The notes below the pieces were generated by a model. It was given only the letters and a program-made list of their open reading frames with translations, did no database searches and was not told where the DNA came from. DNA of 64,000 nt. Origin: Bacillota bacterium (lineage in GTDB: Bacteria; Bacillota; Sulfobacillia; JABLXB01). The stretch covers positions 310,001-374,000 of the forward strand of contig JABLXB010000003.1 of NCBI GenBank assembly GCA_013178305.1, read 5' to 3'. Positions 1 through 64,000 of the stretch are shown piece by piece. Within the stretch, counting starts at the first letter, position 1. Every line of letters begins with the position of its first letter. Position numbers and translations under genes: made by a program.

Positions 1-1
1 C

Positions 2-187
2 TGCGAGGACGACCGGCGACTTGTACTCGCGGAGTTGACCCCGCGTGGCAAGGCCGTGTGCGAGGAGTATGCCGTGAAGGAGGCTCAGGCCATTGACCAG
101 ATCATCGGCTCTCTCACAGCGGAGGAGCTGAACATACTGGAAGCACTCCTGGAAAAGTTGTTTAACCAGGTCACCAGATTGATGTGA
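2..187 (+). CDS. MarR-family transcriptional regulator, C-terminal end (partial)
   Basis: The window opens inside this gene; 61 codons remain before the TGA. The visible part starts DDRRLVLAELTPRGKAV, which matches the wing of the MarR winged helix (the DxR...LTxxG pattern), followed by the C-terminal dimerisation helix with SLTAEELNILEALLEKL. MarR proteins are DNA-binding repressors that respond to small phenolic or drug-like ligands. It lies 43 bases upstream of an RND exporter on the same strand, so it probably regulates that exporter and itself. The N-terminal part lies outside the window, so the helix-turn-helix cannot be checked. Confidence 0.75.
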   Translation, partial: CEDDRRLVLAELTPRGKAVCEEYAVKEAQAIDQIIGSLTAEELNILEALLEKLFNQVTRLM

Positions 188-230
188 AGAGCAGTACCTT
201 GAGGCGAAGGCGAGGGGGCAGCTCAAGACG

Positions 231-3200
231 ATGAGGTGGCTGGCCGAGAACTCCACCGGGCGGCCCGTGGCCATGACGATGATCATACTGGTAGTTGTGG
301 TCTTCGGATTGTTTTCTTTTAAACGGTTGCCCGTCAACCTTTTCCCCGACGTTGAAACCCTGGTGGTGACCGTTCTCACAACCTACCCGGGCGCCGGCCC
401 GGAAGAGATCGAGAATCTCGTGACCACACCCATTGAAGAAGCCGTCTCCGGTATCACTGGCGTGGCAAAGGTGAGGTCGGTGAGCAGGGAGGGGGTCTCA
501 GTAGTTGCGGTTGAGTTCGAGTTTGGTGCGGACATGGAATATGCAGCGCTCCAGGTCAGGGAAAAAGCAGAGCGCGCGAGGTCCAGGCTCCCTGATGACG
601 CCGACAATCCGATCATTCACAGGTATGATCTGGGATCAAGGCCTACCCTCCTGCTTGGCGTGAGCGGGAACGCGGACGCTGTCAGCATGAGGAAACTTGC
701 GGATGACACGATCAAGCCTGTACTGGGGAGGATATCGGGCGTAGCTGCGGTCGAGGTGACAGGCGGTGCCAGGGAAGAGATCCGCGTTATCCTTGACCAG
801 GAGAGGCTCAGCCATTTCGGCCTCACTTTCGGCGACGTGGAGCGAGCCCTGGCTGCGCGAAACGTGAATGTCCCCGGCGGGCACGCCGAATCCGGGAAAT
901 CGGTCTATGTTGTCAGGACGCTCGGGGAATTTCGGTCAGTCGCGCAGATGGGCGACGTCGTGGTGGCTGTGTCGGGGGGTTCGGTAGTCCGCCTGAGGGA
1001 GGTCGCCGAGCTGGAGCGTACGGTGGAGGAACCCGAGTATTACACGAGAATGGACCGTAAGGCAAGCGTCGGCGTTGAAATAAGGAAACAGAGCAGCGCG
1101 AGCGCTGTCGGCATATCGAGGCTCGTCTCAAAAGCGATCGATGGGCTGCAGAGGAAGCTTCCTGAAGGGACACAGGTGAGGGTCGTCTTCGATCAGGGGA
1201 AGTTCGCCCAGCACTCGATCAGCACTGTCTACAACCAGGCATGGCAGGGGGCCCTTCTTGCCGCGGTGGTGCTTTATTGCTTTCTGCGAAGCCTGAGGCA
1301 TACATTGGCCATCGCCGTGTCCATACCTGTGTCTATCATTGCCACGTTCTTTATGATGTACCTTGGAAAGCTGACCCTCAACATAATGTCGCTTGGCGGG
1401 CTGGCCATAGGGGTCGGCATGATGGTGGACAACTCGATCGTTGTCATGGAAAACATCTACAGATGGGCGGAAGAGGGCCACGAGCCATGGGAATCTGCCG
1501 TGAGGGGGACTGTCGAGGTAGGCGGCGCGATCTGGGGGTCGACCATTACGAACGTGGCTGTTTTCCTCCCCATCGTATTCATGAAGGGCATAGTCGCCCA
1601 GTTCTTCAGGGAGCTTGCGCTGACCGTGACGTTCTCCATGACGGCGTCGCTTGTCTCCGCTGTGACTGTTGTGCCAATGACATGCTACCGCATGCTCCTC
1701 ATTTCACGTGGCAAGGCGCGTGGTGTGTATCCCAGTCGCGCAGCAAGAGTATTGGAATGGGTCAGGTGGGGAACGGATCAGGGGGTGCCCGGCGTTTACC
1801 GCAGGGCTCTTGCCTGGTCTCTCGATCATAGAGGGCTCGTCGCCCTCATCGCGGCGTCGTGCGTCTTTTTCACTATTGCCATCATCCCCTTCGTTGGGGG
1901 CCAGTTCATGCCGGAGTGGGATGAGGGGCGATTCACAGTTGAGCTCGAGATGCCGGCGGGGACCCCCCTTGAAAGGACTGACCAGGTCGTGGCTCAGGTG
2001 GAGGAGTACGTGTCGGGGATTGAGGAGGTCGAAGCCGTCTTTGCGACAACCGGCCGCGGTAGGGCGAGCCTCGCCGACATCTCTGCGACGCACCTTGGGT
2101 CTGTCGAGGTGCAGCTCGTTTCCAGGACTCGGCGGTCGCGCTCGACCAACGAGATTATGGAGTGGGTCAGGCACCAGGCATCGCGGACTCCGGGCGCCAG
2201 AGTCAGGGTGGTCAAAGGCGCGTTTCTCGGCATCACGATGGAAGCGCCTCTACAGGTCACAATTCAAGGATCCGACTACACGGTCCTTGAGGATGCCGCA
2301 ACAATGCTCGCTCAAAGGCTAACGACCATCCCGGGAACTAGGGACGTTCGCACATCGATTGAGACGAGGCTCCCCGAGGCTGTCGTCGCAGTCGACGACG
2401 AGAGGGCGGCGACGCACGGCCTGACGACATACCAGGTGGCGGATGCCATTCGTACTGCCCTGACCGGTCAGACGTCAACGAATTACAGGGTCGGCGGCAA
2501 CGAAATCGCTGTTCGCCTACGCCTACCGGAGCCCCAGCGAAAGCAGCTGGACGAACTAGGGAACCTTAGAATCCCGACGTCCCTGGGCACAACCGTAATG
2601 TTGCAGGACGTCGCCGGTGTGACGCTGGGCAGTGGACCGACCGCGATCAACCGTGAAAACCAGGCTCGCGCTGTTTCGGTGAGCTGCAGCACAGAGGGGC
2701 GTGACTTGGCCAGTGTCATGGTTGAAGCCGCCAGGAGCATGAGTTCTATACCGTTGCCTCCCGGCTACTCGTGGGAGTTTGGAGGGGAAGCTGAGCACAT
2801 GCGGGAATCATTTGATAGCCTCGGTCAGGCACTGGTTCTAGCCATCCTGATAATATACATGTTGCTGGGGGCTCAATTCGAGAGCCTCCTCCAGCCCTTC
2901 GTCGTGATGCTTACAGTGCCCCTGTCTGCGCTCGGGGCGTTTTGGGGGCTTCTCCTCGCGGGTCGAACCGTGACAATTGTGTCGTATGTCGGCCTGATCA
3001 TGCTAGTGGGCATAGTTGTGAATAACGCCATTGTGCTCGTTGAGTACGTCAACCTCCTGCGTCGCCGCGATGGCATGTCAATTCGCAACGCTTTGCTTAA
3101 AGCGGGACCCACGAGGCTGAGGCCGATCCTCATGACAAGCCTGACCACCATACTGGGAGTCCTCCCCCTGGCCCTGGGGCTGGGCGAGGGTGCCGAGCTC

Positions 3201-3347
3201 GAGGCGCCACTGGCCACCGTGGTTGCGGCGGGCCTGGCGAGCTCGATGGTGCTGACGCTGATAGTCATTCCGGTAGCGTATGACCTGTTCGAAAGGATAT
3301 CAGACTGGCTTACTACACGGATCTACGGTGGAAACCACAGCGCGTGA
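231..3347 (+). CDS. RND-family efflux transporter permease (AcrB/SwrC-like)
   Basis: 1038 residues, normal length for an RND inner-membrane pump. A first membrane segment lies near residues 13-30, then porter-domain motifs (PGAGPEEIENLVTTPIEEAV), a block of membrane helices with GMMVDNSIVVMEN near residue 400 (the TM4 aspartate for proton relay), and a second porter and membrane repeat with GIVVNNAIVLVEYV near the C-terminus. The VDNSIVV form resembles the pumps of Gram-positives such as SwrC rather than the VDDAIVV of AcrB. The ATG follows a purine-rich gaggggg site. No adaptor or outer-membrane channel gene follows; one could lie upstream of the window. Likely exports drugs, lipopeptides or other amphiphiles using the proton gradient; the substrate cannot be told. 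Confidence 0.93.
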   Translation: MRWLAENSTGRPVAMTMIILVVVVFGLFSFKRLPVNLFPDVETLVVTVLTTYPGAGPEEIENLVTTPIEEAVSGITGVAKVRSVSREGVSVVAVEFEFGADMEYAALQVREKAERARSRLPDDADNPIIHRYDLGSRPTLLLGVSGNADAVSMRKLADDTIKPVLGRISGVAAVEVTGGAREEIRVILDQERLSHFGLTFGDVERALAARNVNVPGGHAESGKSVYVVRTLGEFRSVAQMGDVVVAVSGGSVVRLREVAELERTVEEPEYYTRMDRKASVGVEIRKQSSASAVGISRLVSKAIDGLQRKLPEGTQVRVVFDQGKFAQHSISTVYNQAWQGALLAAVVLYCFLRSLRHTLAIAVSIPVSIIATFFMMYLGKLTLNIMSLGGLAIGVGMMVDNSIVVMENIYRWAEEGHEPWESAVRGTVEVGGAIWGSTITNVAVFLPIVFMKGIVAQFFRELALTVTFSMTASLVSAVTVVPMTCYRMLLISRGKARGVYPSRAARVLEWVRWGTDQGVPGVYRRALAWSLDHRGLVALIAASCVFFTIAIIPFVGGQFMPEWDEGRFTVELEMPAGTPLERTDQVVAQVEEYVSGIEEVEAVFATTGRGRASLADISATHLGSVEVQLVSRTRRSRSTNEIMEWVRHQASRTPGARVRVVKGAFLGITMEAPLQVTIQGSDYTVLEDAATMLAQRLTTIPGTRDVRTSIETRLPEAVVAVDDERAATHGLTTYQVADAIRTALTGQTSTNYRVGGNEIAVRLRLPEPQRKQLDELGNLRIPTSLGTTVMLQDVAGVTLGSGPTAINRENQARAVSVSCSTEGRDLASVMVEAARSMSSIPLPPGYSWEFGGEAEHMRESFDSLGQALVLAILIIYMLLGAQFESLLQPFVVMLTVPLSALGAFWGLLLAGRTVTIVSYVGLIMLVGIVVNNAIVLVEYVNLLRRRDGMSIRNALLKAGPTRLRPILMTSLTTILGVLPLALGLGEGAELEAPLATVVAAGLASSMVLTLIVIPVAYDLFERISDWLTTRIYGGNHSA

Positions 3348-3436
3348 ACCATGGCAAAAAGGGAGTGTGAATACTCCTGTGTAAATGGTCTCTGCAGTTG
3401 TTCCCTGGGCGCCTCACGCCATGACCCGATTCACTT

Positions 3437-3726
3437 CTATCGTGACTTGGGGCAGGCATCGAGGATGTTCCGCACAAAGTGCGTCTGGCAGCGCTGCCAG
3501 GTTGCGCCCTGAAAGTGCGTCGTAATGGCCTTGACCAGGCCCTTGTGGTCGTCCGAGACCACCAGGGCCACCCGAAGAAATCCGACCAGCTCCCCTCCGA
3601 TTCGCTGTCGCCCACTTTCAGCCCTAACACCTCGCGGTAGCCCTTCGCAAAACGAATGCGCAGAGATGTACCACGCTGAACGTCATCGCCGTCCGATTTC
3701 GCGCGGACCGGGCAGTGAGTCATCAC
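3437..3726 (-). pseudogene. IS256 (Mutator) transposase remnant
   Basis: Two pieces of an IS256-type transposase are readable on the minus strand in different frames. The first (near 3655-3580) reads GYREVLGLKVGDSESEGSW. The second (near 3560-3437) reads VVSDDHKGLVKAI, then TWQRCQTHFVRNIL, and ends at a TAG. VVSDDH carries one aspartate of the DDE triad. About ten residues normally between the pieces are missing and the frame shifts, so the protein cannot be made. The N-terminal and C-terminal parts are gone and no inverted repeats were found. It sits between the RND gene and the antiporter operon as an old insertion scar. Confidence 0.75.
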
Positions 3727-3783
3727 TTGCGCGAGTACTCATCGGCCGTGTATCATCTACACTAGCACTGCGTGTAGGCCGGA

Positions 3784-4407
3784 TTGGCTGCGAGTGATTA
3801 CGGCGTGTTCGCGGAGGACTGCGCTTTGTCCAGTCAGACTGCCCATGGCCCGCCTCATAGCGGTCAGCGCCGGAGGTTCGAGGCCCTTTTTCAAGCCGCG
3901 AAGCCCTCCGGGCGATTTATCGTGCTGCTTACTTTCTGGTTGGCGCTCTGCGGCCGCATTGATCCGGGATCGGTGGTTATCGGACTAATCTGCTGCGCCT
4001 TCGTGACGTGGTTCAACGTGGCGGACTCGCCTCGTCCGGTCCAACCTCCAATGAGGGCGCTTAAGACGACGTTTCGATTGCTCGCCTGGGCCCCCGTTCT
4101 TCTCGCGAGGTTCGTCTTTGAAATGGTATCGGCCAACATTCAGGTTGCACGCCTTGTGCTCCACCCCAGAATGCCGATCGAGCCCCGGGTCATCAGGTTC
4201 CGGACGAAGCTCCGTGGGACCTCGAGCCGCGTGATGCTGGCAAATGCTATTACACTCACCCCCGGAACCCTTACGCTTGATATACAGGGAGATGAATTCG
4301 TGGTACATTGTATCTCCGCGAAGGCTGCGAACGATGTCTCAAATTGGGTGATGGAAGATATGCTTGCCCGGATGGAAATGATGGCAAATGGCGAAAGCAG
4401 CGCTTGA
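3784..4407 (+). CDS. mrpE: Na+/H+ antiporter subunit E (MrpE/MnhE)
   Basis: First gene of the antiporter operon. Two hydrophobic segments (GRFIVLLTFWLALCG and GSVVIGLICCAFVTW) are followed by the soluble MrpE region with LANAITLTPGTLTLDI, a strong family signature. MrpE is a small membrane subunit needed to assemble the Mrp cation/proton antiporter. The frame is open for 207 codons from a TTG, but family members have about 160 residues and the first 35-40 residues here look unlike the family. No convincing start with a ribosome site lies nearer the first helix, so the true start is uncertain. It overlaps mrpF by 20 bases. Confidence 0.88.
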   Translation: MAASDYGVFAEDCALSSQTAHGPPHSGQRRRFEALFQAAKPSGRFIVLLTFWLALCGRIDPGSVVIGLICCAFVTWFNVADSPRPVQPPMRALKTTFRLLAWAPVLLARFVFEMVSANIQVARLVLHPRMPIEPRVIRFRTKLRGTSSRVMLANAITLTPGTLTLDIQGDEFVVHCISAKAANDVSNWVMEDMLARMEMMANGESSA

Positions 4408-4786
4408 GGTTTGTGCTATAGTACTCATGCTCCTCACGTTCTTGAGTTTCTCAAGGGCTATCGCGGGACCGACCCCTGCTGACAGGGTGGTCGCCGTGAA
4501 CGTTATTGGGACCAAGACGGTGGTGATAGTCTCGACTCTCGCCTTCGTTTACGACTCGCTCCATTTCCTGGATGTGTCCCTGGTTTACGCCCTGATGAGT
4601 TTCCTGGCGACTTGCGGTATAGCCGCTTACCTGGAAAAAGGGAAGGTGATCGACCCCCGTGTTCTCGTCGACCCGGGAATTCGTGGTGGTAGTGCTGGCG
4701 GGCCTGGGGATCTTCTTTTTCACGGTGGGAACCATAGGTCTCCTGAGGTTCCCGGGTGTTCTGCCCCGTATCCACGCGACAACTAA
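4388..4786 (+). CDS. mrpF: Na+/H+ antiporter subunit F (MrpF/MnhF) with a run-on C-terminus
   Basis: The first 88 or so residues match MrpF: three membrane segments with the motif PTPADRVVAVNVIGTK between the first two and LVYALMSFLATCGIAAYLEKG at the end of the third. MrpF is a small integral subunit of the Mrp complex. Family members stop about here, but this frame runs on for roughly 40 more residues of low-complexity sequence inside the mrpG gene, giving a 128-base overlap. Either the natural stop was lost or an indel is present in the assembly; the run-on part has no family resemblance. Confidence 0.85.
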   Translation: MAKAALEVCAIVLMLLTFLSFSRAIAGPTPADRVVAVNVIGTKTVVIVSTLAFVYDSLHFLDVSLVYALMSFLATCGIAAYLEKGKVIDPRVLVDPGIRGGSAGGPGDLLFHGGNHRSPEVPGCSAPYPRDN

Positions 4787-5003
4787 GTGCGATACCCTCG
4801 GGGGAGGCCTGATGATCCTGGCGCTGGCAGTCTACTCAGGCTTGAACGCTCATACAGCCCGGCTGCTCTTGATACTTGCCTTTATCTGGCTGACGAATCC
4901 GGCCGGCTCGCACCTGCTCGCCAGGGCTGTCTATAGAACAAACACAGAACAGTCCGAAATGTTGAAGTCCGAGCCTGATGGAGGAAGTATCTCAAGTGCC
5001 TGA
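4659..5003 (+). CDS. mrpG: Na+/H+ antiporter subunit G (MrpG/MnhG)
   Basis: 114 residues with three hydrophobic segments and the family motif GTIGLLRFPGVLPRIHATTK (PDxxxRxHAxxK in most MrpG), then LTNPAGSHLLARAVYR. MrpG is an integral subunit of the multi-subunit cation/proton antiporter. A GTG start at 4659 gives MFSSTREFVVVVLAG, directly before the first helix. The start lies deep within the mrpF frame. The gene overlaps the following DUF4040 gene by 26 bases, consistent with translational coupling. Confidence 0.9.
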   Translation: MFSSTREFVVVVLAGLGIFFFTVGTIGLLRFPGVLPRIHATTKCDTLGGGLMILALAVYSGLNAHTARLLLILAFIWLTNPAGSHLLARAVYRTNTEQSEMLKSEPDGGSISSA

Positions 5004-5238
5004 CGCCATGAGTACGATCCTGCTCACGTTCCTCGTCGTATCAGCCGCATCCGCGGCTCGGACAAGAGATCTCGTCAGCGCGGTAGTGCTCTTCGCCGGC
5101 TATAGCCTGGTAATGGCCATCGTGTGGCAAAGGTTGAACGCTCCCGATATCGCAATAACGGAAGCAGCGGTAGGCGCCGGGATAACGTCTCTGTTGTTCC
5201 TGATGGCGATCAGCCGCACCGAGAGGTACGAGAGATGA
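4978..5238 (+). CDS. DUF4040 / MbhD-like antiporter subunit
   Basis: 86 residues with membrane segments and the motif NAPDIAITEAAVGAGITSLLF, the signature of the DUF4040 domain (MbhD of membrane-bound hydrogenase, the region after the NuoL-like part of MrpA). In canonical Mrp this domain belongs to the large MrpA protein; here it is a separate gene, as in archaeal and Thermotoga-type Mrp/Mbh operons. An internal ATG at 5008 would remove ten N-terminal residues. Its stop overlaps the next start (ATGA). Confidence 0.85.
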   Translation: MEEVSQVPDAMSTILLTFLVVSAASAARTRDLVSAVVLFAGYSLVMAIVWQRLNAPDIAITEAAVGAGITSLLFLMAISRTERYER

Positions 5239-5531
5239 GGACGGTTGCATCAGCGTTCATCCTGGGCCTGGTCGCGGTCGTGCTCATAGGCATAGTATCC
5301 GAGATGCCGCGGTTTGGAGGCCGTTCGAACCCGGCTCTGGGAACAACCTACCCGAGATACACCGGCTCCGCCATCGGTGATACGGGGGCCCAGAACCTGG
5401 TTACCGCGATAGTCCTCGACTACCGCGGTTTCGACACCCTCGGGGAGACGACAGTCCTGTTCACAGCGATCCTCGCCGCCACCCTGGCGCTGGCGGCGGC
5501 GAAGCGTAAGACTGGCGATCCCGGCGAATGA
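5235..5531 (+). CDS. MbhE-like antiporter subunit
   Basis: 98 residues starting at an ATG that overlaps the preceding stop. One hydrophobic segment at each end flanks a short loop with NLVTAIVLDYRGFDTLGETTVL, the hallmark of the MbhE / C-terminal MrpA domain. Together with the DUF4040 gene it supplies the part of MrpA missing from the NuoL-like gene further down. The open frame extends upstream of the ATG, but that part is out-of-frame reading of the previous gene. Confidence 0.85.
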   Translation: MRTVASAFILGLVAVVLIGIVSEMPRFGGRSNPALGTTYPRYTGSAIGDTGAQNLVTAIVLDYRGFDTLGETTVLFTAILAATLALAAAKRKTGDPGE

Positions 5532-5571
5532 ACCTCGCTTCTATCGTCATCATTCCGTGGGAGGTCCATAA

Positions 5572-6015
5572 ATGGATAGCACAATAGCTCGCACGATCGG
5601 GCGTCTGGTGCTGCCGTTCATCCAGGTTCTGGGGTTATACATAGCTTTCCATGGGCACCTCTCCCCTGGAGGCGGATTCGCAGGAGGTACCGTCGTCGGC
5701 GCGAGCCTGATCCTCGCGCTCCTCCTTGACATCCCGTTTCGAGGCAAGAGCGTTCTAAAAGAGTCTTTCGCACTCGCCGAATCCTCGTGCCTCGTCATCT
5801 ACGCAATGATTGGTTTCGTGGGGATCGCGGCGGGGACGGGCTTTTTGGGGAACCTCTCGGCGGGGTTTCCTCGCGGAATACCCGGCAGCGTACTGTCGGC
5901 GGGCTACATGGTTCCGCTTGGGGTAGCGATCTGTCTCAAGGTGGCGAGTACCATAGGCTCCCTTTTCTGGGCCCTGGCCCGAGAGGACGGCCAGGAGGAT
6001 GTCCGGAATGCGTGA
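5572..6015 (+). CDS. mrpB: Na+/H+ antiporter subunit B (MrpB/MnhB)
   Basis: 147 residues, four predicted membrane segments. The first loop reads FHGHLSPGGGFAGG, the near-invariant MrpB motif (GHxxPGGGFxGG). MrpB is an essential integral subunit of the Mrp complex. The ATG follows a good site (gtgggaggtccata). The gene overlaps mrpC by 17 bases. Confidence 0.92.
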   Translation: MDSTIARTIGRLVLPFIQVLGLYIAFHGHLSPGGGFAGGTVVGASLILALLLDIPFRGKSVLKESFALAESSCLVIYAMIGFVGIAAGTGFLGNLSAGFPRGIPGSVLSAGYMVPLGVAICLKVASTIGSLFWALAREDGQEDVRNA

Positions 6016-6421
6016 AATGGTCGAGTCCGTGGCCACGAATCACTATTATCTCGCGTCCATGCTCCTTTTCGTAATAGGGTTTCACACGATGTTGACCCAC
6101 TCCAACCTGGTCAAGAAAGTCATGGGGCTCAACATCATGGAGACAGCCGTATTCCTGTTCATCGTATCGAGCGGTTACATCGAGGGAGCGAAACCTCCGA
6201 TCGCGGAGGGGCCGTGGGATCGCGGTCCCTTCGTCAATCCGTTGCCGTCGGCCCTCATACTCACGGGCATAGTGATCGCGGTGAGCCTGACGGCTTTCGC
6301 CCTCAGCCTCATCGTACAGATGTACAGGTTTTATGGAAGCCTCGACGCCGACGAGATAGCCCGAATCCGGCTCGAAGAGGGGGGAGAGCAGTCATCGTGG
6401 AAAACGCGCCGGCTCTGGTAG
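5999..6421 (+). CDS. mrpC: Na+/H+ antiporter subunit C (MrpC/MnhC), NuoK-like
   Basis: 140 residues, three membrane segments. It contains the NuoK-like motif KKVMGLNIMETAVFLFIV and then DRGPFVNPLPSALILTGIVI, which is diagnostic of MrpC (DPLPQALVLTAIVI in the family). MrpC corresponds to complex I subunit NuoK and contributes to proton translocation. An ATG at 6011 is an alternative start. The 3' end overlaps the GTG start of the next NuoN-like subunit by 25 bases. Confidence 0.9.
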   Translation: MSGMREMVESVATNHYYLASMLLFVIGFHTMLTHSNLVKKVMGLNIMETAVFLFIVSSGYIEGAKPPIAEGPWDRGPFVNPLPSALILTGIVIAVSLTAFALSLIVQMYRFYGSLDADEIARIRLEEGGEQSSWKTRRLW

Positions 6422-7860
6422 TCGTCTTCTTGCTACTCGGGGCGTTCCTGATCCCGATCGTAGAAATGAAGTGCCGCAGGTTCGTCCCATGGCTGGTCGT
6501 GGCGCCCGCCCTTTTATCGTCTTCCCTCGCGCTGATCATGCGGGCGAAGGTCCGGAGTGAGGGGCCGATCAGATACTACGTCGGCGGATGGGCGCCACCT
6601 TGGGGCATCGAAATGCTCGTAGACGAATACACCACGACCATGCTGACAGCGATCTTCCTGGTAGGCGTACCTGTCCTGTTGTACTCCGTGGCGTCCATCC
6701 CCCACGAGCTATCGCCCGATCTCGCCCCAAGATACCATGCTCTCAATCTGCTTCTGCTGGGGTCGCTTTGCGGCATGGCTATGGCGGGCGACATCTTCAA
6801 CCTGTACGTATTCATGGAGATCTCTTCGCTCGCGGCGTGCGGCACCATATCCGCCAAAGGTACCCGCGACTCCGTTGAAGCCAGCCTGAGGTATTTCCTC
6901 CTGAGCGAACTGGGATCTGGATGTATCCTTCTTGGGATAGCCATACTTCACATGTTGACAGGGCACCTCAACATGGGTTTGTGCCTCGAGTCAATGCCTC
7001 GCGCCGCCTCTCTGGCGCCGTCCAACGTGGCAGCGGCAGCCGGACTCGTATCGATAGGCCTCCTCGTGAAAGGGGCTCTGTTCCCCCTGCACATCTGGTT
7101 GCCGGACGCGCACGCTGTTGCTCCCGCCCCTTCGAGCGCCATACTCTCAGGTCTCGTGGTGAAGGTCGCGGCATTTGCGCTCTGGCGAGTGCTCAACCGT
7201 GCTTTCGGTCCGGAGATGACAGCCGGTTTCAGGATCTTCGACATCATCCTGCTGATGGCCACACTGGGCATAATCCTCGGGTCAGCCCTGGCTCTTAACC
7301 AGACGCACCTTAAGAGGATGCTCGCCTTCTCAACGGTGGGACAGGTGGCCTACATCTTCCTTGGCCTGGGGTTCGGCTCTGAAACTGCCGTGCATGGGGC
7401 CTTTCTGCACCTGATGAATCACGCAGTCGCGAAAGCGTGTCTCTTTCTAAGCGCGGGCGCCATCTCGCAGAGGCTCGGCGTGTCGAGCATCCAGAAGATG
7501 GCCGGGATCGGGAGACTCATGCCGATAACGATGGCCTGCTACAGCTTGGCTGCTTTTTCCATGGTAGGCATACCGCCCTTGGGGGGGTTCACGAGCAAAT
7601 GGTACCTGGCAAAAGGGGCACTGGAAGCAGGGCGCCCCATCTACGTGCTGGTAATACTCGTTGGCAGCTTCCTGGCGCTGCTCTACACCTTCCCACCATT
7701 GGCTTCTTCGTTTTTCGCAACCAGCACAGGCTCCAGGCCTGCAGGCAGCGGGGATTCCGGGGAAACGCCCGCAGCGATGCTCATACCGATAGCCATACTG
7801 GGGGCCGCGTGCGTGGTGCTGGGCATAGACCCGGGCATAGCTGCGCGGCTGACAAGATGA
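6397..7860 (+). CDS. mrpD: Na+/H+ antiporter subunit D-like protein (MrpD, first copy)
   Basis: 487 residues from a GTG at 6397 preceded by ggggggagag; the frame is open further upstream but only through mrpC. About 14 membrane helices of the NuoL/M/N proton-channel family. Family marks include the glutamate in FMEISSLAACG, the lysine in LLVKGALFPLHIWLPDAHA, the following AVAPAPSSAILSGLVVKV, and NQTHLKRMLAFSTVGQ. These are the Glu/Lys pair and half-channel residues used in proton transfer. First of three paralogous channel subunits in a row. Confidence 0.9.
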   Translation: MENAPALVVVFLLLGAFLIPIVEMKCRRFVPWLVVAPALLSSSLALIMRAKVRSEGPIRYYVGGWAPPWGIEMLVDEYTTTMLTAIFLVGVPVLLYSVASIPHELSPDLAPRYHALNLLLLGSLCGMAMAGDIFNLYVFMEISSLAACGTISAKGTRDSVEASLRYFLLSELGSGCILLGIAILHMLTGHLNMGLCLESMPRAASLAPSNVAAAAGLVSIGLLVKGALFPLHIWLPDAHAVAPAPSSAILSGLVVKVAAFALWRVLNRAFGPEMTAGFRIFDIILLMATLGIILGSALALNQTHLKRMLAFSTVGQVAYIFLGLGFGSETAVHGAFLHLMNHAVAKACLFLSAGAISQRLGVSSIQKMAGIGRLMPITMACYSLAAFSMVGIPPLGGFTSKWYLAKGALEAGRPIYVLVILVGSFLALLYTFPPLASSFFATSTGSRPAGSGDSGETPAAMLIPIAILGAACVVLGIDPGIAARLTR

Positions 7861-7929
7861 CCCCCGGACTCTGGGAATCTCCGGCGAATTGCGCTGTGCC
7901 GTTCGAATCGCCCAAGGGGAGGTGCCTCA

Positions 7930-9408
7930 TTGACTGAGATTTCGTTGCTGCCACTGGCGGCCGTGAGTACGCCCACCCTGTCGAGCGTGCTGGTCTACGC
8001 GGTGGGCAAGAGGGCACTCGGCCTTGGAAGGATGCTCACGGTGCTCGCCTCAGCGCTCTCCCTCCTGCCCATAGCTCTCATGTATCCCATGGCCGCCCGC
8101 GGGGTCGTCTTAGAAGTCGCCCTTCCATCACTCCTCCCCCCGCTGGGGGTCATGTTCAGAGTCGACGGGCTGGGATACCTTTTCTCGGCGATGACCTCCG
8201 GAGTGTGGTGCCTTGTCACGATATACGCCATCTCATACATGAAAGGAGCGCTCAACCAGGCGCGGTTCTTCGCAGCCCTCCTGCAGACGCTCGGCGCTTG
8301 CCTGGGCGTGGCAATGGCCGGCGATTTATTCACCTTGTTCGTTTTTTTCGAGGTCCTCTCGCTGGCAGCATACGTATTGATCGTGCATGATCAGACTCAA
8401 GAGGCAATGCGAGCTGGTTTCAAGTACCTGGTCATGTCAGTCACCGGCAGCCTCAGCCTTTTCTTCGCCGTAGTGTCCACCTACGACGTTTCGGGAACCC
8501 TTTCCCTGGCAACCAGGGGCATAATTCCAGAGAAATCCGGCCTCACGCTTACCATTTTCATAGCTTTCCTGGTCGGTTTCGGTATGAAAGCGGGGGTGTT
8601 CCCTCTACACGTGTGGCTGCCCGACGCTCATCCGATAGCGCCTGCCCCCGCCAGCGCCCTGCTTTCGGGGATCATGATAAAGGCGGGTGCGTACGGGATA
8701 ATCAGGGTATTCCATAATGTCTACGGAGCGCAGCTCGTTACGGCTGGCTGGTGGCCGTCCTTGCTCCTCTGGGCATCCGGCGCCAGCATGGTGCTCGGCT
8801 CTGGGGTGGCCATACTCCAAAGCGACCTGAAGAGAAGGCTCGCGTATTCCAGCATAGGACAGATGGGTTACATACTCGCCGGCGTGTCACTGGCCAGCAG
8901 TCACGCTCTCGCCGGCAGCATTTTCCACGTGTTCGGCCACGCCCTGGCGAAATCGTGCCTGTTCCTTTGCGCGGGGCTAGTCGCATCCAAAACCGGAATC
9001 AAGGACGTCGAAGCGATGGCGGGAGTGGGAAGGCGCATGCCGGTCACGATGATAGCATTCACCGCAGCGGCCTTGTCGATGGTAGGAATACCGCCGTTCA
9101 ATGGCTTCGTGAGCAAATGGTGGCTTTCGCTGGGTGCGGTACAAGCGGGTGTTCCCCTCCTGCTCGGGCTCTACCTCGCATGTAGTATGATGGCGTGCCT
9201 GTACATCCTTCCGGTGGTGGTCTCGGCATTCTTCGGCCCCGAGCCCAGGGACCGGACGGCGGAGCGCACCTGCGGGGCCGAAGCACCGCTCGGAATGCTG
9301 ATACCCGTAGCAGTACTCGCGACGGGGACTGTTCTGTTCTCCCTGGCGCCTGGCAACTTCGCCCTCGTACTGAGCAGGGTCTGGGCTGAAGGCGCGGGGC
9401 TCCGATGA
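7930..9408 (+). CDS. Na+/H+ antiporter subunit D-like protein (MrpD, second copy)
   Basis: 492 residues from a TTG that follows aggggaggtgcctca. Same NuoL/M/N architecture: FFEVLSLAAYVLIVHD with the conserved glutamate, GMKAGVFPLHVWLPDAHPIA with the conserved lysine, PAPASALLSGIMIKAGAYG, and QSDLKRRLAYSSIGQMGYI. It is clearly paralogous to its neighbours but diverged, so this is not a recent duplication. It is separated from the preceding gene by 69 bases. Which of the two copies does the MrpD job proper cannot be decided by eye. Confidence 0.88.
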   Translation: MTEISLLPLAAVSTPTLSSVLVYAVGKRALGLGRMLTVLASALSLLPIALMYPMAARGVVLEVALPSLLPPLGVMFRVDGLGYLFSAMTSGVWCLVTIYAISYMKGALNQARFFAALLQTLGACLGVAMAGDLFTLFVFFEVLSLAAYVLIVHDQTQEAMRAGFKYLVMSVTGSLSLFFAVVSTYDVSGTLSLATRGIIPEKSGLTLTIFIAFLVGFGMKAGVFPLHVWLPDAHPIAPAPASALLSGIMIKAGAYGIIRVFHNVYGAQLVTAGWWPSLLLWASGASMVLGSGVAILQSDLKRRLAYSSIGQMGYILAGVSLASSHALAGSIFHVFGHALAKSCLFLCAGLVASKTGIKDVEAMAGVGRRMPVTMIAFTAAALSMVGIPPFNGFVSKWWLSLGAVQAGVPLLLGLYLACSMMACLYILPVVVSAFFGPEPRDRTAERTCGAEAPLGMLIPVAVLATGTVLFSLAPGNFALVLSRVWAEGAGLR

Positions 9409-9440
9409 AGTCCTGAGGGCATGAGAGTCCGGAGGAATCG

Positions 9441-11627
9441 ATGAGGGATCAGGGCGGCATTTCACAGCTGATATCGGCAATCCTGTCGGGTCGGGATCTC
9501 GCGATCCTGGTTTTCGCCCCGATAATCGCCGGCCTGGCGATCCTGGCATTGCCCCCAAGAGCCAGACGCCATTCCGCGCGCATAGCGTTGGTCACAGCGG
9601 CTGCGGGGCTTGCAGCGAGCCTGTCGCTTCTCAGCCAACCTTCCGGAGCCACGTTGAGGATCCCAAGGTTTCTAGCCCAGGGCATCATCTTACGAATAGA
9701 CTCCCTCTCCATGGCTTTCGCCCTCACCGCGTCGGTCGTGTGGACCTGTGCGACACTGTTTGCCCTCGACTATCTGCGAGGGGAACGAGCCGCGCACCGG
9801 TTCTTCGCTTTCTGGCTGCTCACGCTCGGGGCTTGCCAGGGGGTATTCGCCAGCGGAGATTTGTTCACGCTCTTCCTGTTCTTCGAGACCATGACCCTGG
9901 TCTCATATGCCCTTGTCGTCCACGAGGAGTCCCGGGATTCCATGGATGCAGGGGCTCTCTACATTAACCTGGGTATCGGCGGAGGGTTGCTGCTCCTGGG
10001 AGCCATAGCCAGCGTCTACTACTCTACAGGAGACGTCTCTTTCGCTCCATCCCTCGAAGCGATCGCCGCCTCGGTCCCCTACGTTCCTGTTTGGATTGCG
10101 TTCTTCTTCGGTTTCGGCATCAAGATGGGCATGGTACCGCTGCACTTCTGGCTGCCGCGAGCACACCCGGTCGCGCCCGGCCCAGCCAGCGCAGTGCTCT
10201 CGGGGATCCTCATCAAGACCGGCGCCTACGGGCTACTCAGGGTATCCAGTTCCGTCATGAATCCTTCGGTCCCAGTAGCCAATCTCGCATATTATCGCGA
10301 GGCATTCGGCCTAGCCGTCACAGGCGTCGGCATACTCACAGCCCTCACGGGTTCGATGAACGCCATGCTGGAATCCGACTCCAAACGGCTGCTCGCTCAC
10401 TCAAGCGTGAGCCAGATGGGCTATGTGCTTTTCGCGATCGGCATCGCATCGGCGTACCCGGCGGCTGCGCCATACGCTACCGCAGCCGCCATCCTGCAGA
10501 TCATCTGTCACGCTGTGTACAAGTCAGCACTGTTCATGATGGCCTCAGCCTCTCGAAAGGGAATATTCCTGCCACAAGGGGAAGCGGCGGGGCCAGGCAG
10601 CCGCCTCGTCTTGACAGCCCCGCTGTGGATTTCGGCACTGGGGCTAGCATCGTTCCCTGGCTTCGGGGCTTTCGGCGTCAAGGTCCTTCTCCACCATGCG
10701 GCGGCGAAATCCTTCGTGAGCAGTGGTTTACTGGGCCATTTGGTCCTCGAAATCGCGTTCGTGGCGTTTGGCGCCGCTGCAACCTGGTACGCGCTCAAAC
10801 TGACCCGGCTCATCCTTCTAGAAGGCACAACCACCCCCTGCTGGCCTCACCATGAAACCCCCGGTGCAGGAGGAAGCGAGGGCGAAATGCTCAAAGGCCA
10901 AACCCACGCCCACAGGTGGCTTGCGAGCCGGGCGGCTTTCTCGGTGTCCGCCGTTCTGGTTCTCGCGCTGGGCTTTCGCCCTGACGTTTTTGTTCGCGGC
11001 CTCGTAATCCCGGCCATGCTGGGCATTTCGACAGACGCTGCGAATCCATCTTCGCTGGCAAGCCTGCTCGCCGACAAAGAATACTTCACTCCGGCGAGCG
11101 TTGCCATCGCCCTTGCGGCCGCCGCAACCGGCGCAGTCGCGCTGAGCAGCTCCGGTCGCCTGGGTAAACGCGCCGCCTATTGGTGGAGACCCTGCGCAGA
11201 GTCGCTTCTCGGTCGATGTGTCCTGTCGCCGTGCAGATGGGGGCTGGCATTGATCGAACGCTTCATGGACCGCGGAGTCAACCGCGTCCTGTCGAGGATA
11301 CCGGTGTTGCTCTTCAGGGCCCTGCGCGCGCTGGAGACGGTGTTCGATCGCCGGGTCGACTCGGCATACGAGCGAACGGCGGAAATCACGCGGCAGCTCA
11401 CCTCGGGGATGAGCAGACTCGAAGAAGCCCTCACTACCGCTTCGGATCCGGCCAACATGATAGCTCTGGATGCCGGTCCGGGGCCCGCCGGGGTCAAGAG
11501 GCAATACGAACCCCGGCTCGCGTCATGGAACTCAGCTAACCTCAACAGCGCTGCCATCATACTTGCGTTCGTGCTCATGTTGTTGCTACTATTTCTGGCA
11601 GGACCACACCTGGACTATCGCGCTTAA
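9441..11627 (+). CDS. NuoL/HyfB-like proton antiporter subunit (MrpA N-terminal equivalent)
   Basis: 728 residues from an ATG after ggaggaatcg. Residues about 1-480 form the proton-channel domain: FFETMTLVSYALVVHEES, then GIKMGMVPLHFWLPRAHPVA, PGPASAVLSGILIKTGAYG, and SDSKRLLAHSSVSQMGYV. The C-terminal 250 residues hold a few more membrane segments and a long amphipathic stretch, as in HyfB/HycC-type subunits of hydrogenase 4 and formate hydrogenlyase. With the separate DUF4040 and MbhE genes it would make up a split MrpA. No hydrogenase or oxidoreductase subunit follows, so the complex is probably a stand-alone secondary antiporter. Confidence 0.87.
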   Translation: MRDQGGISQLISAILSGRDLAILVFAPIIAGLAILALPPRARRHSARIALVTAAAGLAASLSLLSQPSGATLRIPRFLAQGIILRIDSLSMAFALTASVVWTCATLFALDYLRGERAAHRFFAFWLLTLGACQGVFASGDLFTLFLFFETMTLVSYALVVHEESRDSMDAGALYINLGIGGGLLLLGAIASVYYSTGDVSFAPSLEAIAASVPYVPVWIAFFFGFGIKMGMVPLHFWLPRAHPVAPGPASAVLSGILIKTGAYGLLRVSSSVMNPSVPVANLAYYREAFGLAVTGVGILTALTGSMNAMLESDSKRLLAHSSVSQMGYVLFAIGIASAYPAAAPYATAAAILQIICHAVYKSALFMMASASRKGIFLPQGEAAGPGSRLVLTAPLWISALGLASFPGFGAFGVKVLLHHAAAKSFVSSGLLGHLVLEIAFVAFGAAATWYALKLTRLILLEGTTTPCWPHHETPGAGGSEGEMLKGQTHAHRWLASRAAFSVSAVLVLALGFRPDVFVRGLVIPAMLGISTDAANPSSLASLLADKEYFTPASVAIALAAAATGAVALSSSGRLGKRAAYWWRPCAESLLGRCVLSPCRWGLALIERFMDRGVNRVLSRIPVLLFRALRALETVFDRRVDSAYERTAEITRQLTSGMSRLEEALTTASDPANMIALDAGPGPAGVKRQYEPRLASWNSANLNSAAIILAFVLMLLLLFLAGPHLDYRA

Positions 11628-11654
11628 AGTTCCCACCGGAGGTGCTCCCCCACA

Positions 11655-12044
11655 TTGAGAGTCAGGTTGGCGATATCGGTAATCCTGGTTTTGACGGGGA
11701 TTCTCGTACTTAGAGCATACGAGCCGCGTTCCGCCCCCCCGAGCGTCGGTCCTGGAGAGCTCGAGGCCACGCTCAGGTCGGGCGGGAAGGTCGTCCTCAT
11801 CGACGTGCGTCCTCGCGAGCACTATCTCAGGTCAAGGATACCTGGGTCTCACCATACCGCTGCAGCCGAGGCAATACAGGCTGCCCGGCGCCTGGCCCGC
11901 GACCCCGATGAGGAGATCGTAATCATCAGCGAAACCGGAAGGGAGGGCGTGGATCTCGCCAGACAGCTCCAGAATGCCGGATTCGGCCGCACAAAGTTCC
12001 TGAGGGGCGGCATCAAGGCCTGGAAGGGGCCGCTGGCGAACTAG
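11655..12044 (+). CDS. Membrane-anchored rhodanese-like protein lacking the catalytic cysteine
   Basis: 129 residues from a TTG at 11655. An N-terminal hydrophobic segment (AISVILVLTGILVL) anchors a rhodanese domain: VVLIDVRPREHYLRSRIPGS and FLRGGIKAWKG are clear family motifs. The active-site loop, normally CxxGxRS, reads SETGREG, so serine stands where the sulfur-carrying cysteine should be. It cannot act as a thiosulfate sulfurtransferase of the usual kind and may be a binding or scaffold domain. It is 27 bases behind the antiporter operon and probably co-transcribed with it. Confidence 0.8.
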   Translation: MRVRLAISVILVLTGILVLRAYEPRSAPPSVGPGELEATLRSGGKVVLIDVRPREHYLRSRIPGSHHTAAAEAIQAARRLARDPDEEIVIISETGREGVDLARQLQNAGFGRTKFLRGGIKAWKGPLAN

Positions 12045-12067
12045 ACGCCGAACCGGCCGCCGAACTA

Positions 12068-12255
12068 GCCGCCCGCTGAACCCTCGTCTCGAGGACGCTC
12101 CGCACGCCCAAGCCGCTCGGTCTCCCGGCGGACGGTCTTCGCGGAGTCAGGCTCAGCGTGAACCACGCAATCGATGGCGAAGTTCTCCTTGATGCACCGC
12201 CTGACAGACCCTGCGATCTCGTGAGAATCTCTGACTGGAGTTTGACGGCCAGAGG
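12068..12255 (-). pseudogene. Remnant of a cation diffusion facilitator C-terminal domain
   Basis: On the minus strand the frame reads VRDSHEIAGSVRRCIKENF, then AIDCVVHAEPD, resembling the C-terminal cytoplasmic domain of CDF zinc/iron exporters (the AHEIAxxVExxI...VHVEP pattern). All membrane helices are missing and the sequence upstream is unrelated, ending next to the IS110 element. It is best read as a gene fragment left after insertion or deletion. The match is short, so the call is tentative. Confidence 0.4.
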
Positions 12256-12366
12256 GGTTTTTGATGCCACGAGCGGGCAAAAGCCCTGCTAGATGGGTTG
12301 CGGTCCCTCCGGCACGCAAAAAGGGTCACGTCTCGACGCTCCTATGTCAAGAACTAGGTAGAGGAA

Positions 12367-13503
12367 CTAGGCCGCCCTATTGTCCGTTAGGGAATGAGTC
12401 TGATAATCCAAGCACTCTTGCCAGAGCTGCCAGATTGCGCGAACTATGTACCGTTTCAATGCGCGGAAAGCTTCGCGACGGGTCTTTCCCTCAGAGGTTC
12501 GCCGGAGCAGATAGCATCTGGCCTCGGGTAAGTGGCGTGCTTGGGTTATGGCTATGCGATACAGGATTGCGTTAAGCCGCCGGTTACCGCCACGGTGGAG
12601 ACGGTGACGAACCAAGCCTGCTGAAGAGGCCTCAATAGGAGCCACTCCGGCATAAGCTGCGAGCTGTGCGTCGCTCGCAAACCTTCGACCAGGACCCAAA
12701 ATACCGGCCAGAGCACCTGCTGTAAGTAAATTGATGCCGCAGAGCCGTGTTAGCGGAAGAAAGTAGGTACTCGCAAGCTGTTCGATCTCGTGGGCAATGT
12801 CTTCGCTTTGTTCGAGGACCAGCCGGAGACGCCGCGCGAGCCTTCTGATGGTAGCAGCGCGATGACAGGCTATTGAATTGCTGTCAGGTGAATCATATCT
12901 CTCCAACGCGAGTAACCCTGCTTGAGTCTGCATATTCGGGAGATGCAGTCTGTACTCGGGGTCGATCTGAGGAAGAACGGCATGTATCTGGTTTCGCAGA
13001 CGTGTGGCTTCGGCCAGTGCGGCCTCCCGTTCAATCGAAAGCAGGTTCAACACTGTGGTTATGTCTTCCTGCGAAATCTGCGGGAGCGTACCCGTCTCGC
13101 GCATGACACAGACGGCCACCGCCCGCGCATCTAGCTTATCGGTCTTCCCCAACTTCCTCGCCTTCCGCCGGCTCATCGCCGTCCAACGTGAGTTGATCTC
13201 ATATACTACATCCCCGCGACCTACCAGGTATTGTGCCAGCCTTCTGCCGTAGCCCCAGGCTCCCTCAATTCCCCACTGCCGAGCCTCTCCCAGCTTGCAC
13301 GCCCACCTGTACACTTGTTCCCAACCACGTTGGGTATTAGGCCCGCGCCATTGCGACAGTTCACGTCCATTTTCGTCTAAGGCAACCGCCATGTGTACTT
13401 CCTTGTGCGCGTCCACCCCGAGCGTTATCACTCGTACCACTCCCCCTGCACTAAACTGGCGCACAGCTTCGGGGCTGACAAGACTCTCTTGAGTCATCCA
13501 CAT
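12367..13503 (-). CDS. IS110-family transposase
   Basis: 378 residues, full length for the family. N-terminal DEDD RuvC-like domain: TLGVDAHKEVHMAVALDENG (first Asp), EGAWGYGRRLA (Glu) and KTDKLDARAVAV (two Asp). C-terminal Transposase_20 domain: GINLLTAGALAGILGPG, then AAYAGVAPIEASSAG and RGGNRRLNAILYRIAI with the catalytic serine region. IS110 elements lack long inverted repeats, so the element ends cannot be set from one copy. The gene appears intact and could be active. Confidence 0.95.
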   Translation of the reverse strand: MWMTQESLVSPEAVRQFSAGGVVRVITLGVDAHKEVHMAVALDENGRELSQWRGPNTQRGWEQVYRWACKLGEARQWGIEGAWGYGRRLAQYLVGRGDVVYEINSRWTAMSRRKARKLGKTDKLDARAVAVCVMRETGTLPQISQEDITTVLNLLSIEREAALAEATRLRNQIHAVLPQIDPEYRLHLPNMQTQAGLLALERYDSPDSNSIACHRAATIRRLARRLRLVLEQSEDIAHEIEQLASTYFLPLTRLCGINLLTAGALAGILGPGRRFASDAQLAAYAGVAPIEASSAGLVRHRLHRGGNRRLNAILYRIAITQARHLPEARCYLLRRTSEGKTRREAFRALKRYIVRAIWQLWQECLDYQTHSLTDNRAA

Positions 13504-13628
13504 GCTCCTATTAGGTCAAGCCCCTAAGCCCAGCGAGGGGGCGACAAGTCGAGACTAGGGCACGCAGCCGATCAAGTGTTGAGTCAACCCGCCTCGCTGC
13601 GCTCCCTCCTTCACTCTAACAGAGAATC

Positions 13629-14631
13629 AAGTGGTGGAAATTGTCTCGGCAGCTCCCTCCGGACGATCCATTCAAACTAGCTCGCCAAGGCGAGCTCTGC
13701 CTCAGCAACTGACGTTCGTTCCAGCTTCTTCATGGATTCCTGGCTGAAGTACCGCCGGCCGATTGCCCACTCGTCGTTCTGCTCCATGAGCACCGCCCCC
13801 AGGAGCCTCAAGGCCGAGGCCCTGTTTGGGAATATTCCGACAACGTCCGACCAGCGCTTTATCTCTTTGTTCAGCCTCTCCAGCGGGTTCGTGGAGCGTA
13901 TCTGCCTCCAGTGTTCCTGAGGGAACGCCATGTAGGCCAGGATCTCGTACTCAGAGTCAAGCAGCATCTGGCTTACCCGTGGGAACCGCTTCTCGAGCAC
14001 CCTGGCGATCTGAGCCAGTTGGGCGTGGGCGCTCGGCTGGTCGGGCTGGGCGAATATCGTTCTCACCGACGCCGACACCATCGACTGCGACCCTTTAGGT
14101 ACATGAGACAGTATGTTCCTCATGAAGTGTACCGTACACCGCTGCCATACAGCCCCCGCCAGCACGGTTCCTATCGCTCTCTTCAGTCCCTCGTGAGCGT
14201 CGCTTATAACCAGCTGAACCCCGCCCAGGCCTCTCGACACCAGGCCCCTCAGGAACTCCAGCCAGAACTCGCCGTCCTCGCTCGGCCCCAGGTCGAAACC
14301 AAGCACCTCCCGCTCACCAGTCGCCTTCACACCGATCGCTACCACGAACGCCATGCTGATAACCCGGCCATCGTCCCTTGACTTTATGTACGTCGCGTCC
14401 ACCCACAGGTACGGATAGGGTCCGCCTGAGCCACCAGCTCGACGGCTTCCTTGAGAAAATCAACGTCCCCTTCAATTCCGGCCTTGCGCATCGCCTCCAA
14501 AAGTGACAAGATTTGATCGGCAGCTGCCATGTTGGTCTCCTCCCCTCAGAGTCGATTACTCCTAACTCCGAAGGGAACCACTGGCGGCTGCTTATGTCAA
14601 TCCCCACCCCGGGGAATTTCCACCACCACTT
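13629..14631. mobile_element. IS256-family element, internally deleted, with terminal inverted repeats
   Basis: The left end reads aagtggtggaaatt (13629-13642). The right end is its near-perfect complement, aatttccaccaccactt (14615-14631), with a 3-base expansion of the ccacc run. Between them lies a transposase gene in two pieces. The element is about 1.0 kb, some 0.3-0.4 kb shorter than a full IS256-type element. The repeats should still be recognised in trans if a complete copy exists elsewhere in the genome. Confidence 0.75.
13677..14531 (-). pseudogene. IS256 (Mutator) transposase, internal deletion with frame change
   Basis: The minus strand starts with an ATG at 14531 encoding MAAADQILSLLEAMRKAG and on to DVDFLKEAVELVAQ, the normal IS256 N-terminus. 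It then jumps, out of frame, to PYLWVDATYIKSRDDGR in the catalytic core. From there 241 codons are intact: VISDAHEGLKRAI, WQRCTVHFMRNIL, RSTNPLERLNKEIKRWSDVV and a normal C-terminus at 13677. The deleted part corresponds to the DNA-binding N-terminal third including the first catalytic aspartate region. The protein is not expected to be active. Confidence 0.85.
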
Positions 14632-15071
14632 AAGACTTTAACCCTGTTCGTATCCTGCCACCATCCCGTGCGACTCCTTAGCGAAGCTCCCCCACTGCGG
14701 GTCTCGTCGGTTTGAGGCGAAGCTTCGCTAGCCTATTGCCACAGAGCGCGGGGCACGGCTGTCGAGGAGGGACTGTTCGCGGGGTCCAGGGTTTCCCGGG
14801 AGTGAGATTGAGATCAAGAGGCTACAGCCGCTGGTCGGCGAACGATGAGATAGAAGTCGGACTGCCTCAAGAGTGATTGCTGGAAAACGAGGGTTCTTTC
14901 TCTGGCGCCGAGGGCAGCCTGCACCTTGGTAGCCCGCTTTTTGGCGGGTGCCCGAGAGACATTCCACAGATGTGTCGGCGTGGCACGGGGGTCCTGAGAC
15001 TTGAACCGGCATCCGGCCGCTAGGCTAAAAGCGCTCAGACCCGGCCGCCACCATCAGCCGCCTAACACGCA
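14632..15071. other. Non-coding stretch between mobile-element remnants
   Basis: No credible gene on either strand. A 10-base inverted repeat, tagcgaagct at 14680-14689 and agcttcgcta at 14721-14730, could be the end of another decayed element or a weak hairpin. The rest is GC-rich sequence without motifs I recognise. Confidence 0.4.
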
Positions 15072-15287
15072 TTGAACTGCCTGCACTACGGCGTTGAGAT
15101 TGAGGGAATACCGTGCAGGACGGCGAACAAGAAGGTTCATACAGAGGCGTTTCACCGGATACTCGAGGATGAATGCCTGGCTGGGCAGGAGGTTGAGACG
15201 TTCGCGGGAGCGAACCGGAGAGTGGAGGAGTTCATAGAGTTCCACACAAGATACGGATACACTCGAGCATTCTTATATGGCACCTGA
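15072..15287 (+). pseudogene. Integrase-core (IS3-like) transposase C-terminal remnant
   Basis: The frame reads HYGVEIEGIPCRTANKKVHT, then EAFHRILEDECLAGQEVETF and RVEEFIEFHTRYGYT. This matches the end of an IS3-type rve domain (PNKNAHIEAFHSILEDE...FAEAYxxVxEFIEFYN). It includes the final catalytic glutamate region but nothing upstream, and the C-terminus is replaced by an unrelated tail that runs into the next gene. It is a broken insertion sequence lying directly upstream of the UbiX-fusion gene, whose promoter may therefore be recent. Confidence 0.65.
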
Positions 15288-15306
15288 GGAGGAGAAGGGA
15301 ATCCTT

Positions 15307-16359
15307 ATGCGCATTATTGTGGGGATAACAGGGGCATCCGGGGTAATCTATGGCATTCGGGTACTCACAGAAATGGCGTCGCGTGGCGTGGAAACGCATC
15401 TGATCATCAGCAGGTGGGCGAGAGAGACGATCCGTGCCGAGACCGACTTCGATGCAAGGGCTATCGAATCGTTGGCCACAGTCGCGTATGACAACGATGA
15501 CCTTACGGCCCCGGTGTCGAGCGGGAGCTTCATTACCGATGGCATGGTCATCGCACCCTGCAGCATGACTACGGCGGCCGCGGTTGCACATGGTTACGCG
15601 GAAAACCTTATATCGCGCGCTGCGAGCGTGTGTCTTAAAGAAGGCCGTAGACTGGTAATCCTTCCACGGGAATCCCCCATGAGCGCAATCCACCTCGAAA
15701 ACCTCCTGAACCTCGCGCGGCTGGGAATCATTGTGCTCCCGCCTGTCCCCGCGTTCTACTCACGCCCTAGATCAATCGATGACCTCGTCGACCACACGGT
15801 CGGGCGGGTGTTAGACCAGTTTGGAATTGAACACGGGCTCGTGGGTCGCTGGGGACTGGATTGTCCCGGGTCTGGGCGAGAGCAGCAGGGTCCCGGCTGC
15901 ACCGATGTGCCCCAGCGCGACGGAGGGGCGGTGCCCGCCGAAATCGGCAGGGTGCAGGTGGCCGTGGGTGAGGGACGGTTTCAAATCAGCGGGAACGCCT
16001 GGGTGACGATGGGAGGAATTATTGCGGGGCTTTTTGGCGGAGATAGGCCGCACGTGGGCTCGGTTGTGGTCAGCGTGCCGCGCCCCAGCATCACTGGATC
16101 GGGAGAGACGAGCTGCACGTCTTCAGTGGTTAACCTGCTCGCTCACAAGGAGGAAACGGTCATCCGCCCGCTTGCCGAGCATATTGCCAGGGTGACCGGG
16201 CGTCCCGTGGTCGGCGTATGCGGGGTGCACCTCGACGGGGCCACTCCTCAGGATATTAGGCTGCTGGTTGCCAACTGCGAAGAGGCCGGTCGCCGACTGG
16301 TCGAAAGCATGATGCCCCTTATAACGGACGTGGAGACCCCCGGTAGTCGGGACCGATAG
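15307..16359 (+). CDS. UbiX-like flavin prenyltransferase fused to an LpdD-like domain
   Basis: 350 residues; the ATG at 15307 follows gaggaggagaaggg and gives MRIIVGITGASGVIYG. Residues 1-190 are a complete UbiX: the phosphate-binding TGASGVIYG, the APCSM loop (MVIAPCSMTTAAA), and LPRESPMSAIHLENLL. UbiX makes prenylated FMN, the cofactor of UbiD decarboxylases. Residues about 220-345 are an extra domain with GGDRPHVGSVVVSVPRPSIT, then TSSVVNLLAHKEE and VVGVCGVHLDG, resembling LpdD, the small partner of gallate-type decarboxylases described as a prenylated-flavin chaperone. UbiX proteins are normally about 190 residues. A UbiD gene follows in the same cluster (20575). The LpdD match is from memory of the family pattern. 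Confidence 0.8.
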   Translation: MRIIVGITGASGVIYGIRVLTEMASRGVETHLIISRWARETIRAETDFDARAIESLATVAYDNDDLTAPVSSGSFITDGMVIAPCSMTTAAAVAHGYAENLISRAASVCLKEGRRLVILPRESPMSAIHLENLLNLARLGIIVLPPVPAFYSRPRSIDDLVDHTVGRVLDQFGIEHGLVGRWGLDCPGSGREQQGPGCTDVPQRDGGAVPAEIGRVQVAVGEGRFQISGNAWVTMGGIIAGLFGGDRPHVGSVVVSVPRPSITGSGETSCTSSVVNLLAHKEETVIRPLAEHIARVTGRPVVGVCGVHLDGATPQDIRLLVANCEEAGRRLVESMMPLITDVETPGSRDR

Positions 16360-16434
16360 CGCCAACAAGTCCCTCCCAGGTCCCTCCGAGAATCGTGGGT
16401 GGCCTCGAATTGCGATTCGGGTCAAGTCCCGCCC

Positions 16435-16449
16435 TGCGAGAATCTCGCA
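16435..16449. promoter_or_regulatory. Perfect palindrome, candidate operator
   Basis: TGCGAGAATCTCGCA, two 7-base arms around one base, lies in the 232-base gap ahead of the PyrD-like gene and 9 bases before a second palindrome. Its position suggests a repressor or activator site, but no matching regulator gene is visible in the cluster. Confidence 0.4.
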
Positions 16450-16458
16450 CAGGAACTC

Positions 16459-16473
16459 TCGACACACTGTCGA
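16459..16473. promoter_or_regulatory. Palindromic candidate operator, copy 1 of TCGACRCRCYGTCGA
   Basis: TCGACACACTGTCGA is a 15-base palindrome 118 bases before the PyrD-like start. The same pattern, TCGACGCGCCGTCGA, recurs at 18541-18555 upstream of the aldehyde:ferredoxin oxidoreductase. Two copies of one motif at two gene starts of one cluster suggest a common dimeric regulator. Confidence 0.5.
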
Positions 16474-16591
16474 ACTCATGCGTGTGTCGCTGAATAGGAC
16501 ATCGTTCCATGTGGCGGAAGTCTCATCTCCATAGTCCGTGGCCTTTCAGGTAGTGAAAGGAAGTATTCTGCGTCTCTTGCAGATGGGTTAA

Positions 16592-17533
16592 TTGCTCATT
16601 CGCCGCTCGCGATCGAATCTCGCGGTCAATGTGGGCGGCATCTTCATGAAGAACCCGGTGATGACCTCGTCGGGCTGCTACGGTTACGGACTTTCGTACA
16701 CCGACTTTTATTTGCCTGCCTTGCTAGGGGCTCTTGTGGTAAAGGGGCTATATTGCGAAATGCGGAAGGGCAACCCGCCCCCGCGGATCGTGGAGACCCC
16801 CGCTGGGATGTTGAATTCGGTCGGCCTCGAGGGTCCGGGCGTAGACGGCTTCATCAGGTGTTATCTCCCGAAGCTGCGGGAATACGGCGCGACTGTGATC
16901 GCCAACGTCGCGGGGCGGACCGTTGAGGAATACGAGTTCGTAGCGCGGCGACTCAGCGAGGCAGAGGGGCTCTCGGGTTTGGAACTGAATGTCTCATGCG
17001 CGAACGTGGAGCAGGGGGGGTGGCATTCGGGATAGACCCGAAGATGGTTTTCCGAATAGTGTCGGCGGTGAGGAAGGTGACTACGCTACCCGTCATTGCG
17101 AAGATGTCGCCCAACGTGACGGAATATCCGCGTGACCGCCCGCGCCGCCGAGGAAGCGGGCGCCGATGCGCTTTCGATGATAAACACCTTGCTCGGCATG
17201 GCGATCGATGTCAAATCGAGGCGCCCAAAGCTTGGCAGCGTTACCGGGGGGTTATCCGGTCCCGCTATACGCCCTGTGGCTGTCCGTATGGTCTGGCAGG
17301 CTGCACAGGCCGTGAAGATTCCGATAGTCGGGCAGGGAGGGATCATGACGGCGGAGGACGCCCTGGAGTTCATCTTGGCGGGGGCGAGGGCGGTCGCGAT
17401 CGGAACGGCGAATTTCGTAAACCCCATGGTGCCACTCGAGGTGATCGACGAGCTCGGGAAGTACCTTGACGACAACGATATAGAAGATATTAACGAATTA
17501 GTGGGTAAGGTCGTCACGGACCCCAACCCATAG
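16592..17533 (+). pseudogene. Dihydroorotate dehydrogenase B catalytic subunit-like (PyrD), two frameshifts
   Basis: Read across three frames this is a full-length class 1B PyrD: FMKNPVMTSSGCYGYG, GNPPPRIVETPAGMLNSVGL, the active-site cysteine in LELNVSCANV, then INTLLGMAIDVKSRRP, VTGGLSGPAIRPVA and GQGGIMTAEDALEFI for FMN binding. The frame first breaks in a run of seven G at 17014-17020, where eight are needed to continue into VAFGIDPKMV. It breaks again near 17128-17132. Two single-base lesions in well-conserved coding sequence may be real decay or assembly errors. It sits 16 bases before a PyrK-like gene but no other pyrimidine gene is nearby, so it may serve catabolism rather than UMP synthesis. 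TTG start at 16592. Confidence 0.8.
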
Positions 17534-17549
17534 GCTTGGGGGGTGAACA

Positions 17550-18350
17550 GTGCATCACCAGGTATTAGCGATAGTCAAGAGTCATGGCGCCGAAATCCCG
17601 GGCTACTACAGGCTTAGGCTGGAGGCCCCGGCGGTGGCGAATGAGGCCCGCCCCGGGCAGTTCGTGATGGTTCGTTGCTCTCACACATTGGACCCACTGC
17701 TGAGGCGGCCACTGACTGTATGCGCGCTTTATCCGGAAAGCGGTCAACTGGAACTGCTGTACAAGGTGGTGGGCAAAGGGACCCGGCTTCTGAGCGAGAT
17801 CCCTGTCGGTGCCCGGGTCGATGTTGTCGGGCCGCTTGGCAACGGGTATACTCTGCTGCCCGAGGCGCAGACCATAGCGGTCGTGGGAAGAGGGGTCGGG
17901 GTGGCCTCTGTTTTTGGCGTGGCTCAGGCGGCGCGGGCGGAAGGGCGGCGGGTTTTTGCCTTTGTCAGTGCGCGCACCCGGGACCTGCTCCTCCGGGTGA
18001 AGAGTCTTAGGGAGATGGGCTGCTGCGTGGAAGTCTCGACGGATGACGGGAGCGCCGGCCACTGTGGGCTAGTTACGGACCTGCTCAGGCCGAAGGTCGG
18101 GCCGGAAGGGATAGGGGAAGTATTCGTCTGCGGCTCCAATCGGCTGACCCGCGCTGTGGCCGAAGTCGCATTGGAGAACGGGATCAGCGCGCAGGTATCG
18201 CTCGAAGCGCACATGGCCTGTGGGGTTCATGCCTGCATGGGCTGCGTGCGGCTCGTGGGGATTTCGGGGAACCAGAGCTACAAGAAAGTGTGCGAGGACG
18301 GGCCCGTGTTCTGGGTCGACGAGGTAGTGGAATTGACGAACGCCCGCTGA
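17550..18350 (+). CDS. Dihydroorotate dehydrogenase electron-transfer subunit-like protein (PyrK family)
   Basis: 266 residues, GTG start after ggggggtgaaca. An FAD-binding barrel (RPGQFVMVRC, DPLLRRPLTVC) and an NAD-binding domain are followed by a 2Fe-2S cluster site with the cysteine pattern ACGVHACMGCVRL and a fourth Cys in KKVCEDGPVF. This is the PyrK plan, passing electrons between NAD(H) and the PyrD flavin. The nucleotide-binding loop, usually GGGIGVAPL, reads GRGVGVASV. As a partner of the PyrD-like gene just upstream it would form a heterotetramer. Placement among UbiD, AOR and transporter genes suggests the pair oxidises or reduces a cyclic intermediate. Confidence 0.87.
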   Translation: MHHQVLAIVKSHGAEIPGYYRLRLEAPAVANEARPGQFVMVRCSHTLDPLLRRPLTVCALYPESGQLELLYKVVGKGTRLLSEIPVGARVDVVGPLGNGYTLLPEAQTIAVVGRGVGVASVFGVAQAARAEGRRVFAFVSARTRDLLLRVKSLREMGCCVEVSTDDGSAGHCGLVTDLLRPKVGPEGIGEVFVCGSNRLTRAVAEVALENGISAQVSLEAHMACGVHACMGCVRLVGISGNQSYKKVCEDGPVFWVDEVVELTNAR

Positions 18351-18666
18351 GCGGGCGGCCCTTGCCACTGATAGCGGGCCTGGAGAGCGCTCAAGTCCTT
18401 TTGTGGACGTCAGAACGGTGAGGAGGTTTAGTGCGGGCATTCCTCATCGCGGCCGTTAAGGTAGCTATGACGTCAACAATCGATTCATTGCCGGACGCGC
18501 AACACAATAACCCGTTCCCCAAGGACCACCAAAGGAGTTTTCGACGCGCCGTCGAACCAATACCTTGTTCCGTCAATAGGATGCTATTCCGCTTAGCGGA
18601 ACATGTGCCCTTTGCGGTCGTGGGAGTATGCGTCCCCAACGGAAGATACCAGAGGGAGAATGGCTT
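18351..18666. promoter_or_regulatory. Regulatory gap ahead of the AOR gene with two palindromes
   Basis: About 315 bases without a supported gene. It holds the second copy of the TCGACRCRCYGTCGA motif as an extended 17-base palindrome (18540-18556) and a separate 15-base palindrome, TTCCGCTTAGCGGAA (18587-18601). A gtgaggaggttta site before a GTG at 18431 heads a 96-codon frame without family resemblance that overlaps the AOR start; I do not call it a gene. A promoter for the AOR-UbiD-transporter operon is likely here. Confidence 0.45.
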
Positions 18667-20559
18667 ATGCTACCAGGCAGCAAACGCGAAAGGATGTACG
18701 GATGGGCACGCGCGGCGTTGACGGTAGACCTTTGCTCGGGCAAGATTGAGAGGATTGTGCCCGAGGAATCAGTTGTCCGCAAGTGGTTGGGCGGGAGAGG
18801 ATGGAACGGTCATCTTCTCTGGAAGATGACGGATGCGAGTACAGATCCACTTGGCCCCGGAAACCCCCTCATCTTCAGTGTAGGCCCCTTGACCGGCACG
18901 CTGGCGCCTGGTTCGGCACGCTATCAGGTAACCGGGAAATCCCCACTGACTGGAATCTTCGGTGACGCCAACTCGGGAGGCTTCTTCGGCCCGGAGATGA
19001 AGTTTTGCGGGCTGGATCAGATTGTTGTAACAGGGTACGCGGAGACGCCGGTGTACCTGTTCGTTACGGATGAGAAAGCGGAACTCCGGGTCGCGAGGCA
19101 CCTGTGGGGGAAGACGACTTGGGAGACTGAAGAGGCCATTCGCTCTGAGATCGGCTCGGACCTGGTCCGCGTCGCGGCGATCGGCCCTGCCGGAGAGAAC
19201 CTCGTCAAGTTCGCCGGGATCATCAACGATACTGGTCGCGCCGCGGCCCGGACGGGGCTCGGCGCCGTGATGGGCAGCAAGCGATTGAAAGCCATCGCGC
19301 TGCTCGGCAACCGCGGGGTGTCCGTATCGCTTCCGGATGAATGGGATCGTTACTATCGCAGGGCGCGGGACCACATCGCGGCCGCGCCAGCGTACCCCAT
19401 GCGCTCGCGGTTCGGTACCACCATGTTGATCGACACCTACCAGCTTATGGGGGTGCTTCCTTCCTACAACAACCGCTCGGGTGTGTTCGCGAGGGCGGAA
19501 GATATCGGCTGTAAGACCCTTGAAAAGAGGTTCGTGAAGCGGCTGATCGCGTGCTTTTGTTGTCCGGTAAGGTGCAGCCGCTACTACAGCATCGAGGAGG
19601 GTCCCTATAAGGGAACCCATGGCGAAGGCCCTGAGTTCGAAACCCTGGCATCACTGGGCTCGAGATGCGGAAACTCGGACGTGGAGGGAATCCTCGCCCT
19701 CAACAGCAAGGCCAACCAGCTGGGAATCGACACCATATCTCTTGGAGGCGTGCTTGGGTTTGTAATGGAATGCTGTGAGCTCGGACTGATCCGCCCGAGG
19801 GACTTCGGCAGCAACCTGGATTGCGTTCCGTGGGGCGACGTCAACTCAATGATGCAGCTAATGGAAGACATCGCATACAGGCGCGGGTTCGGAGACGTTC
19901 TTGCTGAAGGGGTCCGGAACATATCGATGAAAATTCCGGGTTCGCAGCCATACGCCCTTCATGTGAAGGGCCTGGAGATTCCCGAGCAGGAAATAAGGGC
20001 GCTGAAAGCCTGGGGGCTGGGATGGGCTGTGTCCAGTCGCGGCGCCGATCACTTGCGCGCTTTTCCTGTCGCGGAAACCACCCTGACTCCGGCCGAAGCG
20101 AAAGCACTGTTTGGGACGGATGAGGTATGTAACAGGTTCAGTTACCGGGGTAAGGGACGTCTTGTCAAATGGTCCGAGGATCTGAGCGCCGTATCGGACT
20201 CGCTGTCAATGTGCAAGTTTGTCACGATGAGCATGGCGCTTCCCGCTGAGGTCATCTGTGGCTTGCTTCGTGCGGTCACGGGTGTCGAGTATTCTCCAGA
20301 GGAGTTGTTTCCTATTGGGGAGCGCATTGTCAATCTCGAACGCTTGTACAATCTCAGGCTAGGGTTGGGAAGGGACGACGACACCGTTCCTTCGCGGTTT
20401 GTCGAAGAAGCGTTGCCGGAGGGGCCGAGCGCCGGGCACAGGTTTCAGCTCGAGCCAATGCTGGACGAGTATTACAGCGCCAGAGGCTGGGGTAGTAACG
20501 GGCGGCCTCTGCCGGCCAGACTTGCCGAGCTCGGTTTGTCCAATCTCGTCACCGAATGA
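18667..20559 (+). CDS. Aldehyde:ferredoxin oxidoreductase family protein (tungsten type)
   Basis: About 630 residues. ATG at 18667 is preferred because agagggaga precedes it; ATG at 18628 and 18694 are alternatives. AOR motifs in order: LGGRGWNGHLLW, then SARYQVTGKSPLTGIFGDAN and GGFFGPEMKFCGLDQIVVTG for pterin binding, and GAVMGSKRLKAIAL. The 4Fe-4S ligands C296, C299 and C303 are in ACFCCPVRC, with the fourth Cys in SDSLSMCKFVT. AORs oxidise aldehydes or reduce carboxylates with ferredoxin, using a tungsten bis-pterin. It shares the cluster with UbiD and an importer, so it may process an aromatic or heterocyclic aldehyde or acid. A second AOR lies at 29495. Confidence 0.93.
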   Translation: MLPGSKRERMYGWARAALTVDLCSGKIERIVPEESVVRKWLGGRGWNGHLLWKMTDASTDPLGPGNPLIFSVGPLTGTLAPGSARYQVTGKSPLTGIFGDANSGGFFGPEMKFCGLDQIVVTGYAETPVYLFVTDEKAELRVARHLWGKTTWETEEAIRSEIGSDLVRVAAIGPAGENLVKFAGIINDTGRAAARTGLGAVMGSKRLKAIALLGNRGVSVSLPDEWDRYYRRARDHIAAAPAYPMRSRFGTTMLIDTYQLMGVLPSYNNRSGVFARAEDIGCKTLEKRFVKRLIACFCCPVRCSRYYSIEEGPYKGTHGEGPEFETLASLGSRCGNSDVEGILALNSKANQLGIDTISLGGVLGFVMECCELGLIRPRDFGSNLDCVPWGDVNSMMQLMEDIAYRRGFGDVLAEGVRNISMKIPGSQPYALHVKGLEIPEQEIRALKAWGLGWAVSSRGADHLRAFPVAETTLTPAEAKALFGTDEVCNRFSYRGKGRLVKWSEDLSAVSDSLSMCKFVTMSMALPAEVICGLLRAVTGVEYSPEELFPIGERIVNLERLYNLRLGLGRDDDTVPSRFVEEALPEGPSAGHRFQLEPMLDEYYSARGWGSNGRPLPARLAELGLSNLVTE

Positions 20560-20574
20560 TGGGGAGGCGGTACA

Positions 20575-21954
20575 ATGGCCTTTGACGACCTTCGAGAGTT
20601 TCTTGGCCTGCTGGAGGAGCACGGTGAACTGATGCGAGTCGAGCAGCGGGTCAGCCCGAAGTTCGAGATTGCCGCATACGTCCGCGCGGCATCCGATCTG
20701 GAGGGGCCGGCGCTGCTTTTTGAAAAGGTAGAAGGATACGATATGCCGGTGTTGGGCGGACTCTTTGCCACCAAATCGAGAATGGCGCTGAGTCTTGGCT
20801 GGCCGGAAGACGAGATGCTTAAGCGCTACCTTAATGCCGAAGAGACATTTGTTGAACCCGTGATGCTCAAGTCGGGTCCAGTTCAGGAGGTAGTGATCAG
20901 GGGAGAAGACATCGATCTCGGGATCTTACCCATTTGCACCCATTTCGAGCTTGACGCGGGCCCATACGTGACCGGAGGGGTGCAGATCGCCAATGACCCT
21001 GTGAGTGGATCCCGGAACGTGTCGATGCACCGGATGTTGCTGCTGGACCGCAGAACGTTGACGGTATACGCTCCTTTGGGAAGGCAACTTGCCACGATTA
21101 TTGCCAGGAATGAGGATAAGGGCAAGGGTACTGAGATCGCCACAGCCATTGGGATGGATCCGGTGATTCCAATAGCATCCCAGTGCAGGCCGCCGCTGGG
21201 TGTTGATGAGCTCTGGATTGCCGGCTCGATGCGTGGCAAGCCTGTTGAGCTCGTGAAATGCTCGACCATTGATATTGATGTTCCTGCTACGGCGGAGATC
21301 GTTATCGAGGGCCGGACCATCCCAGGCAAGCGGGTGGGAGATGGACCTTTCGGCGAATACCCGGGAACTTACAGCGGCGTAAAAGATGCACCGGTGCTCG
21401 AGGTTACCGCGATTACCATGAGGAAGCAGCCGATCTACCAGATATGCATGACCGGACGACCGATGACTGAGAACCATTGGATGATGGATATGCCCCTGAC
21501 TGCGGCCGCATACCGTGAGGTATACAAGATAAACCCGGACATCAGGGGAATTCGACTTACCCCTGGTGGCACGTCCCGTCATCACTGCGTTGTCTCGATC
21601 AAGAAAAGGCATGAGCTGGAGGCTCGAAACATCATATTAGCGTTACTCTCTGCTCCAATCGGCATCAAGCTGGCGGTCGTGGTCGATGAAGATATTAACG
21701 TAAACGACTCTCTTCAGGTCGAATGGGCAATCAACACTCGTGTTCAGGCCGAGAAAGACGTGATAGTCCTTCCCGCTGTGGCGAGCCCTACGCTCGATCC
21801 ATCTGCTCCCATGCAACGCGCGAGCTCCAAGATGGGGATCGACGCAACCGCGCCGCTCGGCAAGTGCAAGGAGGAGTATGCCCCAGTCTTCACTCCTGGG
21901 GAAAACGACCCCGCGATCAAGCAGGAGATCGTCGATTTCATGGACAGGAAGTGA
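20575..21954 (+). CDS. UbiD-family prenyl-FMN-dependent decarboxylase
   Basis: 459 residues; ATG after gatggggaggcggtaca. Full-length UbiD: FDDLREFLGLLEEHGELMRV at the start, VVIRGEDIDLGILPICTHFE, a prenyl-FMN/metal region NVSMHRMLLLDRRTL, and ATAEIVIEGRTIPGK, then a C-terminal domain with PSAPMQRASSKMGIDATAPL. The family reversibly decarboxylates aromatic, heteroaromatic or unsaturated acids. The catalytic loop normally reads EGPFGE; here it is DGPFGE (D256...E261), so the first glutamate of the Glu-Arg-Glu network is aspartate. The cofactor would come from the UbiX fusion at 15307. The substrate is unknown. Confidence 0.92.
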   Translation: MAFDDLREFLGLLEEHGELMRVEQRVSPKFEIAAYVRAASDLEGPALLFEKVEGYDMPVLGGLFATKSRMALSLGWPEDEMLKRYLNAEETFVEPVMLKSGPVQEVVIRGEDIDLGILPICTHFELDAGPYVTGGVQIANDPVSGSRNVSMHRMLLLDRRTLTVYAPLGRQLATIIARNEDKGKGTEIATAIGMDPVIPIASQCRPPLGVDELWIAGSMRGKPVELVKCSTIDIDVPATAEIVIEGRTIPGKRVGDGPFGEYPGTYSGVKDAPVLEVTAITMRKQPIYQICMTGRPMTENHWMMDMPLTAAAYREVYKINPDIRGIRLTPGGTSRHHCVVSIKKRHELEARNIILALLSAPIGIKLAVVVDEDINVNDSLQVEWAINTRVQAEKDVIVLPAVASPTLDPSAPMQRASSKMGIDATAPLGKCKEEYAPVFTPGENDPAIKQEIVDFMDRK

Positions 21955-22013
21955 TAGGCTTTCATTGTGGAAGTGCAATCCGGCTGTGAGGATCTTGTGC
22001 GCGCGTTTTCGGG

Positions 22014-22922
22014 ATGGAGGTGGACAGGATTCCTTTCCAAGGAGGATGGTACGATCTCGAGGGATCGATAGATATTCATGCGCACACGGGTCCAAGCGTA
22101 TTTCCGAGGATTCAGGATTCGATCGACTGCGCGATCGAAGCCCGTACGGCCGGGATGCGCGGTATAGTGCTGAAGAACCATCATGGGATATCGGCTGACC
22201 GGGCGGCGCTTGTTGAAAAGGCTGTACAGGGGATATCCGTGTACGGCGGAGTCGTCTTGAACGGGTTTTGCGGAGGGGTAAACCCGTTTGCGGTCGAGGC
22301 TGCCCTCAAACTGGGTGGAAAACTCGTCTGGTTTCCAACGCAATGGGCCAAACACCACCTCTCTGTCTACGGTGCCCCTGAATACAAACAGATGAAGTTG
22401 CTGGTCAATAGAGCCAGGCGAAATGTAACCGGCCTCACGGTGTTGAAGGACGATGGCAGGCTCACCGAGGAGACAAATGAGATACTATCAATGGTCGCTG
22501 AGGCTGGTGTAGCCGTAGGGACAGGGCATCTTTCCGAGGTGGAGATTCTCTCGCTTGTCAGCGGAGCCCGGGAAGCGGGGGTTAAGAGAATCGTAGTCCA
22601 GCATGTTACGCTGACCGAGCTCTGGAATTGGACTTCGGCTGGGCTCAGGCGACTCGTGGAGCTTGGGGCGATGATAGAGTTCACCGCCATTTACACGTTT
22701 CCGAACCGGTTTCTGGTAACGCCCGAGAGGACGTCCGAAATGATTGGCTGGGTCGGCCCGGAAAACTGCGTTATCTCGTCTGACTGCGGTCAGCCGCGCA
22801 ACCCAACGCCGGTTGAGGGCATGGGACGCTTCGCTAAATCACTCTTAGACTGTGGGGTGAGAGAAGACGATCTGAAAAGGATGATGGTGTACAACCCGGA
22901 GTTTCTTTTGGGAATTCGGTGA
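22014..22922 (+). CDS. Metal-dependent amidohydrolase-fold protein (DUF6282 family)
   Basis: 302 residues. Amidohydrolase-type metal ligands are visible in order: SIDIHAHTGPS, VLKNHHG, GTGHLSEVE, IVVQHVTLTE, and SSDCGQPRNPT for the final aspartate. The chain is shorter than dihydroorotase-type enzymes and fits the DUF6282 group, which I know only as an uncharacterised amidohydrolase-like family. It probably hydrolyses a C-N or C-O bond of an intermediate in this catabolic cluster. It follows ubiD by 59 bases and precedes the importer. Confidence 0.75.
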   Translation: MEVDRIPFQGGWYDLEGSIDIHAHTGPSVFPRIQDSIDCAIEARTAGMRGIVLKNHHGISADRAALVEKAVQGISVYGGVVLNGFCGGVNPFAVEAALKLGGKLVWFPTQWAKHHLSVYGAPEYKQMKLLVNRARRNVTGLTVLKDDGRLTEETNEILSMVAEAGVAVGTGHLSEVEILSLVSGAREAGVKRIVVQHVTLTELWNWTSAGLRRLVELGAMIEFTAIYTFPNRFLVTPERTSEMIGWVGPENCVISSDCGQPRNPTPVEGMGRFAKSLLDCGVREDDLKRMMVYNPEFLLGIR

Positions 22923-22974
22923 TTACGTCGGGCGGCCGCTGGAAGGCATTACGGAAAGGGGAGGAACTACCATC

Positions 22975-24036
22975 ATGGCGAACAGATGGACGAGAGTTCA
23001 GTGGCAGGTCATTTCCTTGGTCTTGCTGATTGTGTTCGCGGCAACTGTCCTTGCGGGTTGCGGCCAGGCTCAGGCGCCTGCCAAGCAAGAGCCCGCCAAG
23101 CCAGAACCGGCCAAGACAGAGCCGCCGAAAGCCGCCGAACCGGCGAAGAAAAGACTAAACATCGCGACGGCGACCACCGGCGGGGCCTATTACCCGGCAG
23201 GCATAGCGGCTGCCCAGCTGTTTACAGAGCAGGCAGGCGTGCAAGCATCAGCGTCGACGAGCGCCGGCTCGGTGGAGAACATCGACCTTCTGATGAAAGG
23301 CGAGGCCGATATCGTATGCGTTCAATCAAACATACTGCAGTGGGCCTATGAGGGCTCTGATACTTACAAAGGTAAGCCTAACCAGGATCTGCGCATTCTC
23401 GCCCCGATCCTCTCCCAGCACTACAACTTCGTGATCCGCAAGAACGCTGGGATAAAATCGGTCAGAGACTGGAAGGGAAAGCGAGTGGTGGTTGGTCGGG
23501 CCGGGAGCGGCACTGTCTCGACGCACGAGATGGTGCTCGGCGCCTTCGGTATGACTCTGCAGGATGTGAAACCGGACTACATCGGGCAGGCTGAAGCGAT
23601 CGAGGCCATCAGGAACGGTCTGGCGGATGCCACAATCGCGGTTGGAGCCGCGCCCATCTCGCAAGTCTCGGACGCTTTAGTAGCGCCTAATACGAACGCC
23701 GCCGTTCTTTCGCTGAGCGATGAGGAGATCAAGACGATTACCGAAAAGCACAAGTGGTCGATGGCAATGCCAATCCCAGCAGGGACATATCCCAATCAAA
23801 AGGACGAGATAAAGACCGTCGGGCATTTGGGATACTTCGTGGTTAGGAAAGACTTCCCACAGGACCTTGCGTACAAGTTGGTTAAGGCGATGTATGACAA
23901 TAAAGACTGGCTGACCAAGTCATACTCCGGTTACAACAACGTAGCCTTCCTCGAGCCGGCGAAAGCCTTGAGCATCCCTGTCCCGCTTCATGAGGGAAGT
24001 AAAAAGTACTTGCAGGAGAAGGGCTGGGTCAAGTAG
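22975..24036 (+). CDS. TAXI-family TRAP transporter solute-binding lipoprotein
   Basis: 353 residues. A signal peptide (residues 1-29) ends in a lipobox, TVLAGC, giving a lipid-anchored cysteine. A linker of PAK/PEP repeats runs to about residue 60. The mature part starts LNIATATTGGAYYPAG, the typical TAXI opening (TGGTGGxYYPxG), followed by SAGSVENIDLLMKGEADI. TAXI proteins bind organic acids outside the membrane and hand them to a fused TRAP permease, which follows here after 24 bases. It is likely the uptake system for the substrate of the UbiD/AOR pathway. Confidence 0.93.
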   Translation: MANRWTRVQWQVISLVLLIVFAATVLAGCGQAQAPAKQEPAKPEPAKTEPPKAAEPAKKRLNIATATTGGAYYPAGIAAAQLFTEQAGVQASASTSAGSVENIDLLMKGEADIVCVQSNILQWAYEGSDTYKGKPNQDLRILAPILSQHYNFVIRKNAGIKSVRDWKGKRVVVGRAGSGTVSTHEMVLGAFGMTLQDVKPDYIGQAEAIEAIRNGLADATIAVGAAPISQVSDALVAPNTNAAVLSLSDEEIKTITEKHKWSMAMPIPAGTYPNQKDEIKTVGHLGYFVVRKDFPQDLAYKLVKAMYDNKDWLTKSYSGYNNVAFLEPAKALSIPVPLHEGSKKYLQEKGWVK

Positions 24037-24060
24037 CCATCGGAAAGATGGGGAAGGGGG

Positions 24061-25992
24061 ATGTCTCCCCCTTCCCTGCACTATCTGTCACGCATGGGGG
24101 TAGCAATCGTGAGAGAGGACTCAGCTAGTGTTTTGCCTCCGAAGGCCGACTTCAAGGAACGCACGATAGTTGTGCTGGCGATCGCGTTTTCGCTGTTTCA
24201 AGTCTGGACGAACAGCTATGGAATTATGATGTCGATGAAGCAAGGGGGCGTGTTTCTTGCGTTCACTCTGGCGCTGATCTTCCTGACGTATCCCTCCGGG
24301 CGCGGGGAGTTCTGGAGACTTGTGGACTGGTTTCTTGCGTGTGGTGGGGCTTTTGTCGGGTTATATACCTTCTTCAGAGCGGAGCAGTTGGCAATACGTA
24401 ATCTTCAGGCCGAGTCGTTGGACTATTATATGGCTGCCCTGGCGCTCATCCTGGTTATTGAGGCGGCGCGGCGCAGCATCGGGATTGCGATGTCAATTCT
24501 ACCCGTCTTGTTCCTCGTGTACGCGGTGTTCGGTAAGCACTTGCCTGGAATACTCGGGCATTATGGTTTCACTATCCCGAGGCTCCTCATGAGGATGTAC
24601 CTGGTAGATGAAGGCATCTATGGAATAACGCTTCAGGTGGCGGCCACGTATATCTTTCTCTTCATTTTATTTGGCTCGTTCCTGGCGGAGAGTGGAGTTG
24701 GCCAATTTTTCACGGACCTTGCCACATGGCTTACGGGCTCGGCAGTCGGCGGGCCGGCCAAGGTGGCGACGCTTTCGAGCGCTCTTATGGGAACCATCAG
24801 CGGGAGTGCCGCTGCAAACGTGGCTACCACGGGTACATTTACCATCCCGATGATGAAGAAAGTGGGATTTCGGCCTGCCTTTGCTGGCGCGGTGGAAGCA
24901 GTCGCATCAACCGGCGGAATGGTCATGCCGCCAGTGATGGGCGCTGCTGCGTTTGTCATGTCTCAATACTTGAACATGAATTACGGAAAGATCATGGTGG
25001 CCGCGGTGATTCCGGCCCTGCTTTACTATCTCTCAGTGTATTGCTGGGTTCACTTCGAGGCGCTGAGGCTCGGACTCAGGGGAGTGCTCCGGGAGGAACT
25101 CCCGCCAATAAAGGACCCCGGGCGCAAGGTATTCTTGTTCCTTCCCATAGTCGTGGTAGTGTGGTCGCTGCTTCAAGGCCGCACCCCCATATTTTCTGCT
25201 TTTCTTGGAATTCTGTCCGTCGTAGTGGCAAGCCAGGTGCAGAGGGAACGGATGGGATTGCGAGAAGTGATACGAGCGCTTGAGAAGGGCGCCCGTGCGT
25301 CACTGACCGCGAGCTCGGCCTGCATTGCAGCAGGCATCATCGTCGGCGTGACGGCCATGACTGGGCTCGGGCAGGTCATAACTTACAACATCATAGGACT
25401 GGCTCATAACAACCTGATTCCAGCCCTCGCCCTCACTGCAATTGCCTCGCTTGTTCTGAGCATGGGCCTGCCTGCAACCGCCTGTTACGTGATAACTGCT
25501 ACGATAGCCGCCCCTGCGCTGGTGCGGATGGGGGCTCTGCCGCTTGCCGCCCATATGTTCGTATTCTACTTTTCCTGTCTGTCGAACATAACCCCGCCTG
25601 TTGCCATAGCGTCGTACACTGCTGCCGGCATAGCTCACGCCAAACCATTTGAAGTGGGCTGGATGTCAATGCGAATAGCCGCCCCTGGCTTCATAATACC
25701 CTTCCTTTTCGTAATGAATCCGGTCCTGCTGGCTCAGGCGACGACTCCAGTGCAGCTCCTTTGGCCGTGCGCGACCGCGTGCGCCGGAGTGATGTTTATG
25801 GCCGTGGGTGGAGTAGGGTGCCTGTGGCGTCCGCAGAGTCCGCTGATCCGCCTGGGCTACCTGGCAGGTTCTCTCATGCTCATCGATCCCAACATGATAA
25901 CGGATGTGATCGGACTCGCGATCCTGGGAGCGACTCTCCTATATGACTTTGTTTCGAGCAGGAAGTCAAGGGACGCAGAGACGGGGCGCTGA
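24061..25992 (+). CDS. TRAP transporter fused permease subunit (DctQM-type)
   Basis: 643 residues and about 18 membrane segments. An N-terminal DctQ-like part (to about residue 130) is fused to a DctM-like transport domain with LMGTISGSAAANVATTGTFT, VEAVASTGGMVMPPVMGAAA, LGLPATACYVITATIAAPAL and NITPPVAIASYTAAG, the hallmarks of TAXI-associated fused permeases. It works with the binding protein upstream as a sodium-driven importer. The ATG at 24061 has a close purine-rich site; a GTG at 24109 after catgggggtagc is an alternative that would remove 16 residues. Confidence 0.93.
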   Translation: MSPPSLHYLSRMGVAIVREDSASVLPPKADFKERTIVVLAIAFSLFQVWTNSYGIMMSMKQGGVFLAFTLALIFLTYPSGRGEFWRLVDWFLACGGAFVGLYTFFRAEQLAIRNLQAESLDYYMAALALILVIEAARRSIGIAMSILPVLFLVYAVFGKHLPGILGHYGFTIPRLLMRMYLVDEGIYGITLQVAATYIFLFILFGSFLAESGVGQFFTDLATWLTGSAVGGPAKVATLSSALMGTISGSAAANVATTGTFTIPMMKKVGFRPAFAGAVEAVASTGGMVMPPVMGAAAFVMSQYLNMNYGKIMVAAVIPALLYYLSVYCWVHFEALRLGLRGVLREELPPIKDPGRKVFLFLPIVVVVWSLLQGRTPIFSAFLGILSVVVASQVQRERMGLREVIRALEKGARASLTASSACIAAGIIVGVTAMTGLGQVITYNIIGLAHNNLIPALALTAIASLVLSMGLPATACYVITATIAAPALVRMGALPLAAHMFVFYFSCLSNITPPVAIASYTAAGIAHAKPFEVGWMSMRIAAPGFIIPFLFVMNPVLLAQATTPVQLLWPCATACAGVMFMAVGGVGCLWRPQSPLIRLGYLAGSLMLIDPNMITDVIGLAILGATLLYDFVSSRKSRDAETGR

Positions 25993-26007
25993 GGAGGGAC
26001 AACGGTG

Positions 26008-26745
26008 ATGACTGTGTGGCGGGCCCGCATCGGCATTCTGATACCGTGCGTAAACGTGGTCATGGAGCAAGATTTCCACAGGCTGTTGCCTGATGGGGTG
26101 ACCGCGCACGCGGCAAGAGTCGGCCGATCGCAGCTCAAATCCACGCTAAGCGCCGAGCACGAGACGGTGCAGCGCGCCGTAGAAGCAGTACGCTTGCTGG
26201 CTCACGCTTGTGTTGACATCGTTGTCTTTGGGTGCACTGCTGCAAGCGTCACGCGCGGTCCAGGCGGGGACCTGGAGATCGGCGCCGAGATAGCTTCAGC
26301 CGGCGGTATGCCGTGCGTGACCACGGCCACTGCTGTCGTCGAATCGTTAAGAGCAGTCGGTGCAAGAAGCATATCGGTTGCGACCCCGTACATCGACGAG
26401 ATCAACTCCATCGAGGAGGCTTTCCTCAGGGATTCCGGGTTTGAAGTGCCGGCTGTCAAGGGTTTGGGGATTGTCGAGAGCGTTCAAATACCCCGTGTGA
26501 GTCCAGAAAGCATCTACAGGTTTGCGCGGTCGGTGTTTCGCCCGGGGAGCGATGCGTTGTTCATCAGTTGCACAAACTTCCGTGCTGCTGAGATCGCTCC
26601 CGTCCTGGAGCAGGATCTCGGTGTTCCGGTAATTACCTCCAATACAGCCTCACTCTGGGCTGCCCTACGCCGGCTCGGCATTAACGACGCTGTGCCTGGG
26701 GGCGGGGTGCTCTTCAACGGCGGAGAAAGGGTGATGCGGAAATGA
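26008..26745 (+). CDS. Maleate isomerase / Asp-Glu racemase superfamily protein (two-cysteine form)
   Basis: 245 residues; gaggaggg lies 9 bases before the ATG (a GTG one codon earlier is equally possible). It has the N-terminal ARIGILIPCVNVVMEQDF (maleate isomerase PSSNTVxE region), the first active-site cysteine in VVFGCTAASVT and the second in LFISCTNFRAAE. Relatives are maleate cis-trans isomerase, arylmalonate decarboxylase and hydantoin/aspartate racemases, which use cysteine thiolates on 2-carboxylate substrates. The stop overlaps the next start by 4 bases. A paralog lies at 27833. Isomerisation of a maleate-like product of ring degradation is plausible. Confidence 0.85.
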   Translation: MTVWRARIGILIPCVNVVMEQDFHRLLPDGVTAHAARVGRSQLKSTLSAEHETVQRAVEAVRLLAHACVDIVVFGCTAASVTRGPGGDLEIGAEIASAGGMPCVTTATAVVESLRAVGARSISVATPYIDEINSIEEAFLRDSGFEVPAVKGLGIVESVQIPRVSPESIYRFARSVFRPGSDALFISCTNFRAAEIAPVLEQDLGVPVITSNTASLWAALRRLGINDAVPGGGVLFNGGERVMRK

Positions 26746-27776
26746 GCGCCAGCACGCTTTTCTTGAGCCAGCGAGACGTTATTCTGGCTGGTGGGCTCGA
26801 CATGAAGGAGACGTTGAAGGCCGTCGAAAGCGGGTTCAAGGCCCACGGGACTGGCAGGTACGTACAGCCTCCCAAGACCAATTTACGAAAAGGGCCTCCG
26901 GGAAGCCCTCAGGCTTCTCAGGGCCTCATTATGGCGATGCCGGGATATCTGAGCGGGGAACCTGAGATTCTTGGACTCAAGTGGGTTCTGGCCATGACGG
27001 AGAACCCGGTGAAGTATGGATTGCCCAGGTCTTCCTCTTTGATCATCTTGAACGACCCAGACACGGGGCTGCCAATCGTCATCATGGAGGGCACGATCAT
27101 AAACGCCACACGCACCGGCGCAGCTACCGGCGTCGGGGCGAAGTACCTGGCCAGGCCGCGCGCAACTGTCATGGGGCTTGTGGGCGCCGGGCCTCAAGGT
27201 CGCGCTCAAGTTCTTGGAGTCGCGGCTGCAGTCTCGTCGCTTGCGGAGGTAAGGATATTCGACCTGAATGCGGCCAGGGCGGGCGCACTTGCAGGCGAAC
27301 TCATGGAGTCGACGGGTCTGGGCGTCAAAGTCGCCTCGAGCGCCAGGGAAGCAGCGAGGGATGCCGACATAGTGGCCACGGCTACCATTGCAGGAGAACC
27401 ATACCTGGAGGCCGAGTGGCTTGCGCCTGGCGCATTCTATGCTGATGTTGCGGCCAACGATGCAACGCCAGGCGTGTATCTGAGGGCCGGCAAGGTGATC
27501 ACGGATGACTGGGAGCAAATGAAACGCCACGGCGCCGGAACGCTTCTGGAGATGTACCGCAGGGGCGAGGTTGGGGATGACCGGATATACTGTGACTTCG
27601 GAAAGATCGTAGCTGGCGAGAAGCCGGGCCGGGAGCGGGATGAAGAGACCATAGTGTTCAAGCATATCGGAATGGCCGTGACAGAACTTCCTGAGGCTTA
27701 CCGGATATATCGCAACGCCGTGTCCAGAGAGATTGGAACCGTGCTCGCCCTGTGGGATAAACCGATATGGGTTTGA
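26742..27776 (+). CDS. Ornithine cyclodeaminase / mu-crystallin family protein
   Basis: 344 residues. Start LSQRDVILAGGLDMKETLKA, then KWVLAMTENPVKYGLP, EGTIINATRTGAATGVGAKY and a Rossmann fold with MGLVGAGPQGRAQVLGVAA. The family contains NAD(P)-dependent ornithine cyclodeaminases, ketimine/imine reductases and amino-acid dehydrogenases; the exact reaction cannot be told from motifs. ATGA overlap with the previous gene means coupled translation. In this cluster it may reduce or deaminate an imine formed during breakdown of an N-containing ring. Confidence 0.85.
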   Translation: MSASTLFLSQRDVILAGGLDMKETLKAVESGFKAHGTGRYVQPPKTNLRKGPPGSPQASQGLIMAMPGYLSGEPEILGLKWVLAMTENPVKYGLPRSSSLIILNDPDTGLPIVIMEGTIINATRTGAATGVGAKYLARPRATVMGLVGAGPQGRAQVLGVAAAVSSLAEVRIFDLNAARAGALAGELMESTGLGVKVASSAREAARDADIVATATIAGEPYLEAEWLAPGAFYADVAANDATPGVYLRAGKVITDDWEQMKRHGAGTLLEMYRRGEVGDDRIYCDFGKIVAGEKPGRERDEETIVFKHIGMAVTELPEAYRIYRNAVSREIGTVLALWDKPIWV

Positions 27777-27832
27777 GTCGCCGAGGGCTGGCAACCTCAC
27801 GGGATATTTGAGGATAAGGAGATATTGGGTGT

Positions 27833-28543
27833 ATGCTGGGATGGCGTGCAAGAATAGGTGTACTGCTACCGGCCAATAATACGGTTCTCGAGCCTGAGAT
27901 GTACGGAGCGGCGCCGAGAGGCATGACGTTTCACTTCACAAGAATGGTCTCGAGCAGGACCGGCCACAGCAGTGTGGAGGGCCTACACAATATGGTCACC
28001 AACGTTGATCGTGGGGCGGAGGAACTCTCAATAGCCGGCGTCGACGTTGTAGTATATGCCTGTCTGTCTACGAGCCTGGCAGTCGCTGGGTGGGAGGATA
28101 CATTCCAGCACAAAGTGGCCAGGTGGACAGCCGCCAGCGCATTTACCGCGTACCAGGCGACGGTGGAATCCCTGCGTCTTCGCGGGGCTCGCCGGATAGC
28201 CATTCTATGTCCGTACGGACACGAAATAGATGCGATGGTGACTCCAAGATTCAGGGAAGCCGGATTCGATGTGGTCGCTATCAGAAGTCTAAACGTGACA
28301 GGGCTGCGGGCTGTCTGCAATGTGCCGCTCGAAACCACTTACCGGGCATCCAGGGAGCTTGCGAAAGAGGTTGGAGCGGCCCCTGCCATTGATGCCCTGT
28401 GCATATTGGCGACTGATTTGAGGACCATGGATGTGGTCGGGGTCATCGAGCGTGACCTCGGCATTCCAGTTGTGAGCACCAATATGGCCATACTTGAGAG
28501 TAGCCTCGGCCGGGTTAGGAGCTGCCAGCTCCAGACCCTGTAG
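27833..28543 (+). CDS. Maleate isomerase / Asp-Glu racemase superfamily protein (second cysteine lost)
   Basis: 236 residues, ATG after gataaggagatattgggtgt. It shares WRARIGVLLPANNTVLEPEM at the N-terminus and the first cysteine (VVVYACLSTSLA) with the paralog at 26008. The second active-site position reads LCILATDLRTMD, where relatives have CTNLR, so alanine replaces the second catalytic cysteine. Arylmalonate decarboxylase also works with a single cysteine, but keeps the other one. The two paralogs are divergent and may do different steps. The gene ends the plus-strand run of the catabolic island. Confidence 0.83.
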   Translation: MLGWRARIGVLLPANNTVLEPEMYGAAPRGMTFHFTRMVSSRTGHSSVEGLHNMVTNVDRGAEELSIAGVDVVVYACLSTSLAVAGWEDTFQHKVARWTAASAFTAYQATVESLRLRGARRIAILCPYGHEIDAMVTPRFREAGFDVVAIRSLNVTGLRAVCNVPLETTYRASRELAKEVGAAPAIDALCILATDLRTMDVVGVIERDLGIPVVSTNMAILESSLGRVRSCQLQTL

Positions 28544-28574
28544 CACCGGGTGACCGACAACTCTTGCAGCGAGC

Positions 28575-29453
28575 CTACGCGTTGTCGTAGATTGACTTGG
28601 CCTGTGTGGGCGTGACGTAGGTTCCGCCATTGGCATCGATATGATCAACAAACCGGAGCAACCTTTCAAGCATGGAAGGGTTACTGGCTGTTATGGTGTG
28701 AACCAGGAAGTGAATTATCTGAGGCGTTCCGGAATTTCGAGCGCGGCCCGTAATCGTGTCCCATATCCTGTTGAGATTGTCCAGGTCCTGCAAATCCCCA
28801 TCCACGTAAAGCACATTTCTTTGCTCCCCGCCGAAGCCGTCCGCGCCAAGCGGGATTTCCAGTACCTTGCTGCGTTCGTCACCGCACTCTCCATGGGTCT
28901 TGTCGACCCTGCACAGGTAGTAGGCCGAATAGGGGGCTCCCGCCCAGGTTGCCTGCTTGGAGGGTTCGTTCACTCCGGGCGCTGCCGACATATCGATGAA
29001 AAGACCAAGGCTTTCGAGCAACTCCGTCATGAACGGCGCATATGCGTACAGGCCGCCGCGGTATCCGACCGGCCTGACACCCTGATCGGAGAGGGTCCGG
29101 TAGGCGCATTCCACGACCTGCTCCATGTGGTCCTTGTCTCCGTAGAGAGTTCCCTTGCCTGCAATTTCCTCGTGCGTATGAACGAGCACTTCTGCGCCGG
29201 CAGTCAAGGCGTTTCTCCAGAGACCCAGGAACGGCTCCTTCAGGAATGCATCCCTGCAATATGTGCCCGTATGCGCCGCAAACGTGAAGCGCCCGCCGAC
29301 GAGTTTTTTCATCAGTTCGGTCATTTTTTCTATCTCCTCGTGGCAGAGCGCGAGAGGGGGCGTCCCTACACTGTAGTTCTTCCTGGGATTGAGCGGGCCA
29401 AACTCCGCCCATGTCACGTCTATCAAAGGGACACAGTATGCGAGGTGTTCCAT
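28575..29453 (-). CDS. Polysaccharide deacetylase-like protein
   Basis: 292 residues using the ATG at 29453, which follows ccaaggagtgaccgggat; the frame is open upstream but only into the neighbouring gene. It has the loose fold pattern of NodB-type deacetylases: LIDVTWAEFGP near the start, FTFAAHTGTYC, a His pair in VLVHTHEEIAG, RPVGYRGGLY and HFLVHTITASN at the end. The classical metal triad is not cleanly conserved, so it may act on a small amide or imide rather than a polysaccharide (allantoinase and some other hydrolases share the fold). It is 41 bases downstream of the second AOR on the same strand. Confidence 0.65.
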   Translation of the reverse strand: MEHLAYCVPLIDVTWAEFGPLNPRKNYSVGTPPLALCHEEIEKMTELMKKLVGGRFTFAAHTGTYCRDAFLKEPFLGLWRNALTAGAEVLVHTHEEIAGKGTLYGDKDHMEQVVECAYRTLSDQGVRPVGYRGGLYAYAPFMTELLESLGLFIDMSAAPGVNEPSKQATWAGAPYSAYYLCRVDKTHGECGDERSKVLEIPLGADGFGGEQRNVLYVDGDLQDLDNLNRIWDTITGRARNSGTPQIIHFLVHTITASNPSMLERLLRFVDHIDANGGTYVTPTQAKSIYDNA

Positions 29454-29494
29454 ATCCCGGTCACTCCTTGGCAGAACGCGTCGCTGCCGCCCAG

Positions 29495-31441
29495 TTATCT
29501 GCCTGACTGGCGCACGAGCCTTCCCGCGTTCGCCAGCCTCAAACCAACGTCGCTCAGACCCAGGCTGACCAGGCACTCCTCAGTCTGCCATCCGGAATGA
29601 ATGTCCCAGCCGTGAGCCATGTAGTAATCGTCGAGCATCTTGTTCCAGCCCTGAAGATCCAGCACTGCACCTTTGAATGGCCCGGAGCTCACTGGTGTCG
29701 TCATCAGGCGCCTGGGTGGATAATCATCGACTCTCGTGAAGCCCGCGTGCAGTGTATTGAACGCTTTTTCGACATTGTAAATCACTTCCCCCTTTCGCAG
29801 CAGCTGCGCGGCAGATACGTATTTCCCGGCTGAGGCGCTGTACATTTCAGCATAATCATCGGGCCCCAGCATCGAGATTCCTGACCACCAGCTCCCGAAA
29901 TAGCACAGGCCAAGGGAATCGACTACGGCCTTGAAATCTTCGAACCATTTTACGAGCGTTCCTTTCCCCTCATACGAACACGGATCCCCAGCCGTTGGCA
30001 CTCCGAATAGCGAAGAAGCGGTGGCCGGGTCAAGGCGCTTCTGCTCGGTGTTCGGGGCTCCGTTCAGATGGCCGCCGCCGCGTGTCGAGGTTATGATGCC
30101 AAGCGCCCATGCTTTGTGAGACCGAACCCCTTGTTCGTTTATGCCAGCGCCTTTCACGTGCATGGCGCACTCCAGTGCTTCTCCGCCGATACGCTCTGCG
30201 GCTCGTGCGACTCCCCCTGCAAGCAAGTCTCCGAAGCCTTTGCGATAAGCGATGTCCCCAAGCACGCGTAGAACCGCGTCTCCATCACCCCACCTTAGAC
30301 GGACTCCTATCTGGTTGGAGCGCAGTATTCCTCGTTCGATGCAATCCATAGCCCACGCTATCGCGGCTGTAGAACCATCAACATCAAGACCGGCATCCGT
30401 GAGTATCGCCTGAGCCCCTATTACGACTTCCGGATCGGCTATGTCCAGGTTGGACGTGAAGGCGCGGTGAGTATTCGACTGGATCCCTTCTACCTCGATG
30501 CCCGCGCGCTTGCCATTCGTAATTGCGTACTTCCGGCTGCATCCGATCGGGCATTCGTAACAGGCCATGCGGTGCACCAGGTAGTTGTCCCTGAAGGCCT
30601 TCTCCTTGACACGGGCGGTAAGCTCCGCTTGCCAGACTTCGTCGAGCAGGTTTCGAGCCGTCTGTGGTAAGTCTTCATTCAGGCCCCCTGCTGCAGACCG
30701 CCCCATGGTTCCGTACTCACTGAGGATGGCTGCGTCCCTCGATGCCAGGATTTTCTCTCTAGCCCGGCGACAGGCGTTTGCGAATTCGTCGGTGTACCTG
30801 CCGGACGGGCATCCACAGCGCGACGACGCTCCGGAAACTGCAATGGCCTTCAGATTCTTCGAGCCGAATACTGCTCCAATACCACCCCAGCCTGCTGCTC
30901 TCGCCTCATGAACGATCACGCAAGAGATGAGGACCAGATTCTCACCAGCAGGCCCTATTGATGCCACCTGCGCGTCTTCGTCGTTTGTCTCCTGCCTGAT
31001 TGCAGCCGCACAGCACCGTGTAGTCATGCCCCAAAGGTGGTCTGCCGGTCGAATCTCAGCGCGGCCGTCGAATATCCACAGATACACAGGCTTCGCCGAA
31101 GCTCCCGACACGAGCACGTAGTCGATACCTGCTGCGGAAAGGGCCGCTCCAAAGTGACCTCCAACATTGGAGGTGCATATGCCGTTTGTAATCGCGTTCT
31201 TCGTTACGAGAGCGGTCCGGGAAGAAGACGGCGCTTGAGTCCCGGTAAGGCCACCGTTACAGACTGCAATCACGTTTTGCGGGTCAAGAGGGGAAACACC
31301 CGGTGAGACCTCGTTGAACACAATCCAGTCTCCGACGCCGCGTCCACCTATCCACCTGTCCGCTAAATCCTGTGCGTCCTGATATCTCAGCTGTCCGCTC
31401 GTAAGATCGACTCGCAGAAGTCGCGCTCGCAAGTGCCCCAT
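29495..31441 (-). CDS. Aldehyde:ferredoxin oxidoreductase family protein (second copy)
   Basis: 648 residues. AOR motifs: ARLLRVDLTSGQLRYQD, WIGGRGVGDWIVFNE, TKNAITNGICTSNVGGHFG, GAVFGSKNLKAIAVSG. The cluster ligands are C294, C297 and C301 in MACYECPIGCSRKY, with a fourth cysteine in VDSLGLCYFGSW. It is clearly diverged from the copy at 18667. The start is uncertain: ggagg lies too close to the ATG at 31441 and is better spaced for a TTG three codons on. On the minus strand with the deacetylase-like gene it forms a convergent operon facing the isomerase genes. Confidence 0.92.
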   Translation of the reverse strand: MGHLRARLLRVDLTSGQLRYQDAQDLADRWIGGRGVGDWIVFNEVSPGVSPLDPQNVIAVCNGGLTGTQAPSSSRTALVTKNAITNGICTSNVGGHFGAALSAAGIDYVLVSGASAKPVYLWIFDGRAEIRPADHLWGMTTRCCAAAIRQETNDEDAQVASIGPAGENLVLISCVIVHEARAAGWGGIGAVFGSKNLKAIAVSGASSRCGCPSGRYTDEFANACRRAREKILASRDAAILSEYGTMGRSAAGGLNEDLPQTARNLLDEVWQAELTARVKEKAFRDNYLVHRMACYECPIGCSRKYAITNGKRAGIEVEGIQSNTHRAFTSNLDIADPEVVIGAQAILTDAGLDVDGSTAAIAWAMDCIERGILRSNQIGVRLRWGDGDAVLRVLGDIAYRKGFGDLLAGGVARAAERIGGEALECAMHVKGAGINEQGVRSHKAWALGIITSTRGGGHLNGAPNTEQKRLDPATASSLFGVPTAGDPCSYEGKGTLVKWFEDFKAVVDSLGLCYFGSWWSGISMLGPDDYAEMYSASAGKYVSAAQLLRKGEVIYNVEKAFNTLHAGFTRVDDYPPRRLMTTPVSSGPFKGAVLDLQGWNKMLDDYYMAHGWDIHSGWQTEECLVSLGLSDVGLRLANAGRLVRQSGR

Positions 31442-31536
31442 TCCTCCAGGCCTCAGATAGCTCTTTCAAGGTCTTTTCGATGAGCGGAAGGCAATTCCTT
31501 TTCGTGGGCAAGTATGGGCCCTCAGCCTCCCCGGCT

Positions 31537-31992
31537 TCACTGATGGGGGAGGTTGACTGTCACAGTGCGGCTGGCGCCATCCCAGTCTACGGAAGCGCCC
31601 AATTCACCCACATAGCGCAGGGGCACCATAGTACGGTTCTGCTGAATAACGGGAACCGTATCCATCGACTTCCGCTTACCATTTACCTCAGCAGTCCTGC
31701 TGCCAATGGTCAATTTGACCGTCAACTCAGCCTTGACGATCGTGATCAGCCGGTGGGCACCATCCCAGTACACCAGCGCACCGAGCCCCTCGGCGATTGC
31801 GCGCAGCGGAACCATGGTACGGTTGCTGCCATCGATATAGGGTTCCGAGTCGAAGAAAATGGGGACATTGTTGACGATGACACCGATCTGTCCTGGCTTT
31901 CCAGCGTATCCGTAGATCAGGTATTGCTGACGCTGCTGCCTGAATGCCGCCAGCTCGGCTGCGTAGCGACTCTCTCTCGGCTCAATCTGCTC
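31537..31992 (-). pseudogene. 5'-truncated gene with two copper-amine-oxidase-N-like (stalk) domains
   Basis: The minus-strand frame contains YIDGSNRTMVPLRAIAEGLG, then ALVYWDGAHRLITI and later NRTMVPLRYVGELG, then ASVDWDGASRTVTV. This is the repeated NRTMVPLR...VxWDG pattern of extracellular copper amine oxidase N-terminal (stalk) domains common in Bacillota wall and surface proteins. Upstream the frame ends at a stop at 31993-31995 with no signal peptide and no good start. The missing 5' part lies where the ISNCY-type element begins (32022), so insertion and decay probably removed it. Confidence 0.65.
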
Positions 31993-32021
31993 TCACATCC
32001 ATCATGCCAACACCACTACCT

Positions 32022-33260
32022 AGTTTCTGCTGAAAAAGTTGGTTATTGGACCTTGAAAACAGCATAAATAGCTGGATTCCGGCTGCCTCGGCAGGCTGGT
32101 TCCTACGGAGGTGAGGCCTGATGTTACGCCTTCACCAGGAGCATAGGAACCAGATTACTTTCCTGGACGAGCTCTTACTACCCGACCTCCGCTGCCTGCC
32201 CTAAGAACTGGCCCAGATGGCTTGATGATGAACGATTCTTCCGCCCATTCCTCGGTCACTACCACCAACGGCTGGGACGGCCATCGATTCCCGCCGAGAA
32301 TACCTCCGGATGATAGCCCTGAAGCACTCATCGACCGGCAGGTCTGTACGCTAGTCGAGGACCGGATCAGTTGGGGCGACGGTTCTGTCGTATCCCATGG
32401 AACCAGCCGGTCCCTCACCCGAGCAGCCTGACCAAGATCCGTCAGCGTCTGGATGTGAACGGTGGGAACCACATGGCGCTCCTGAACGAGCACCTGGTTC
32501 GCAAGGCGAGCGAAGAAGGACTGCTGAAAGCACGTAAGATACGGGTGGATACGACTGCCGTCGAAGCCAACATCCATCATCCGACCGATGCCAGCCTGAT
32601 CTACGATGGGGTGCGGACAATTACCCGCCTGGTCAAACAGGTAAAGGCCCTGGGCGCTGCTAACGGCCTGTATTGTATGAAAAAACCGGACCCGCAGCCT
32701 CAAGAAGCGACTGCTTAGCATCACAAAGGTCCTGCGCCGGCGAACCGGTGAGGCGGTAAAAGAGGTACGGCGGATCACCGGAGACATGACGGACATCGGG
32801 AACAAGGTACTGCAGGTGGTCAGCAGGGTCCTCGAAGAGTTGCAGGCCAGTGGCGACACTGCCGTGAAACGGGTAGCCGAAGGCCTGGTGACCCTGCAAG
32901 ACTGCACAACACGTATAATCGAAAAGTTGGGCGTGAAGAAGGCTAGTCTGCCCCGCAAGGGCAAACTCAGCGGTAAACGCCGAGCGTATGAACGCCAGTC
33001 CTGGTTTGAGCGTCTCCAACGTTGGCGCGCCGGCCAGGAGGCCACGATCAGCGTGCTTAAACGACGCTACGGGTTGGACCGACTCTGTACCGTGGGTTGG
33101 ACGGCCCCCGGCGCTGGGTAGGCGGGGTGATTTGGGCCTACAATCTCCACCAGATCGCGCAGATTGCCTGATCCCCCGGTGGTAGCCGAACCGTGACCAA
33201 TTGTCAAGGAGCAACATGCCGGGAAACTAAACCGGCAATGCGGGTTTTTCAGCAAAAACT
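32022..33260. mobile_element. ISNCY/IS1182-like insertion sequence with terminal inverted repeats
   Basis: The left end agtttctgctgaaaaa (32022-32037) and the right end tttttcagcaaaaact (33245-33260) are inverted repeats with one mismatch over 16 bases. They enclose a decayed transposase gene. The element is about 1.24 kb. No clear target duplication was found beside the ends. Confidence 0.7.
32121..33171 (+). pseudogene. ISNCY-type transposase, several frameshifts and stops
   Basis: Read across frames, the pieces in order are: MLRLHQEHRNQITFLDELLL at the N-terminus, LDDERFFRPF and HYHQRLGRPSIPAE, FCRIPWNQPVPHPSSLTKI, then ARKIRVDTTAVEANIHHPTD with a catalytic Asp, later WFERLQRWRAGQEATISVLK and finally IWAYNLHQIAQIA. 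This matches transposases with the VDTTVVEANIHYPTDSSLL motif. At least three frame changes and in-frame stops make it inactive. Confidence 0.75.
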
Positions 33261-33699
33261 ATCTAACACAGTTGCTGAGTGTGGCAAGCCTGCTGTACCG
33301 TATTGCGCTTCAAGGCCTTTGCGCGCCCTGGCTATCAACTCGCGCTGGTTTCGGCTTTGCGGGCTGCGGCCGACCCAACACCCAGTCCTACTGACGTCTC
33401 CCTCCACCAGCAGTTGCCTAGCACGCCTTGAGTTACTTCGCCCGAGCGAGCCACCACGTACTTGTCGATCAAATTCGGTTGACTCCAACATACCTCGACA
33501 ACTAGAATAAAGCTGCCAGGAAATGGGAATGCTGGTGTCGAGTCCCTCCCCGATTTCTACACGCTTTGACGTAGTGTCCCTCGGTTGGCGTCGGTTCCCG
33601 AAATCCGGCGGCAGTGCGCTGCCTGCCCGGCTCCAGGTTCAAAGAGTCGTATGGGGGGTGTGTTGTCTGAAGCCTGCTATTGGGAGCCTCTGTTCCGCT
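33261..33699. other. Gap between IS element and pilin genes
   Basis: No supported gene on either strand. Short open frames exist but show no family pattern or ribosome site. The last 100 bases before 33700 presumably hold the promoter of the pilin genes; I could not pick convincing -35/-10 boxes. Confidence 0.35.
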
Positions 33700-33906
33700 A
33701 TGAAGAGATGCAGGGAGAAAGTCGTTGGTACCCTCACCCTGCAAGTGTCGGCGGTCGCTCACAGTGAACGTGGGGCCACATCAGCTGAGTATGCGCTGGT
33801 GCTCGCACTCGTGGTTGTCACGCTGATTACTGCCCTGAGTGCTCTCGGGGCGGCGTTGAACGATAAGCTCCACTCAATCATAGAGCAGATTTCCAATGCG
33901 CGCTGA
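33700..33906 (+). CDS. flp: Flp/Fap-type pilin
   Basis: 68 residues from the ATG at 33700 (gggagcc upstream). The type IVb prepilin signature SERGATSAEYALVLALVVVT shows the processing glycine, the glutamate at +5 or +6 and a hydrophobic helix, followed by a short tail LNDKLHSIIEQISNAR. Flp pilins build thin adhesive pili exported by the Tad system. The gene overlaps the TadE-like gene by 11 bases. No Tad ATPase or membrane platform is in the window. Confidence 0.85.
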   Translation: MKRCREKVVGTLTLQVSAVAHSERGATSAEYALVLALVVVTLITALSALGAALNDKLHSIIEQISNAR

Positions 33907-34306
33907 ACGGGTTGTCGCGGATCAGCGCGGCGCGGCCGCGGTTGAGTTTGTACTCGTAGCAGGCATGTTGTTTACGGTGCTGTTCGGGGTGCTGGAGTTC
34001 GGCCTGTTGATGAACTCCAAGGTGCTGATCACCTCGGCTGCGCGTGAGTGCGCCAGGCGCGCCGCCGTCGATGGCGGGTCGTCACAGGCGGCGGTGTCCC
34101 GCGCACTCGATTGCCTCCGGACGAGTAACCTGGACCCCGGGTCCGTCGAGGTCGTTATCCGGCCGGCGCAGGCCGCGTACGGCTCTCAGATAACGGTCCG
34201 GGTCTCGTGCCCGTACGTGCCGCTCACGCCTTTGCTGCGACGGGTGGCCGGTGGGCGCGTGACGCTGGATGCTGAGGTAGTGACGAGGAGCGAGAGAGTG
34301 AGATGA
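33896..34306 (+). CDS. TadE-like pseudopilin
   Basis: 136 residues with DQRGAAAVEFVLVAGMLFTV near the N-terminus, the TadE pattern (RGxxxVEF plus helix), then VLITSAARECARRAAVDGG, typical of TadE/TadF proteins. TadE-type pseudopilins are processed by the prepilin peptidase and help Flp pilus assembly. Overlaps both neighbours (11 and 4 bases). Confidence 0.85.
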   Translation: MRAERVVADQRGAAAVEFVLVAGMLFTVLFGVLEFGLLMNSKVLITSAARECARRAAVDGGSSQAAVSRALDCLRTSNLDPGSVEVVIRPAQAAYGSQITVRVSCPYVPLTPLLRRVAGGRVTLDAEVVTRSERVR

Positions 34307-34782
34307 GGGGCGAAAGAGGCTCCGTGAGCGCGACCCTTGCGCTTACCTTCCCGGTGTTGCTCGTGGCGGTTTCGCTGGTTACCGATGCGGGCGTCGCAGT
34401 CTGGGCGCGGGCCGTCGCCCAGGCCTCGGCCGACCTGGCAGCCCTGGCAGCCGTGCAGGAAATCGACCTCGATCGGCTCGCCCGCGGCGAACGGTCGCTC
34501 GTGGAAGGCGCCGCGGTGGCCCGCGCAAGGGCCGTCGCGATCGACAACTTGAACAGGGCCGTGGCGGGATTGGGGCCGATTTTCGAAGTCTCGGTCGATG
34601 TTTGCGTGTACAACCCGGAGAGCGGCGGAACGGTAGTCCACCAGCGAGACGGCAGGCGTTTGCGGGACCCTACCGTATGCGTCACCACCGGACTTCAGGC
34701 CACAGTGCCGTCGCTTGCGGCCGGGTGGAGGCGCATCGCCGTGTCGGCACACGCGGATGCGTCCGTCGTGGAGAAGAAGTAG
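34303..34782 (+). CDS. TadG/TadE-like pilus assembly protein
   Basis: 159 residues. MRGERGSVSATLALTFPVLL is a pseudopilin-like N-terminus with one membrane helix, followed by VAQASADLAALAAVQEIDLD, the ADxAALAAA element seen in TadG-like and Rv3654c-like proteins. It is shorter than TadG with a von Willebrand domain. Third gene of the small pilin operon (ATGA overlap). A surface or cell-wall role with the two upstream pilins is likely. Confidence 0.75.
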   Translation: MRGERGSVSATLALTFPVLLVAVSLVTDAGVAVWARAVAQASADLAALAAVQEIDLDRLARGERSLVEGAAVARARAVAIDNLNRAVAGLGPIFEVSVDVCVYNPESGGTVVHQRDGRRLRDPTVCVTTGLQATVPSLAAGWRRIAVSAHADASVVEKK

Positions 34783-34953
34783 GCCCACTCATTCCTAATT
34801 GCCCGCCCTGGCGAAGCGTCACAGGCTAAGTAGCCGCGACCCGGGCTCCAGCAGCAGGAACAACTCGGCAGACGCGAAATAAATCGATCGTGAGACGTCT
34901 CGCGATATCTGGTCCGAGAGACTGTGACAGCAAAGTGGCAAGGAGGCTGGCTC

Positions 34954-35898
34954 GTGAACCAGATTAGGAGGTCCATCCTCGAGACGATAGGGAACACGCC
35001 CCTGGTCGAACTCCGGCGGGTTCGGCCCTGTAACGGCTGCAGGGTGCTCGTCAAAGTCGAGGCTCTCAATCCGGGCGGCAGCATCAAGTGCCGCCCTGCT
35101 TATGCAATGATCAGGGCCGCGGAGGAACAGGGACTCCTCAAGCCCGACTCGATCATCGTTGAGGCCACGAGCGGGAACCAGGGCATCGCCCTCAGCATGG
35201 TGGGGGCCGCGCTGGGGTACAGGGTCCGGATAGTCATGCCGGCCAACATGAGTAAAGAGCGGCAGATGATTGTGCGGGCGTACGGAGCAGAACTGGTGCT
35301 CACCGACCCGGGCAGCGACATAGGCCAGGCACTCGATACCTGTCTTAAGACCGTGAGGAAGATGGCCGAGGAGGATCCGCAGGTGTTCGTGGTGGGCCAG
35401 TTTTCCAACCCCGCCAATCCCGCCTCGCACAGGCAGGAGACGGCGGTCGAGATCATCGAGCAGGTGGGGGATCAGGGCCCCGTGCACGCGTTCGTGTCCG
35501 GAATAGGCACGGGGGGCACGATAACCGGTGTCGGCGAGGCCTTGAAGAAGGTGTGGCCGGACTGCGAGGTCGTGGCGGCCGAGCCGGAGAACGCGGCGAT
35601 ACTCTCGGGCGGAAAGATAGGCCACCACGTGCAGCAGGGGATCGGAGACGGCCTGATACCCGAGGTCCTCAACACGAAGATCATCGACGAGATCGTCGTG
35701 GTTTCTGACAAGGACGCGGTCGCCACGTCTCTAAGACTGGCGCGCGAGGAGGGGTTGTTCGTCGGCGTGTCCTCCGGCACCAATGTCTGGGCCGCGCTGC
35801 GGGTCGCGGAGAATCTGGGTCCGGGTAAGACTGTGGTGACCCTCTGTCCCGACACGGCCGAGAGGTACCTCAGCATGAAGCTGCTGGACTACTGCTGA
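34954..35898 (+). CDS. cysK: Cysteine synthase family PLP enzyme (CysK-like)
   Basis: 314 residues using the GTG at 34954, eight bases after aaggagg; the upstream GTG at 34924 lacks such a site. MNQIRRSILETIGNTPLVEL starts the protein. The PLP lysine lies in LNPGGSIKCRPAYAMI (usually SVKDRIA), so a cysteine replaces the common aspartate. EATSGNQGIALSMV is the substrate loop and GIGTGGTITGVGEAL the phosphate loop. CysK makes cysteine from O-acetylserine and sulfide. It overlaps sdaAB by one base, so it sits in a serine-use operon; a cystathionine synthase- or desulfhydrase-like role is possible. Confidence 0.87.
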   Translation: MNQIRRSILETIGNTPLVELRRVRPCNGCRVLVKVEALNPGGSIKCRPAYAMIRAAEEQGLLKPDSIIVEATSGNQGIALSMVGAALGYRVRIVMPANMSKERQMIVRAYGAELVLTDPGSDIGQALDTCLKTVRKMAEEDPQVFVVGQFSNPANPASHRQETAVEIIEQVGDQGPVHAFVSGIGTGGTITGVGEALKKVWPDCEVVAAEPENAAILSGGKIGHHVQQGIGDGLIPEVLNTKIIDEIVVVSDKDAVATSLRLAREEGLFVGVSSGTNVWAALRVAENLGPGKTVVTLCPDTAERYLSMKLLDYC

Positions 35899-36563
35899 TG
35901 AACCCGTTTGACGTCATAGGTCCCGTCATGGTGGGACCGTCGAGCTCGCACACGGCAGGCGCGGTCAGGCTTGGCCGGATGGCCAGGGCCATCGCCGGTG
36001 GTAAGCCTGTCGCTGCTCGCATTGGCCTTCACGGTTCATTCGCCAGGACGTACAAAGGCCACGGGACCGACGTCGCGGTCGTCGCCGGCCTCCTCGGCAT
36101 GGACATGGACGACGAGGCGATACCCTGCGCGCTGTCGATAGCCGCCGAGCGGGGGCTCCGGGTCACGTTCGAGACCGTCGATCTCGACGGGGTCCACCCC
36201 AACACGGCGGTCATTCGCGTCACGAATGACGCTGGAGCGACCACGGAGATCACAGGATCGTCGCTGGGTGGCGGCAGGATAGTCGTCACGAGCCTCGATG
36301 GGTTCTCGGTGTCCCTGACCGGCACCTACCCGACCTGGATTGTGCATCATCTGGATAGGCCCGGTGTTGTGGCCTCGGTGGCCGGCGCGCTCGCCGCGAA
36401 GAACGTGAACATCGGCGGTATGACGGTGTCGAGGAAGCGGAAGGGGTCGCTCGCGACGAGCATCATTGAGGTGGACCAGGCCGGCCCGGGGGATCTCATG
36501 GAGAGCCTGATGGTACTGCCGAATGTCACCGGAGTGAGATACATAGAACCCAACGCTTTGTAG
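35898..36563 (+). CDS. sdaAB: L-serine dehydratase, iron-sulfur type, beta subunit
   Basis: 221 residues. MNPFDVIGPVMVGPSSSHTA is the canonical start with the SSSHT substrate loop. The C-terminal 75 residues form an ACT domain (HHLDRPGVVASVAGALAAKN). With the alpha subunit it forms the oxygen-sensitive 4Fe-4S serine dehydratase, converting L-serine to pyruvate and ammonia. ATG overlaps the cysK stop. In this window it is the exit from the glycine/serine pool to pyruvate. Confidence 0.95.
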   Translation: MNPFDVIGPVMVGPSSSHTAGAVRLGRMARAIAGGKPVAARIGLHGSFARTYKGHGTDVAVVAGLLGMDMDDEAIPCALSIAAERGLRVTFETVDLDGVHPNTAVIRVTNDAGATTEITGSSLGGGRIVVTSLDGFSVSLTGTYPTWIVHHLDRPGVVASVAGALAAKNVNIGGMTVSRKRKGSLATSIIEVDQAGPGDLMESLMVLPNVTGVRYIEPNAL

Positions 36564-36580
36564 GAGGGCGTGCATAGGTA

Positions 36581-37444
36581 TTGGACTGGGAATCGGTATC
36601 CAGCCTTGTGGACAGGGCGCAGGCCGGTGGTGTCAGGATTTCGGACGTCGTGCTGGAGCAGTATGGTGACGACGGTGGGCGAGCGCGCGCCCTCGACGAG
36701 ATGAAACGGCGGCTCCACGTAATGCAGGGGGCCGTACGCAGGGGGCTTGAGGAAAGACTCGCGTCAAGGAGCGGGCTCACCGGCGGCGCCGCGCGGAGAG
36801 TCGAGACGGCGCGGGCCAGGGGTGGGTCCGTACTCGGCGACTCGTTCTCGAGGGTGATTGCGAGGTCACTGGCGGTCGCGGAGGTAAACGCCTGCATGGG
36901 CAGGATAGTCGCCGCCCCGACGGCGGGTTCGTGCGGGGTGATCCCCGGGGTGCTTATCACGCTGGCCGAGAGGCTCGACAGGAGCGAACAGGACCTGGTC
37001 ATGGCCCTGTTCACAGCTGCGGCTGTGGGAGGAGTCATAGCGACGCGGGCCACGGTGTCAGGCGCCGAGGGCGGCTGCCAGGCTGAGTGTGGTGCCGCTG
37101 CCGCGATGGCCGCGGCCGCGGGTGTCGAGCTGTGCGGGGGGACGCCGGCGCAAAGCGCTCACGCCGCGGCGATATCCATCAAGGGAACGCTGGGGCTGGT
37201 GTGTGACCCCATCGCGGGGCTCGTCGAAGTACCGTGCGTGAAGCGGAACGCGCTGGCGGCCGCCAATTCAGTCGCGGCAATTGAGATGGCTCTGGCGGGG
37301 GTGGAGTCGGTGGTCCCTGTTGATGAGGTGATCGACACGATGAAGCGCGTCGGCAGGGCGATACCCGAATCGCTCCGCGAGACCTCGCTCGGGGGACTGG
37401 CTACTACCCCGACTGCGCTGGAGATCGCCAGGAGGCTGGGATAA
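36581..37444 (+). CDS. sdaAA: L-serine dehydratase, iron-sulfur type, alpha subunit
   Basis: 287 residues, TTG start after aggaggg. Cluster-binding and active-site stretches are present: VAAPTAGSCGVIPGVL, GAEGGCQAECGAAAAM and LVCDPIAGLVEVPCVKRNAL, giving the cysteines of the 4Fe-4S centre. Partner of the upstream beta subunit. It ends 200 bases before a glycine riboswitch. Confidence 0.95.
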   Translation: MDWESVSSLVDRAQAGGVRISDVVLEQYGDDGGRARALDEMKRRLHVMQGAVRRGLEERLASRSGLTGGAARRVETARARGGSVLGDSFSRVIARSLAVAEVNACMGRIVAAPTAGSCGVIPGVLITLAERLDRSEQDLVMALFTAAAVGGVIATRATVSGAEGGCQAECGAAAAMAAAAGVELCGGTPAQSAHAAAISIKGTLGLVCDPIAGLVEVPCVKRNALAAANSVAAIEMALAGVESVVPVDEVIDTMKRVGRAIPESLRETSLGGLATTPTALEIARRLG

Positions 37445-37502
37445 CCGCCTGGGGATGACTCGCCGGGGATAACTGCCCCAAAATGACCTCCCGGGATGAC
37501 CT
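37434..37502 (+). repeat. Degenerate short tandem repeats after sdaAA
   Basis: Four or five imperfect copies of a 13-17-base unit close to ccggggatgact can be read: ctgggataac, tggggatgact, cggggataact, aaaatgacct, cgggatgacct. The run starts in the last codons of sdaAA. No function is apparent; it may be replication slippage. Confidence 0.4.
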
Positions 37503-37645
37503 CACAAAAAGATGGACTCTCGCTCTGGGCGGGAAGGATCGCGGCAAATCCGTGTAGAAGAACCGGAAGGTATCTAAGTCCGGCTGTAACGAGGACCAGG
37601 TCGCGGCAGCCGGGCGCAGTGTAAACTGAATGAGTGCATGGGATG

Positions 37646-37745
37646 AAGGCGGCAGGAGAGTCCCCGTCCGGATGCGCTGCCGGCGGGGCGCCGAAGGGGC
37701 AAGGCCGAGGCTGAAACTCTCAGGCAAACACACTGTCGCCGGACG
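37646..37745 (+). ncRNA. Glycine riboswitch aptamer
   Basis: Conserved core elements are in order: ggcaggagag, the gcgccgaaggggcaa block, and actctcaggcaaa, enclosed by a ggcg/cgcc P1 stem. This is the glycine aptamer consensus. A partial echo follows at about 37765-37785 (accggccgaaggtaacagg), like the ghost or second aptamer of tandem glycine switches. It lies ahead of gcvT and a terminator-like hairpin, so glycine binding should switch on the cleavage operon. The frames overlapping it on both strands are chance. Confidence 0.9.
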
Positions 37746-37777
37746 CACCCTGGATCGGTAGAACACCGGCCGAAGGT

Positions 37778-37820
37778 AACAGGGGAGACGCGACATCGCG
37801 GCTTTCCTGTTTTCGCTTTT
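37778..37820 (+). terminator. Riboswitch expression platform, terminator-like hairpin
   Basis: aacaggggag (37778-37787) pairs with ctttcctgtt (37802-37811) with two G-U pairs, and an inner gcga/tcgc stem closes the loop; a T-rich stretch follows (tttcgctttt). The 5' arm lies in the possible ghost aptamer, so ligand binding could prevent the hairpin. Confidence 0.6.
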
Positions 37821-37929
37821 GTACGGGGGGACTGGGGACAGCGGAGGCCGGAAAGTTGGCGCGGTGACGCGGAGATCATTGCCTCAGACGGCCCACCGGT
37901 GGGGCCATCACTCCCAGGAGGTGAGGTGT

Positions 37930-39036
37930 TTGGAGGATCTCAAGAAAACCCCTCTGTACCAGATTCATCAGAAGTACGGGGGCCGGATCATCGATTTCGG
38001 TGGGTGGGCGCTTCCGGTCCAGTTTACCGGGATCAAGGAAGAGCACCAGGCCGTGAGAACCGCCGCGGGACTGTTCGACGTGTCCCACATGGGTGAGTTC
38101 TTCATCCATGGCCCCGACGCGCTGGCACTTGTTCAGCGTGTGACGTGTAATGACATCGCCAGGGGGACGCCGGGCCGCGTGATATATTCCCCGATGTGCA
38201 ACGAGCGCGGCGGCGTGGTGGACGACCTGATGGTGTACTGCCTCGGCGACGGCGGCTACATGATGGTTCCCAACGCCGCGAACATCGACAAGGACTGGGC
38301 GTGGGTCAAGGACAATGTTAAGGGGTTGAAGGTGGATCTCAGGAACGCGTCGTCCGAGACGGGCGAGGTGGCGCTGCAGGGCCCGGATTCCGAGGCCATA
38401 CTCCAGCGCCTGACCAGGACCAACCTGAAGGAGATCAAGTACTACAGGTTCCAGGAGCATGTGGAGGTCGCGGGCGTCCGGTCCATCGTGTCGAGGACCG
38501 GCTACACCGGCGAGGACGGGTTCGAGGTTTACTGCAAGCCGGATGATACCCCGCTGGTCTGGGAGGCAATCATGGAGGCGGGGCATGACTACGGCATCGT
38601 GCCGTGCGGCCTCGGTTGCAGGGATACGCTGCGGTTCGAGGCGGGAATGCCGCTGTACGGCCACGAGCTCGACGACGACAGGACCCCGCTCGAGGCGGGC
38701 CTGGACCGGTTCGTGTCGTTCGCCAAAGGGGATTACGTCGGCAGGGAGGCGCTGCTGAAGCAGAAGAACGAGGGCCTGAAGATCAAGCTCGCCGGCTTTG
38801 AGATGGTCGACAGGGGCGTCCCGCGCGCGGGATACCCCGTGCTGCTCGACGGGCACGAAATCGGGTGGGTCACCACGGGAACATACAGCCCCACGTTCGA
38901 CAAGAACCTTGGAATGGCGTACGTTCCGGCGGAACTGGCCAGACCCGGCGTTGAGCTCGTGGTCGGCGTGAGGGGCAAAGAACTCAGGATCGTGACCGTC
39001 CCGTTACCATTCTACAAGAGGGGAGCGACGAAGTAG
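37930..39036 (+). CDS. gcvT: Glycine cleavage system T protein (aminomethyltransferase)
   Basis: 368 residues from the TTG at 37930, after caggaggtgaggtg. [38 protein letters not shown] and [17 protein letters not shown] are canonical, as is [14 protein letters not shown], and the C-terminal barrel ends with [19 protein letters not shown]. It releases ammonia from the aminomethyl-lipoyl arm of GcvH and makes 5,10-methylene-THF. The frame extends upstream to 37819 without a start site. First gene under the glycine riboswitch. Confidence 0.95.
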
Positions 39037-39426
39037 ATGCATCCCAGCGACAGGAAGTACTCTAAGACCCACGAGTGGGTCAAGATCGAGGGCAAAGAGG
39101 GACGCGTGGGGATCAGCCACCACGCCCAGGACCATCTCGGGGACATCGTTTTCGTGGAGCTTCCCGAGATAGGCAAACAGGTCAAGAAGGGCGAGCAGCT
39201 CTGCGTCGTCGAGTCCGTGAAGGCGGTCGCCGACTGCTACGCGCCCGTTTCGGGCAAGGTCGTCAAGGTGAACGACAAGCTCGTGGACAAACCCGAGCTC
39301 CTGAATCAGGACCCGCACGGTGAGGCCTGGATAGCGGTTGTCGAGGTAGCCGACCCCGGCGAGACGACCGACCTCCTCGACGGCGCCGCGTACGACAAGT
39401 TCTGCGAGGAGGAGAGCGGTCACTAA
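39037..39426 (+). CDS. gcvH: Glycine cleavage system H protein
   Basis: 129 residues. YSKTHEWVKIEGKEGRVGIS opens the lipoyl domain, and the lipoylation lysine is in CVVESVKAVADCYAPVSG. It carries the intermediate between the P, T and L proteins. The ATG follows the gcvT stop directly. Lipoylation is probably done by the enzymes encoded just downstream in the same operon. Confidence 0.97.
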   Translation: MHPSDRKYSKTHEWVKIEGKEGRVGISHHAQDHLGDIVFVELPEIGKQVKKGEQLCVVESVKAVADCYAPVSGKVVKVNDKLVDKPELLNQDPHGEAWIAVVEVADPGETTDLLDGAAYDKFCEEESGH

Positions 39427-40764
39427 ATGGACTACATACCGCACACGGATAGGGACCGCCGGCGGATGATGGACGCCATCGGTGTGAAGTCCATCGATGA
39501 GTTGTTCGCCGACATCCCCGAGCAGGTCAAGTTCAAACGGAGGCTCGAGATTCCGGAGGGCATGTCAGAGCTCGAGGTGTACAACCTCCTCTACGGCCTG
39601 AGCAAGAAGAACGCCAACCTCAATGACGTGGTGTGCTTCCTCGGGGCGGGGGCGTACGATCACTACGTTCCGGCGACGGTGGACCACGTGACCTCGAGGT
39701 CGGAACTATACACCGCCTACACCCCTTACCAGCCGGAGATAAGCCAGGCTGTGCTGCAGATCATCTACGAGTACCAGACTGCGATCTGCGAGCTCACCGG
39801 AATGGACGTTGCCAACGCCTCGCACTACGACGGCGCGACCGCGACAGCCGAGGCGGGGATCATATCGTGCATGCATACCGGCCGGAAGAAGATCGCGGTG
39901 TCGGCCGGCGTACACCCCGAATACAGGGCGACCTTGAAGGCGTACGCCCACGGTTACGGCGCCGACGTCGTCGAGGTCCCGTGCGCCGGCGGTGTGACGG
40001 ATGCGAAGAATCTCGCGGCGGCGGCCGCCGGGGCGGCGTGCGTGATCGTGCAGAACCCCAACTTTCTCGGTTGTATCGAGGACGTCGTCGCGGCGGAGAA
40101 GGCCGCTCACGCCGAAGGGGCGCTGTACGCGGTCGTCGTGGACCCGATCTCGCTGGGCGTGTTGAAGCCGCCGGGGGAATACGGCGCCGACATGGCTGTG
40201 GGAGAAGGCCAGGCGCTGGGGAACCCGATCAGCTTCGGCGGCCCGTACCTCGGCATATTCGCCGTGAAGGAGGCGCTGGTCCGCAGGATCCCCGGCAGGG
40301 TCATCGGCATGACCACCGACAACCGCGGCCAGCGAGGGTTCGTCATGACCCTTCAAACGAGGGAGCAGCACATAAGGCGCGAGAAGGCGACCTCGAACAT
40401 CTGCTCGAACGAGGCGTTGTGCGCGGTGGCCGCCCTGGTGTACATGTCGACGATGGGTAAGCAGGGCATCAAGGAAGTCGGCGAGCTCTGCCTGGACAAG
40501 GCGCATTACGCCGCGGCGCGGCTCGAGGCGACGGGCAAATACCCTCTCGCGTTCAAGGCGCCGTTCTTCAAGGAATTCGCCGTGCGTTGCCCCGTCGACC
40601 CCGAAAAGATAGTGAGTGAACTGTGCAAGGACGGCATCCTCGCGGGCTATCCGCTCGGGCGCGCGTACCCCGAGCTCAAGGATTGCCTGCTCATGGCCGT
40701 GACAGAGAAGAGGACCAGGGAACAGATCGACAGGCTCGTCGCGCGAATGGAGGGATTGAAGTGA
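39427..40764 (+). CDS. gcvPA: Glycine dehydrogenase (decarboxylating) subunit 1
   Basis: 445 residues, normal for the N-terminal half of split P protein. [39 protein letters not shown], and [17 protein letters not shown] are family motifs. With gcvPB it decarboxylates glycine using PLP on the other subunit. Starts at the base after the gcvH stop and overlaps gcvPB by 4 bases. Confidence 0.96.
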
Positions 40765-42218
40765 AGAAGCTGGAGCCCCTCATCTACGAAATCAGCTCAC
40801 CGGGGCGCAAAGGCTACTCCCTTCCGGAGCGCGATGTCCCGGATGCACTCGGCGCGATCCCGGCCGGCATGCTGAGGAAGAAGCCGCCGGAGCTGCCCGA
40901 GGTTGCCGAGGTCGACGTGGTACGGCACTTCACGAAGCTCTCGCAGCTGAACCACGGCGTGGACATCGGGTTCTATCCCCTCGGCTCGTGCACCATGAAA
41001 TACAACCCAAAGATAAACGAGCAGGCCTCGAGGATGGCCGGGTTAGCGGCGATCCACCCTTACCAGCCCGAAGAGACTGTCCAGGGCGCGCTGCAGCTCA
41101 TCTACCAGTGCGGGAAGTACCTCGCCGAGATCGCCGGCATGGCGGAGGTCACCCTCCAGCCGGCCGCCGGCGCGCACGGTGAGCTCCTGGGCCTCCTGCT
41201 GATCAAGGCGTACCACGAGCACCGCGGCGAGAAGAGGACCAGGGTAATCGTTCCCGACTCGTCGCACGGCACAAACCCTGCCTCGGCTGCGGTCGGCGGT
41301 TTCGAGATCGTGACGATCAAGTCGGACTCCCGCGGCGGCGTGGACCTCGAGGAGCTGAAGAAGGCCGTGGATGACAGGTGCGCGGCGCTCATGCTCACCA
41401 ACCCGAACACGCTCGGGCTGTTCGACGAGAACATCCACGTCATCGCCGGCATCGTGCACGAGGCGGGCGGGCTCCTGTACTACGACGGCGCGAACGCCAA
41501 CGCCATCATGGGGTACACGCGGCCGGGCGACATGGGGTTCGACGTCGTGCACTTCAACCTGCACAAGACGTTTTCGACGCCGCACGGCGGCGGCGGTCCT
41601 GGCTCGGGTGCGGTCGGCGTGAAAGAGGCGCTGGTACCGTTCCTGCCCGCCCCGGTGGTGGAGTTCGACGGGTCGAAGTACAGGTTGAATTACGACAGGC
41701 CACTCAGCATCGGCAAGGTCAAGTCGTTCTACGGGAACTTCGGCGTAGTCGTGAAGGCGTATACGTACATCCGGGCGCTCGGTCCGGACGGCCTGAAAAA
41801 GGTCAGCGAGGACGCTGTGCTGAACGCCAACTACGTGATGAGGAAGCTCGTTCCGGCCTACGACCTGCCGTACGACAGGCACTGCAAGCACGAATTCGTC
41901 GTCGCGCCGTTCAGGATCAAGAAGGCGACAGGGGTCAAGACCACCGACATCGCGAAGAGGCTGCTCGACTACGGCGTGCACCCGCCGACGACGTACTTCC
42001 CGCTGATCGTGGAAGAGGCGTTGATGATCGAGCCTACCGAGACCGAAAGCGTCGAGACGCTCGACTATTTCGTCAACGCCCTGCTGGAGATAGCGAGGGA
42101 GGCGGAAGCGGACCCAGCGAAGGTGAAGGGCGCGCCGTACACGACGCCGGTAGGCAGGCTTGACGAGGCGGGAGCCGCGAGGAACCTCAACCTGAGATGG
42201 AAGAAAAATGACGGCTGA
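40761..42218 (+). CDS. gcvPB: Glycine dehydrogenase (decarboxylating) subunit 2
   Basis: 485 residues from a GTG overlapping the gcvPA stop; the open frame extends upstream through gcv[57 protein letters not shown], and the PLP lysine in [18 protein letters not shown] are all present. It carries the catalytic PLP of the split P protein. It overlaps the next gene by 11 bases. Confidence 0.96.
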
Positions 42219-43170
42219 CACCCGCGCCGGGCGCGCGGTGGGTGACCCATCAGGCAATGCTGGCCACGCCCCCGGCGCCGCCGGCGATGGCGGCGCCGGC
42301 GACGGGGCCGGGCGCAAGATCGAGTTCTACCACCCGGACCGTACGCTACCCGTCAGCGTTACCGGGCAGGCTTGCGGGCTGAACTGCGCTCACTGCGGCG
42401 GGCACTACCTCGAGGGGATGGTGCCCGCCTCCGAGGCGCTCGACCGCGTAGTGGACGGCGTGCCCGGGGGGGCCGGCGCCGGGCCGCGATACTCCAGTTG
42501 CCTGATAAGCGGTGGTTGCGACAGCGCAGGCAAGGTGCCGGTTCTTCGAGAGGTTGAACTGCTGAGGAGCCTCAAGCGATTGGGGCTGCGGCTCAACTTC
42601 CACACGGGTCTCGTCAGCCGGGACGAGGCGGCGGAGATCGGCCGGCTGGCCGACCACGTTTCGTTCGACCTCGTGGGCGACGATGAAACGGTCAGGGAGG
42701 TATTCGGTGTATCCGCGACCGCGGCCGACTATTTCGCGGCGTACGAGGCGCTTTCCGCTCACGCCCGGGTGACGCCGCACGTGTGTATAGGCTTGAGGGG
42801 CGGGAGGATTTCCGGGGAATTGCGCGTGCTTGACTACCTGGCCGGACGGTGGCGCGGGAGCGGCGGCAGCGAGCCCGGGCAGGTAGTGTTCATTGTATTC
42901 ACGCCTACGCGCGGGTCGCTGTACGAAAACAGGACGCCGCCTGCCCCGGAAGACGTGGCGTCGGTGGTCCGCAGGGCGAGGCGTGTCATGCCGGGGGTCA
43001 ACCTGAAACTGGGGTGTATGAGACCCGGGGGCAGGTACCGGCCAGTCGTCGACGTGCTGTGCATGGATGCGGGGGTTGACGGTGTCGTTAACCCGGCGCG
43101 AGAGGCTGAGGAGCACGCGCGTCGCCTGGGCCTCGACGTGGTCGCCAGGAGGGAGTGTTGCGTGCTTTGA
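42208..43170 (+). CDS. Radical SAM protein, probable subunit of a two-part (LipS1/LipS2-type) lipoyl synthase
   Basis: 320 residues. After a Gly/Ala-rich N-terminal stretch of about 35 residues, the radical-SAM cysteines appear in [18 protein letters not shown] (CxxxCxxC). [17 protein letters not shown] and [10 protein letters not shown] follow, plus further cysteines near the C-terminus (CMRPGG, RRECCVL) that could hold an auxiliary cluster. No lipA-type gene is present. The gene lies between gcvPB and another radical SAM gene, lipoate ligase and lpdA, the arrangement expected of the LipS1/LipS2 system first shown in Thermococcus. Which of the two names applies I cannot decide. Confidence 0.8.
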
Positions 43171-44177
43171 TACGGGTTTCATCGGGGACTGCGACCGTGC
43201 TGGGGCTTATCCAGACCAGGGTGGACGCGAGGCCGACCACCGCATACCTCATGGCGGGGGAGAGATGCGCGTTCACCTGCGGGTTCTGCCCGCAGGCCAG
43301 GGACGCCTCGTCGCCCGTCGAGCTCCTGTCAAGAGTCACGTGGCCAGAGTTCGAGGATTCACAGGTAGTCGAGACTATCGCCCGCGCCTACTACGGCGGA
43401 AGCCTCCAGCGCGTCTGCATACAGGTTGTACACAGCCCGGGCGCAGTCGAGCGCGCTGAACGCGTTGTCCGCGCCCTGGCGGAGGAGAGCCGCAGGTGTG
43501 GCGCCGCCGTACCCGTTCCAGTGTCGATTTCCGCCCACATCGCGCGTGCGCAGGAGGCCATCCGCCTCATGGACGCAGGGGCGGAGCGGGTCGGAATCCC
43601 ACTCGACGCAGCGACCCCGGAGGTGTACGAGAGGGTGAAGGGCGGTTCCTGGAACACGGCGTTCAGGGCGATCATTGAATCGGCCGCGGCGCGGCCGGGA
43701 CGTGTAAGTACCCACTTCATAGCCGGACTGGGCGAAACCGAAGAGGAACTCGTCAGGGCGATCCAGGTGATGCGCGACGCGCATGTCACGGTGGGGCTTT
43801 TCGCGTTCACGCCTGTCCGGGGAACCGCGCTGGCCGGGACGACGGCCCCCGACCTCCGCTCGTACAGGCGGGTGCAGGCGGCGCATTACCTGATAAGCAA
43901 CGGGTTCTCCCGTTCCGGCCTGATGAGGTTCGAATCCGGCAGGCTGGTGGACTACGGAGTCCGGCCGCAGAGGTTGCTTTACCTCCTCGAGCCGGGGGAG
44001 CCGTTCAGGACGTCAGGTTGCCCGTTCTGCAACAGGCCGTATTACAATGAGCGGCCCGGCGGCGTCATGTACAACTACCCGAGGAGGCTTTCGCCCGGGG
44101 AAGCGGCGGAGGCAGTCGCCCAGGCGACCGCGGATATCCTCGACCGGGATCCCGGGGTGGGGGCGGCTGCTGTTTGA
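43155..44177 (+). CDS. Radical SAM protein, probable second subunit of the LipS1/LipS2-type lipoyl synthase
   Basis: 340 residues; GTG at 43155 overlaps the previous gene by 16 bases, TTG at 43167 is an alternative. Radical-SAM motif ERCAFTCGFCPQARD, SAM-region VSISAHIARAQEAIRLMDAG, then ERVGIPLDAATPEVYERVKG and THFIAGLGETEEELVRAIQV. A C-terminal CPFCNRPYYNERPGG holds two more cysteines. It is similar in plan to BioB/LipA-like radical SAM enzymes. Paired with its neighbour it would insert two sulfurs into octanoyl-GcvH. Confidence 0.8.
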   Translation: MLRALIRVSSGTATVLGLIQTRVDARPTTAYLMAGERCAFTCGFCPQARDASSPVELLSRVTWPEFEDSQVVETIARAYYGGSLQRVCIQVVHSPGAVERAERVVRALAEESRRCGAAVPVPVSISAHIARAQEAIRLMDAGAERVGIPLDAATPEVYERVKGGSWNTAFRAIIESAAARPGRVSTHFIAGLGETEEELVRAIQVMRDAHVTVGLFAFTPVRGTALAGTTAPDLRSYRRVQAAHYLISNGFSRSGLMRFESGRLVDYGVRPQRLLYLLEPGEPFRTSGCPFCNRPYYNERPGGVMYNYPRRLSPGEAAEAVAQATADILDRDPGVGAAAV

Positions 44178-45004
44178 TCTGGAGACTCATGATCGATGGA
44201 GGAAACACAGGCGCGCGGAACATGGCCGTGGATGAGGCCATCGCCGTCGCGCATTCGAGAGGACACGTCCCGCCCACGTTGAGGCTTTACGAGTGGAACC
44301 CGCCCGCCGTCTCGATCGGGTACTTCCAGGACCTGAGCAAGGAGATCGATCTGGAGGCGTGCCGCGGGCTTGGCGTGGACTGGGTCAGAAGGCCCACCGG
44401 CGGGAGGGCCGTCTTACACGAAGACGAGGTCACGTACAGCGTGGTCATATCCGAAAGACTCCTGCCGGGTTCGGTGCTGGAGACGTACCTCGAGCTGAGC
44501 CGGGGGCTCGTCGCCGCGCTGAGGCTGCTCGGGGCGGACCCCCAGCTGGCTCAAGGCGCCCTGCCCGGGGGCGGGAGGGGGGCGTCGCCCGCGTGCTTCG
44601 ACTCACCCGCGTGGTACGAAATGACTTGCGGGGGGAAGAAGGTCGTGGGCAGCGCGCAGACCCGGCGTAACGGGGTGATCCTGCAACACGGTTCGATCCC
44701 GGTTTACATGGACGCCCGCAGGGTAGTGTCCGTCCTCAGGCTGGACTCGGACGATTTGAGGCGGAGGCTCGAGAAGAACCTCGCGCAGAAGGCGGTCGGC
44801 CTGCAGCAGGTGCTCGGGAGGGCGGTGGCACGTGACGAGGTAATGGACGCCGTTCAGAAGGGCTTTGCCGCGGGGCTCGGGCTGGAGTTTGAGCGCGGAG
44901 GTCTTACCGCGTTCGAGGTCGAACTTGCAGTAAATCTCGAGCGGGAGAAGTACTCGAGATCGGCCTGGAACGAGCAAAGGCAGGGGAGAGGACAGCATGT
45001 TTGA
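44174..45004 (+). CDS. lplA: Lipoate-protein ligase / octanoyltransferase family protein
   Basis: 276 residues, TTG start overlapping the previous stop. PTLRLYEWNPPAVSIGYFQD, VRRPTGGRAVLHEDEVTYSV and KKVVGSAQTRRNGVILQHGS match the BPL/LplA fold, including the catalytic lysine region. It would attach lipoate or octanoate to GcvH, giving the substrate for the radical SAM pair. Whether it is an ATP-dependent ligase or an LipM-type octanoyltransferase cannot be told by eye. It overlaps lpdA by 8 bases. Confidence 0.88.
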   Translation: MIWRLMIDGGNTGARNMAVDEAIAVAHSRGHVPPTLRLYEWNPPAVSIGYFQDLSKEIDLEACRGLGVDWVRRPTGGRAVLHEDEVTYSVVISERLLPGSVLETYLELSRGLVAALRLLGADPQLAQGALPGGGRGASPACFDSPAWYEMTCGGKKVVGSAQTRRNGVILQHGSIPVYMDARRVVSVLRLDSDDLRRRLEKNLAQKAVGLQQVLGRAVARDEVMDAVQKGFAAGLGLEFERGGLTAFEVELAVNLEREKYSRSAWNEQRQGRGQHV

Positions 45005-46397
45005 CGCAGTTGTCGTTGGAGGGGGGCCGGGCGGTTACGTCGCGGCCATCAAGGGCGCGCAGATGGGCGGCAGGATTGCCCTCGTGGAGAAGGACAGGGT
45101 CGGTGGGACGTGCCTGAACAGGGGCTGCATCCCCACGAAGGCGCTTGTCCGGACCGCGGAGGTGCTGGACCTTGCGCGCAGGGGCGCGGAGTTCGGCGTG
45201 CAGGTTCAGGGCACGTCGCTCGACATGATGAAGGTCACCGCCAGGAAGGACATGGTGGTGTCTCAACTCGTGGGGGGCGTGCAGCTCCTGCTGAAGTCGT
45301 GGGGCGTTGAGGTAATACAGGGGGCGGGGCGCGTTGCCGGACCCGGGCGAGTCGACGTGGTCAAGGCTGACGGCTCAACCATTTCGCTGGATACCAGGAC
45401 AGTGATCATCGCCACCGGTTCGAGGGCGGTGAACCTCCCGGTTCCGGGAGCCGACCTTCAGGGCGTGCTCGTGAGCGAGGCTGCTCTCGACCTGGACCAC
45501 GTTCCGCCACGGCTGGCCGTCATAGGCGCCGGCGTCATCGGGATCGAGATGGCTTGCATATTCCGCTCGTTCGGCTCGGAGGTAACCGTCCTGGAGAAGC
45601 TCCCCGGGATCCTCCCGCCGGTCGACGAGGAGATTTCGAGAAGGCTCACGGCGCTATTGAAGCGAAAGGGCATTGTGGTCCAGGCGGGGGTATCGGTAGA
45701 AGGCATAGGCGCCAACGCGGACGGCTCGAAGCGCGTGTATGGCAAGGACCAGGCCGGGAACCCGCTGCAAACCGATTGCGACGTCGCGATCGTCTCGGTG
45801 GGCCGCAGGCCCGATTTCGGTGGGATAGACCTCGACGCGCTGGGCGTGGCTTACGACCGGAAAGGGATAAAGGTAGACGAGCACCTGATGACGAACGTCC
45901 CGGGCATCTACGCGGTCGGCGACGTCCTCGGCAGGACGTGGCTCGCCCACGTCGCCTCACACGAGGGCATCACGGCCATGCGGAATATCATGGGGGAAAG
46001 CACGTCGATGGAATACGACGTCATCCCCGCTTGCGTGTTCTCATCCCCCGAGATCGGCTGGGTGGGGATCAACGAGCAAGAAGCCCGCGCCCGTGGGCTG
46101 CAGGTGAAGGCTTCGCGGTTCCCGTTCTCGGCCAACGGACGCGCGCTCATACTGGGCGAGGCCGACGGGATGGTCAAGGTACTGGCCGATCAGCAGGGCA
46201 GGCTTGTCGGGGTGCACATCCTGGGGCCGCATGCAGACGACCTGGTACACGAAGCCGCAGCGGCGCTCAAGATGGGTGCCACCGCCTGCGAGATGGCGGA
46301 GATGATCCACTCGCACCCGACGCTGGCCGAAGCCGTGGGTGAGGCGTTCCTGGGTGTGGACGGAAGCCCGATACACTTCGCGAAACAACGACGTTGA
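44997..46397 (+). CDS. lpdA: Dihydrolipoyl dehydrogenase (L protein)
   Basis: 466 residues. [20 protein letters not shown] binds FAD, the redox disulfide is [32 protein letters not shown] binds NAD, and the C-terminal active-site dyad lies in [16 protein letters not shown]. It reoxidises dihydrolipoyl-GcvH with NAD+. Its place in the gcv operon makes it the dedicated L protein. Confidence 0.95.
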
Positions 46398-46432
46398 GAC
46401 GGGCTCAAAACCGGAAAACGGAGGGAGACGCA

Positions 46433-47668
46433 ATGGAGCCGCTCAAGAGGGTAGATCCCGAGATATTCCGCTGTATTCAAGACGAAGAGCGGAGGCAGAT
46501 GGGCGTGATCGAGCTCATCGCTTCCGAGAACCTGGTGAGTCGCGCTGTGTTAGAGGCGGCGGGGAGTTGCCTTACCAACAAGTACGCGGAAGGGTATCCC
46601 GGGAAACGCTACTACGGCGGCTGCGAGGTCGTGGATGTCGCTGAGGATCTAGCCAGAGACAGGGCCAAGCAGCTGTTCGGCGCTGAGCACGTCAACGTCC
46701 AGCCGCATTCGGGGGCCCAGGCCAATACCGCGGTGTACTTCGCGATGCTGAAGCCGGGCGATACCGTACTCGGCATGAACCTGAGTCACGGCGGCCATCT
46801 CACGCACGGCAGTCCCGTGAACATCTCGGGGAAATACTTCAACTTCGTCGCGTACGGTGTTAACAAGGACACCGAGCGGATCGACTACGACGAGGTAAGA
46901 GACATCGCCCGCCAGGTGAAACCGAAGATGATCGTCTCGGGCGCGAGCGCGTACCCGAGGACGCTGGACTTCCCCGCGTTCCGGTCGATCGCGGACGAGG
47001 TCGGGGCGTACCTGATGGTTGACATGGCGCACATCGCAGGACTGGTGGCCACGGGGCACCACCCCTCGCCAGTACCGCACGCGCAATTCGTGACCACGAC
47101 CACTCACAAGACGCTGCGCGGCCCGAGGGGCGGCATGATCATGACGACTGCGCAGTATGCGAAAGACATCGACAAGGCGGTGTTCCCCGGGATTCAGGGC
47201 GGGCCGCTGATGCACATAATCGCGGCGAAGGCCGTGGCGTTCAAGGAAGCGCTCGACCCCGATTTCAAGGAGTACCAGGGCCGGATAGTGAAGAACGCGA
47301 AGGTGCTCGCCGAGTCTCTCGTGGCAAGGGGCTTCCGGCTGGTCTCCGGCGGCACCGACAACCACCTCATGCTGGTCGACCTCACGAACAAGGGGGTTAC
47401 CGGACTCGAGGCGGAGAAATTGCTGGACCGCGTCGGGATCACCGTGAACAAGAACACGATCCCGTTCGAGACGAGAAGCCCGCAAGTCACCAGCGGCATT
47501 CGCGTCGGCACGCCGACCATCACCACCAGGGGGATGAAGGAAGCCGAGATGAAAGAGGTCGCCCGGCTCATGCACGAGACCATTGCCGCAAAGGACGACG
47601 AGGCGGGACTGGGCGCGATCGCAAAGCAGGTGCAGGGGCTCTGCGCGAGGTTCCCGTTCTACAACTAG
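46433..47668 (+). CDS. glyA: Serine hydroxymethyltransferase
   Basis: 411 residues from ATG 46433 after ggagggagacgca; an upstream in-frame start at 46394 has no site. [39 protein letters not shown] and the PLP lysine in [16 protein letters not shown] are canonical. It joins glycine and methylene-THF to serine. Together with sdaAA/sdaAB it gives glycine to serine to pyruvate. Last gene of the operon, followed by a terminator. Confidence 0.97.
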
Positions 47669-47715
47669 GCGCTCCGGCGGGAGGTGCGCAAACCGCTCGA
47701 CATGTTCTGACAAGG

Positions 47716-47743
47716 CGGCCGGGTTCGAGCCCGGCCGTTTTAC
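47716..47743 (+). terminator. Intrinsic terminator after glyA
   Basis: Perfect 8-base stem, cggccggg (47716-47723) with cccggccg (47730-47737), a six-base loop and a gtttta tail. It ends the glycine operon. Confidence 0.85.
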
Positions 47744-48068
47744 CTCCCCTTCACTTCCCCTGCACAATTGCACCGGGCGCGCCGTCCGGGCGGATCACGG
47801 GCCGCATTCCAGGGCAGGATTTGTAGGCCTGCCAGGGACTTGTCCTGTTCGGCAGCCTTCGCCATGGGCCTGTCCACAGTTCGACTCACGTTGCCGTCAG
47901 GCCGATCTATAATTCGGCTTACCGGCGCCGGTGTTTGCGTAAACAGCCGGGGAGTCCGGTGTCAACGGTGTGCGGGCTGAAGCGCCTAATTCACGATAAA
48001 TCAGGGATGGTGAGGTTGCCTTCGAGACTTGCAGGGCCTGCGAACGTGTCAGATCGAGGGACACTCGG
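47744..48068. other. Gap between the glycine operon and the AbrB-like gene
   Basis: About 325 bases. No credible gene and no motif I recognise; a promoter for the following small gene is likely. Confidence 0.35.
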
Positions 48069-48278
48069 ATGGGGACCAGGGTTATCCACATTGCCGCAGG
48101 GCTGGAGAAGAAAACGGGCTCCCGCCCCATAGTCGCGGTTGATGCGCAGGGACAGGTTACCATTCCTGCGCAATACCTCGCGCTCATCGGCGTGAGCGGC
48201 GGCGGGAACGTGAGGATGATTGCGCGTGACGGCGGCTTCGTCATAGAGCGGGCCGGCTCGGGCGAACCCGAAACGTAG
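48069..48278 (+). CDS. AbrB/MazE-like swapped-hairpin DNA-binding protein
   Basis: 69 residues. The central part, VDAQGQVTIPAQYLALIGV, then NVRMIARDGGFVIER, is an AbrB-type swapped-hairpin domain (DxxGRVxIPxxxRxxLGI). Such proteins are antitoxins of VapC toxins or transition-state regulators. A broken vapC lies 118 bases downstream, so it is probably an orphan antitoxin. Confidence 0.7.
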   Translation: MGTRVIHIAAGLEKKTGSRPIVAVDAQGQVTIPAQYLALIGVSGGGNVRMIARDGGFVIERAGSGEPET

Positions 48279-48395
48279 ACCCGTGTGACGCCTGGATTGG
48301 GTGCGATGCCTTCCGCCTTCTGCCTTCCGGCTGTGAGGCGGAAGGTGTTGTTTTTCTCGGGGGATCCAGCCGGCAACTCGCATGGGCCCCGGTCG

Positions 48396-48564
48396 ATGAG
48401 CCCCGTCGCCAGCGCCTACCTGCTCGACACCCGTATCCTGGTGGATCACCTGAGGGGCTACCCCCCGGCTCGAGAGCGCCAGGGTGGTTGGCGCATCCCT
48501 TGTAACGAGAGACGCTCGCCATTTACCCATGGACAACGTCCGGGTTATCGTGCGCTACAGGTAG
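48396..48564 (+). pseudogene. VapC-type PIN-domain toxin remnant, internally deleted
   Basis: The first frame encodes MSPVASAYLLDTRILVDHLR, the PIN N-terminus with the catalytic aspartate (YLLDTNILIDHLRG in intact VapC). About 25 codons later a different frame gives RVVGASLVTRDARHLPMDNV and VRVIVRYR before a stop, the normal PIN C-terminus. Roughly 70 residues of the middle are missing. It cannot be an active ribonuclease. Confidence 0.65.
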
Positions 48565-48688
48565 GCTGTGGCGGAAGCGCAGAGACTGATGAACCGGCTT
48601 GCGGGAGCCGGCACGGGCTGGCGTGACAGGAAAGACGTGCTTATGGTAATATTGGTAACGGACCGAGGCTTGTCAGGAGGGAACGCAT

Positions 48689-49138
48689 TTGACCCGGATC
48701 CTGGTCATCAATGGGCCCAACCTCAACCTGCTGGGCGCGAGGGAACCCTCGATATACGGTACAGATACCCTGAGTGACGTCGAGGATGCCGTGCGCTCCG
48801 AAGCCGGCAAGATCGGCGTGTCCGTCGAATTCTTCCAGTCGAACCACGAAGGCGCAATCATAGACACCATTCACGCGGCGCGCGGGCGCGTGGACGGCAT
48901 AATAATCAACCCCGGAGGCCTGTCACACTATAGTGTCGCGCTGCTCGACGCTATGAAGAGCGTCGGCATCCCCTCGGTAGAGGTGCACGTTACCAACATC
49001 CACGCGCGGGAAGAGTTCAGGGCGGTATCAGTGACGGCGCGCGCATCGCGGGGAGTCATCTGCGGTTTCGGGATTCATGGATACGTGCTTGGCTTGCACG
49101 CGATAAACAGGGTGATTGGAGGCGGCTCACGCCCCTGA
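48689..49138 (+). CDS. aroQ: 3-dehydroquinate dehydratase, type II
   Basis: 149 residues, TTG start after caggagggaacgca. ILVINGPNLNLLGAREPSIY holds the catalytic tyrosine and arginine; NPGGLSHYSVALLDAM and FGIHGYVLGLHA complete the active site. It converts 3-dehydroquinate to 3-dehydroshikimate in aromatic amino acid synthesis. It overlaps the peptidase gene by one base, an arrangement common in Bacillota. Confidence 0.95.
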   Translation: MTRILVINGPNLNLLGAREPSIYGTDTLSDVEDAVRSEAGKIGVSVEFFQSNHEGAIIDTIHAARGRVDGIIINPGGLSHYSVALLDAMKSVGIPSVEVHVTNIHAREEFRAVSVTARASRGVICGFGIHGYVLGLHAINRVIGGGSRP

Positions 49139-50220
49139 TGACGGGTCAATCGAGGCTTTCGGCGGTGCGTGAATACCTTGAGCGCAACCGGCTCGAGGCC
49201 ATGCTGGTCACCGGTCGAGAGAACTGCGCCTATCTCAGTGGGTTCACCGGCGAGGGAAGCCTGGTTGTGACGGCCACGGGTTTGTATATCCTCACCGATT
49301 CACGATATTTCGAGCAGGCGGGGGCGGATGCCCCCGCATTTGAACTTGTGAAGGTCAACGGCCTAGTGCCGGAGGCTCTGAGGGATCTCCTGGCGAGGGT
49401 CCCGGTCACGCGACTTGGCTTCGGGGAAGAGCACGTGACGTACAGGGAGTACTCCGAGATCGCCGATCGGGCGGCCGCCCGCGGGTGCGAGATGGTCCCC
49501 GTCCGGGGAGTGGTGGAGTCGCTCCGCGAGGTAAAGGACGCGGCCGAGGTGGACAGCATCAGGAAGGCCGCGTCGATCACCGCCGGAGCGCTGGCGAAGT
49601 TGGTGGACTCCCTGAAGCCGGGAGTGTCTGAAATCGACCTTGCCGCCGAGGTGGAATACCTCATGCGGAAGGCGGGGGCCGAGAGGCTCGCGTTTGAGCC
49701 GGTCATCGTGTCGGGGCCGCGCGGTTCGCTCCCCCACGGGGTCCCAACGGCCCGCAAGATCGGACGTGGGGAGTTCGTGACGTTCGACATCGGCGCGGTG
49801 TGGGGTTCCTACTGCTCCGACATGACCAGGACCGTCGCGGTTGGAGACCCGCCCGAGGAGCTCATGCGGGTCTACGAGGTTGTGCGGAAGGCCCAGCAGG
49901 CTGCGCTGTCCGTGATCCGGCCGGGGCTCGGGCTCAGGGAGGCGGACGCCGCCGCGAGGAGCGTCATTGTGGACGCAGGTTACGGTGAGTATTTCGGCCA
50001 CGGACTCGGCCACGGCGTGGGGTTGGCCATCCACGAGTCGCCGCGACTCTCGCCTAAGGCCCCGGAAAACGGCATGATCCGCGAGGGCATGGTGTTCACC
50101 GTAGAGCCGGGGGTGTACATACCCGGCGTTGGTGGAGTCAGGATCGAGGACACGGTCGTCGCGCGACCGCACGGGGTTGAGGTACTGACGGATTTCCCAA
50201 AGCACCTGATCAGGCTGTAG
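49138..50220 (+). CDS. Xaa-Pro aminopeptidase family (M24) metallopeptidase
   Basis: 360 residues. An N-terminal creatinase-like domain (RENCAYLSGFTGEGSLVV) precedes the pita-bread catalytic domain. The metal ligands appear in order in TFDIGAVWGSYCSDMTRTV (two Asp), GHGLGHGVGLAIHE (His), VFTVEPGVYI (Glu) and RIEDTVV (Glu). It cleaves N-terminal residues before proline. Typically found between aroQ and efp in Bacillota. Confidence 0.93.
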   Translation: MTGQSRLSAVREYLERNRLEAMLVTGRENCAYLSGFTGEGSLVVTATGLYILTDSRYFEQAGADAPAFELVKVNGLVPEALRDLLARVPVTRLGFGEEHVTYREYSEIADRAAARGCEMVPVRGVVESLREVKDAAEVDSIRKAASITAGALAKLVDSLKPGVSEIDLAAEVEYLMRKAGAERLAFEPVIVSGPRGSLPHGVPTARKIGRGEFVTFDIGAVWGSYCSDMTRTVAVGDPPEELMRVYEVVRKAQQAALSVIRPGLGLREADAAARSVIVDAGYGEYFGHGLGHGVGLAIHESPRLSPKAPENGMIREGMVFTVEPGVYIPGVGGVRIEDTVVARPHGVEVLTDFPKHLIRL

Positions 50221-50279
50221 ATCCGGTTTCGGTGAAGGCGTTCAGGCAACAATAGGATCGCGGAGGGGGAGTATCCCAG

Positions 50280-50837
50280 GTGATTTCCAGTAACGATTTC
50301 AGGACAGGTGTAACGATCGAGGTGGACGGCGAGGTCTATTCCGTCGTAGAATTCCAGCACGTCAAGCCCGGCAAGGGCTCGGCGTTCGTCAGGACCAAGC
50401 TGAAGAACGTCAAGACCGGGTCAGTGCTCGAGCGGACGTTCGCCGCAGGTGAGAAGTTGCCGCGGGCTCACCTCGAGAGGAAGGAAGTCCAGTACCTCTA
50501 CAACAGCGACGGCGAATACGTGGTCATGGACAGCCAGACCTACGAGCAGTTCAACCTGACCGGAGAGCAGATCGGTGACGGCGTCAAGTTCCTCAAGGAG
50601 AACATGACGATGTGGGTCCTGACCCACGCTGGCGCCATCATGGGCGTTGAGATCCCCAACTTCGTGGAGCTGGAAGTAGTCGAGACCGAGCCCGGGTTCA
50701 AGGGCGACACGGCGACGGGTGGTACCAAGCCCGCGAAGCTCGAGACCGGGGCGATTGTCAAGGTCCCGCTGTTCGTGAACATCGGCGACAAGATACGCGT
50801 GGATACGCGCACGGGGACGTACCTCGAGCGGGCGTGA
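50280..50837 (+). CDS. efp: Translation elongation factor P
   Basis: 185 residues, GTG start after ggagggggagtatccca. [39 protein letters not shown] with the tip-loop lysine, and the C-terminal [17 protein letters not shown] are all canonical. EF-P rescues ribosomes at polyproline. Confidence 0.97.
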
Positions 50838-50904
50838 GAGCGGCGAACCGGGCACGGCCCGGCATCGAGACGGATTCAATTCCGGAATTGATGGGGGGAT
50901 TGGC

Positions 50905-51327
50905 GTGGCAAAGGAACTGGTCGAGAAGGTGGCTTACCTCCGCGGCCTGATAGAGGGCATGGGAATCGGGAGGGACGACAAGCACGGCCGGGTCATCCAA
51001 CAGATGGCCGATATCCTGTCCGACATGGCCAGGGCGCTCGAGGAGATAACCGACAGGCAGGTCGAAACCGAGGGAAGGATCGAATCCATCGACGAGGACC
51101 TGGCGGCCGTCGAGGAAGACCTGTACGACGTCGATGACGAGGAATATGTGGATATCGAGTGCCCCCACTGCAAGGAGACCATCTGCTTCGACGAGGACCT
51201 GCTCGAAGGCGACGACGAGCTCTGCTGCCCTAGCTGCGGCGGGGTGATATTCTCCTCGGAGAACGACGAGGAGGGCAACGGCGAAGACCGCAACGACGAC
51301 GATTCGGGCGAATCCCGCTCCGATTGA
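50905..51327 (+). CDS. CD1247 N-terminal-domain protein with zinc ribbon
   Basis: 140 residues, GTG start. An N-terminal helical domain (ELVEKVAYLRGLIEGMGIG) is followed by an acidic coiled region and a zinc ribbon, IECPHCKETICFDEDL ... LCCPSCGGVIF, then an acidic tail. This is the CD1247-type family that follows efp in many Clostridia; its role is unknown to me. A hairpin follows at 51354-51381. Confidence 0.8.
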   Translation: MAKELVEKVAYLRGLIEGMGIGRDDKHGRVIQQMADILSDMARALEEITDRQVETEGRIESIDEDLAAVEEDLYDVDDEEYVDIECPHCKETICFDEDLLEGDDELCCPSCGGVIFSSENDEEGNGEDRNDDDSGESRSD

Positions 51328-51353
51328 CCTCCGGACAAATTGTACAGAGGCTC

Positions 51354-51381
51354 AGGCAGCGCCGGCATGGGAGCGCTGCCT
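51354..51381 (+). terminator. Probable terminator after the CD1247-type gene
   Basis: aggcagcgc (51354-51362) pairs perfectly with gcgctgcct (51373-51381) around a ten-base loop, followed by a short ttg. The stem is strong but the T tract is weak. Confidence 0.55.
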
Positions 51382-51394
51382 TTGTGAGCGATCA

Positions 51395-51640
51395 CGTGGG
51401 CGCATAAGTCCAGCATGTCTCGGAACCGTTCCAGTTCACGTATCTGGAACGCATGTACTGGAGTTTCTGCCGTACCTTGTCCTGTAAGTTCACCGGAACG
51501 ACCCGCAGGTTAACCACGTTGACGTCGTCGTTTCTGCCGATTCCAGCGAGTTCAGCGTGCACCTCCAACTCGCGGTGCACGTCCCACCTCTTGCCAGGTG
51601 CCGGCAGGACCGCCAGGTCGACGTCGGATAGTGGCGTCTG
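51395..51640 (-). pseudogene. MNT-type nucleotidyltransferase remnant
   Basis: The minus-strand frame reads PLSDVDLAVLPAPGKRWDVH, then GRNDDVNVVNLRVVPVNLQD and KVRQKLQYMRS. SDVDLAVL is the metal-binding Asp pair of MntA-type nucleotidyltransferases (antitoxins of HepT toxins), and the DVNVVDL...VPxxLxxKV region is typical. The preceding GSFARG loop and N-terminus are missing, and no HepT partner is seen. A gene fragment. Confidence 0.6.
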
Positions 51641-51910
51641 GGAGAAAGGACCCGGGAAAGCCTCACTGGGCGTCCCCCTTTGCACTGCGTGCTTTGCACG
51701 ATGTTACCCCATCCAAGGTATTTTATTCCATTGTACCGAGCTGCGCTGCCCGAGCTGCGGAGGCGTGGTATTCGGGGCCCTCGCTGTCTGCGTTCCGCAT
51801 ATGCCTGTGGATTGCCGAACTGGGGGAGCAGAGTTGGCTTTCAAATGTTTCTGAACCGGTGCTACTGGATCATTCTACAGCTGGTGGTGATACAAGTACC
51901 GGAGTGCAGA
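51641..51910. other. Gap with a duplicated zinc-ribbon fragment
   Basis: No intact gene. Around 51738-51773 the plus strand encodes ELRCPSCGGVVFG, closely matching ELCCPSCGGVIFS of the CD1247-type protein at 51221-51256 at both protein and DNA level, so a small piece of that gene appears to be duplicated here. Confidence 0.4.
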
Positions 51911-52738
51911 CTAAAAAGTTGGGGGAGTATTAACCCAGATCGCGACAACCTCATCTGGACCGCAGTTGCGCCACCGGTGCTGCTGGGAACTCTTGAACTG
52001 GAGGCTATCGCCTGAGGCCACGACATACCTCTCGGTTTCGTCGAGCCAGACCTCCAACGTGCCACTCAGCACGTATATGAACTCTTCACCTTCGTGGGCG
52101 ATGTTCTCCGTGCGACCAGCCCCGGGCGCTATCCGATAGAGAAGTGACTCGATCATGAAACTAGAGATATTGGTCAACAACTGGACACTAATACCTTTCT
52201 CGTCGGTCTGTAGCTGTTTGCCTTGACCCGCAGGCACGAGTTTGCTTTCTGTCGACTCGCCACCTTGGTCGAAGAAATGTAAGAGGGTCTTATCATAAAA
52301 CGTCGCCAGTTTCTGCAGAGTGGTAATTGAGACATTAACCTGACCCGACTCAATTCTGCTCAGGTAAGAGGTGGAGATCCCAGTCGCCCGGCACACCTCT
52401 TCTAGAGTGAGCCCTTCCTTCGTCCGTAGCGCCCTTAGTTTCTGACCCAGGACTATACTGGGGTCCTGGCTATCGGGCTTGGAGGGCTTTGCTACGGGCT
52501 TTTCGCCCTGGGACGCAAGGTATTCTCGCAATCCGGCTATGTTGAAGCCTTTGACATTGATCAGGTAATGTATCTTCTTCAGATTTTCGATATCGCTCTG
52601 GGTATAGAGCCTGTACTGTCCGCTTCGGGGGCTCAACCGGATGAGCCCGGCCTTCTCCCAGTTTCGGAGTGTGGACGGGGTTACGCCTATCAGTATTGCT
52701 GCAGTGCCAATACGGAAAACGACTTGATCCCGTGACAT
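51911..52738 (-). CDS. Three-domain transcription regulator: MerR helix-turn-helix, XRE helix-turn-helix, cupin
   Basis: 275 residues. Residues about 5-75 form a MerR-type winged helix (TPSTLRNWEKAGLIRLSPRS, YRLYTQSDIENLKKI). Residues about 98-152 form an XRE/Cro-type helix-turn-helix (LRALRTKEGLTLEEVCRATG, ISTSYLSRIESGQVNVSITT). Residues about 190-272 form a cupin (HEGEEFIYVLSGTLEVWLDE, DSLQFKSSQQHRWRN). XRE-cupin regulators such as PuuR sense small metabolites; a MerR domain in front is unusual. It is transcribed away from the microcompartment operon across a 257-base gap, so it is the obvious candidate for its control and perhaps senses the substrate. Confidence 0.9.
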   Translation of the reverse strand: MSRDQVVFRIGTAAILIGVTPSTLRNWEKAGLIRLSPRSGQYRLYTQSDIENLKKIHYLINVKGFNIAGLREYLASQGEKPVAKPSKPDSQDPSIVLGQKLRALRTKEGLTLEEVCRATGISTSYLSRIESGQVNVSITTLQKLATFYDKTLLHFFDQGGESTESKLVPAGQGKQLQTDEKGISVQLLTNISSFMIESLLYRIAPGAGRTENIAHEGEEFIYVLSGTLEVWLDETERYVVASGDSLQFKSSQQHRWRNCGPDEVVAIWVNTPPTF

Positions 52739-52995
52739 TTAACCTCCGCCTGCCAAACCCTTATCATTGGCCTAAAGATCTACCACATCTAGTTTTGCAC
52801 AACCACACTGATTCCTTCCTTAACCTGCTCCAGTTAACTATAAAACATTTTTCCTTAATAGCAATATTAGCAGGAAAATGAACAATCCCGTAGAATCTTG
52901 AGATCAATACGAGATGCGTGGTGCCTTGGTCGTTATCGAGGTGAGATTGTGACCTTTCCACGTGAACTGTAACGCTAAGGCTGAATGGGGAGCCT
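52739..52995. promoter_or_regulatory. Divergent promoter region of the microcompartment operon
   Basis: The 257 bases between the regulator and ubiX are clearly richer in A+T than the surroundings, especially 52830-52890. A cctgct/agcagg inverted pair flanks that patch. A two-domain regulator would need paired sites here, but I could not define an operator or -35/-10 boxes with confidence. Confidence 0.5.
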
Positions 52996-53562
52996 ATGTC
53001 GATGGAACTGGTCGTAGGGATCAGCGGAGCAAGTGGGGCCATATACGGCTATGGGCTGGTCCGTGTTCTAGACCGCATGGGCGTCGGGGTCCACGTGGTC
53101 TGCACCCCAGTGGGCCAGAGAGTGTTGCAGCATGAGTGTGGCGTAGGCTTGGATACGATCCGTCGATATGCAACCGTCCATTCCAATGATGATCTGTTCA
53201 GTCCGCTGGCCAGCGGGTCCCATCACACAGACGGAATGGCGGTTGTACCGTGCTCAATGCATACTCTAGGCGTTATCGCTTCGGGGTTGGGCGAGGGCTT
53301 ACTGGCGAGAGCAGCGGACGTGACGCTCAAGGAAAGGCGCAGGCTTGTGGTGGTTCCTCGTGAGACGCCTGTAACCATTATCCACATGGAGAACATGCTT
53401 AAACTCGGACAGGCGGGCGCAGTGATCGTTCCAGCGTCTCCTGGGTTCTATAACCACCCGCAGACTATGAGCGACCTTGTTGGAGCCATGATCGGGCGGA
53501 TCCTGGACATCCTCGGCGTGGACAACCAGCTCTTTACACGGTGGGGACAACAGGGCTACTGA
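52996..53562 (+). CDS. ubiX: UbiX-family flavin prenyltransferase of the microcompartment operon
   Basis: 188 residues, the normal length. VVGISGASGAIYGYGLV binds FMN phosphate, AVVPCSMHTLGVIASG and VVPRETPVTIIHMENMLKL are the family active-site segments. It makes prenylated FMN from FMN and dimethylallyl phosphate for UbiD encoded 13 bases downstream. It is distinct from the UbiX fusion at 15307. ATG after aatggggagcct. First gene of the operon. Confidence 0.95.
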   Translation: MSMELVVGISGASGAIYGYGLVRVLDRMGVGVHVVCTPVGQRVLQHECGVGLDTIRRYATVHSNDDLFSPLASGSHHTDGMAVVPCSMHTLGVIASGLGEGLLARAADVTLKERRRLVVVPRETPVTIIHMENMLKLGQAGAVIVPASPGFYNHPQTMSDLVGAMIGRILDILGVDNQLFTRWGQQGY

Positions 53563-53575
53563 AGGAGGCCAAACG

Positions 53576-54928
53576 TTGGCCCTCTCATTGAGGTGTTTTC
53601 TGGATCAACTGAGGCAGCGCGGGAATCTTTGGAGTGTAGCAAAACCCGTTGACCCCAGGTTCGAACTCGGAGCAATAGTTAAGAAAACTAGGGGAGCTAC
53701 CCCCATCCTGTTCAAACAGGTTGTTGGGTATAACATGCCTGTGGCCGCCGGGGTGGTGGGTAGCCGGGAACTTCTGGCCTTATCGATGGGGGTACAGAAG
53801 GACCAGCTTATGACACGGATCGTTGAGGCCATCACAAATCCGGGAACCACTCGTTCGGTGGCTACCGCTCCCGCACAGGAAAATGTGCTAACAAAGGACA
53901 TCGATCTTATGAAACTACTTCCAGTGCCGACCTTTCACGAAAAGGACTCTGCGCCTTTCATCACAGCCGCGGTCCTCATGGTAAAGGACCCCATGGACGG
54001 ACGTAGGTTCACTTCGATCAGGAGGATGCAACTGAACGGGCCCAACTGCCTTAGTATTGTCATCGAGTCACCTGGCCTGCTCTCCCAGTATGAGCAGCTC
54101 GAACGCCAGGGGAAACCACTCGAAGTTGCTCTCATAATAGGGGTACACCCAGTCATCACACTGAGCTCGCAGCTCCCTACGCAGACGTTCGGTCTCGACA
54201 AGATGGCGGTCGCCAGCGCGCTGGCCGGTGAGCCTATCCGCATGGTCAATTGCATAGAGGTCGACCTTGAGGTGCCTGCGGATGCCGAGATAGTTCTGGA
54301 AGGGCGAATACTTCCGAAGGTGCGCAAATCGGAGGGGCCATTCGGCGAGTTATTTGACTATTACGGGCCTCAGACCATGCAGCCCGTCGTCGAGATAAGC
54401 ACCGTGACTTTTCGATACAACCCGATTTTTCAGGTGATTTTCCCCTCCAGTTACGAGCACAAGATGACCGGGGCGCTCATGCGAGAAACGATCCTTTTCA
54501 ATCACGTGCGGCATGTAGTCCCGACCGTGAAGAGCGTAAACGTTACGATGGCTGGTGGTGGTCGATGCCATGCCATAATCTCTATCAAGAAGACCGTCGA
54601 GGGGCAAGGGAAGCAAGCGATTTTTGCGGCCTTTGCCGCCAATAAAGACATCAAGCATGTCTTAGTCGTTGATGATGATGTTGATATCTTTGAGCCGGAA
54701 GATGTCGAGTGGGCGATAGCCAGCCGGGTTCAGGCAGATCAAGGCGTGATAATAGTCCCCGGCGGCCAGGGCACTCCGTTGGAACCATCCCACGTGATTA
54801 GAGGAGTCTCCGCCAAGATGGGTATAGACGCCACATGTCCGCTTTCCGAAAAGCAAAGGTTCGAGCGCGCCCGCATTCCGGGATACGACCACATCAACCT
54901 GGACGATTACCTCACCCTGGAGCGCTAG
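53576..54928 (+). CDS. UbiD-family prenyl-FMN-dependent decarboxylase of the microcompartment operon
   Basis: 450 residues, TTG start after gaaggaggccaaacg. FLDQLRQRGNLWSVAKPVDP, VLTKDIDLMKLLPVPTFHEK, FTSIRRMQLNGPNCLSIVIE for prenyl-FMN/metal, and ADAEIVLEGRILPK precede the catalytic loop EGPFGE (E253 to E258), which is intact. The C-terminus has GVSAKMGIDATCPLSEKQRF. UbiD enzymes decarboxylate aromatic and heteroaromatic acids, including the five-membered pyrrole-2-carboxylate. With purine-type enzymes downstream, 4-amino-5-imidazolecarboxylate is an attractive substrate, but this is inference. No obvious encapsulation peptide is seen at either end. Confidence 0.93.
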   Translation: MALSLRCFLDQLRQRGNLWSVAKPVDPRFELGAIVKKTRGATPILFKQVVGYNMPVAAGVVGSRELLALSMGVQKDQLMTRIVEAITNPGTTRSVATAPAQENVLTKDIDLMKLLPVPTFHEKDSAPFITAAVLMVKDPMDGRRFTSIRRMQLNGPNCLSIVIESPGLLSQYEQLERQGKPLEVALIIGVHPVITLSSQLPTQTFGLDKMAVASALAGEPIRMVNCIEVDLEVPADAEIVLEGRILPKVRKSEGPFGELFDYYGPQTMQPVVEISTVTFRYNPIFQVIFPSSYEHKMTGALMRETILFNHVRHVVPTVKSVNVTMAGGGRCHAIISIKKTVEGQGKQAIFAAFAANKDIKHVLVVDDDVDIFEPEDVEWAIASRVQADQGVIIVPGGQGTPLEPSHVIRGVSAKMGIDATCPLSEKQRFERARIPGYDHINLDDYLTLER

Positions 54929-54941
54929 GGGGTGACCACCG

Positions 54942-55229
54942 TTGAGCAACGCCATAGGCTTCGTGGAAACTCGTGGGCTGGTCGCGGCCATCGAAGCAGC
55001 GGATGTTATGGTCAAGTCTGCTGATGTAAAGATCATCGAATACCGGCTTGTCGGGTCAGGGCTCGTAAACATTACTGTCCAGGGAGAAGTGGCAGCGGTG
55101 AAAGTGGCCGTGGATACGGCGGTAGAGCGGGTGAGGAAACTCGGTGAGGCCATCTCGTTCCACGTGGTGCCGAGACCCCATGAGGACCTGCTCAAGGTCA
55201 TACCTCTGCGGGAGGCGATTGAGCCTTGA
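54942..55229 (+). CDS. Microcompartment hexamer shell protein (BMC-H), copy 1
   Basis: 95 residues, TTG start after ctagggggtgaccacc. AIGFVETRGLVAAIEAADVM, the pore-loop region RLVGSGLVNITVQGEVAAVK and HVVPRPHEDLLK are the canonical BMC-H (EutM/PduA/CcmK) pattern. Hexamers tile the shell facets; the VGSG loop lines the pore. It overlaps the next gene by 4 bases. Confidence 0.95.
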   Translation: MSNAIGFVETRGLVAAIEAADVMVKSADVKIIEYRLVGSGLVNITVQGEVAAVKVAVDTAVERVRKLGEAISFHVVPRPHEDLLKVIPLREAIEP

Positions 55230-56269
55230 CGGATAGCCTTACCGAAAAAATCATCAGGGACATCCTCGCGAGATGTGGGACCGCCGACACCGCTGCCGGA
55301 GCGCGTCTGCAGCGGCCCAACTACCAGCGCGAGAAATGGAAACCACGGGTCGGATCCCGCGAGAGCAAGGACCACAGCCCGGCCCCCAGTGTTAATGCGT
55401 GCGTGCTGCAACCGGCAGCCACGGCCCCTCTGGTTCAGTCCAACCTGCCTGCTGGTGCGCTGCTTGGTTTCGCCGTTAAGAGAGCCAGCCCCGGTCACAG
55501 ACCCGCTGAGGCAGGGCCCGAGGAACCTGTCGGGTGCCCGGCAGACCCAACGTCGCGAACCACAGCGCCTGAGGAACCGCGTGGGGAGGCTCCGGACCTA
55601 CCCGGTATTGAGTTCCAGGGAGTTGCTGGTGGTGATACGTTTGGCTACGTGATGGCCGACATGGATCTGCGCCTGATCGAGCATCTCAAAATCGTCACCC
55701 AGAACCAGGCCGTTGGTGTCTTGTGCTCGCGTCGAGGAGCTGCCCCGTTGATCGTGGCGGCGGATGAAGCATGCGGGAGTGCGGACGTAGGTATTGCAGA
55801 CATAGAACTGGTAGATGGCGATCGAGGCAAGCGTGGCGCGCTGGTGGTGTTTGAAGCGCAAAATGCCTTGGAAGCGACCAGGGTCGTGGAGACATGCCTT
55901 AACAACGTAAAAGAACGCCAACGGTACATCCTGGAAACCGGTGCCGGCGGGATAGAGACCCTCTACTGCTCGCGAGCGGCTCGGATCATTAACAGGCTGT
56001 TTAACGTACCGCTCGGCCGGGCATGTGGGGTAATCGCTGGCTATCCGGCCGCAGTAGGCTTGGCGGCTGCCAGTGTGGCGCTAAAGTCTGCTGATGTATT
56101 CCTGGAAAGCTTCTGCGGCCCCTCATCGTCCTGTCGCGTCGGGAACGAGTTCTGGACCGTCATTTCGGGCGACCCGAGCAGAGTCAAGACGGCTCTTGAC
56201 GCTGCACACAAAATGGGAGCCGCCATCCTGCAGAGGCTGGCTACCAACACCGGGGAGGTTTCAAGTTGA
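55226..56269 (+). CDS. EutL-like trimeric shell protein (BMC-T) with a long N-terminal extension
   Basis: 347 residues, about 130 more than usual. Residues 1-17 (TDSLTEKIIRDILARCG) form an amphipathic helix like encapsulation peptides; residues 20-130 are a Pro/Ala/Glu-rich linker. The rest is an EutL-type double BMC domain: SRRGAAPLIVAADEACGSAD, RGALVVFEAQNALEATRVVE, then GLAAASVALKSADVFLESF and SGDPSRVKTALDAAHKMGAA. Trimers of this type form large gated pores. The extension could anchor cargo or UbiD to the inner shell face. It overlaps the next gene by 4 bases. Confidence 0.87.
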   Translation: MTDSLTEKIIRDILARCGTADTAAGARLQRPNYQREKWKPRVGSRESKDHSPAPSVNACVLQPAATAPLVQSNLPAGALLGFAVKRASPGHRPAEAGPEEPVGCPADPTSRTTAPEEPRGEAPDLPGIEFQGVAGGDTFGYVMADMDLRLIEHLKIVTQNQAVGVLCSRRGAAPLIVAADEACGSADVGIADIELVDGDRGKRGALVVFEAQNALEATRVVETCLNNVKERQRYILETGAGGIETLYCSRAARIINRLFNVPLGRACGVIAGYPAAVGLAAASVALKSADVFLESFCGPSSSCRVGNEFWTVISGDPSRVKTALDAAHKMGAAILQRLATNTGEVSS

Positions 56270-56577
56270 GCGACGCACTGGGTCTCATCGAAGCAATCGG
56301 TTACGCCCCTTCCATGGCCGCCGTGGATGCAGCATGCAAGTGCGCGGAAGTAGAGTTCCTGGGGCTTGAGACGGTGATTGGAGCGGGGGGGAAAGCCTCA
56401 GTCGTGGTCAAGTTCAGAGGCGAGGTGGCAACGGTCACCACAGCGGTCGAAGCCGGCCTGGCAGCCGCTCGCTCGGTGGGTGAGGTACTTGCCTGGCGCG
56501 TCATGCCACGGCCACACGAGTCGCTTTCCAGGTTGATTTGGAGTGAAGAGACGCAAGCGTCAATCATTTGCAGGTAG
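56266..56577 (+). CDS. Microcompartment hexamer shell protein (BMC-H), copy 2, divergent
   Basis: 103 residues, TTG start overlapping the BMC-T stop. ALGLIEAIGYAPSMAAVDAA, then ETVIGAGGKASVVVKFRGEV and WRVMPRPHESLSRLIWSEE. It has the BMC fold pattern but the pore loop reads IGAGGKAS and the C-terminal tail is longer than in copies 1 and 3. It probably gives a mixed shell with different pore selectivity. Confidence 0.9.
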   Translation: MSDALGLIEAIGYAPSMAAVDAACKCAEVEFLGLETVIGAGGKASVVVKFRGEVATVTTAVEAGLAAARSVGEVLAWRVMPRPHESLSRLIWSEETQASIICR

Positions 56578-56660
56578 GCGATCAGGCGGCGGCTGGTTAG
56601 TATCAGATGCTGCACCGGTTGCACAATTCCCAATAACATATGAAAGGCGGGTATTGAGTC

Positions 56661-56954
56661 ATGGGTGAAGCTCTAGGTCTTGTCGAAACAAAGGGCCTTA
56701 CCGCTGCTATCGAGGCGGCGGACGCCATGGTTAAGGCGGCGACGGTCACAATCGTTGGGTATGAGAAAATCGGATTCGGCCTTGTAACCGTCATGGTACG
56801 GGGCGATGTCGGTGCAGTCAAGGCCGCGACGGACGCAGGGGCGGCAGCGGCCAAGCGTGTCGGTGAACTCGTATCGGTACACGTAATTCCCAGGCCTCAC
56901 GCGGAAGTTGAGAAGGAAATCCTGGCAAAGATCCAGGACGCACCACGTGGCTGA
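56661..56954 (+). CDS. Microcompartment hexamer shell protein (BMC-H), copy 3, pore loop GFG
   Basis: 97 residues, ATG after ggcgggtattgagtc. [40 protein letters not shown] and [15 protein letters not shown] are canonical. The pore motif is KIGFG; most BMC-H have S, G or A where the phenylalanine stands, so the central pore may be narrowed or made hydrophobic. An 83-base gap separates it from copy 2. Confidence 0.93.
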
Positions 56955-56964
56955 GTCGTGAACC

Positions 56965-57738
56965 ATGAGAAGTCTGTACCTGACCTCGTTCAAGCATTGC
57001 ATGGATGACGGCCGACAGGCCTTCCGGGACTCCGCCAGGAAGGCACTGGTTCTTGTGCCGGGGTCCAGTGTGGGGGCTGCGTTGGGGTTCGGCACACTCG
57101 ACGTCTTGAGACGAGGTGGGTATGAGCTGTTGGTTGTACCTTCTCAGGATGCGATCGATGTCCTGGGCAAGGACAACATCGCATCACTTGCAGGCCTCAC
57201 GGGCACACAGCTCGATATGGGAAGATGCGGGCCAGACATCGTCAAGCATGTTGATCTGGTCTACCTTCCGGTGGTCTCTCCCAGCCTGGTGGCGAGGGTC
57301 GGTCACGGTATCTACGATGAACCGCTGGCATCTCTAGTGTTTCACGCATTGATGGCAGGTGTCCCCGTAATTGGTACTGAAGATGGGGCCCGGCCAACGT
57401 CGGACGGTTACAGGGCCAAGGGGTACTCGAACCCATCGCCCGGTCTCGTTGAGATGCTGGAGGCCAACCTTGGGGCGGTAGCGGCGCTCGGGATGCGTCT
57501 ATATCCATCGAGATCGGTGGCGAAAGAACTGGGGAGAGTGATCAACATCCCTTCGGCCGTGCCAGCCGGGAAACCATCGGTCCTCAACACTAAAGTGATC
57601 ACCCGGTCAGACCTGGTTGGGCTGGAGAACTGCACTGTGCTGGTCCCCACCGGAGCCAGGTTTACCGAACTTGCCAAAGAGTACGCGGCCGAAAAAGGTG
57701 TCAAGTTCTCCTGTAACCAGGAAGGGGAGGTGTGCTGA
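56965..57738 (+). CDS. Microcompartment-associated flavoprotein (HFCD/UbiX-like fold)
   Basis: 257 residues. The part HVDLVYLPVVSPSLVARVGH, GIYDEPLASLVFHALMAGVP, and VIGTEDG resembles the FMN-binding core of Dfp/UbiX-type flavoproteins (ADxxxIAPxTANTLAKxAxGIxDxLLT). The C-terminal NTKVITRSDLVGLENCTVLV, then FTELAKEYAAEKGVKF, resembles the element found in EutT/EutQ- and flavoprotein genes of other microcompartment loci. A flavoprotein of this kind accompanies many glycyl-radical BMC loci; its role is not known. Here it may handle prenyl-FMN or serve as a redox partner. It overlaps the pentamer gene by one base. Confidence 0.65.
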   Translation: MRSLYLTSFKHCMDDGRQAFRDSARKALVLVPGSSVGAALGFGTLDVLRRGGYELLVVPSQDAIDVLGKDNIASLAGLTGTQLDMGRCGPDIVKHVDLVYLPVVSPSLVARVGHGIYDEPLASLVFHALMAGVPVIGTEDGARPTSDGYRAKGYSNPSPGLVEMLEANLGAVAALGMRLYPSRSVAKELGRVINIPSAVPAGKPSVLNTKVITRSDLVGLENCTVLVPTGARFTELAKEYAAEKGVKFSCNQEGEVC

Positions 57739-58010
57739 TGTACCTCGGCAGGGTGATCGGGACCGTCGTGGCGACACGCAAAGACGAAGGCCTGGTTGGC
57801 ACCAAACTCCTCATCACTCAACCGGTGGATGCTGAGCGAGAACCCATCGGACAGCCGTTCGTTGCTGTAGATACAGTCGGTGCTGGAGCAGGAGAGATTG
57901 TGCTGTACGTTACCGGGAGCGTGGCTCCCTACGCCGTACGCAGGGGGGCCGTCCCGATAGACGCCGCTATAGTGGGTATTGTTGATCGGCTGGAATTGTC
58001 GAAGGACTAG
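57738..58010 (+). CDS. Microcompartment pentamer vertex protein (BMC-P, EutN/CcmL family)
   Basis: 90 residues. MYLGRVIGTVVATRKDEGLV, then GTKLLITQPVD, FVAVDTVGAGAGEIVLYVTG and AIVGIVDRLEL are the full EutN/CcmL signature. Pentamers cap the vertices of the polyhedral shell, so with the hexamers and trimer a closed shell can be formed. Confidence 0.96.
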   Translation: MYLGRVIGTVVATRKDEGLVGTKLLITQPVDAEREPIGQPFVAVDTVGAGAGEIVLYVTGSVAPYAVRRGAVPIDAAIVGIVDRLELSKD

Positions 58011-58018
58011 CCAATCCT

Positions 58019-59848
58019 TTGGGGGGGGGAGTTACTCTGGACGCTCAAGTCTATAAGACCGGGCTCACGCGCAGGCAACTGGTGGATATACTTATGGGTC
58101 AGGGCCAAAAAGCAAGCCTGGTACTCAAAGATGGCCTTGTGGTGAACGTCATTACCCGCGAGGTTTACCAGGCTGATGTGGCCATTTATGACGACCTTAT
58201 CCTCAAGGTGGGTGACGCATCAGACCTGACCGGCCCTTGCACCGAAATGCTCGACCTTAAGGGCAAGTATTACGTGGCCCCAGGTTTTATAGATTCTCAT
58301 ATGCATTTTGAAAGTAGTATGCTTACCATTTCGGAGTTCTCCCGTCTGTCCATCCCTTCCGGCACTACAACGCTCGTCGCGGACCCACACGAGATCGCAA
58401 ACGCGCTCGGCCTTGTGGGCATCAGGGCAATGTGCGAAGAAGCGACGTTAGTGCCGAGCAGGGTTTACCTCGTCATACCCGCGCTTGTCCCGGACTGCCC
58501 GGGCCTCGAGACCGCGTGCTGTAACATCACTTCAAAGCACATGGCTGAGGCGCTGGGCTATCCCAACGTCCTCGGCATCGGGGAACTGCAGGGGTTTTCA
58601 AACGCCAGGGCGGTTCACCGGTACGCCCCACAGGTGGTCACCGACCTAGTGGCTTCGACTACCTATGCGCAGTCGATGGGGAAAACCGTTGACGGCAATG
58701 CCCCCGATCTTTTCGGGAGCGAACTGGCCGCCCACATCGTGGCCGGGGGCACCGAAGTCTCATGCCACGAGACAACGCGAAAGGACGAATGCCTCGAGAA
58801 GATCCGATACGGCGTTTATGTCTTCATGCGGGAGGGTTCCACCCAGAAAAACATGGCGGAGTGCATCAGGGTTGTGACCGAGGAAGGCGTGGACTCGCGC
58901 CGACTCATTGCGGCCACGGATGATATGGTCGCGGAGGACCTTGCAAGCACCGGCCATATGAACTGGGCGATCCGCAGGATCATCGAGCAAGGTATCGACC
59001 CGGTGGAAGCGATCCAGATGGCGACCATCAACCCCGCCACTTACTTCGGGCTAAAGCACATCGGGGTACTCTCTCCTGGGAAAATGGCCGATATCGCTGT
59101 GATCTCGGACCTGTCCGCGATGGAAATCGAGAAAGTTTTCATTGGCGGCAGGCTTGTCGCCGGGGCTGGTCAGACGCTTATCGATATCCCCGTTTACACC
59201 TACCCCGATAGCACAAAACGGTCGGTCAGGCGCGAACCTGTGGAGGCAGACATGCTTCAGGTAAGAGCGCATTCCGGCACTGCTCGCGTCAGGACGATCG
59301 GTCTAATTCCTGACCAGAACCTTACGGACCTACTCGAGTTTGATATACCTGTACAAGGTGAAATCGCGATGGCCGACCTTGGACAGGACGTTTTGCCGAT
59401 CGCTGTGGTCGAACGCTACGGGCGCACCGGCGGAATAGGAAAAGGATTCGTAAAGGGATTTGGGCTATCGAGTGGCGCCTTCGCGGAGAGCGTCAGCCAC
59501 GATGCCCACAACATCATTGTGGTCGGCACGGATCATCGGGACATGGCGGCCGCGGTCAACAGGGTTATCGAGATGAATGGGGGCGTCGCGGTCGTTAAGG
59601 GTGGCCGGGTGCTGGACGAGCTGCAGCTGCCCGTGGGTGGACTGATAACGGATGAGGTAGACGGCCTGAGGCTCAGCCAAAAGATAAGTGCTCTGCATGC
59701 TATTGCACGAGCGGAACTCGGCTGCCGGGTCCATGCTCCGTTCATGCACCTTTCGTTCTTATCGCTGACGACCAGCCCCAAGTTGAAAATCACGGACCGG
59801 GGTCTCATTGACGTGGAGCGATTCGCCATCGTGGACCCCGTCGTGTAG
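58019..59848 (+). CDS. ade: Adenine deaminase-family amidohydrolase
   Basis: 609 residues. Metal-binding amidohydrolase motifs: YVAPGFIDSHMHFESSML, TTTLVADPHEIANALGLVGI, SCHETTRKDECLEKIRYGVY and IAATDDMVAEDL; the C-terminal part has HDAHNIIVVGTDHRDMAAAV, typical of Ade. Ade converts adenine to hypoxanthine and ammonia. In a microcompartment operon with a decarboxylase and formiminotransferase it could instead deaminate aminoimidazole or open xanthine. The start is unclear: a TTG at 58019 precedes nine G, and a CTG at 58037 is better spaced from that G run; family alignment requires a start before about residue 15. Confidence 0.9.
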   Translation: MGGGVTLDAQVYKTGLTRRQLVDILMGQGQKASLVLKDGLVVNVITREVYQADVAIYDDLILKVGDASDLTGPCTEMLDLKGKYYVAPGFIDSHMHFESSMLTISEFSRLSIPSGTTTLVADPHEIANALGLVGIRAMCEEATLVPSRVYLVIPALVPDCPGLETACCNITSKHMAEALGYPNVLGIGELQGFSNARAVHRYAPQVVTDLVASTTYAQSMGKTVDGNAPDLFGSELAAHIVAGGTEVSCHETTRKDECLEKIRYGVYVFMREGSTQKNMAECIRVVTEEGVDSRRLIAATDDMVAEDLASTGHMNWAIRRIIEQGIDPVEAIQMATINPATYFGLKHIGVLSPGKMADIAVISDLSAMEIEKVFIGGRLVAGAGQTLIDIPVYTYPDSTKRSVRREPVEADMLQVRAHSGTARVRTIGLIPDQNLTDLLEFDIPVQGEIAMADLGQDVLPIAVVERYGRTGGIGKGFVKGFGLSSGAFAESVSHDAHNIIVVGTDHRDMAAAVNRVIEMNGGVAVVKGGRVLDELQLPVGGLITDEVDGLRLSQKISALHAIARAELGCRVHAPFMHLSFLSLTTSPKLKITDRGLIDVERFAIVDPVV

Positions 59849-59877
59849 CCAAACGAGATTGAAGGGAAGGTAGGGCT

Positions 59878-61470
59878 ATGACCCAGTACATTCACGCGGT
59901 GCCGAACTTCTCAGAAGGCCGCCGGCAAGAGGTCATCGAGACTATTATAAGCCAGGTTAGGGGCGTGCCTGGGGTAAAACTAATCGGTTATTTCCCTGAC
60001 CCCGATTTCAACCGGACTGTGGTCGAACTGGTCGGAACGCCGCAGCCGATGGTTGAAGCCCTGTTGAACATGGCGGCCAGAGCAATAGAACTGATCGACA
60101 TGGAGCAGCAGACCGGGAGCCATCCGAGGATCGGTGCTCAGGACACCATTCCGCTCTTCCCCATGAGAAACATCTCCCTGGACGAGTGCACTCAGCTCGC
60201 GGAAGAAATCGGGAAGAAACTCAACGGGCAAACCCGCGTTCCAATATTCTTTGCGGGCGAGAACGCCCGTATCCCCGAAAGGAAAGCGCTGGACTTCATC
60301 CGCAAAGGCCAGTACGAGGGGCTTCGAGATTTGCTCCTGAGCGGGAACTGCGACCCCAGGCGCCTCCCAGACATCGGCGATGTCAAGGACTTCGTGCATA
60401 AGGGGGGTACCATTGTCAGCGCGGGCTCCAATCCTCTCGTAGCAGTCAACTACATATTGAACACGGATGATGTCCAGATCGCAAAACGGATCGCCCGCGC
60501 GGCCAGAGGCCCGTCCGGAGGGTTCTCCTCAGTGAGGGCGGTTGGGCTCAGGTTCACCGATCGAAACCAGGCTGTCGTGTCCATGAACATGTTCGACCAC
60601 AACGCGACCCCGCTATCCCGTACGTTTAACCTGGTGAAGTCCGAGGCGGAACGGTATGGCGCGGCCATAACCGCCACCCAGCTCATCGGAACCGTTCCAC
60701 AGGAAAGCCTGGTGCAGGTGGCCGAGTACTTTCTCAGGCTTGAAGGCTTTGACCGGACCCAGATAAGGGAAAACCACCTGATCGATCTACACGACGCAGG
60801 TGTAGTGGAGGCCTCGAAACCGGCGGCGCTTACAGATATGTCCGTAAAACGCTTTGTACAGGAGCTCGCGTCCAACTCACCCGCCCCCGGTGGTGGGAGC
60901 GTGGCGGCTCTCTCGGCCGCTATGAGCGCGGGCCTGCTTAGCATGGTCTTAGGCCTGACGCTAGGCAGGGAGAAGTTCGCGGATGTTGAGGGCGAGCTGT
61001 ACCCACTCAAGGAAAAAACGCGGGCGCTCCACACAAGGCTTCTCGAACTTGCCAACATCGACACGGACACCTTCAACGAGGTCATGGCCACACTCAAACT
61101 ACCCAGGGAAACGGAAGAGCAGAAGCAAGAACGCTCCGCCAGAATTCAGGCTGCCTACAAAAAAGCTGTCGGAGTTCCCCTCGAGGTTGCTGAGAAGTGT
61201 GTTGGATTACTCGAAATGTGTCCCGTCATAGCCGAAAAAGGGAACCCTAGCGCGCTGTCGGATGCCGGTGTGGCAGCGAACATGGCCTACGCCGGGCTTG
61301 AGGGAGCGGCAATGAATGTCAGGATTAACCTGGGATCTATCAAGGACGAGGAGTTCGTCAGGGAAACCCGGAGTAGGGTGAACGCCGCGCTCAAGGTCGG
61401 GCGCGATCTGAGAGACCGAGTTGCCGCTTACGTTAACCAGAAGATCCAGGTATTCTGTGCAGTACCTTAA
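59878..61470 (+). CDS. ftcD: Formiminotransferase-cyclodeaminase (bifunctional)
   Basis: 530 residues, ATG after gaagggaaggtagggct. Residues 1-320 form the formiminotransferase domain: IHAVPNFSEGRRQEVIETII, GSHPRIGAQDTIPLFPMRNI with the catalytic histidine, and GLRFTDRNQAVVSMNMFDH. Residues about 335-530 form the cyclodeaminase domain: VQELASNSPAPGGGSVAALS, ADVEGELYPLKEKTRALHTR. It moves a formimino group from formiminoglutamate or formiminoglycine to THF, then makes methenyl-THF and ammonia. No histidine-degradation genes are near, so formiminoglycine from purine breakdown is the likely donor, yielding glycine and a one-carbon unit. Confidence 0.95.
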   Translation: MTQYIHAVPNFSEGRRQEVIETIISQVRGVPGVKLIGYFPDPDFNRTVVELVGTPQPMVEALLNMAARAIELIDMEQQTGSHPRIGAQDTIPLFPMRNISLDECTQLAEEIGKKLNGQTRVPIFFAGENARIPERKALDFIRKGQYEGLRDLLLSGNCDPRRLPDIGDVKDFVHKGGTIVSAGSNPLVAVNYILNTDDVQIAKRIARAARGPSGGFSSVRAVGLRFTDRNQAVVSMNMFDHNATPLSRTFNLVKSEAERYGAAITATQLIGTVPQESLVQVAEYFLRLEGFDRTQIRENHLIDLHDAGVVEASKPAALTDMSVKRFVQELASNSPAPGGGSVAALSAAMSAGLLSMVLGLTLGREKFADVEGELYPLKEKTRALHTRLLELANIDTDTFNEVMATLKLPRETEEQKQERSARIQAAYKKAVGVPLEVAEKCVGLLEMCPVIAEKGNPSALSDAGVAANMAYAGLEGAAMNVRINLGSIKDEEFVRETRSRVNAALKVGRDLRDRVAAYVNQKIQVFCAVP

Positions 61471-61493
61471 CGAGCAACAGGGGGGGTTGGCTG

Positions 61494-62174
61494 GTGGCAA
61501 GGATCGTGGACTTGTCGCAAGAGATCTACCAGGGAATGCCCGTTTTCCCACTGCACCAGAAGACGTTCATTTTTCAGAATATAACTCACGAAGAGTGCGT
61601 TCGGCAGATCGGGTTTGGGTTTGCCACCAGAAACCTGCTCATCAACGAACATGGGCCGACGCATAGCGACGCTGTTTACGAGTATAACCCTGCGGGCCCG
61701 ACGATTGAACGGATGCCTCTCGAGTATTTCCTCGGCCCCGCCGTGTGCCTCGATGTGTCACACATATCTCATGAAAAGTACATTGAAGTCCAAGACCTGC
61801 GAGAAGCGCTTAAGAGGGCTGGCTTGGAAATTTCGAGAGGCGATATCGTCCTGCTCTACACGGGACACTACAACCGAAACTACGGCACCGCGAAATGGCT
61901 CACTCAATACTCGGGGCTGAGTTATGAGGCCACCGAATGGCTGGTGCAGAAAGGCGTAGTTAACATCGGCGTTGACGCGCCAGCCATCGACCACCCGGAT
62001 GACACGAAATACTCAGGCCACGCCGTGTGTGCTCGGTACGGCATGACCAACACTGAGAACCTCGCCAATCTGGATAAGGTAGCGGGCAAGCGTTTCCTGT
62101 ACATCGGGTTGCCGCTCAGAATCAGGGACGGCACCGGTTCACCGGTGAGGGCGGTAGCCTTGCTCGATGAGTAG
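61494..62174 (+). CDS. Cyclase-family metal hydrolase (kynurenine formamidase-like)
   Basis: 226 residues, GTG start after gggggggttggctg. RIVDLSQEIYQGMPVFPLHQ, LLINEHGPTHSDAVYEYNPA, ISRGDIVLLYTGHYNRNYG, and VNIGVDAPAIDHPDD show the cyclase/KynB fold. The metal motif in close relatives reads HGPTHxDAxxHFD; here the third histidine position appears to be glutamate (VYEYN). The family hydrolyses formamides, lactams and similar bonds. Opening of imidazolone to formiminoglycine would fit both the chemistry and the neighbour ftcD, but is inference. Confidence 0.85.
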   Translation: MARIVDLSQEIYQGMPVFPLHQKTFIFQNITHEECVRQIGFGFATRNLLINEHGPTHSDAVYEYNPAGPTIERMPLEYFLGPAVCLDVSHISHEKYIEVQDLREALKRAGLEISRGDIVLLYTGHYNRNYGTAKWLTQYSGLSYEATEWLVQKGVVNIGVDAPAIDHPDDTKYSGHAVCARYGMTNTENLANLDKVAGKRFLYIGLPLRIRDGTGSPVRAVALLDE

Positions 62175-62386
62175 CGGCCCCAGGCTATCGCCTGACCGAA
62201 TAGCGAGGAGGTGGTAGCGACAGTACCCATACGAGTTACGCAACCGAATCGGGCTGGGATCCTGAGCTGCTGAATCCGATTTTAGGAGGGGTAAGGATGC
62301 GGTAGAGGGTTGGAGATGAGAAAACGCCGAGGGTAACATTGGCGTATTCGGGTGATGGGTATCTCTCAATGGGAGGAGATGAATAG
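62175..62386. other. Intergenic gap before the permease
   Basis: About 210 bases without a gene on either strand; a ttttaggaggggtaagg segment near 62280 looks like a ribosome site but leads to no useful frame. It may hold a secondary promoter. Confidence 0.3.
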
Positions 62387-63433
62387 ATGAACTTGAGCGA
62401 CTTGTTAGCAGCTATGGCGGTCGTTGTAAACGGCTTACCTCAAGGACTCCTGGCATTGACGTACGGGTTTGCGGCCTTTCCTACCGCTTTGGGCTTTGCG
62501 GTCGGCACGATCGGCGCAGTTGCCTTTTCTCAGGTGGCGCCAATATCGTTCCAGGCGGAGTCCATCGTATTGGCCGGCACCATGGGTCGCGATAGGGAAG
62601 AGCGCCTCAACATCGTAATCTTGACGGGTATCGTCATGACAATCGTAGGAGCCCTGGGCCTGCTCGAGCCCACCATTCGCTTCATAGGGCCCGCCATCTT
62701 AAACGGTATGATGGCCGGCGTGGGTGTGATACTCGCTACTGCGGCCATAAACATGATCAGGGCGAACTATGTTGTTGGCGGGCTTTCCGCCGCAGCCGCC
62801 ATCCTCACTTACGCCTGGTCAAAGAACCTCGTACATACCATAGTGATAAGCGTGCTCCTCAGCTCTGCTATATGGATCTTCGTGAAGAAGCAAGAGAGCG
62901 ATGCCTCTCCGGCCGGCGATCTCTCTATCGAGGTTCTGAAGAGAACTCCTTGGAAGATTAACCCCCACGTCATAAGGAGCACCCTGGCTATGATCACTCT
63001 CCAGATCGGGGGGAATATAGCGTATGGGAGTATTACCGGTGGCATCGCTAATACCCCGGTTAACGTCGACCACATAACGCTGTACTCCGGGATTGCCGAC
63101 GCCGTTAGCGCCTTGTTTGGAGGAGGCCCGGTGGAAGCCATTATTAGCGGTACGGCTGCTGCACCCCATCCCATGATCAGCGCCGTCTTGATGATGGGCA
63201 TAATGACGGTGATACTGGCGTTGAAACTTCTTCCCAGGATAGCCAGGCACGTTCCCAGTGAATCGATCGCGGGATTCCTATTTGTCCTGGGAGCCATCGT
63301 CGTATTCCCTGCCAACATCGGGCTCGGGCTCAAGGAATCTCCAGTTACAGCCGGCGTGACCGCCGTGGTCACTGCGGCTACTGATCCTTTTCTTGGGATG
63401 GTAGCGGGTGTGATTCTGAGGTTTCTAATGTAG
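62387..63433 (+). CDS. NCS2/AzgA-like nucleobase permease
   Basis: 348 residues and about 11 hydrophobic segments, shorter than the usual 430. ALTYGFAAFPTALGFAVGTI, then FIGPAILNGMMAGVGVILAT, ADAVSALFGGGPVEAIISGT and AGFLFVLGAIVVFPANIGLG resemble the adenine/guanine/hypoxanthine permeases of the NCS2 superfamily. ATG after atgggaggagatgaatag. Uptake of a purine such as xanthine, hypoxanthine or adenine for the microcompartment pathway is likely, though xanthine/uracil specificity cannot be read off. Confidence 0.7.
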   Translation: MNLSDLLAAMAVVVNGLPQGLLALTYGFAAFPTALGFAVGTIGAVAFSQVAPISFQAESIVLAGTMGRDREERLNIVILTGIVMTIVGALGLLEPTIRFIGPAILNGMMAGVGVILATAAINMIRANYVVGGLSAAAAILTYAWSKNLVHTIVISVLLSSAIWIFVKKQESDASPAGDLSIEVLKRTPWKINPHVIRSTLAMITLQIGGNIAYGSITGGIANTPVNVDHITLYSGIADAVSALFGGGPVEAIISGTAAAPHPMISAVLMMGIMTVILALKLLPRIARHVPSESIAGFLFVLGAIVVFPANIGLGLKESPVTAGVTAVVTAATDPFLGMVAGVILRFLM

Positions 63434-63488
63434 AGGCCACAACATACAGGCTCAAGAAAACAAGGTCCAGACACTGGGGGAAGATGCC

Positions 63489-64000
63489 ATGGGCGTGAGC
63501 AACTTGTCTCGGGTAGAAAAGGGAGACTGCGCTTTGATCGTAATTGACATGCAGTCGGATTTCATCTGCGAAGGGGCGCCGATCGAGTGTCCGGGCGGTC
63601 GCGAAATCCTCCAGCGACTGAAGGAGTTACTCGCGTTTGCGCGTTCCCAGGGGATTCCGGTAATCTACACCCAAGAGATGCACCGACCGGAGAAGATTGA
63701 CTTTGGGAGGGAGTTGGAGCGCGAAGAGCCGGAACACTGCGTGGAAGGTACTCCCGGCGTGGAAATCATCGAAGAGATTAAGCCCCAGAAGGGTGACTTC
63801 GTCGTACCGAAACGCAGATATAGCGGTTTCTACTTGACAGATCTGGAGATCTTACTTAAGGGCCTCAAGAAGAAGACCCTGATCATTACAGGCGTTGCTA
63901 CCAACGTGTGTGTTTATGCCACCACTCTGGACGCTCAACAGAGAGACCACCACGTAATCGTTATCTCGGACTGCGTCGCTGGGACAAGCAGGGAACTGCA
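63489..64000 (+). CDS. Isochorismatase-family cysteine hydrolase (partial, runs off the window)
   Basis: 170 residues are visible from ATG 63489 (gggggaag upstream) before the window ends. The catalytic triad of cysteine hydrolases is complete: D20 in ALIVIDMQSDF, K108 in VVPKRRYSGF, and C141 in TGVATNVCVYATTLDA. Relatives include RutB ureidoacrylate amidohydrolase, N-carbamoylsarcosine amidase and biuret hydrolase, which cut ureido or carbamoyl groups. Hydrolysis of 4-ureido-5-imidazolecarboxylate to aminoimidazole carboxylate is the step such an enzyme would fill. Confidence 0.88.
   Translation, partial: MGVSNLSRVEKGDCALIVIDMQSDFICEGAPIECPGGREILQRLKELLAFARSQGIPVIYTQEMHRPEKIDFGRELEREEPEHCVEGTPGVEIIEEIKPQKGDFVVPKRRYSGFYLTDLEILLKGLKKKTLIITGVATNVCVYATTLDAQQRDHHVIVISDCVAGTSREL

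Follow-up and report, generated by a model that had tools for sequence, protein, structure and literature searches.

The UbiX/UbiD pair that heads a microcompartment (BMC) operon in the window (i.e., the whole stretch of 64,000 nucleotides analysed here) very probably encodes, as read from sequence, the prenyl-FMN (prFMN) decarboxylase for 4-amino-5-imidazolecarboxylate in anaerobic purine breakdown, and this is the best-supported reading. The assignment draws on the gene context in more than 80 loci, on kinship with the decarboxylase HmfF, on the UbiD being the sole decarboxylase in the loci examined and on a nearby glycine-using module. An earlier note on the same DNA had proposed this role and held that a prFMN enzyme for this step would, to its knowledge, be new. 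As the best-supported function, the role holds, given the context and the HmfF kinship, but it is not new, the step having already been assigned to XauD by Ravcheev et al. 2019 (PMC6620236). The decarboxylase idea was thus most likely right, and it is already in the literature.

The UbiX/UbiD pair and the microcompartment operon

As the earlier note had seen, the pair stands first in the operon and the EGPFGE loop is kept (residues 253–258 of the window UbiD); the shell genes that come next were not mentioned there. Both ORFs are above their family cut-offs, and a divergent regulator lies alongside (Table 1). The three UbiD Pfam domains (N-terminal PF20695, central PF01977 and C-terminal PF20696) are all above cut-off in the window UbiD, of which the start codon is a TTG just 3' of an AAGGAGG motif, while Arg150, Glu253 and Glu258 do not vary across 27 aligned orthologues; in an alignment with HmfF, these three residues correspond to the catalytic Arg/Glu/Glu network typical of UbiD enzymes. 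Downstream, and on the same strand, follow the shell genes, EutN/CcmL, the amidohydrolase, the FTCD–FchA fusion, the PF04199 cyclase, the permease and the isochorismatase. The deaminase/amidohydrolase, carboxy-lyase, isochorismatase and formiminotransferase genes of the Xau/BUF1 type are thus all present in the window locus, and a glycine-to-pyruvate module lies about 5 kb upstream of the operon.

Table 1. Genes of the microcompartment operon, its divergent regulator and the upstream glycine module (positions in the window).
Feature	Position	Strand	Evidence and remarks
Serine dehydratase alpha, GcvT, GcvH, GcvPA, GcvPB, LipS1, LipS2, lipoate ligase-like, Lpd, SHMT	36581..47668	+	NCBIfam
MerR + XRE + cupin regulator	51911..52738	-	Pfam MerR_1, HTH_3, Cupin_2; divergent from operon
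UbiX flavin prenyltransferase	52996..53562	+	188 aa; TIGR00421 213 bits vs cut-off 108.9
UbiD-family decarboxylase, XauD orthologue	53576..54928	+	450 aa; TIGR00148 346 bits vs cut-off 245
BMC-domain shell protein, hexamer type	54942..55229	+	PF00936
PduB-like BMC shell protein, long N-terminal extension	55226..56269	+	PF00936; PRK15415 PduB 177 bits
BMC-domain shell protein	56266..56577	+	PF00936
BMC-domain shell protein	56661..56954	+	PF00936; 76–85% identity to counterparts in other Xau loci
Uncharacterised conserved protein of the BMC locus; fold predicted to resemble UbiX/HFCD	56965..57738	+	Homologues in 65 related loci
EutN/CcmL pentamer vertex protein	57732..58010	+	PF03319
Adenine-deaminase-like (Ade) amidohydrolase, putative 4-aminoimidazole deaminase	58019..59848	+	PF13382/PF01979
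FTCD formimidoyltransferase fused to FchA-type cyclodeaminase/cyclohydrolase domain	59878..61470	+	TIGR02024 292 bits, NF045657 210 bits
PF04199 cyclase-family hydrolase, putative 4-imidazolonase	61494..62174	+	PF04199; 60–71% identity to those of other Xau loci
Membrane permease, family uncertain	62387..63433	+	ORF; MFS_MOT1 match sub-threshold only
Isochorismatase-family hydrolase type B, putative ureido hydrolase	63489..64000, on to 64082	+	L004:2489-3082; biuret amidohydrolase/RutB-like

What the sequences show directly is the gene content, the conserved synteny, the clade membership and the conserved catalytic residues. In the pathway, for which we infer every substrate assignment, the encapsulation and the chemical mechanism, UbiX would prenylate FMN and UbiD, with the matured prFMN, would convert 4-amino-5-imidazolecarboxylate to 4-aminoimidazole and CO2. 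Probably, the cofactor would attack the amino-activated C5 electrophilically, an attack that the amino group adjoining the carboxylate should help, and a proton would be returned via the Glu/Arg/Glu network. The adenine-deaminase-like enzyme would turn 4-aminoimidazole into 4-imidazolone, which the PF04199 hydrolase would open to formiminoglycine, a product supported by the FTCD–FchA fusion, the latter presumably transferring the formimino group to tetrahydrofolate and freeing glycine. This glycine could be consumed by the nearby Gcv/SHMT/serine dehydratase module; a glycine-serine-pyruvate route has been described for Clostridium acidurici growing on purines (PMC3519856). Judging by the shell genes, decarboxylation, deamination and ring opening would proceed inside a BUF1/Xau microcompartment; that the shell encloses these three steps is suggested by the conserved gene set, in which UbiD, Ade and the cyclase are constant, unlike the variable genes for xanthinase and isochorismatase.

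Several other observations concern the compartment and the genome. The PduB-like protein has a helix-like N-terminal stretch with a conserved RPNYQ motif before its BMC domains, also present in Bacilli and G602 (see below) loci, which is possibly a cargo-binding extension. The product of 56965-57738 has a predicted model (pLDDT 82.6) with top Foldseek matches among UbiX/HFCD flavoproteins (E 4.9e-7, TM 0.46 on the query) and a weak PduM profile match at its C-terminus; possibly, it is a flavoprotein of the compartment, either flavin-binding or degenerate. Two further UbiD genes occur in the same genome (window 20575-21954 and G000:C2:219716-221035), the one in the window belonging to a different UbiD clade and adjoining aldehyde ferredoxin oxidoreductase, DUF6282 and TRAP-transporter genes. 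The genome also has two more BMC loci, G000:C1:129977-145987 (L196) and G000:C6:12019-27144 (L197), which by ORF inspection are of the propanediol and ethanolamine type, respectively, each with a PF02441 flavoprotein match.

Gene context across genomes and earlier descriptions of the locus

When an alignment of four UbiD orthologues was used to scan one genome per species (84,980 species), 71 loci were obtained. BMC shell genes stand beside a UbiD of the same clade in all of them (71/71), while UbiX, EutN, Ade and cyclase genes are found in 70; the end of a contig cuts one locus. Xanthine dehydrogenase (XDH) subunits, Xan_ur_permease, an amidohydrolase of the hydantoinase type and a guanine-deaminase-like gene occur in many of the loci as well. 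The reverse search, for which the query was the cyclase and not UbiD, covered 391 Clostridia genomes and found the cyclase in 11 besides the query, with UbiX–UbiD in every one of these loci (11/11) and, next to the pair, an isochorismatase and an amidohydrolase of the xanthinase type; FTCD is present in 6 of the 11 fetched Clostridia stretches. No decarboxylase family besides UbiD was seen in the annotated Xau loci, and eight UbiD loci outside the clade contain none of these locus genes, weak matches aside.

The fullest gene set belongs to the genome G602, in the order regulator–xanthinase–isochorismatase–UbiX–UbiD–shell–Ade–XDH–FTCD–FchA–permease–GuaD–Ade2–serine dehydratase–cyclase. Its UbiD is 69% identical to that of the window, and the nearest relatives of the window UbiD, cyclase and regulator are all found in this genome, where the regulator homologue (392 bits) heads the xanthinase/UbiD operon. 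The amidohydrolase of the 58019-59848 type lies in the BMC operon of G602, in addition to a second, more typical adenine deaminase. When purine clusters devoid of UbiD were sought, G602 was a candidate on part of its locus, but the remainder includes UbiX–UbiD. Separately, on a 9 kb contig of the genome G601 that has no shell gene, FTCD, cyclase and Ade genes adjoin a UbiD (L169:2246-7417) that belongs to a different clade (32% identity, EGPFGD motif); here, a UbiD may have been recruited independently to this step.

Such loci have been described before. Axen et al. 2014 defined BUF as a microcompartment locus without metabolosome core enzymes, with amidohydrolases, a deaminase, a carboxy-lyase, an isochorismatase and a formiminotransferase (PMC4207490), whereas Ravcheev et al. 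2019 read the locus as one of anaerobic xanthine utilisation and gave the step to its sole decarboxylase (PMC6620236). Bacillus fordii DSM 16014, which is among their xau genomes (PMC6620236), corresponds to our locus L098 (Siminovitchia fordii DSM 16014), and UbiX/UbiD is the only carboxy-lyase among its annotated locus genes. The window operon resembles Xau/BUF in its shell genes, amidohydrolase, carboxy-lyase, isochorismatase and formiminotransferase, in having no operon aldehyde dehydrogenase and in the decarboxylase step proposed (PMC6620236), but it has neither a xanthinase gene of the hydantoinase type nor xanthine dehydrogenase genes, and it features a type-B isochorismatase and the FTCD–FchA fusion. 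According to PMC12507026, Tong et al. 2023 identified the gene cluster of the anaerobic xanthinase pathway in Clostridia and Bacilli.

Position of the window UbiD and its likely substrate

In our tree, all UbiDs of Xau loci, including that of the window, form one clade (support 100/99, 28 rows) with HmfF outside, so that the window UbiD is not within the HmfF clade. By sequence and fold, the nearest solved relative is HmfF (2,5-furandicarboxylate decarboxylase, PDB 6h6v and 6h6x; 438 bits; predicted fold Z 48.6, rmsd 1.6 over 396 residues), with which it shares about 47–49% full-length identity and a His and an Arg near the substrate site (His295 and Arg303 here), HmfF likewise handling a five-membered heteroaromatic acid. 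HmfF differs in its position outside the Xau clade, its furan dicarboxylate substrate and its gene context. Still, the identity of the window UbiD to HmfF (49%) is much the same as its identity to the XauDs of Bacilli (41–54%), which counts against our main reading. Together with the conserved HmfF-type His295 and Arg303, this identity is what would speak for a UbiD acting on a furan or another heteroaromatic acid, as HmfF does. We regard this as very improbable, since the tree groups the UbiD of the window with those of Xau loci and apart from HmfF, furan-pathway genes are absent from the operon, and the equivalent of His295 also occurs in the G602 enzyme and in all 11 Clostridia UbiDs beside xanthinase. 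At this recognition position, within an active site compared at the sequence level, His is shared by HmfF and the UbiDs of the window, G602 and Clostridia, and Glu is found in the aligned Bacilli-type UbiDs; a different substrate was considered on account of His295 and discarded, as the Clostridia UbiDs beside xanthinase and the UbiD of G602 also have His.

The pyrrole-2-carboxylate decarboxylase invoked in the earlier note is a prFMN enzyme for a five-membered N-heteroaromatic acid, but the parallel is a loose one, for HudA (PA0254) is more distant than HmfF: it shares cofactor and substrate class (PMC7976604) but sits on a distant branch (26–27% identity by structure alignment), with Asn318 at the recognition position. 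Because HudA weakly converts imidazole-4-carboxylate (1.3%) and does not convert imidazole-2-carboxylate (PMC7976604), imidazole C4/C5 carboxylates appear to be feasible substrates, even though the inactivity on the 2-carboxylate has to be counted against the main reading (PMC7976604).

It could also be that the aminoimidazole acid is decarboxylated spontaneously or by a cofactor-free enzyme and that UbiX/UbiD has another role in the compartment. CAIR, the ribosylated relative of this acid, readily loses CO2 and is decarboxylated without prFMN, PurE-type enzymes handling it without this cofactor, a point against the prFMN assignment. Yet UbiX/UbiD is retained in nearly every Xau locus, whether the search starts from UbiD or from the cyclase, and the annotated loci show no other decarboxylase family, which makes this alternative most improbable.

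The missing xanthinase and entry into the compartment

For the xanthinase pathway, the abstract of Tong et al. 2023 (Cell Chem Biol) reportedly names four hydrolases of different families and a prFMN-dependent decarboxylase. This set would match the genes of the relatives studied here, which would have the same pathway, whereas no xanthinase orthologue was found by sequence search in the window genome, where the best match reaches 34% identity, vs. 57–81% between true orthologues elsewhere. Considered as a distant xanthinase, this match was rejected as a non-orthologue with an unrelated neighbourhood. The six-ring hydrolase (xanthinase type, XauA) is absent from the window operon, as it is beside the shell in 23 of the 71 related loci. 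One XDH-family gene exists in the window genome, outside the locus (G000:C2:366475).

Type-A isochorismatase accompanies a xanthinase-type hydrolase in 48 of the 71 loci, while type B accompanies a creatininase-family hydrolase, with no local xanthinase, in seven (L057, L062, L067, L070, L081, L103 and L115), a pairing found in Paenibacillus and Cohnella relatives. Genes resembling nucleoside ABC and ECF transporters are present in several of the seven. The window isochorismatase is closer to type B (51–55% identity) than to type A (36–40%), and it has neither a xanthinase nor a creatininase-family partner. A creatininase-family substitute elsewhere in the window genome was dismissed, three of its four such genes having been compared and being 24–34% identical to those of the type-B loci. 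In G602, the regulator precedes the xanthinase, while in the window it is directly beside UbiX, which suggests that the xanthinase–isochorismatase pair was lost from the window locus.

The missing xanthinase orthologue and the differing isochorismatase type both count against the main reading, and they are the basis of an alternative in which the window compartment would start from a non-xanthine substrate, the xanthinase and the type-A isochorismatase having been lost. The type-B isochorismatase would then feed another ureido or amide imidazole into the UbiD–Ade–cyclase core. We consider this start unlikely, and no less doubtful the feeding role of the isochorismatase: if the fruitless xanthinase search in the genome and the seven loci pairing type B with a creatininase-family hydrolase favour them, such loci are only seven, and it is in G602, whose operon includes xanthinase, XDH and guanine deaminase, that the window UbiD, cyclase and regulator have their closest counterparts. 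Moreover, the assembly is a draft (97.7% complete), so that a xanthinase gene may be missing from it. Decarboxylation of 4-amino-5-imidazolecarboxylate in anaerobic purine breakdown hence stays our preferred reading for the pair. A variant purine-type compartment with a different entry reaction, in which one encapsulated aminoimidazole core would serve more than one N-heterocycle pathway, is put forward only tentatively.

For the biology of these bacteria, the assignment would mean that anaerobic purine breakdown, which is of interest for the removal of uric acid in the gut, makes use of a prFMN decarboxylase, and the genes around this enzyme would locate it within a protein organelle. The window contributes a member that branches deeply and a variant that lacks xanthinase, with which the entry chemistry of such compartments becomes a testable question, and this variant entry chemistry is the part worth following.
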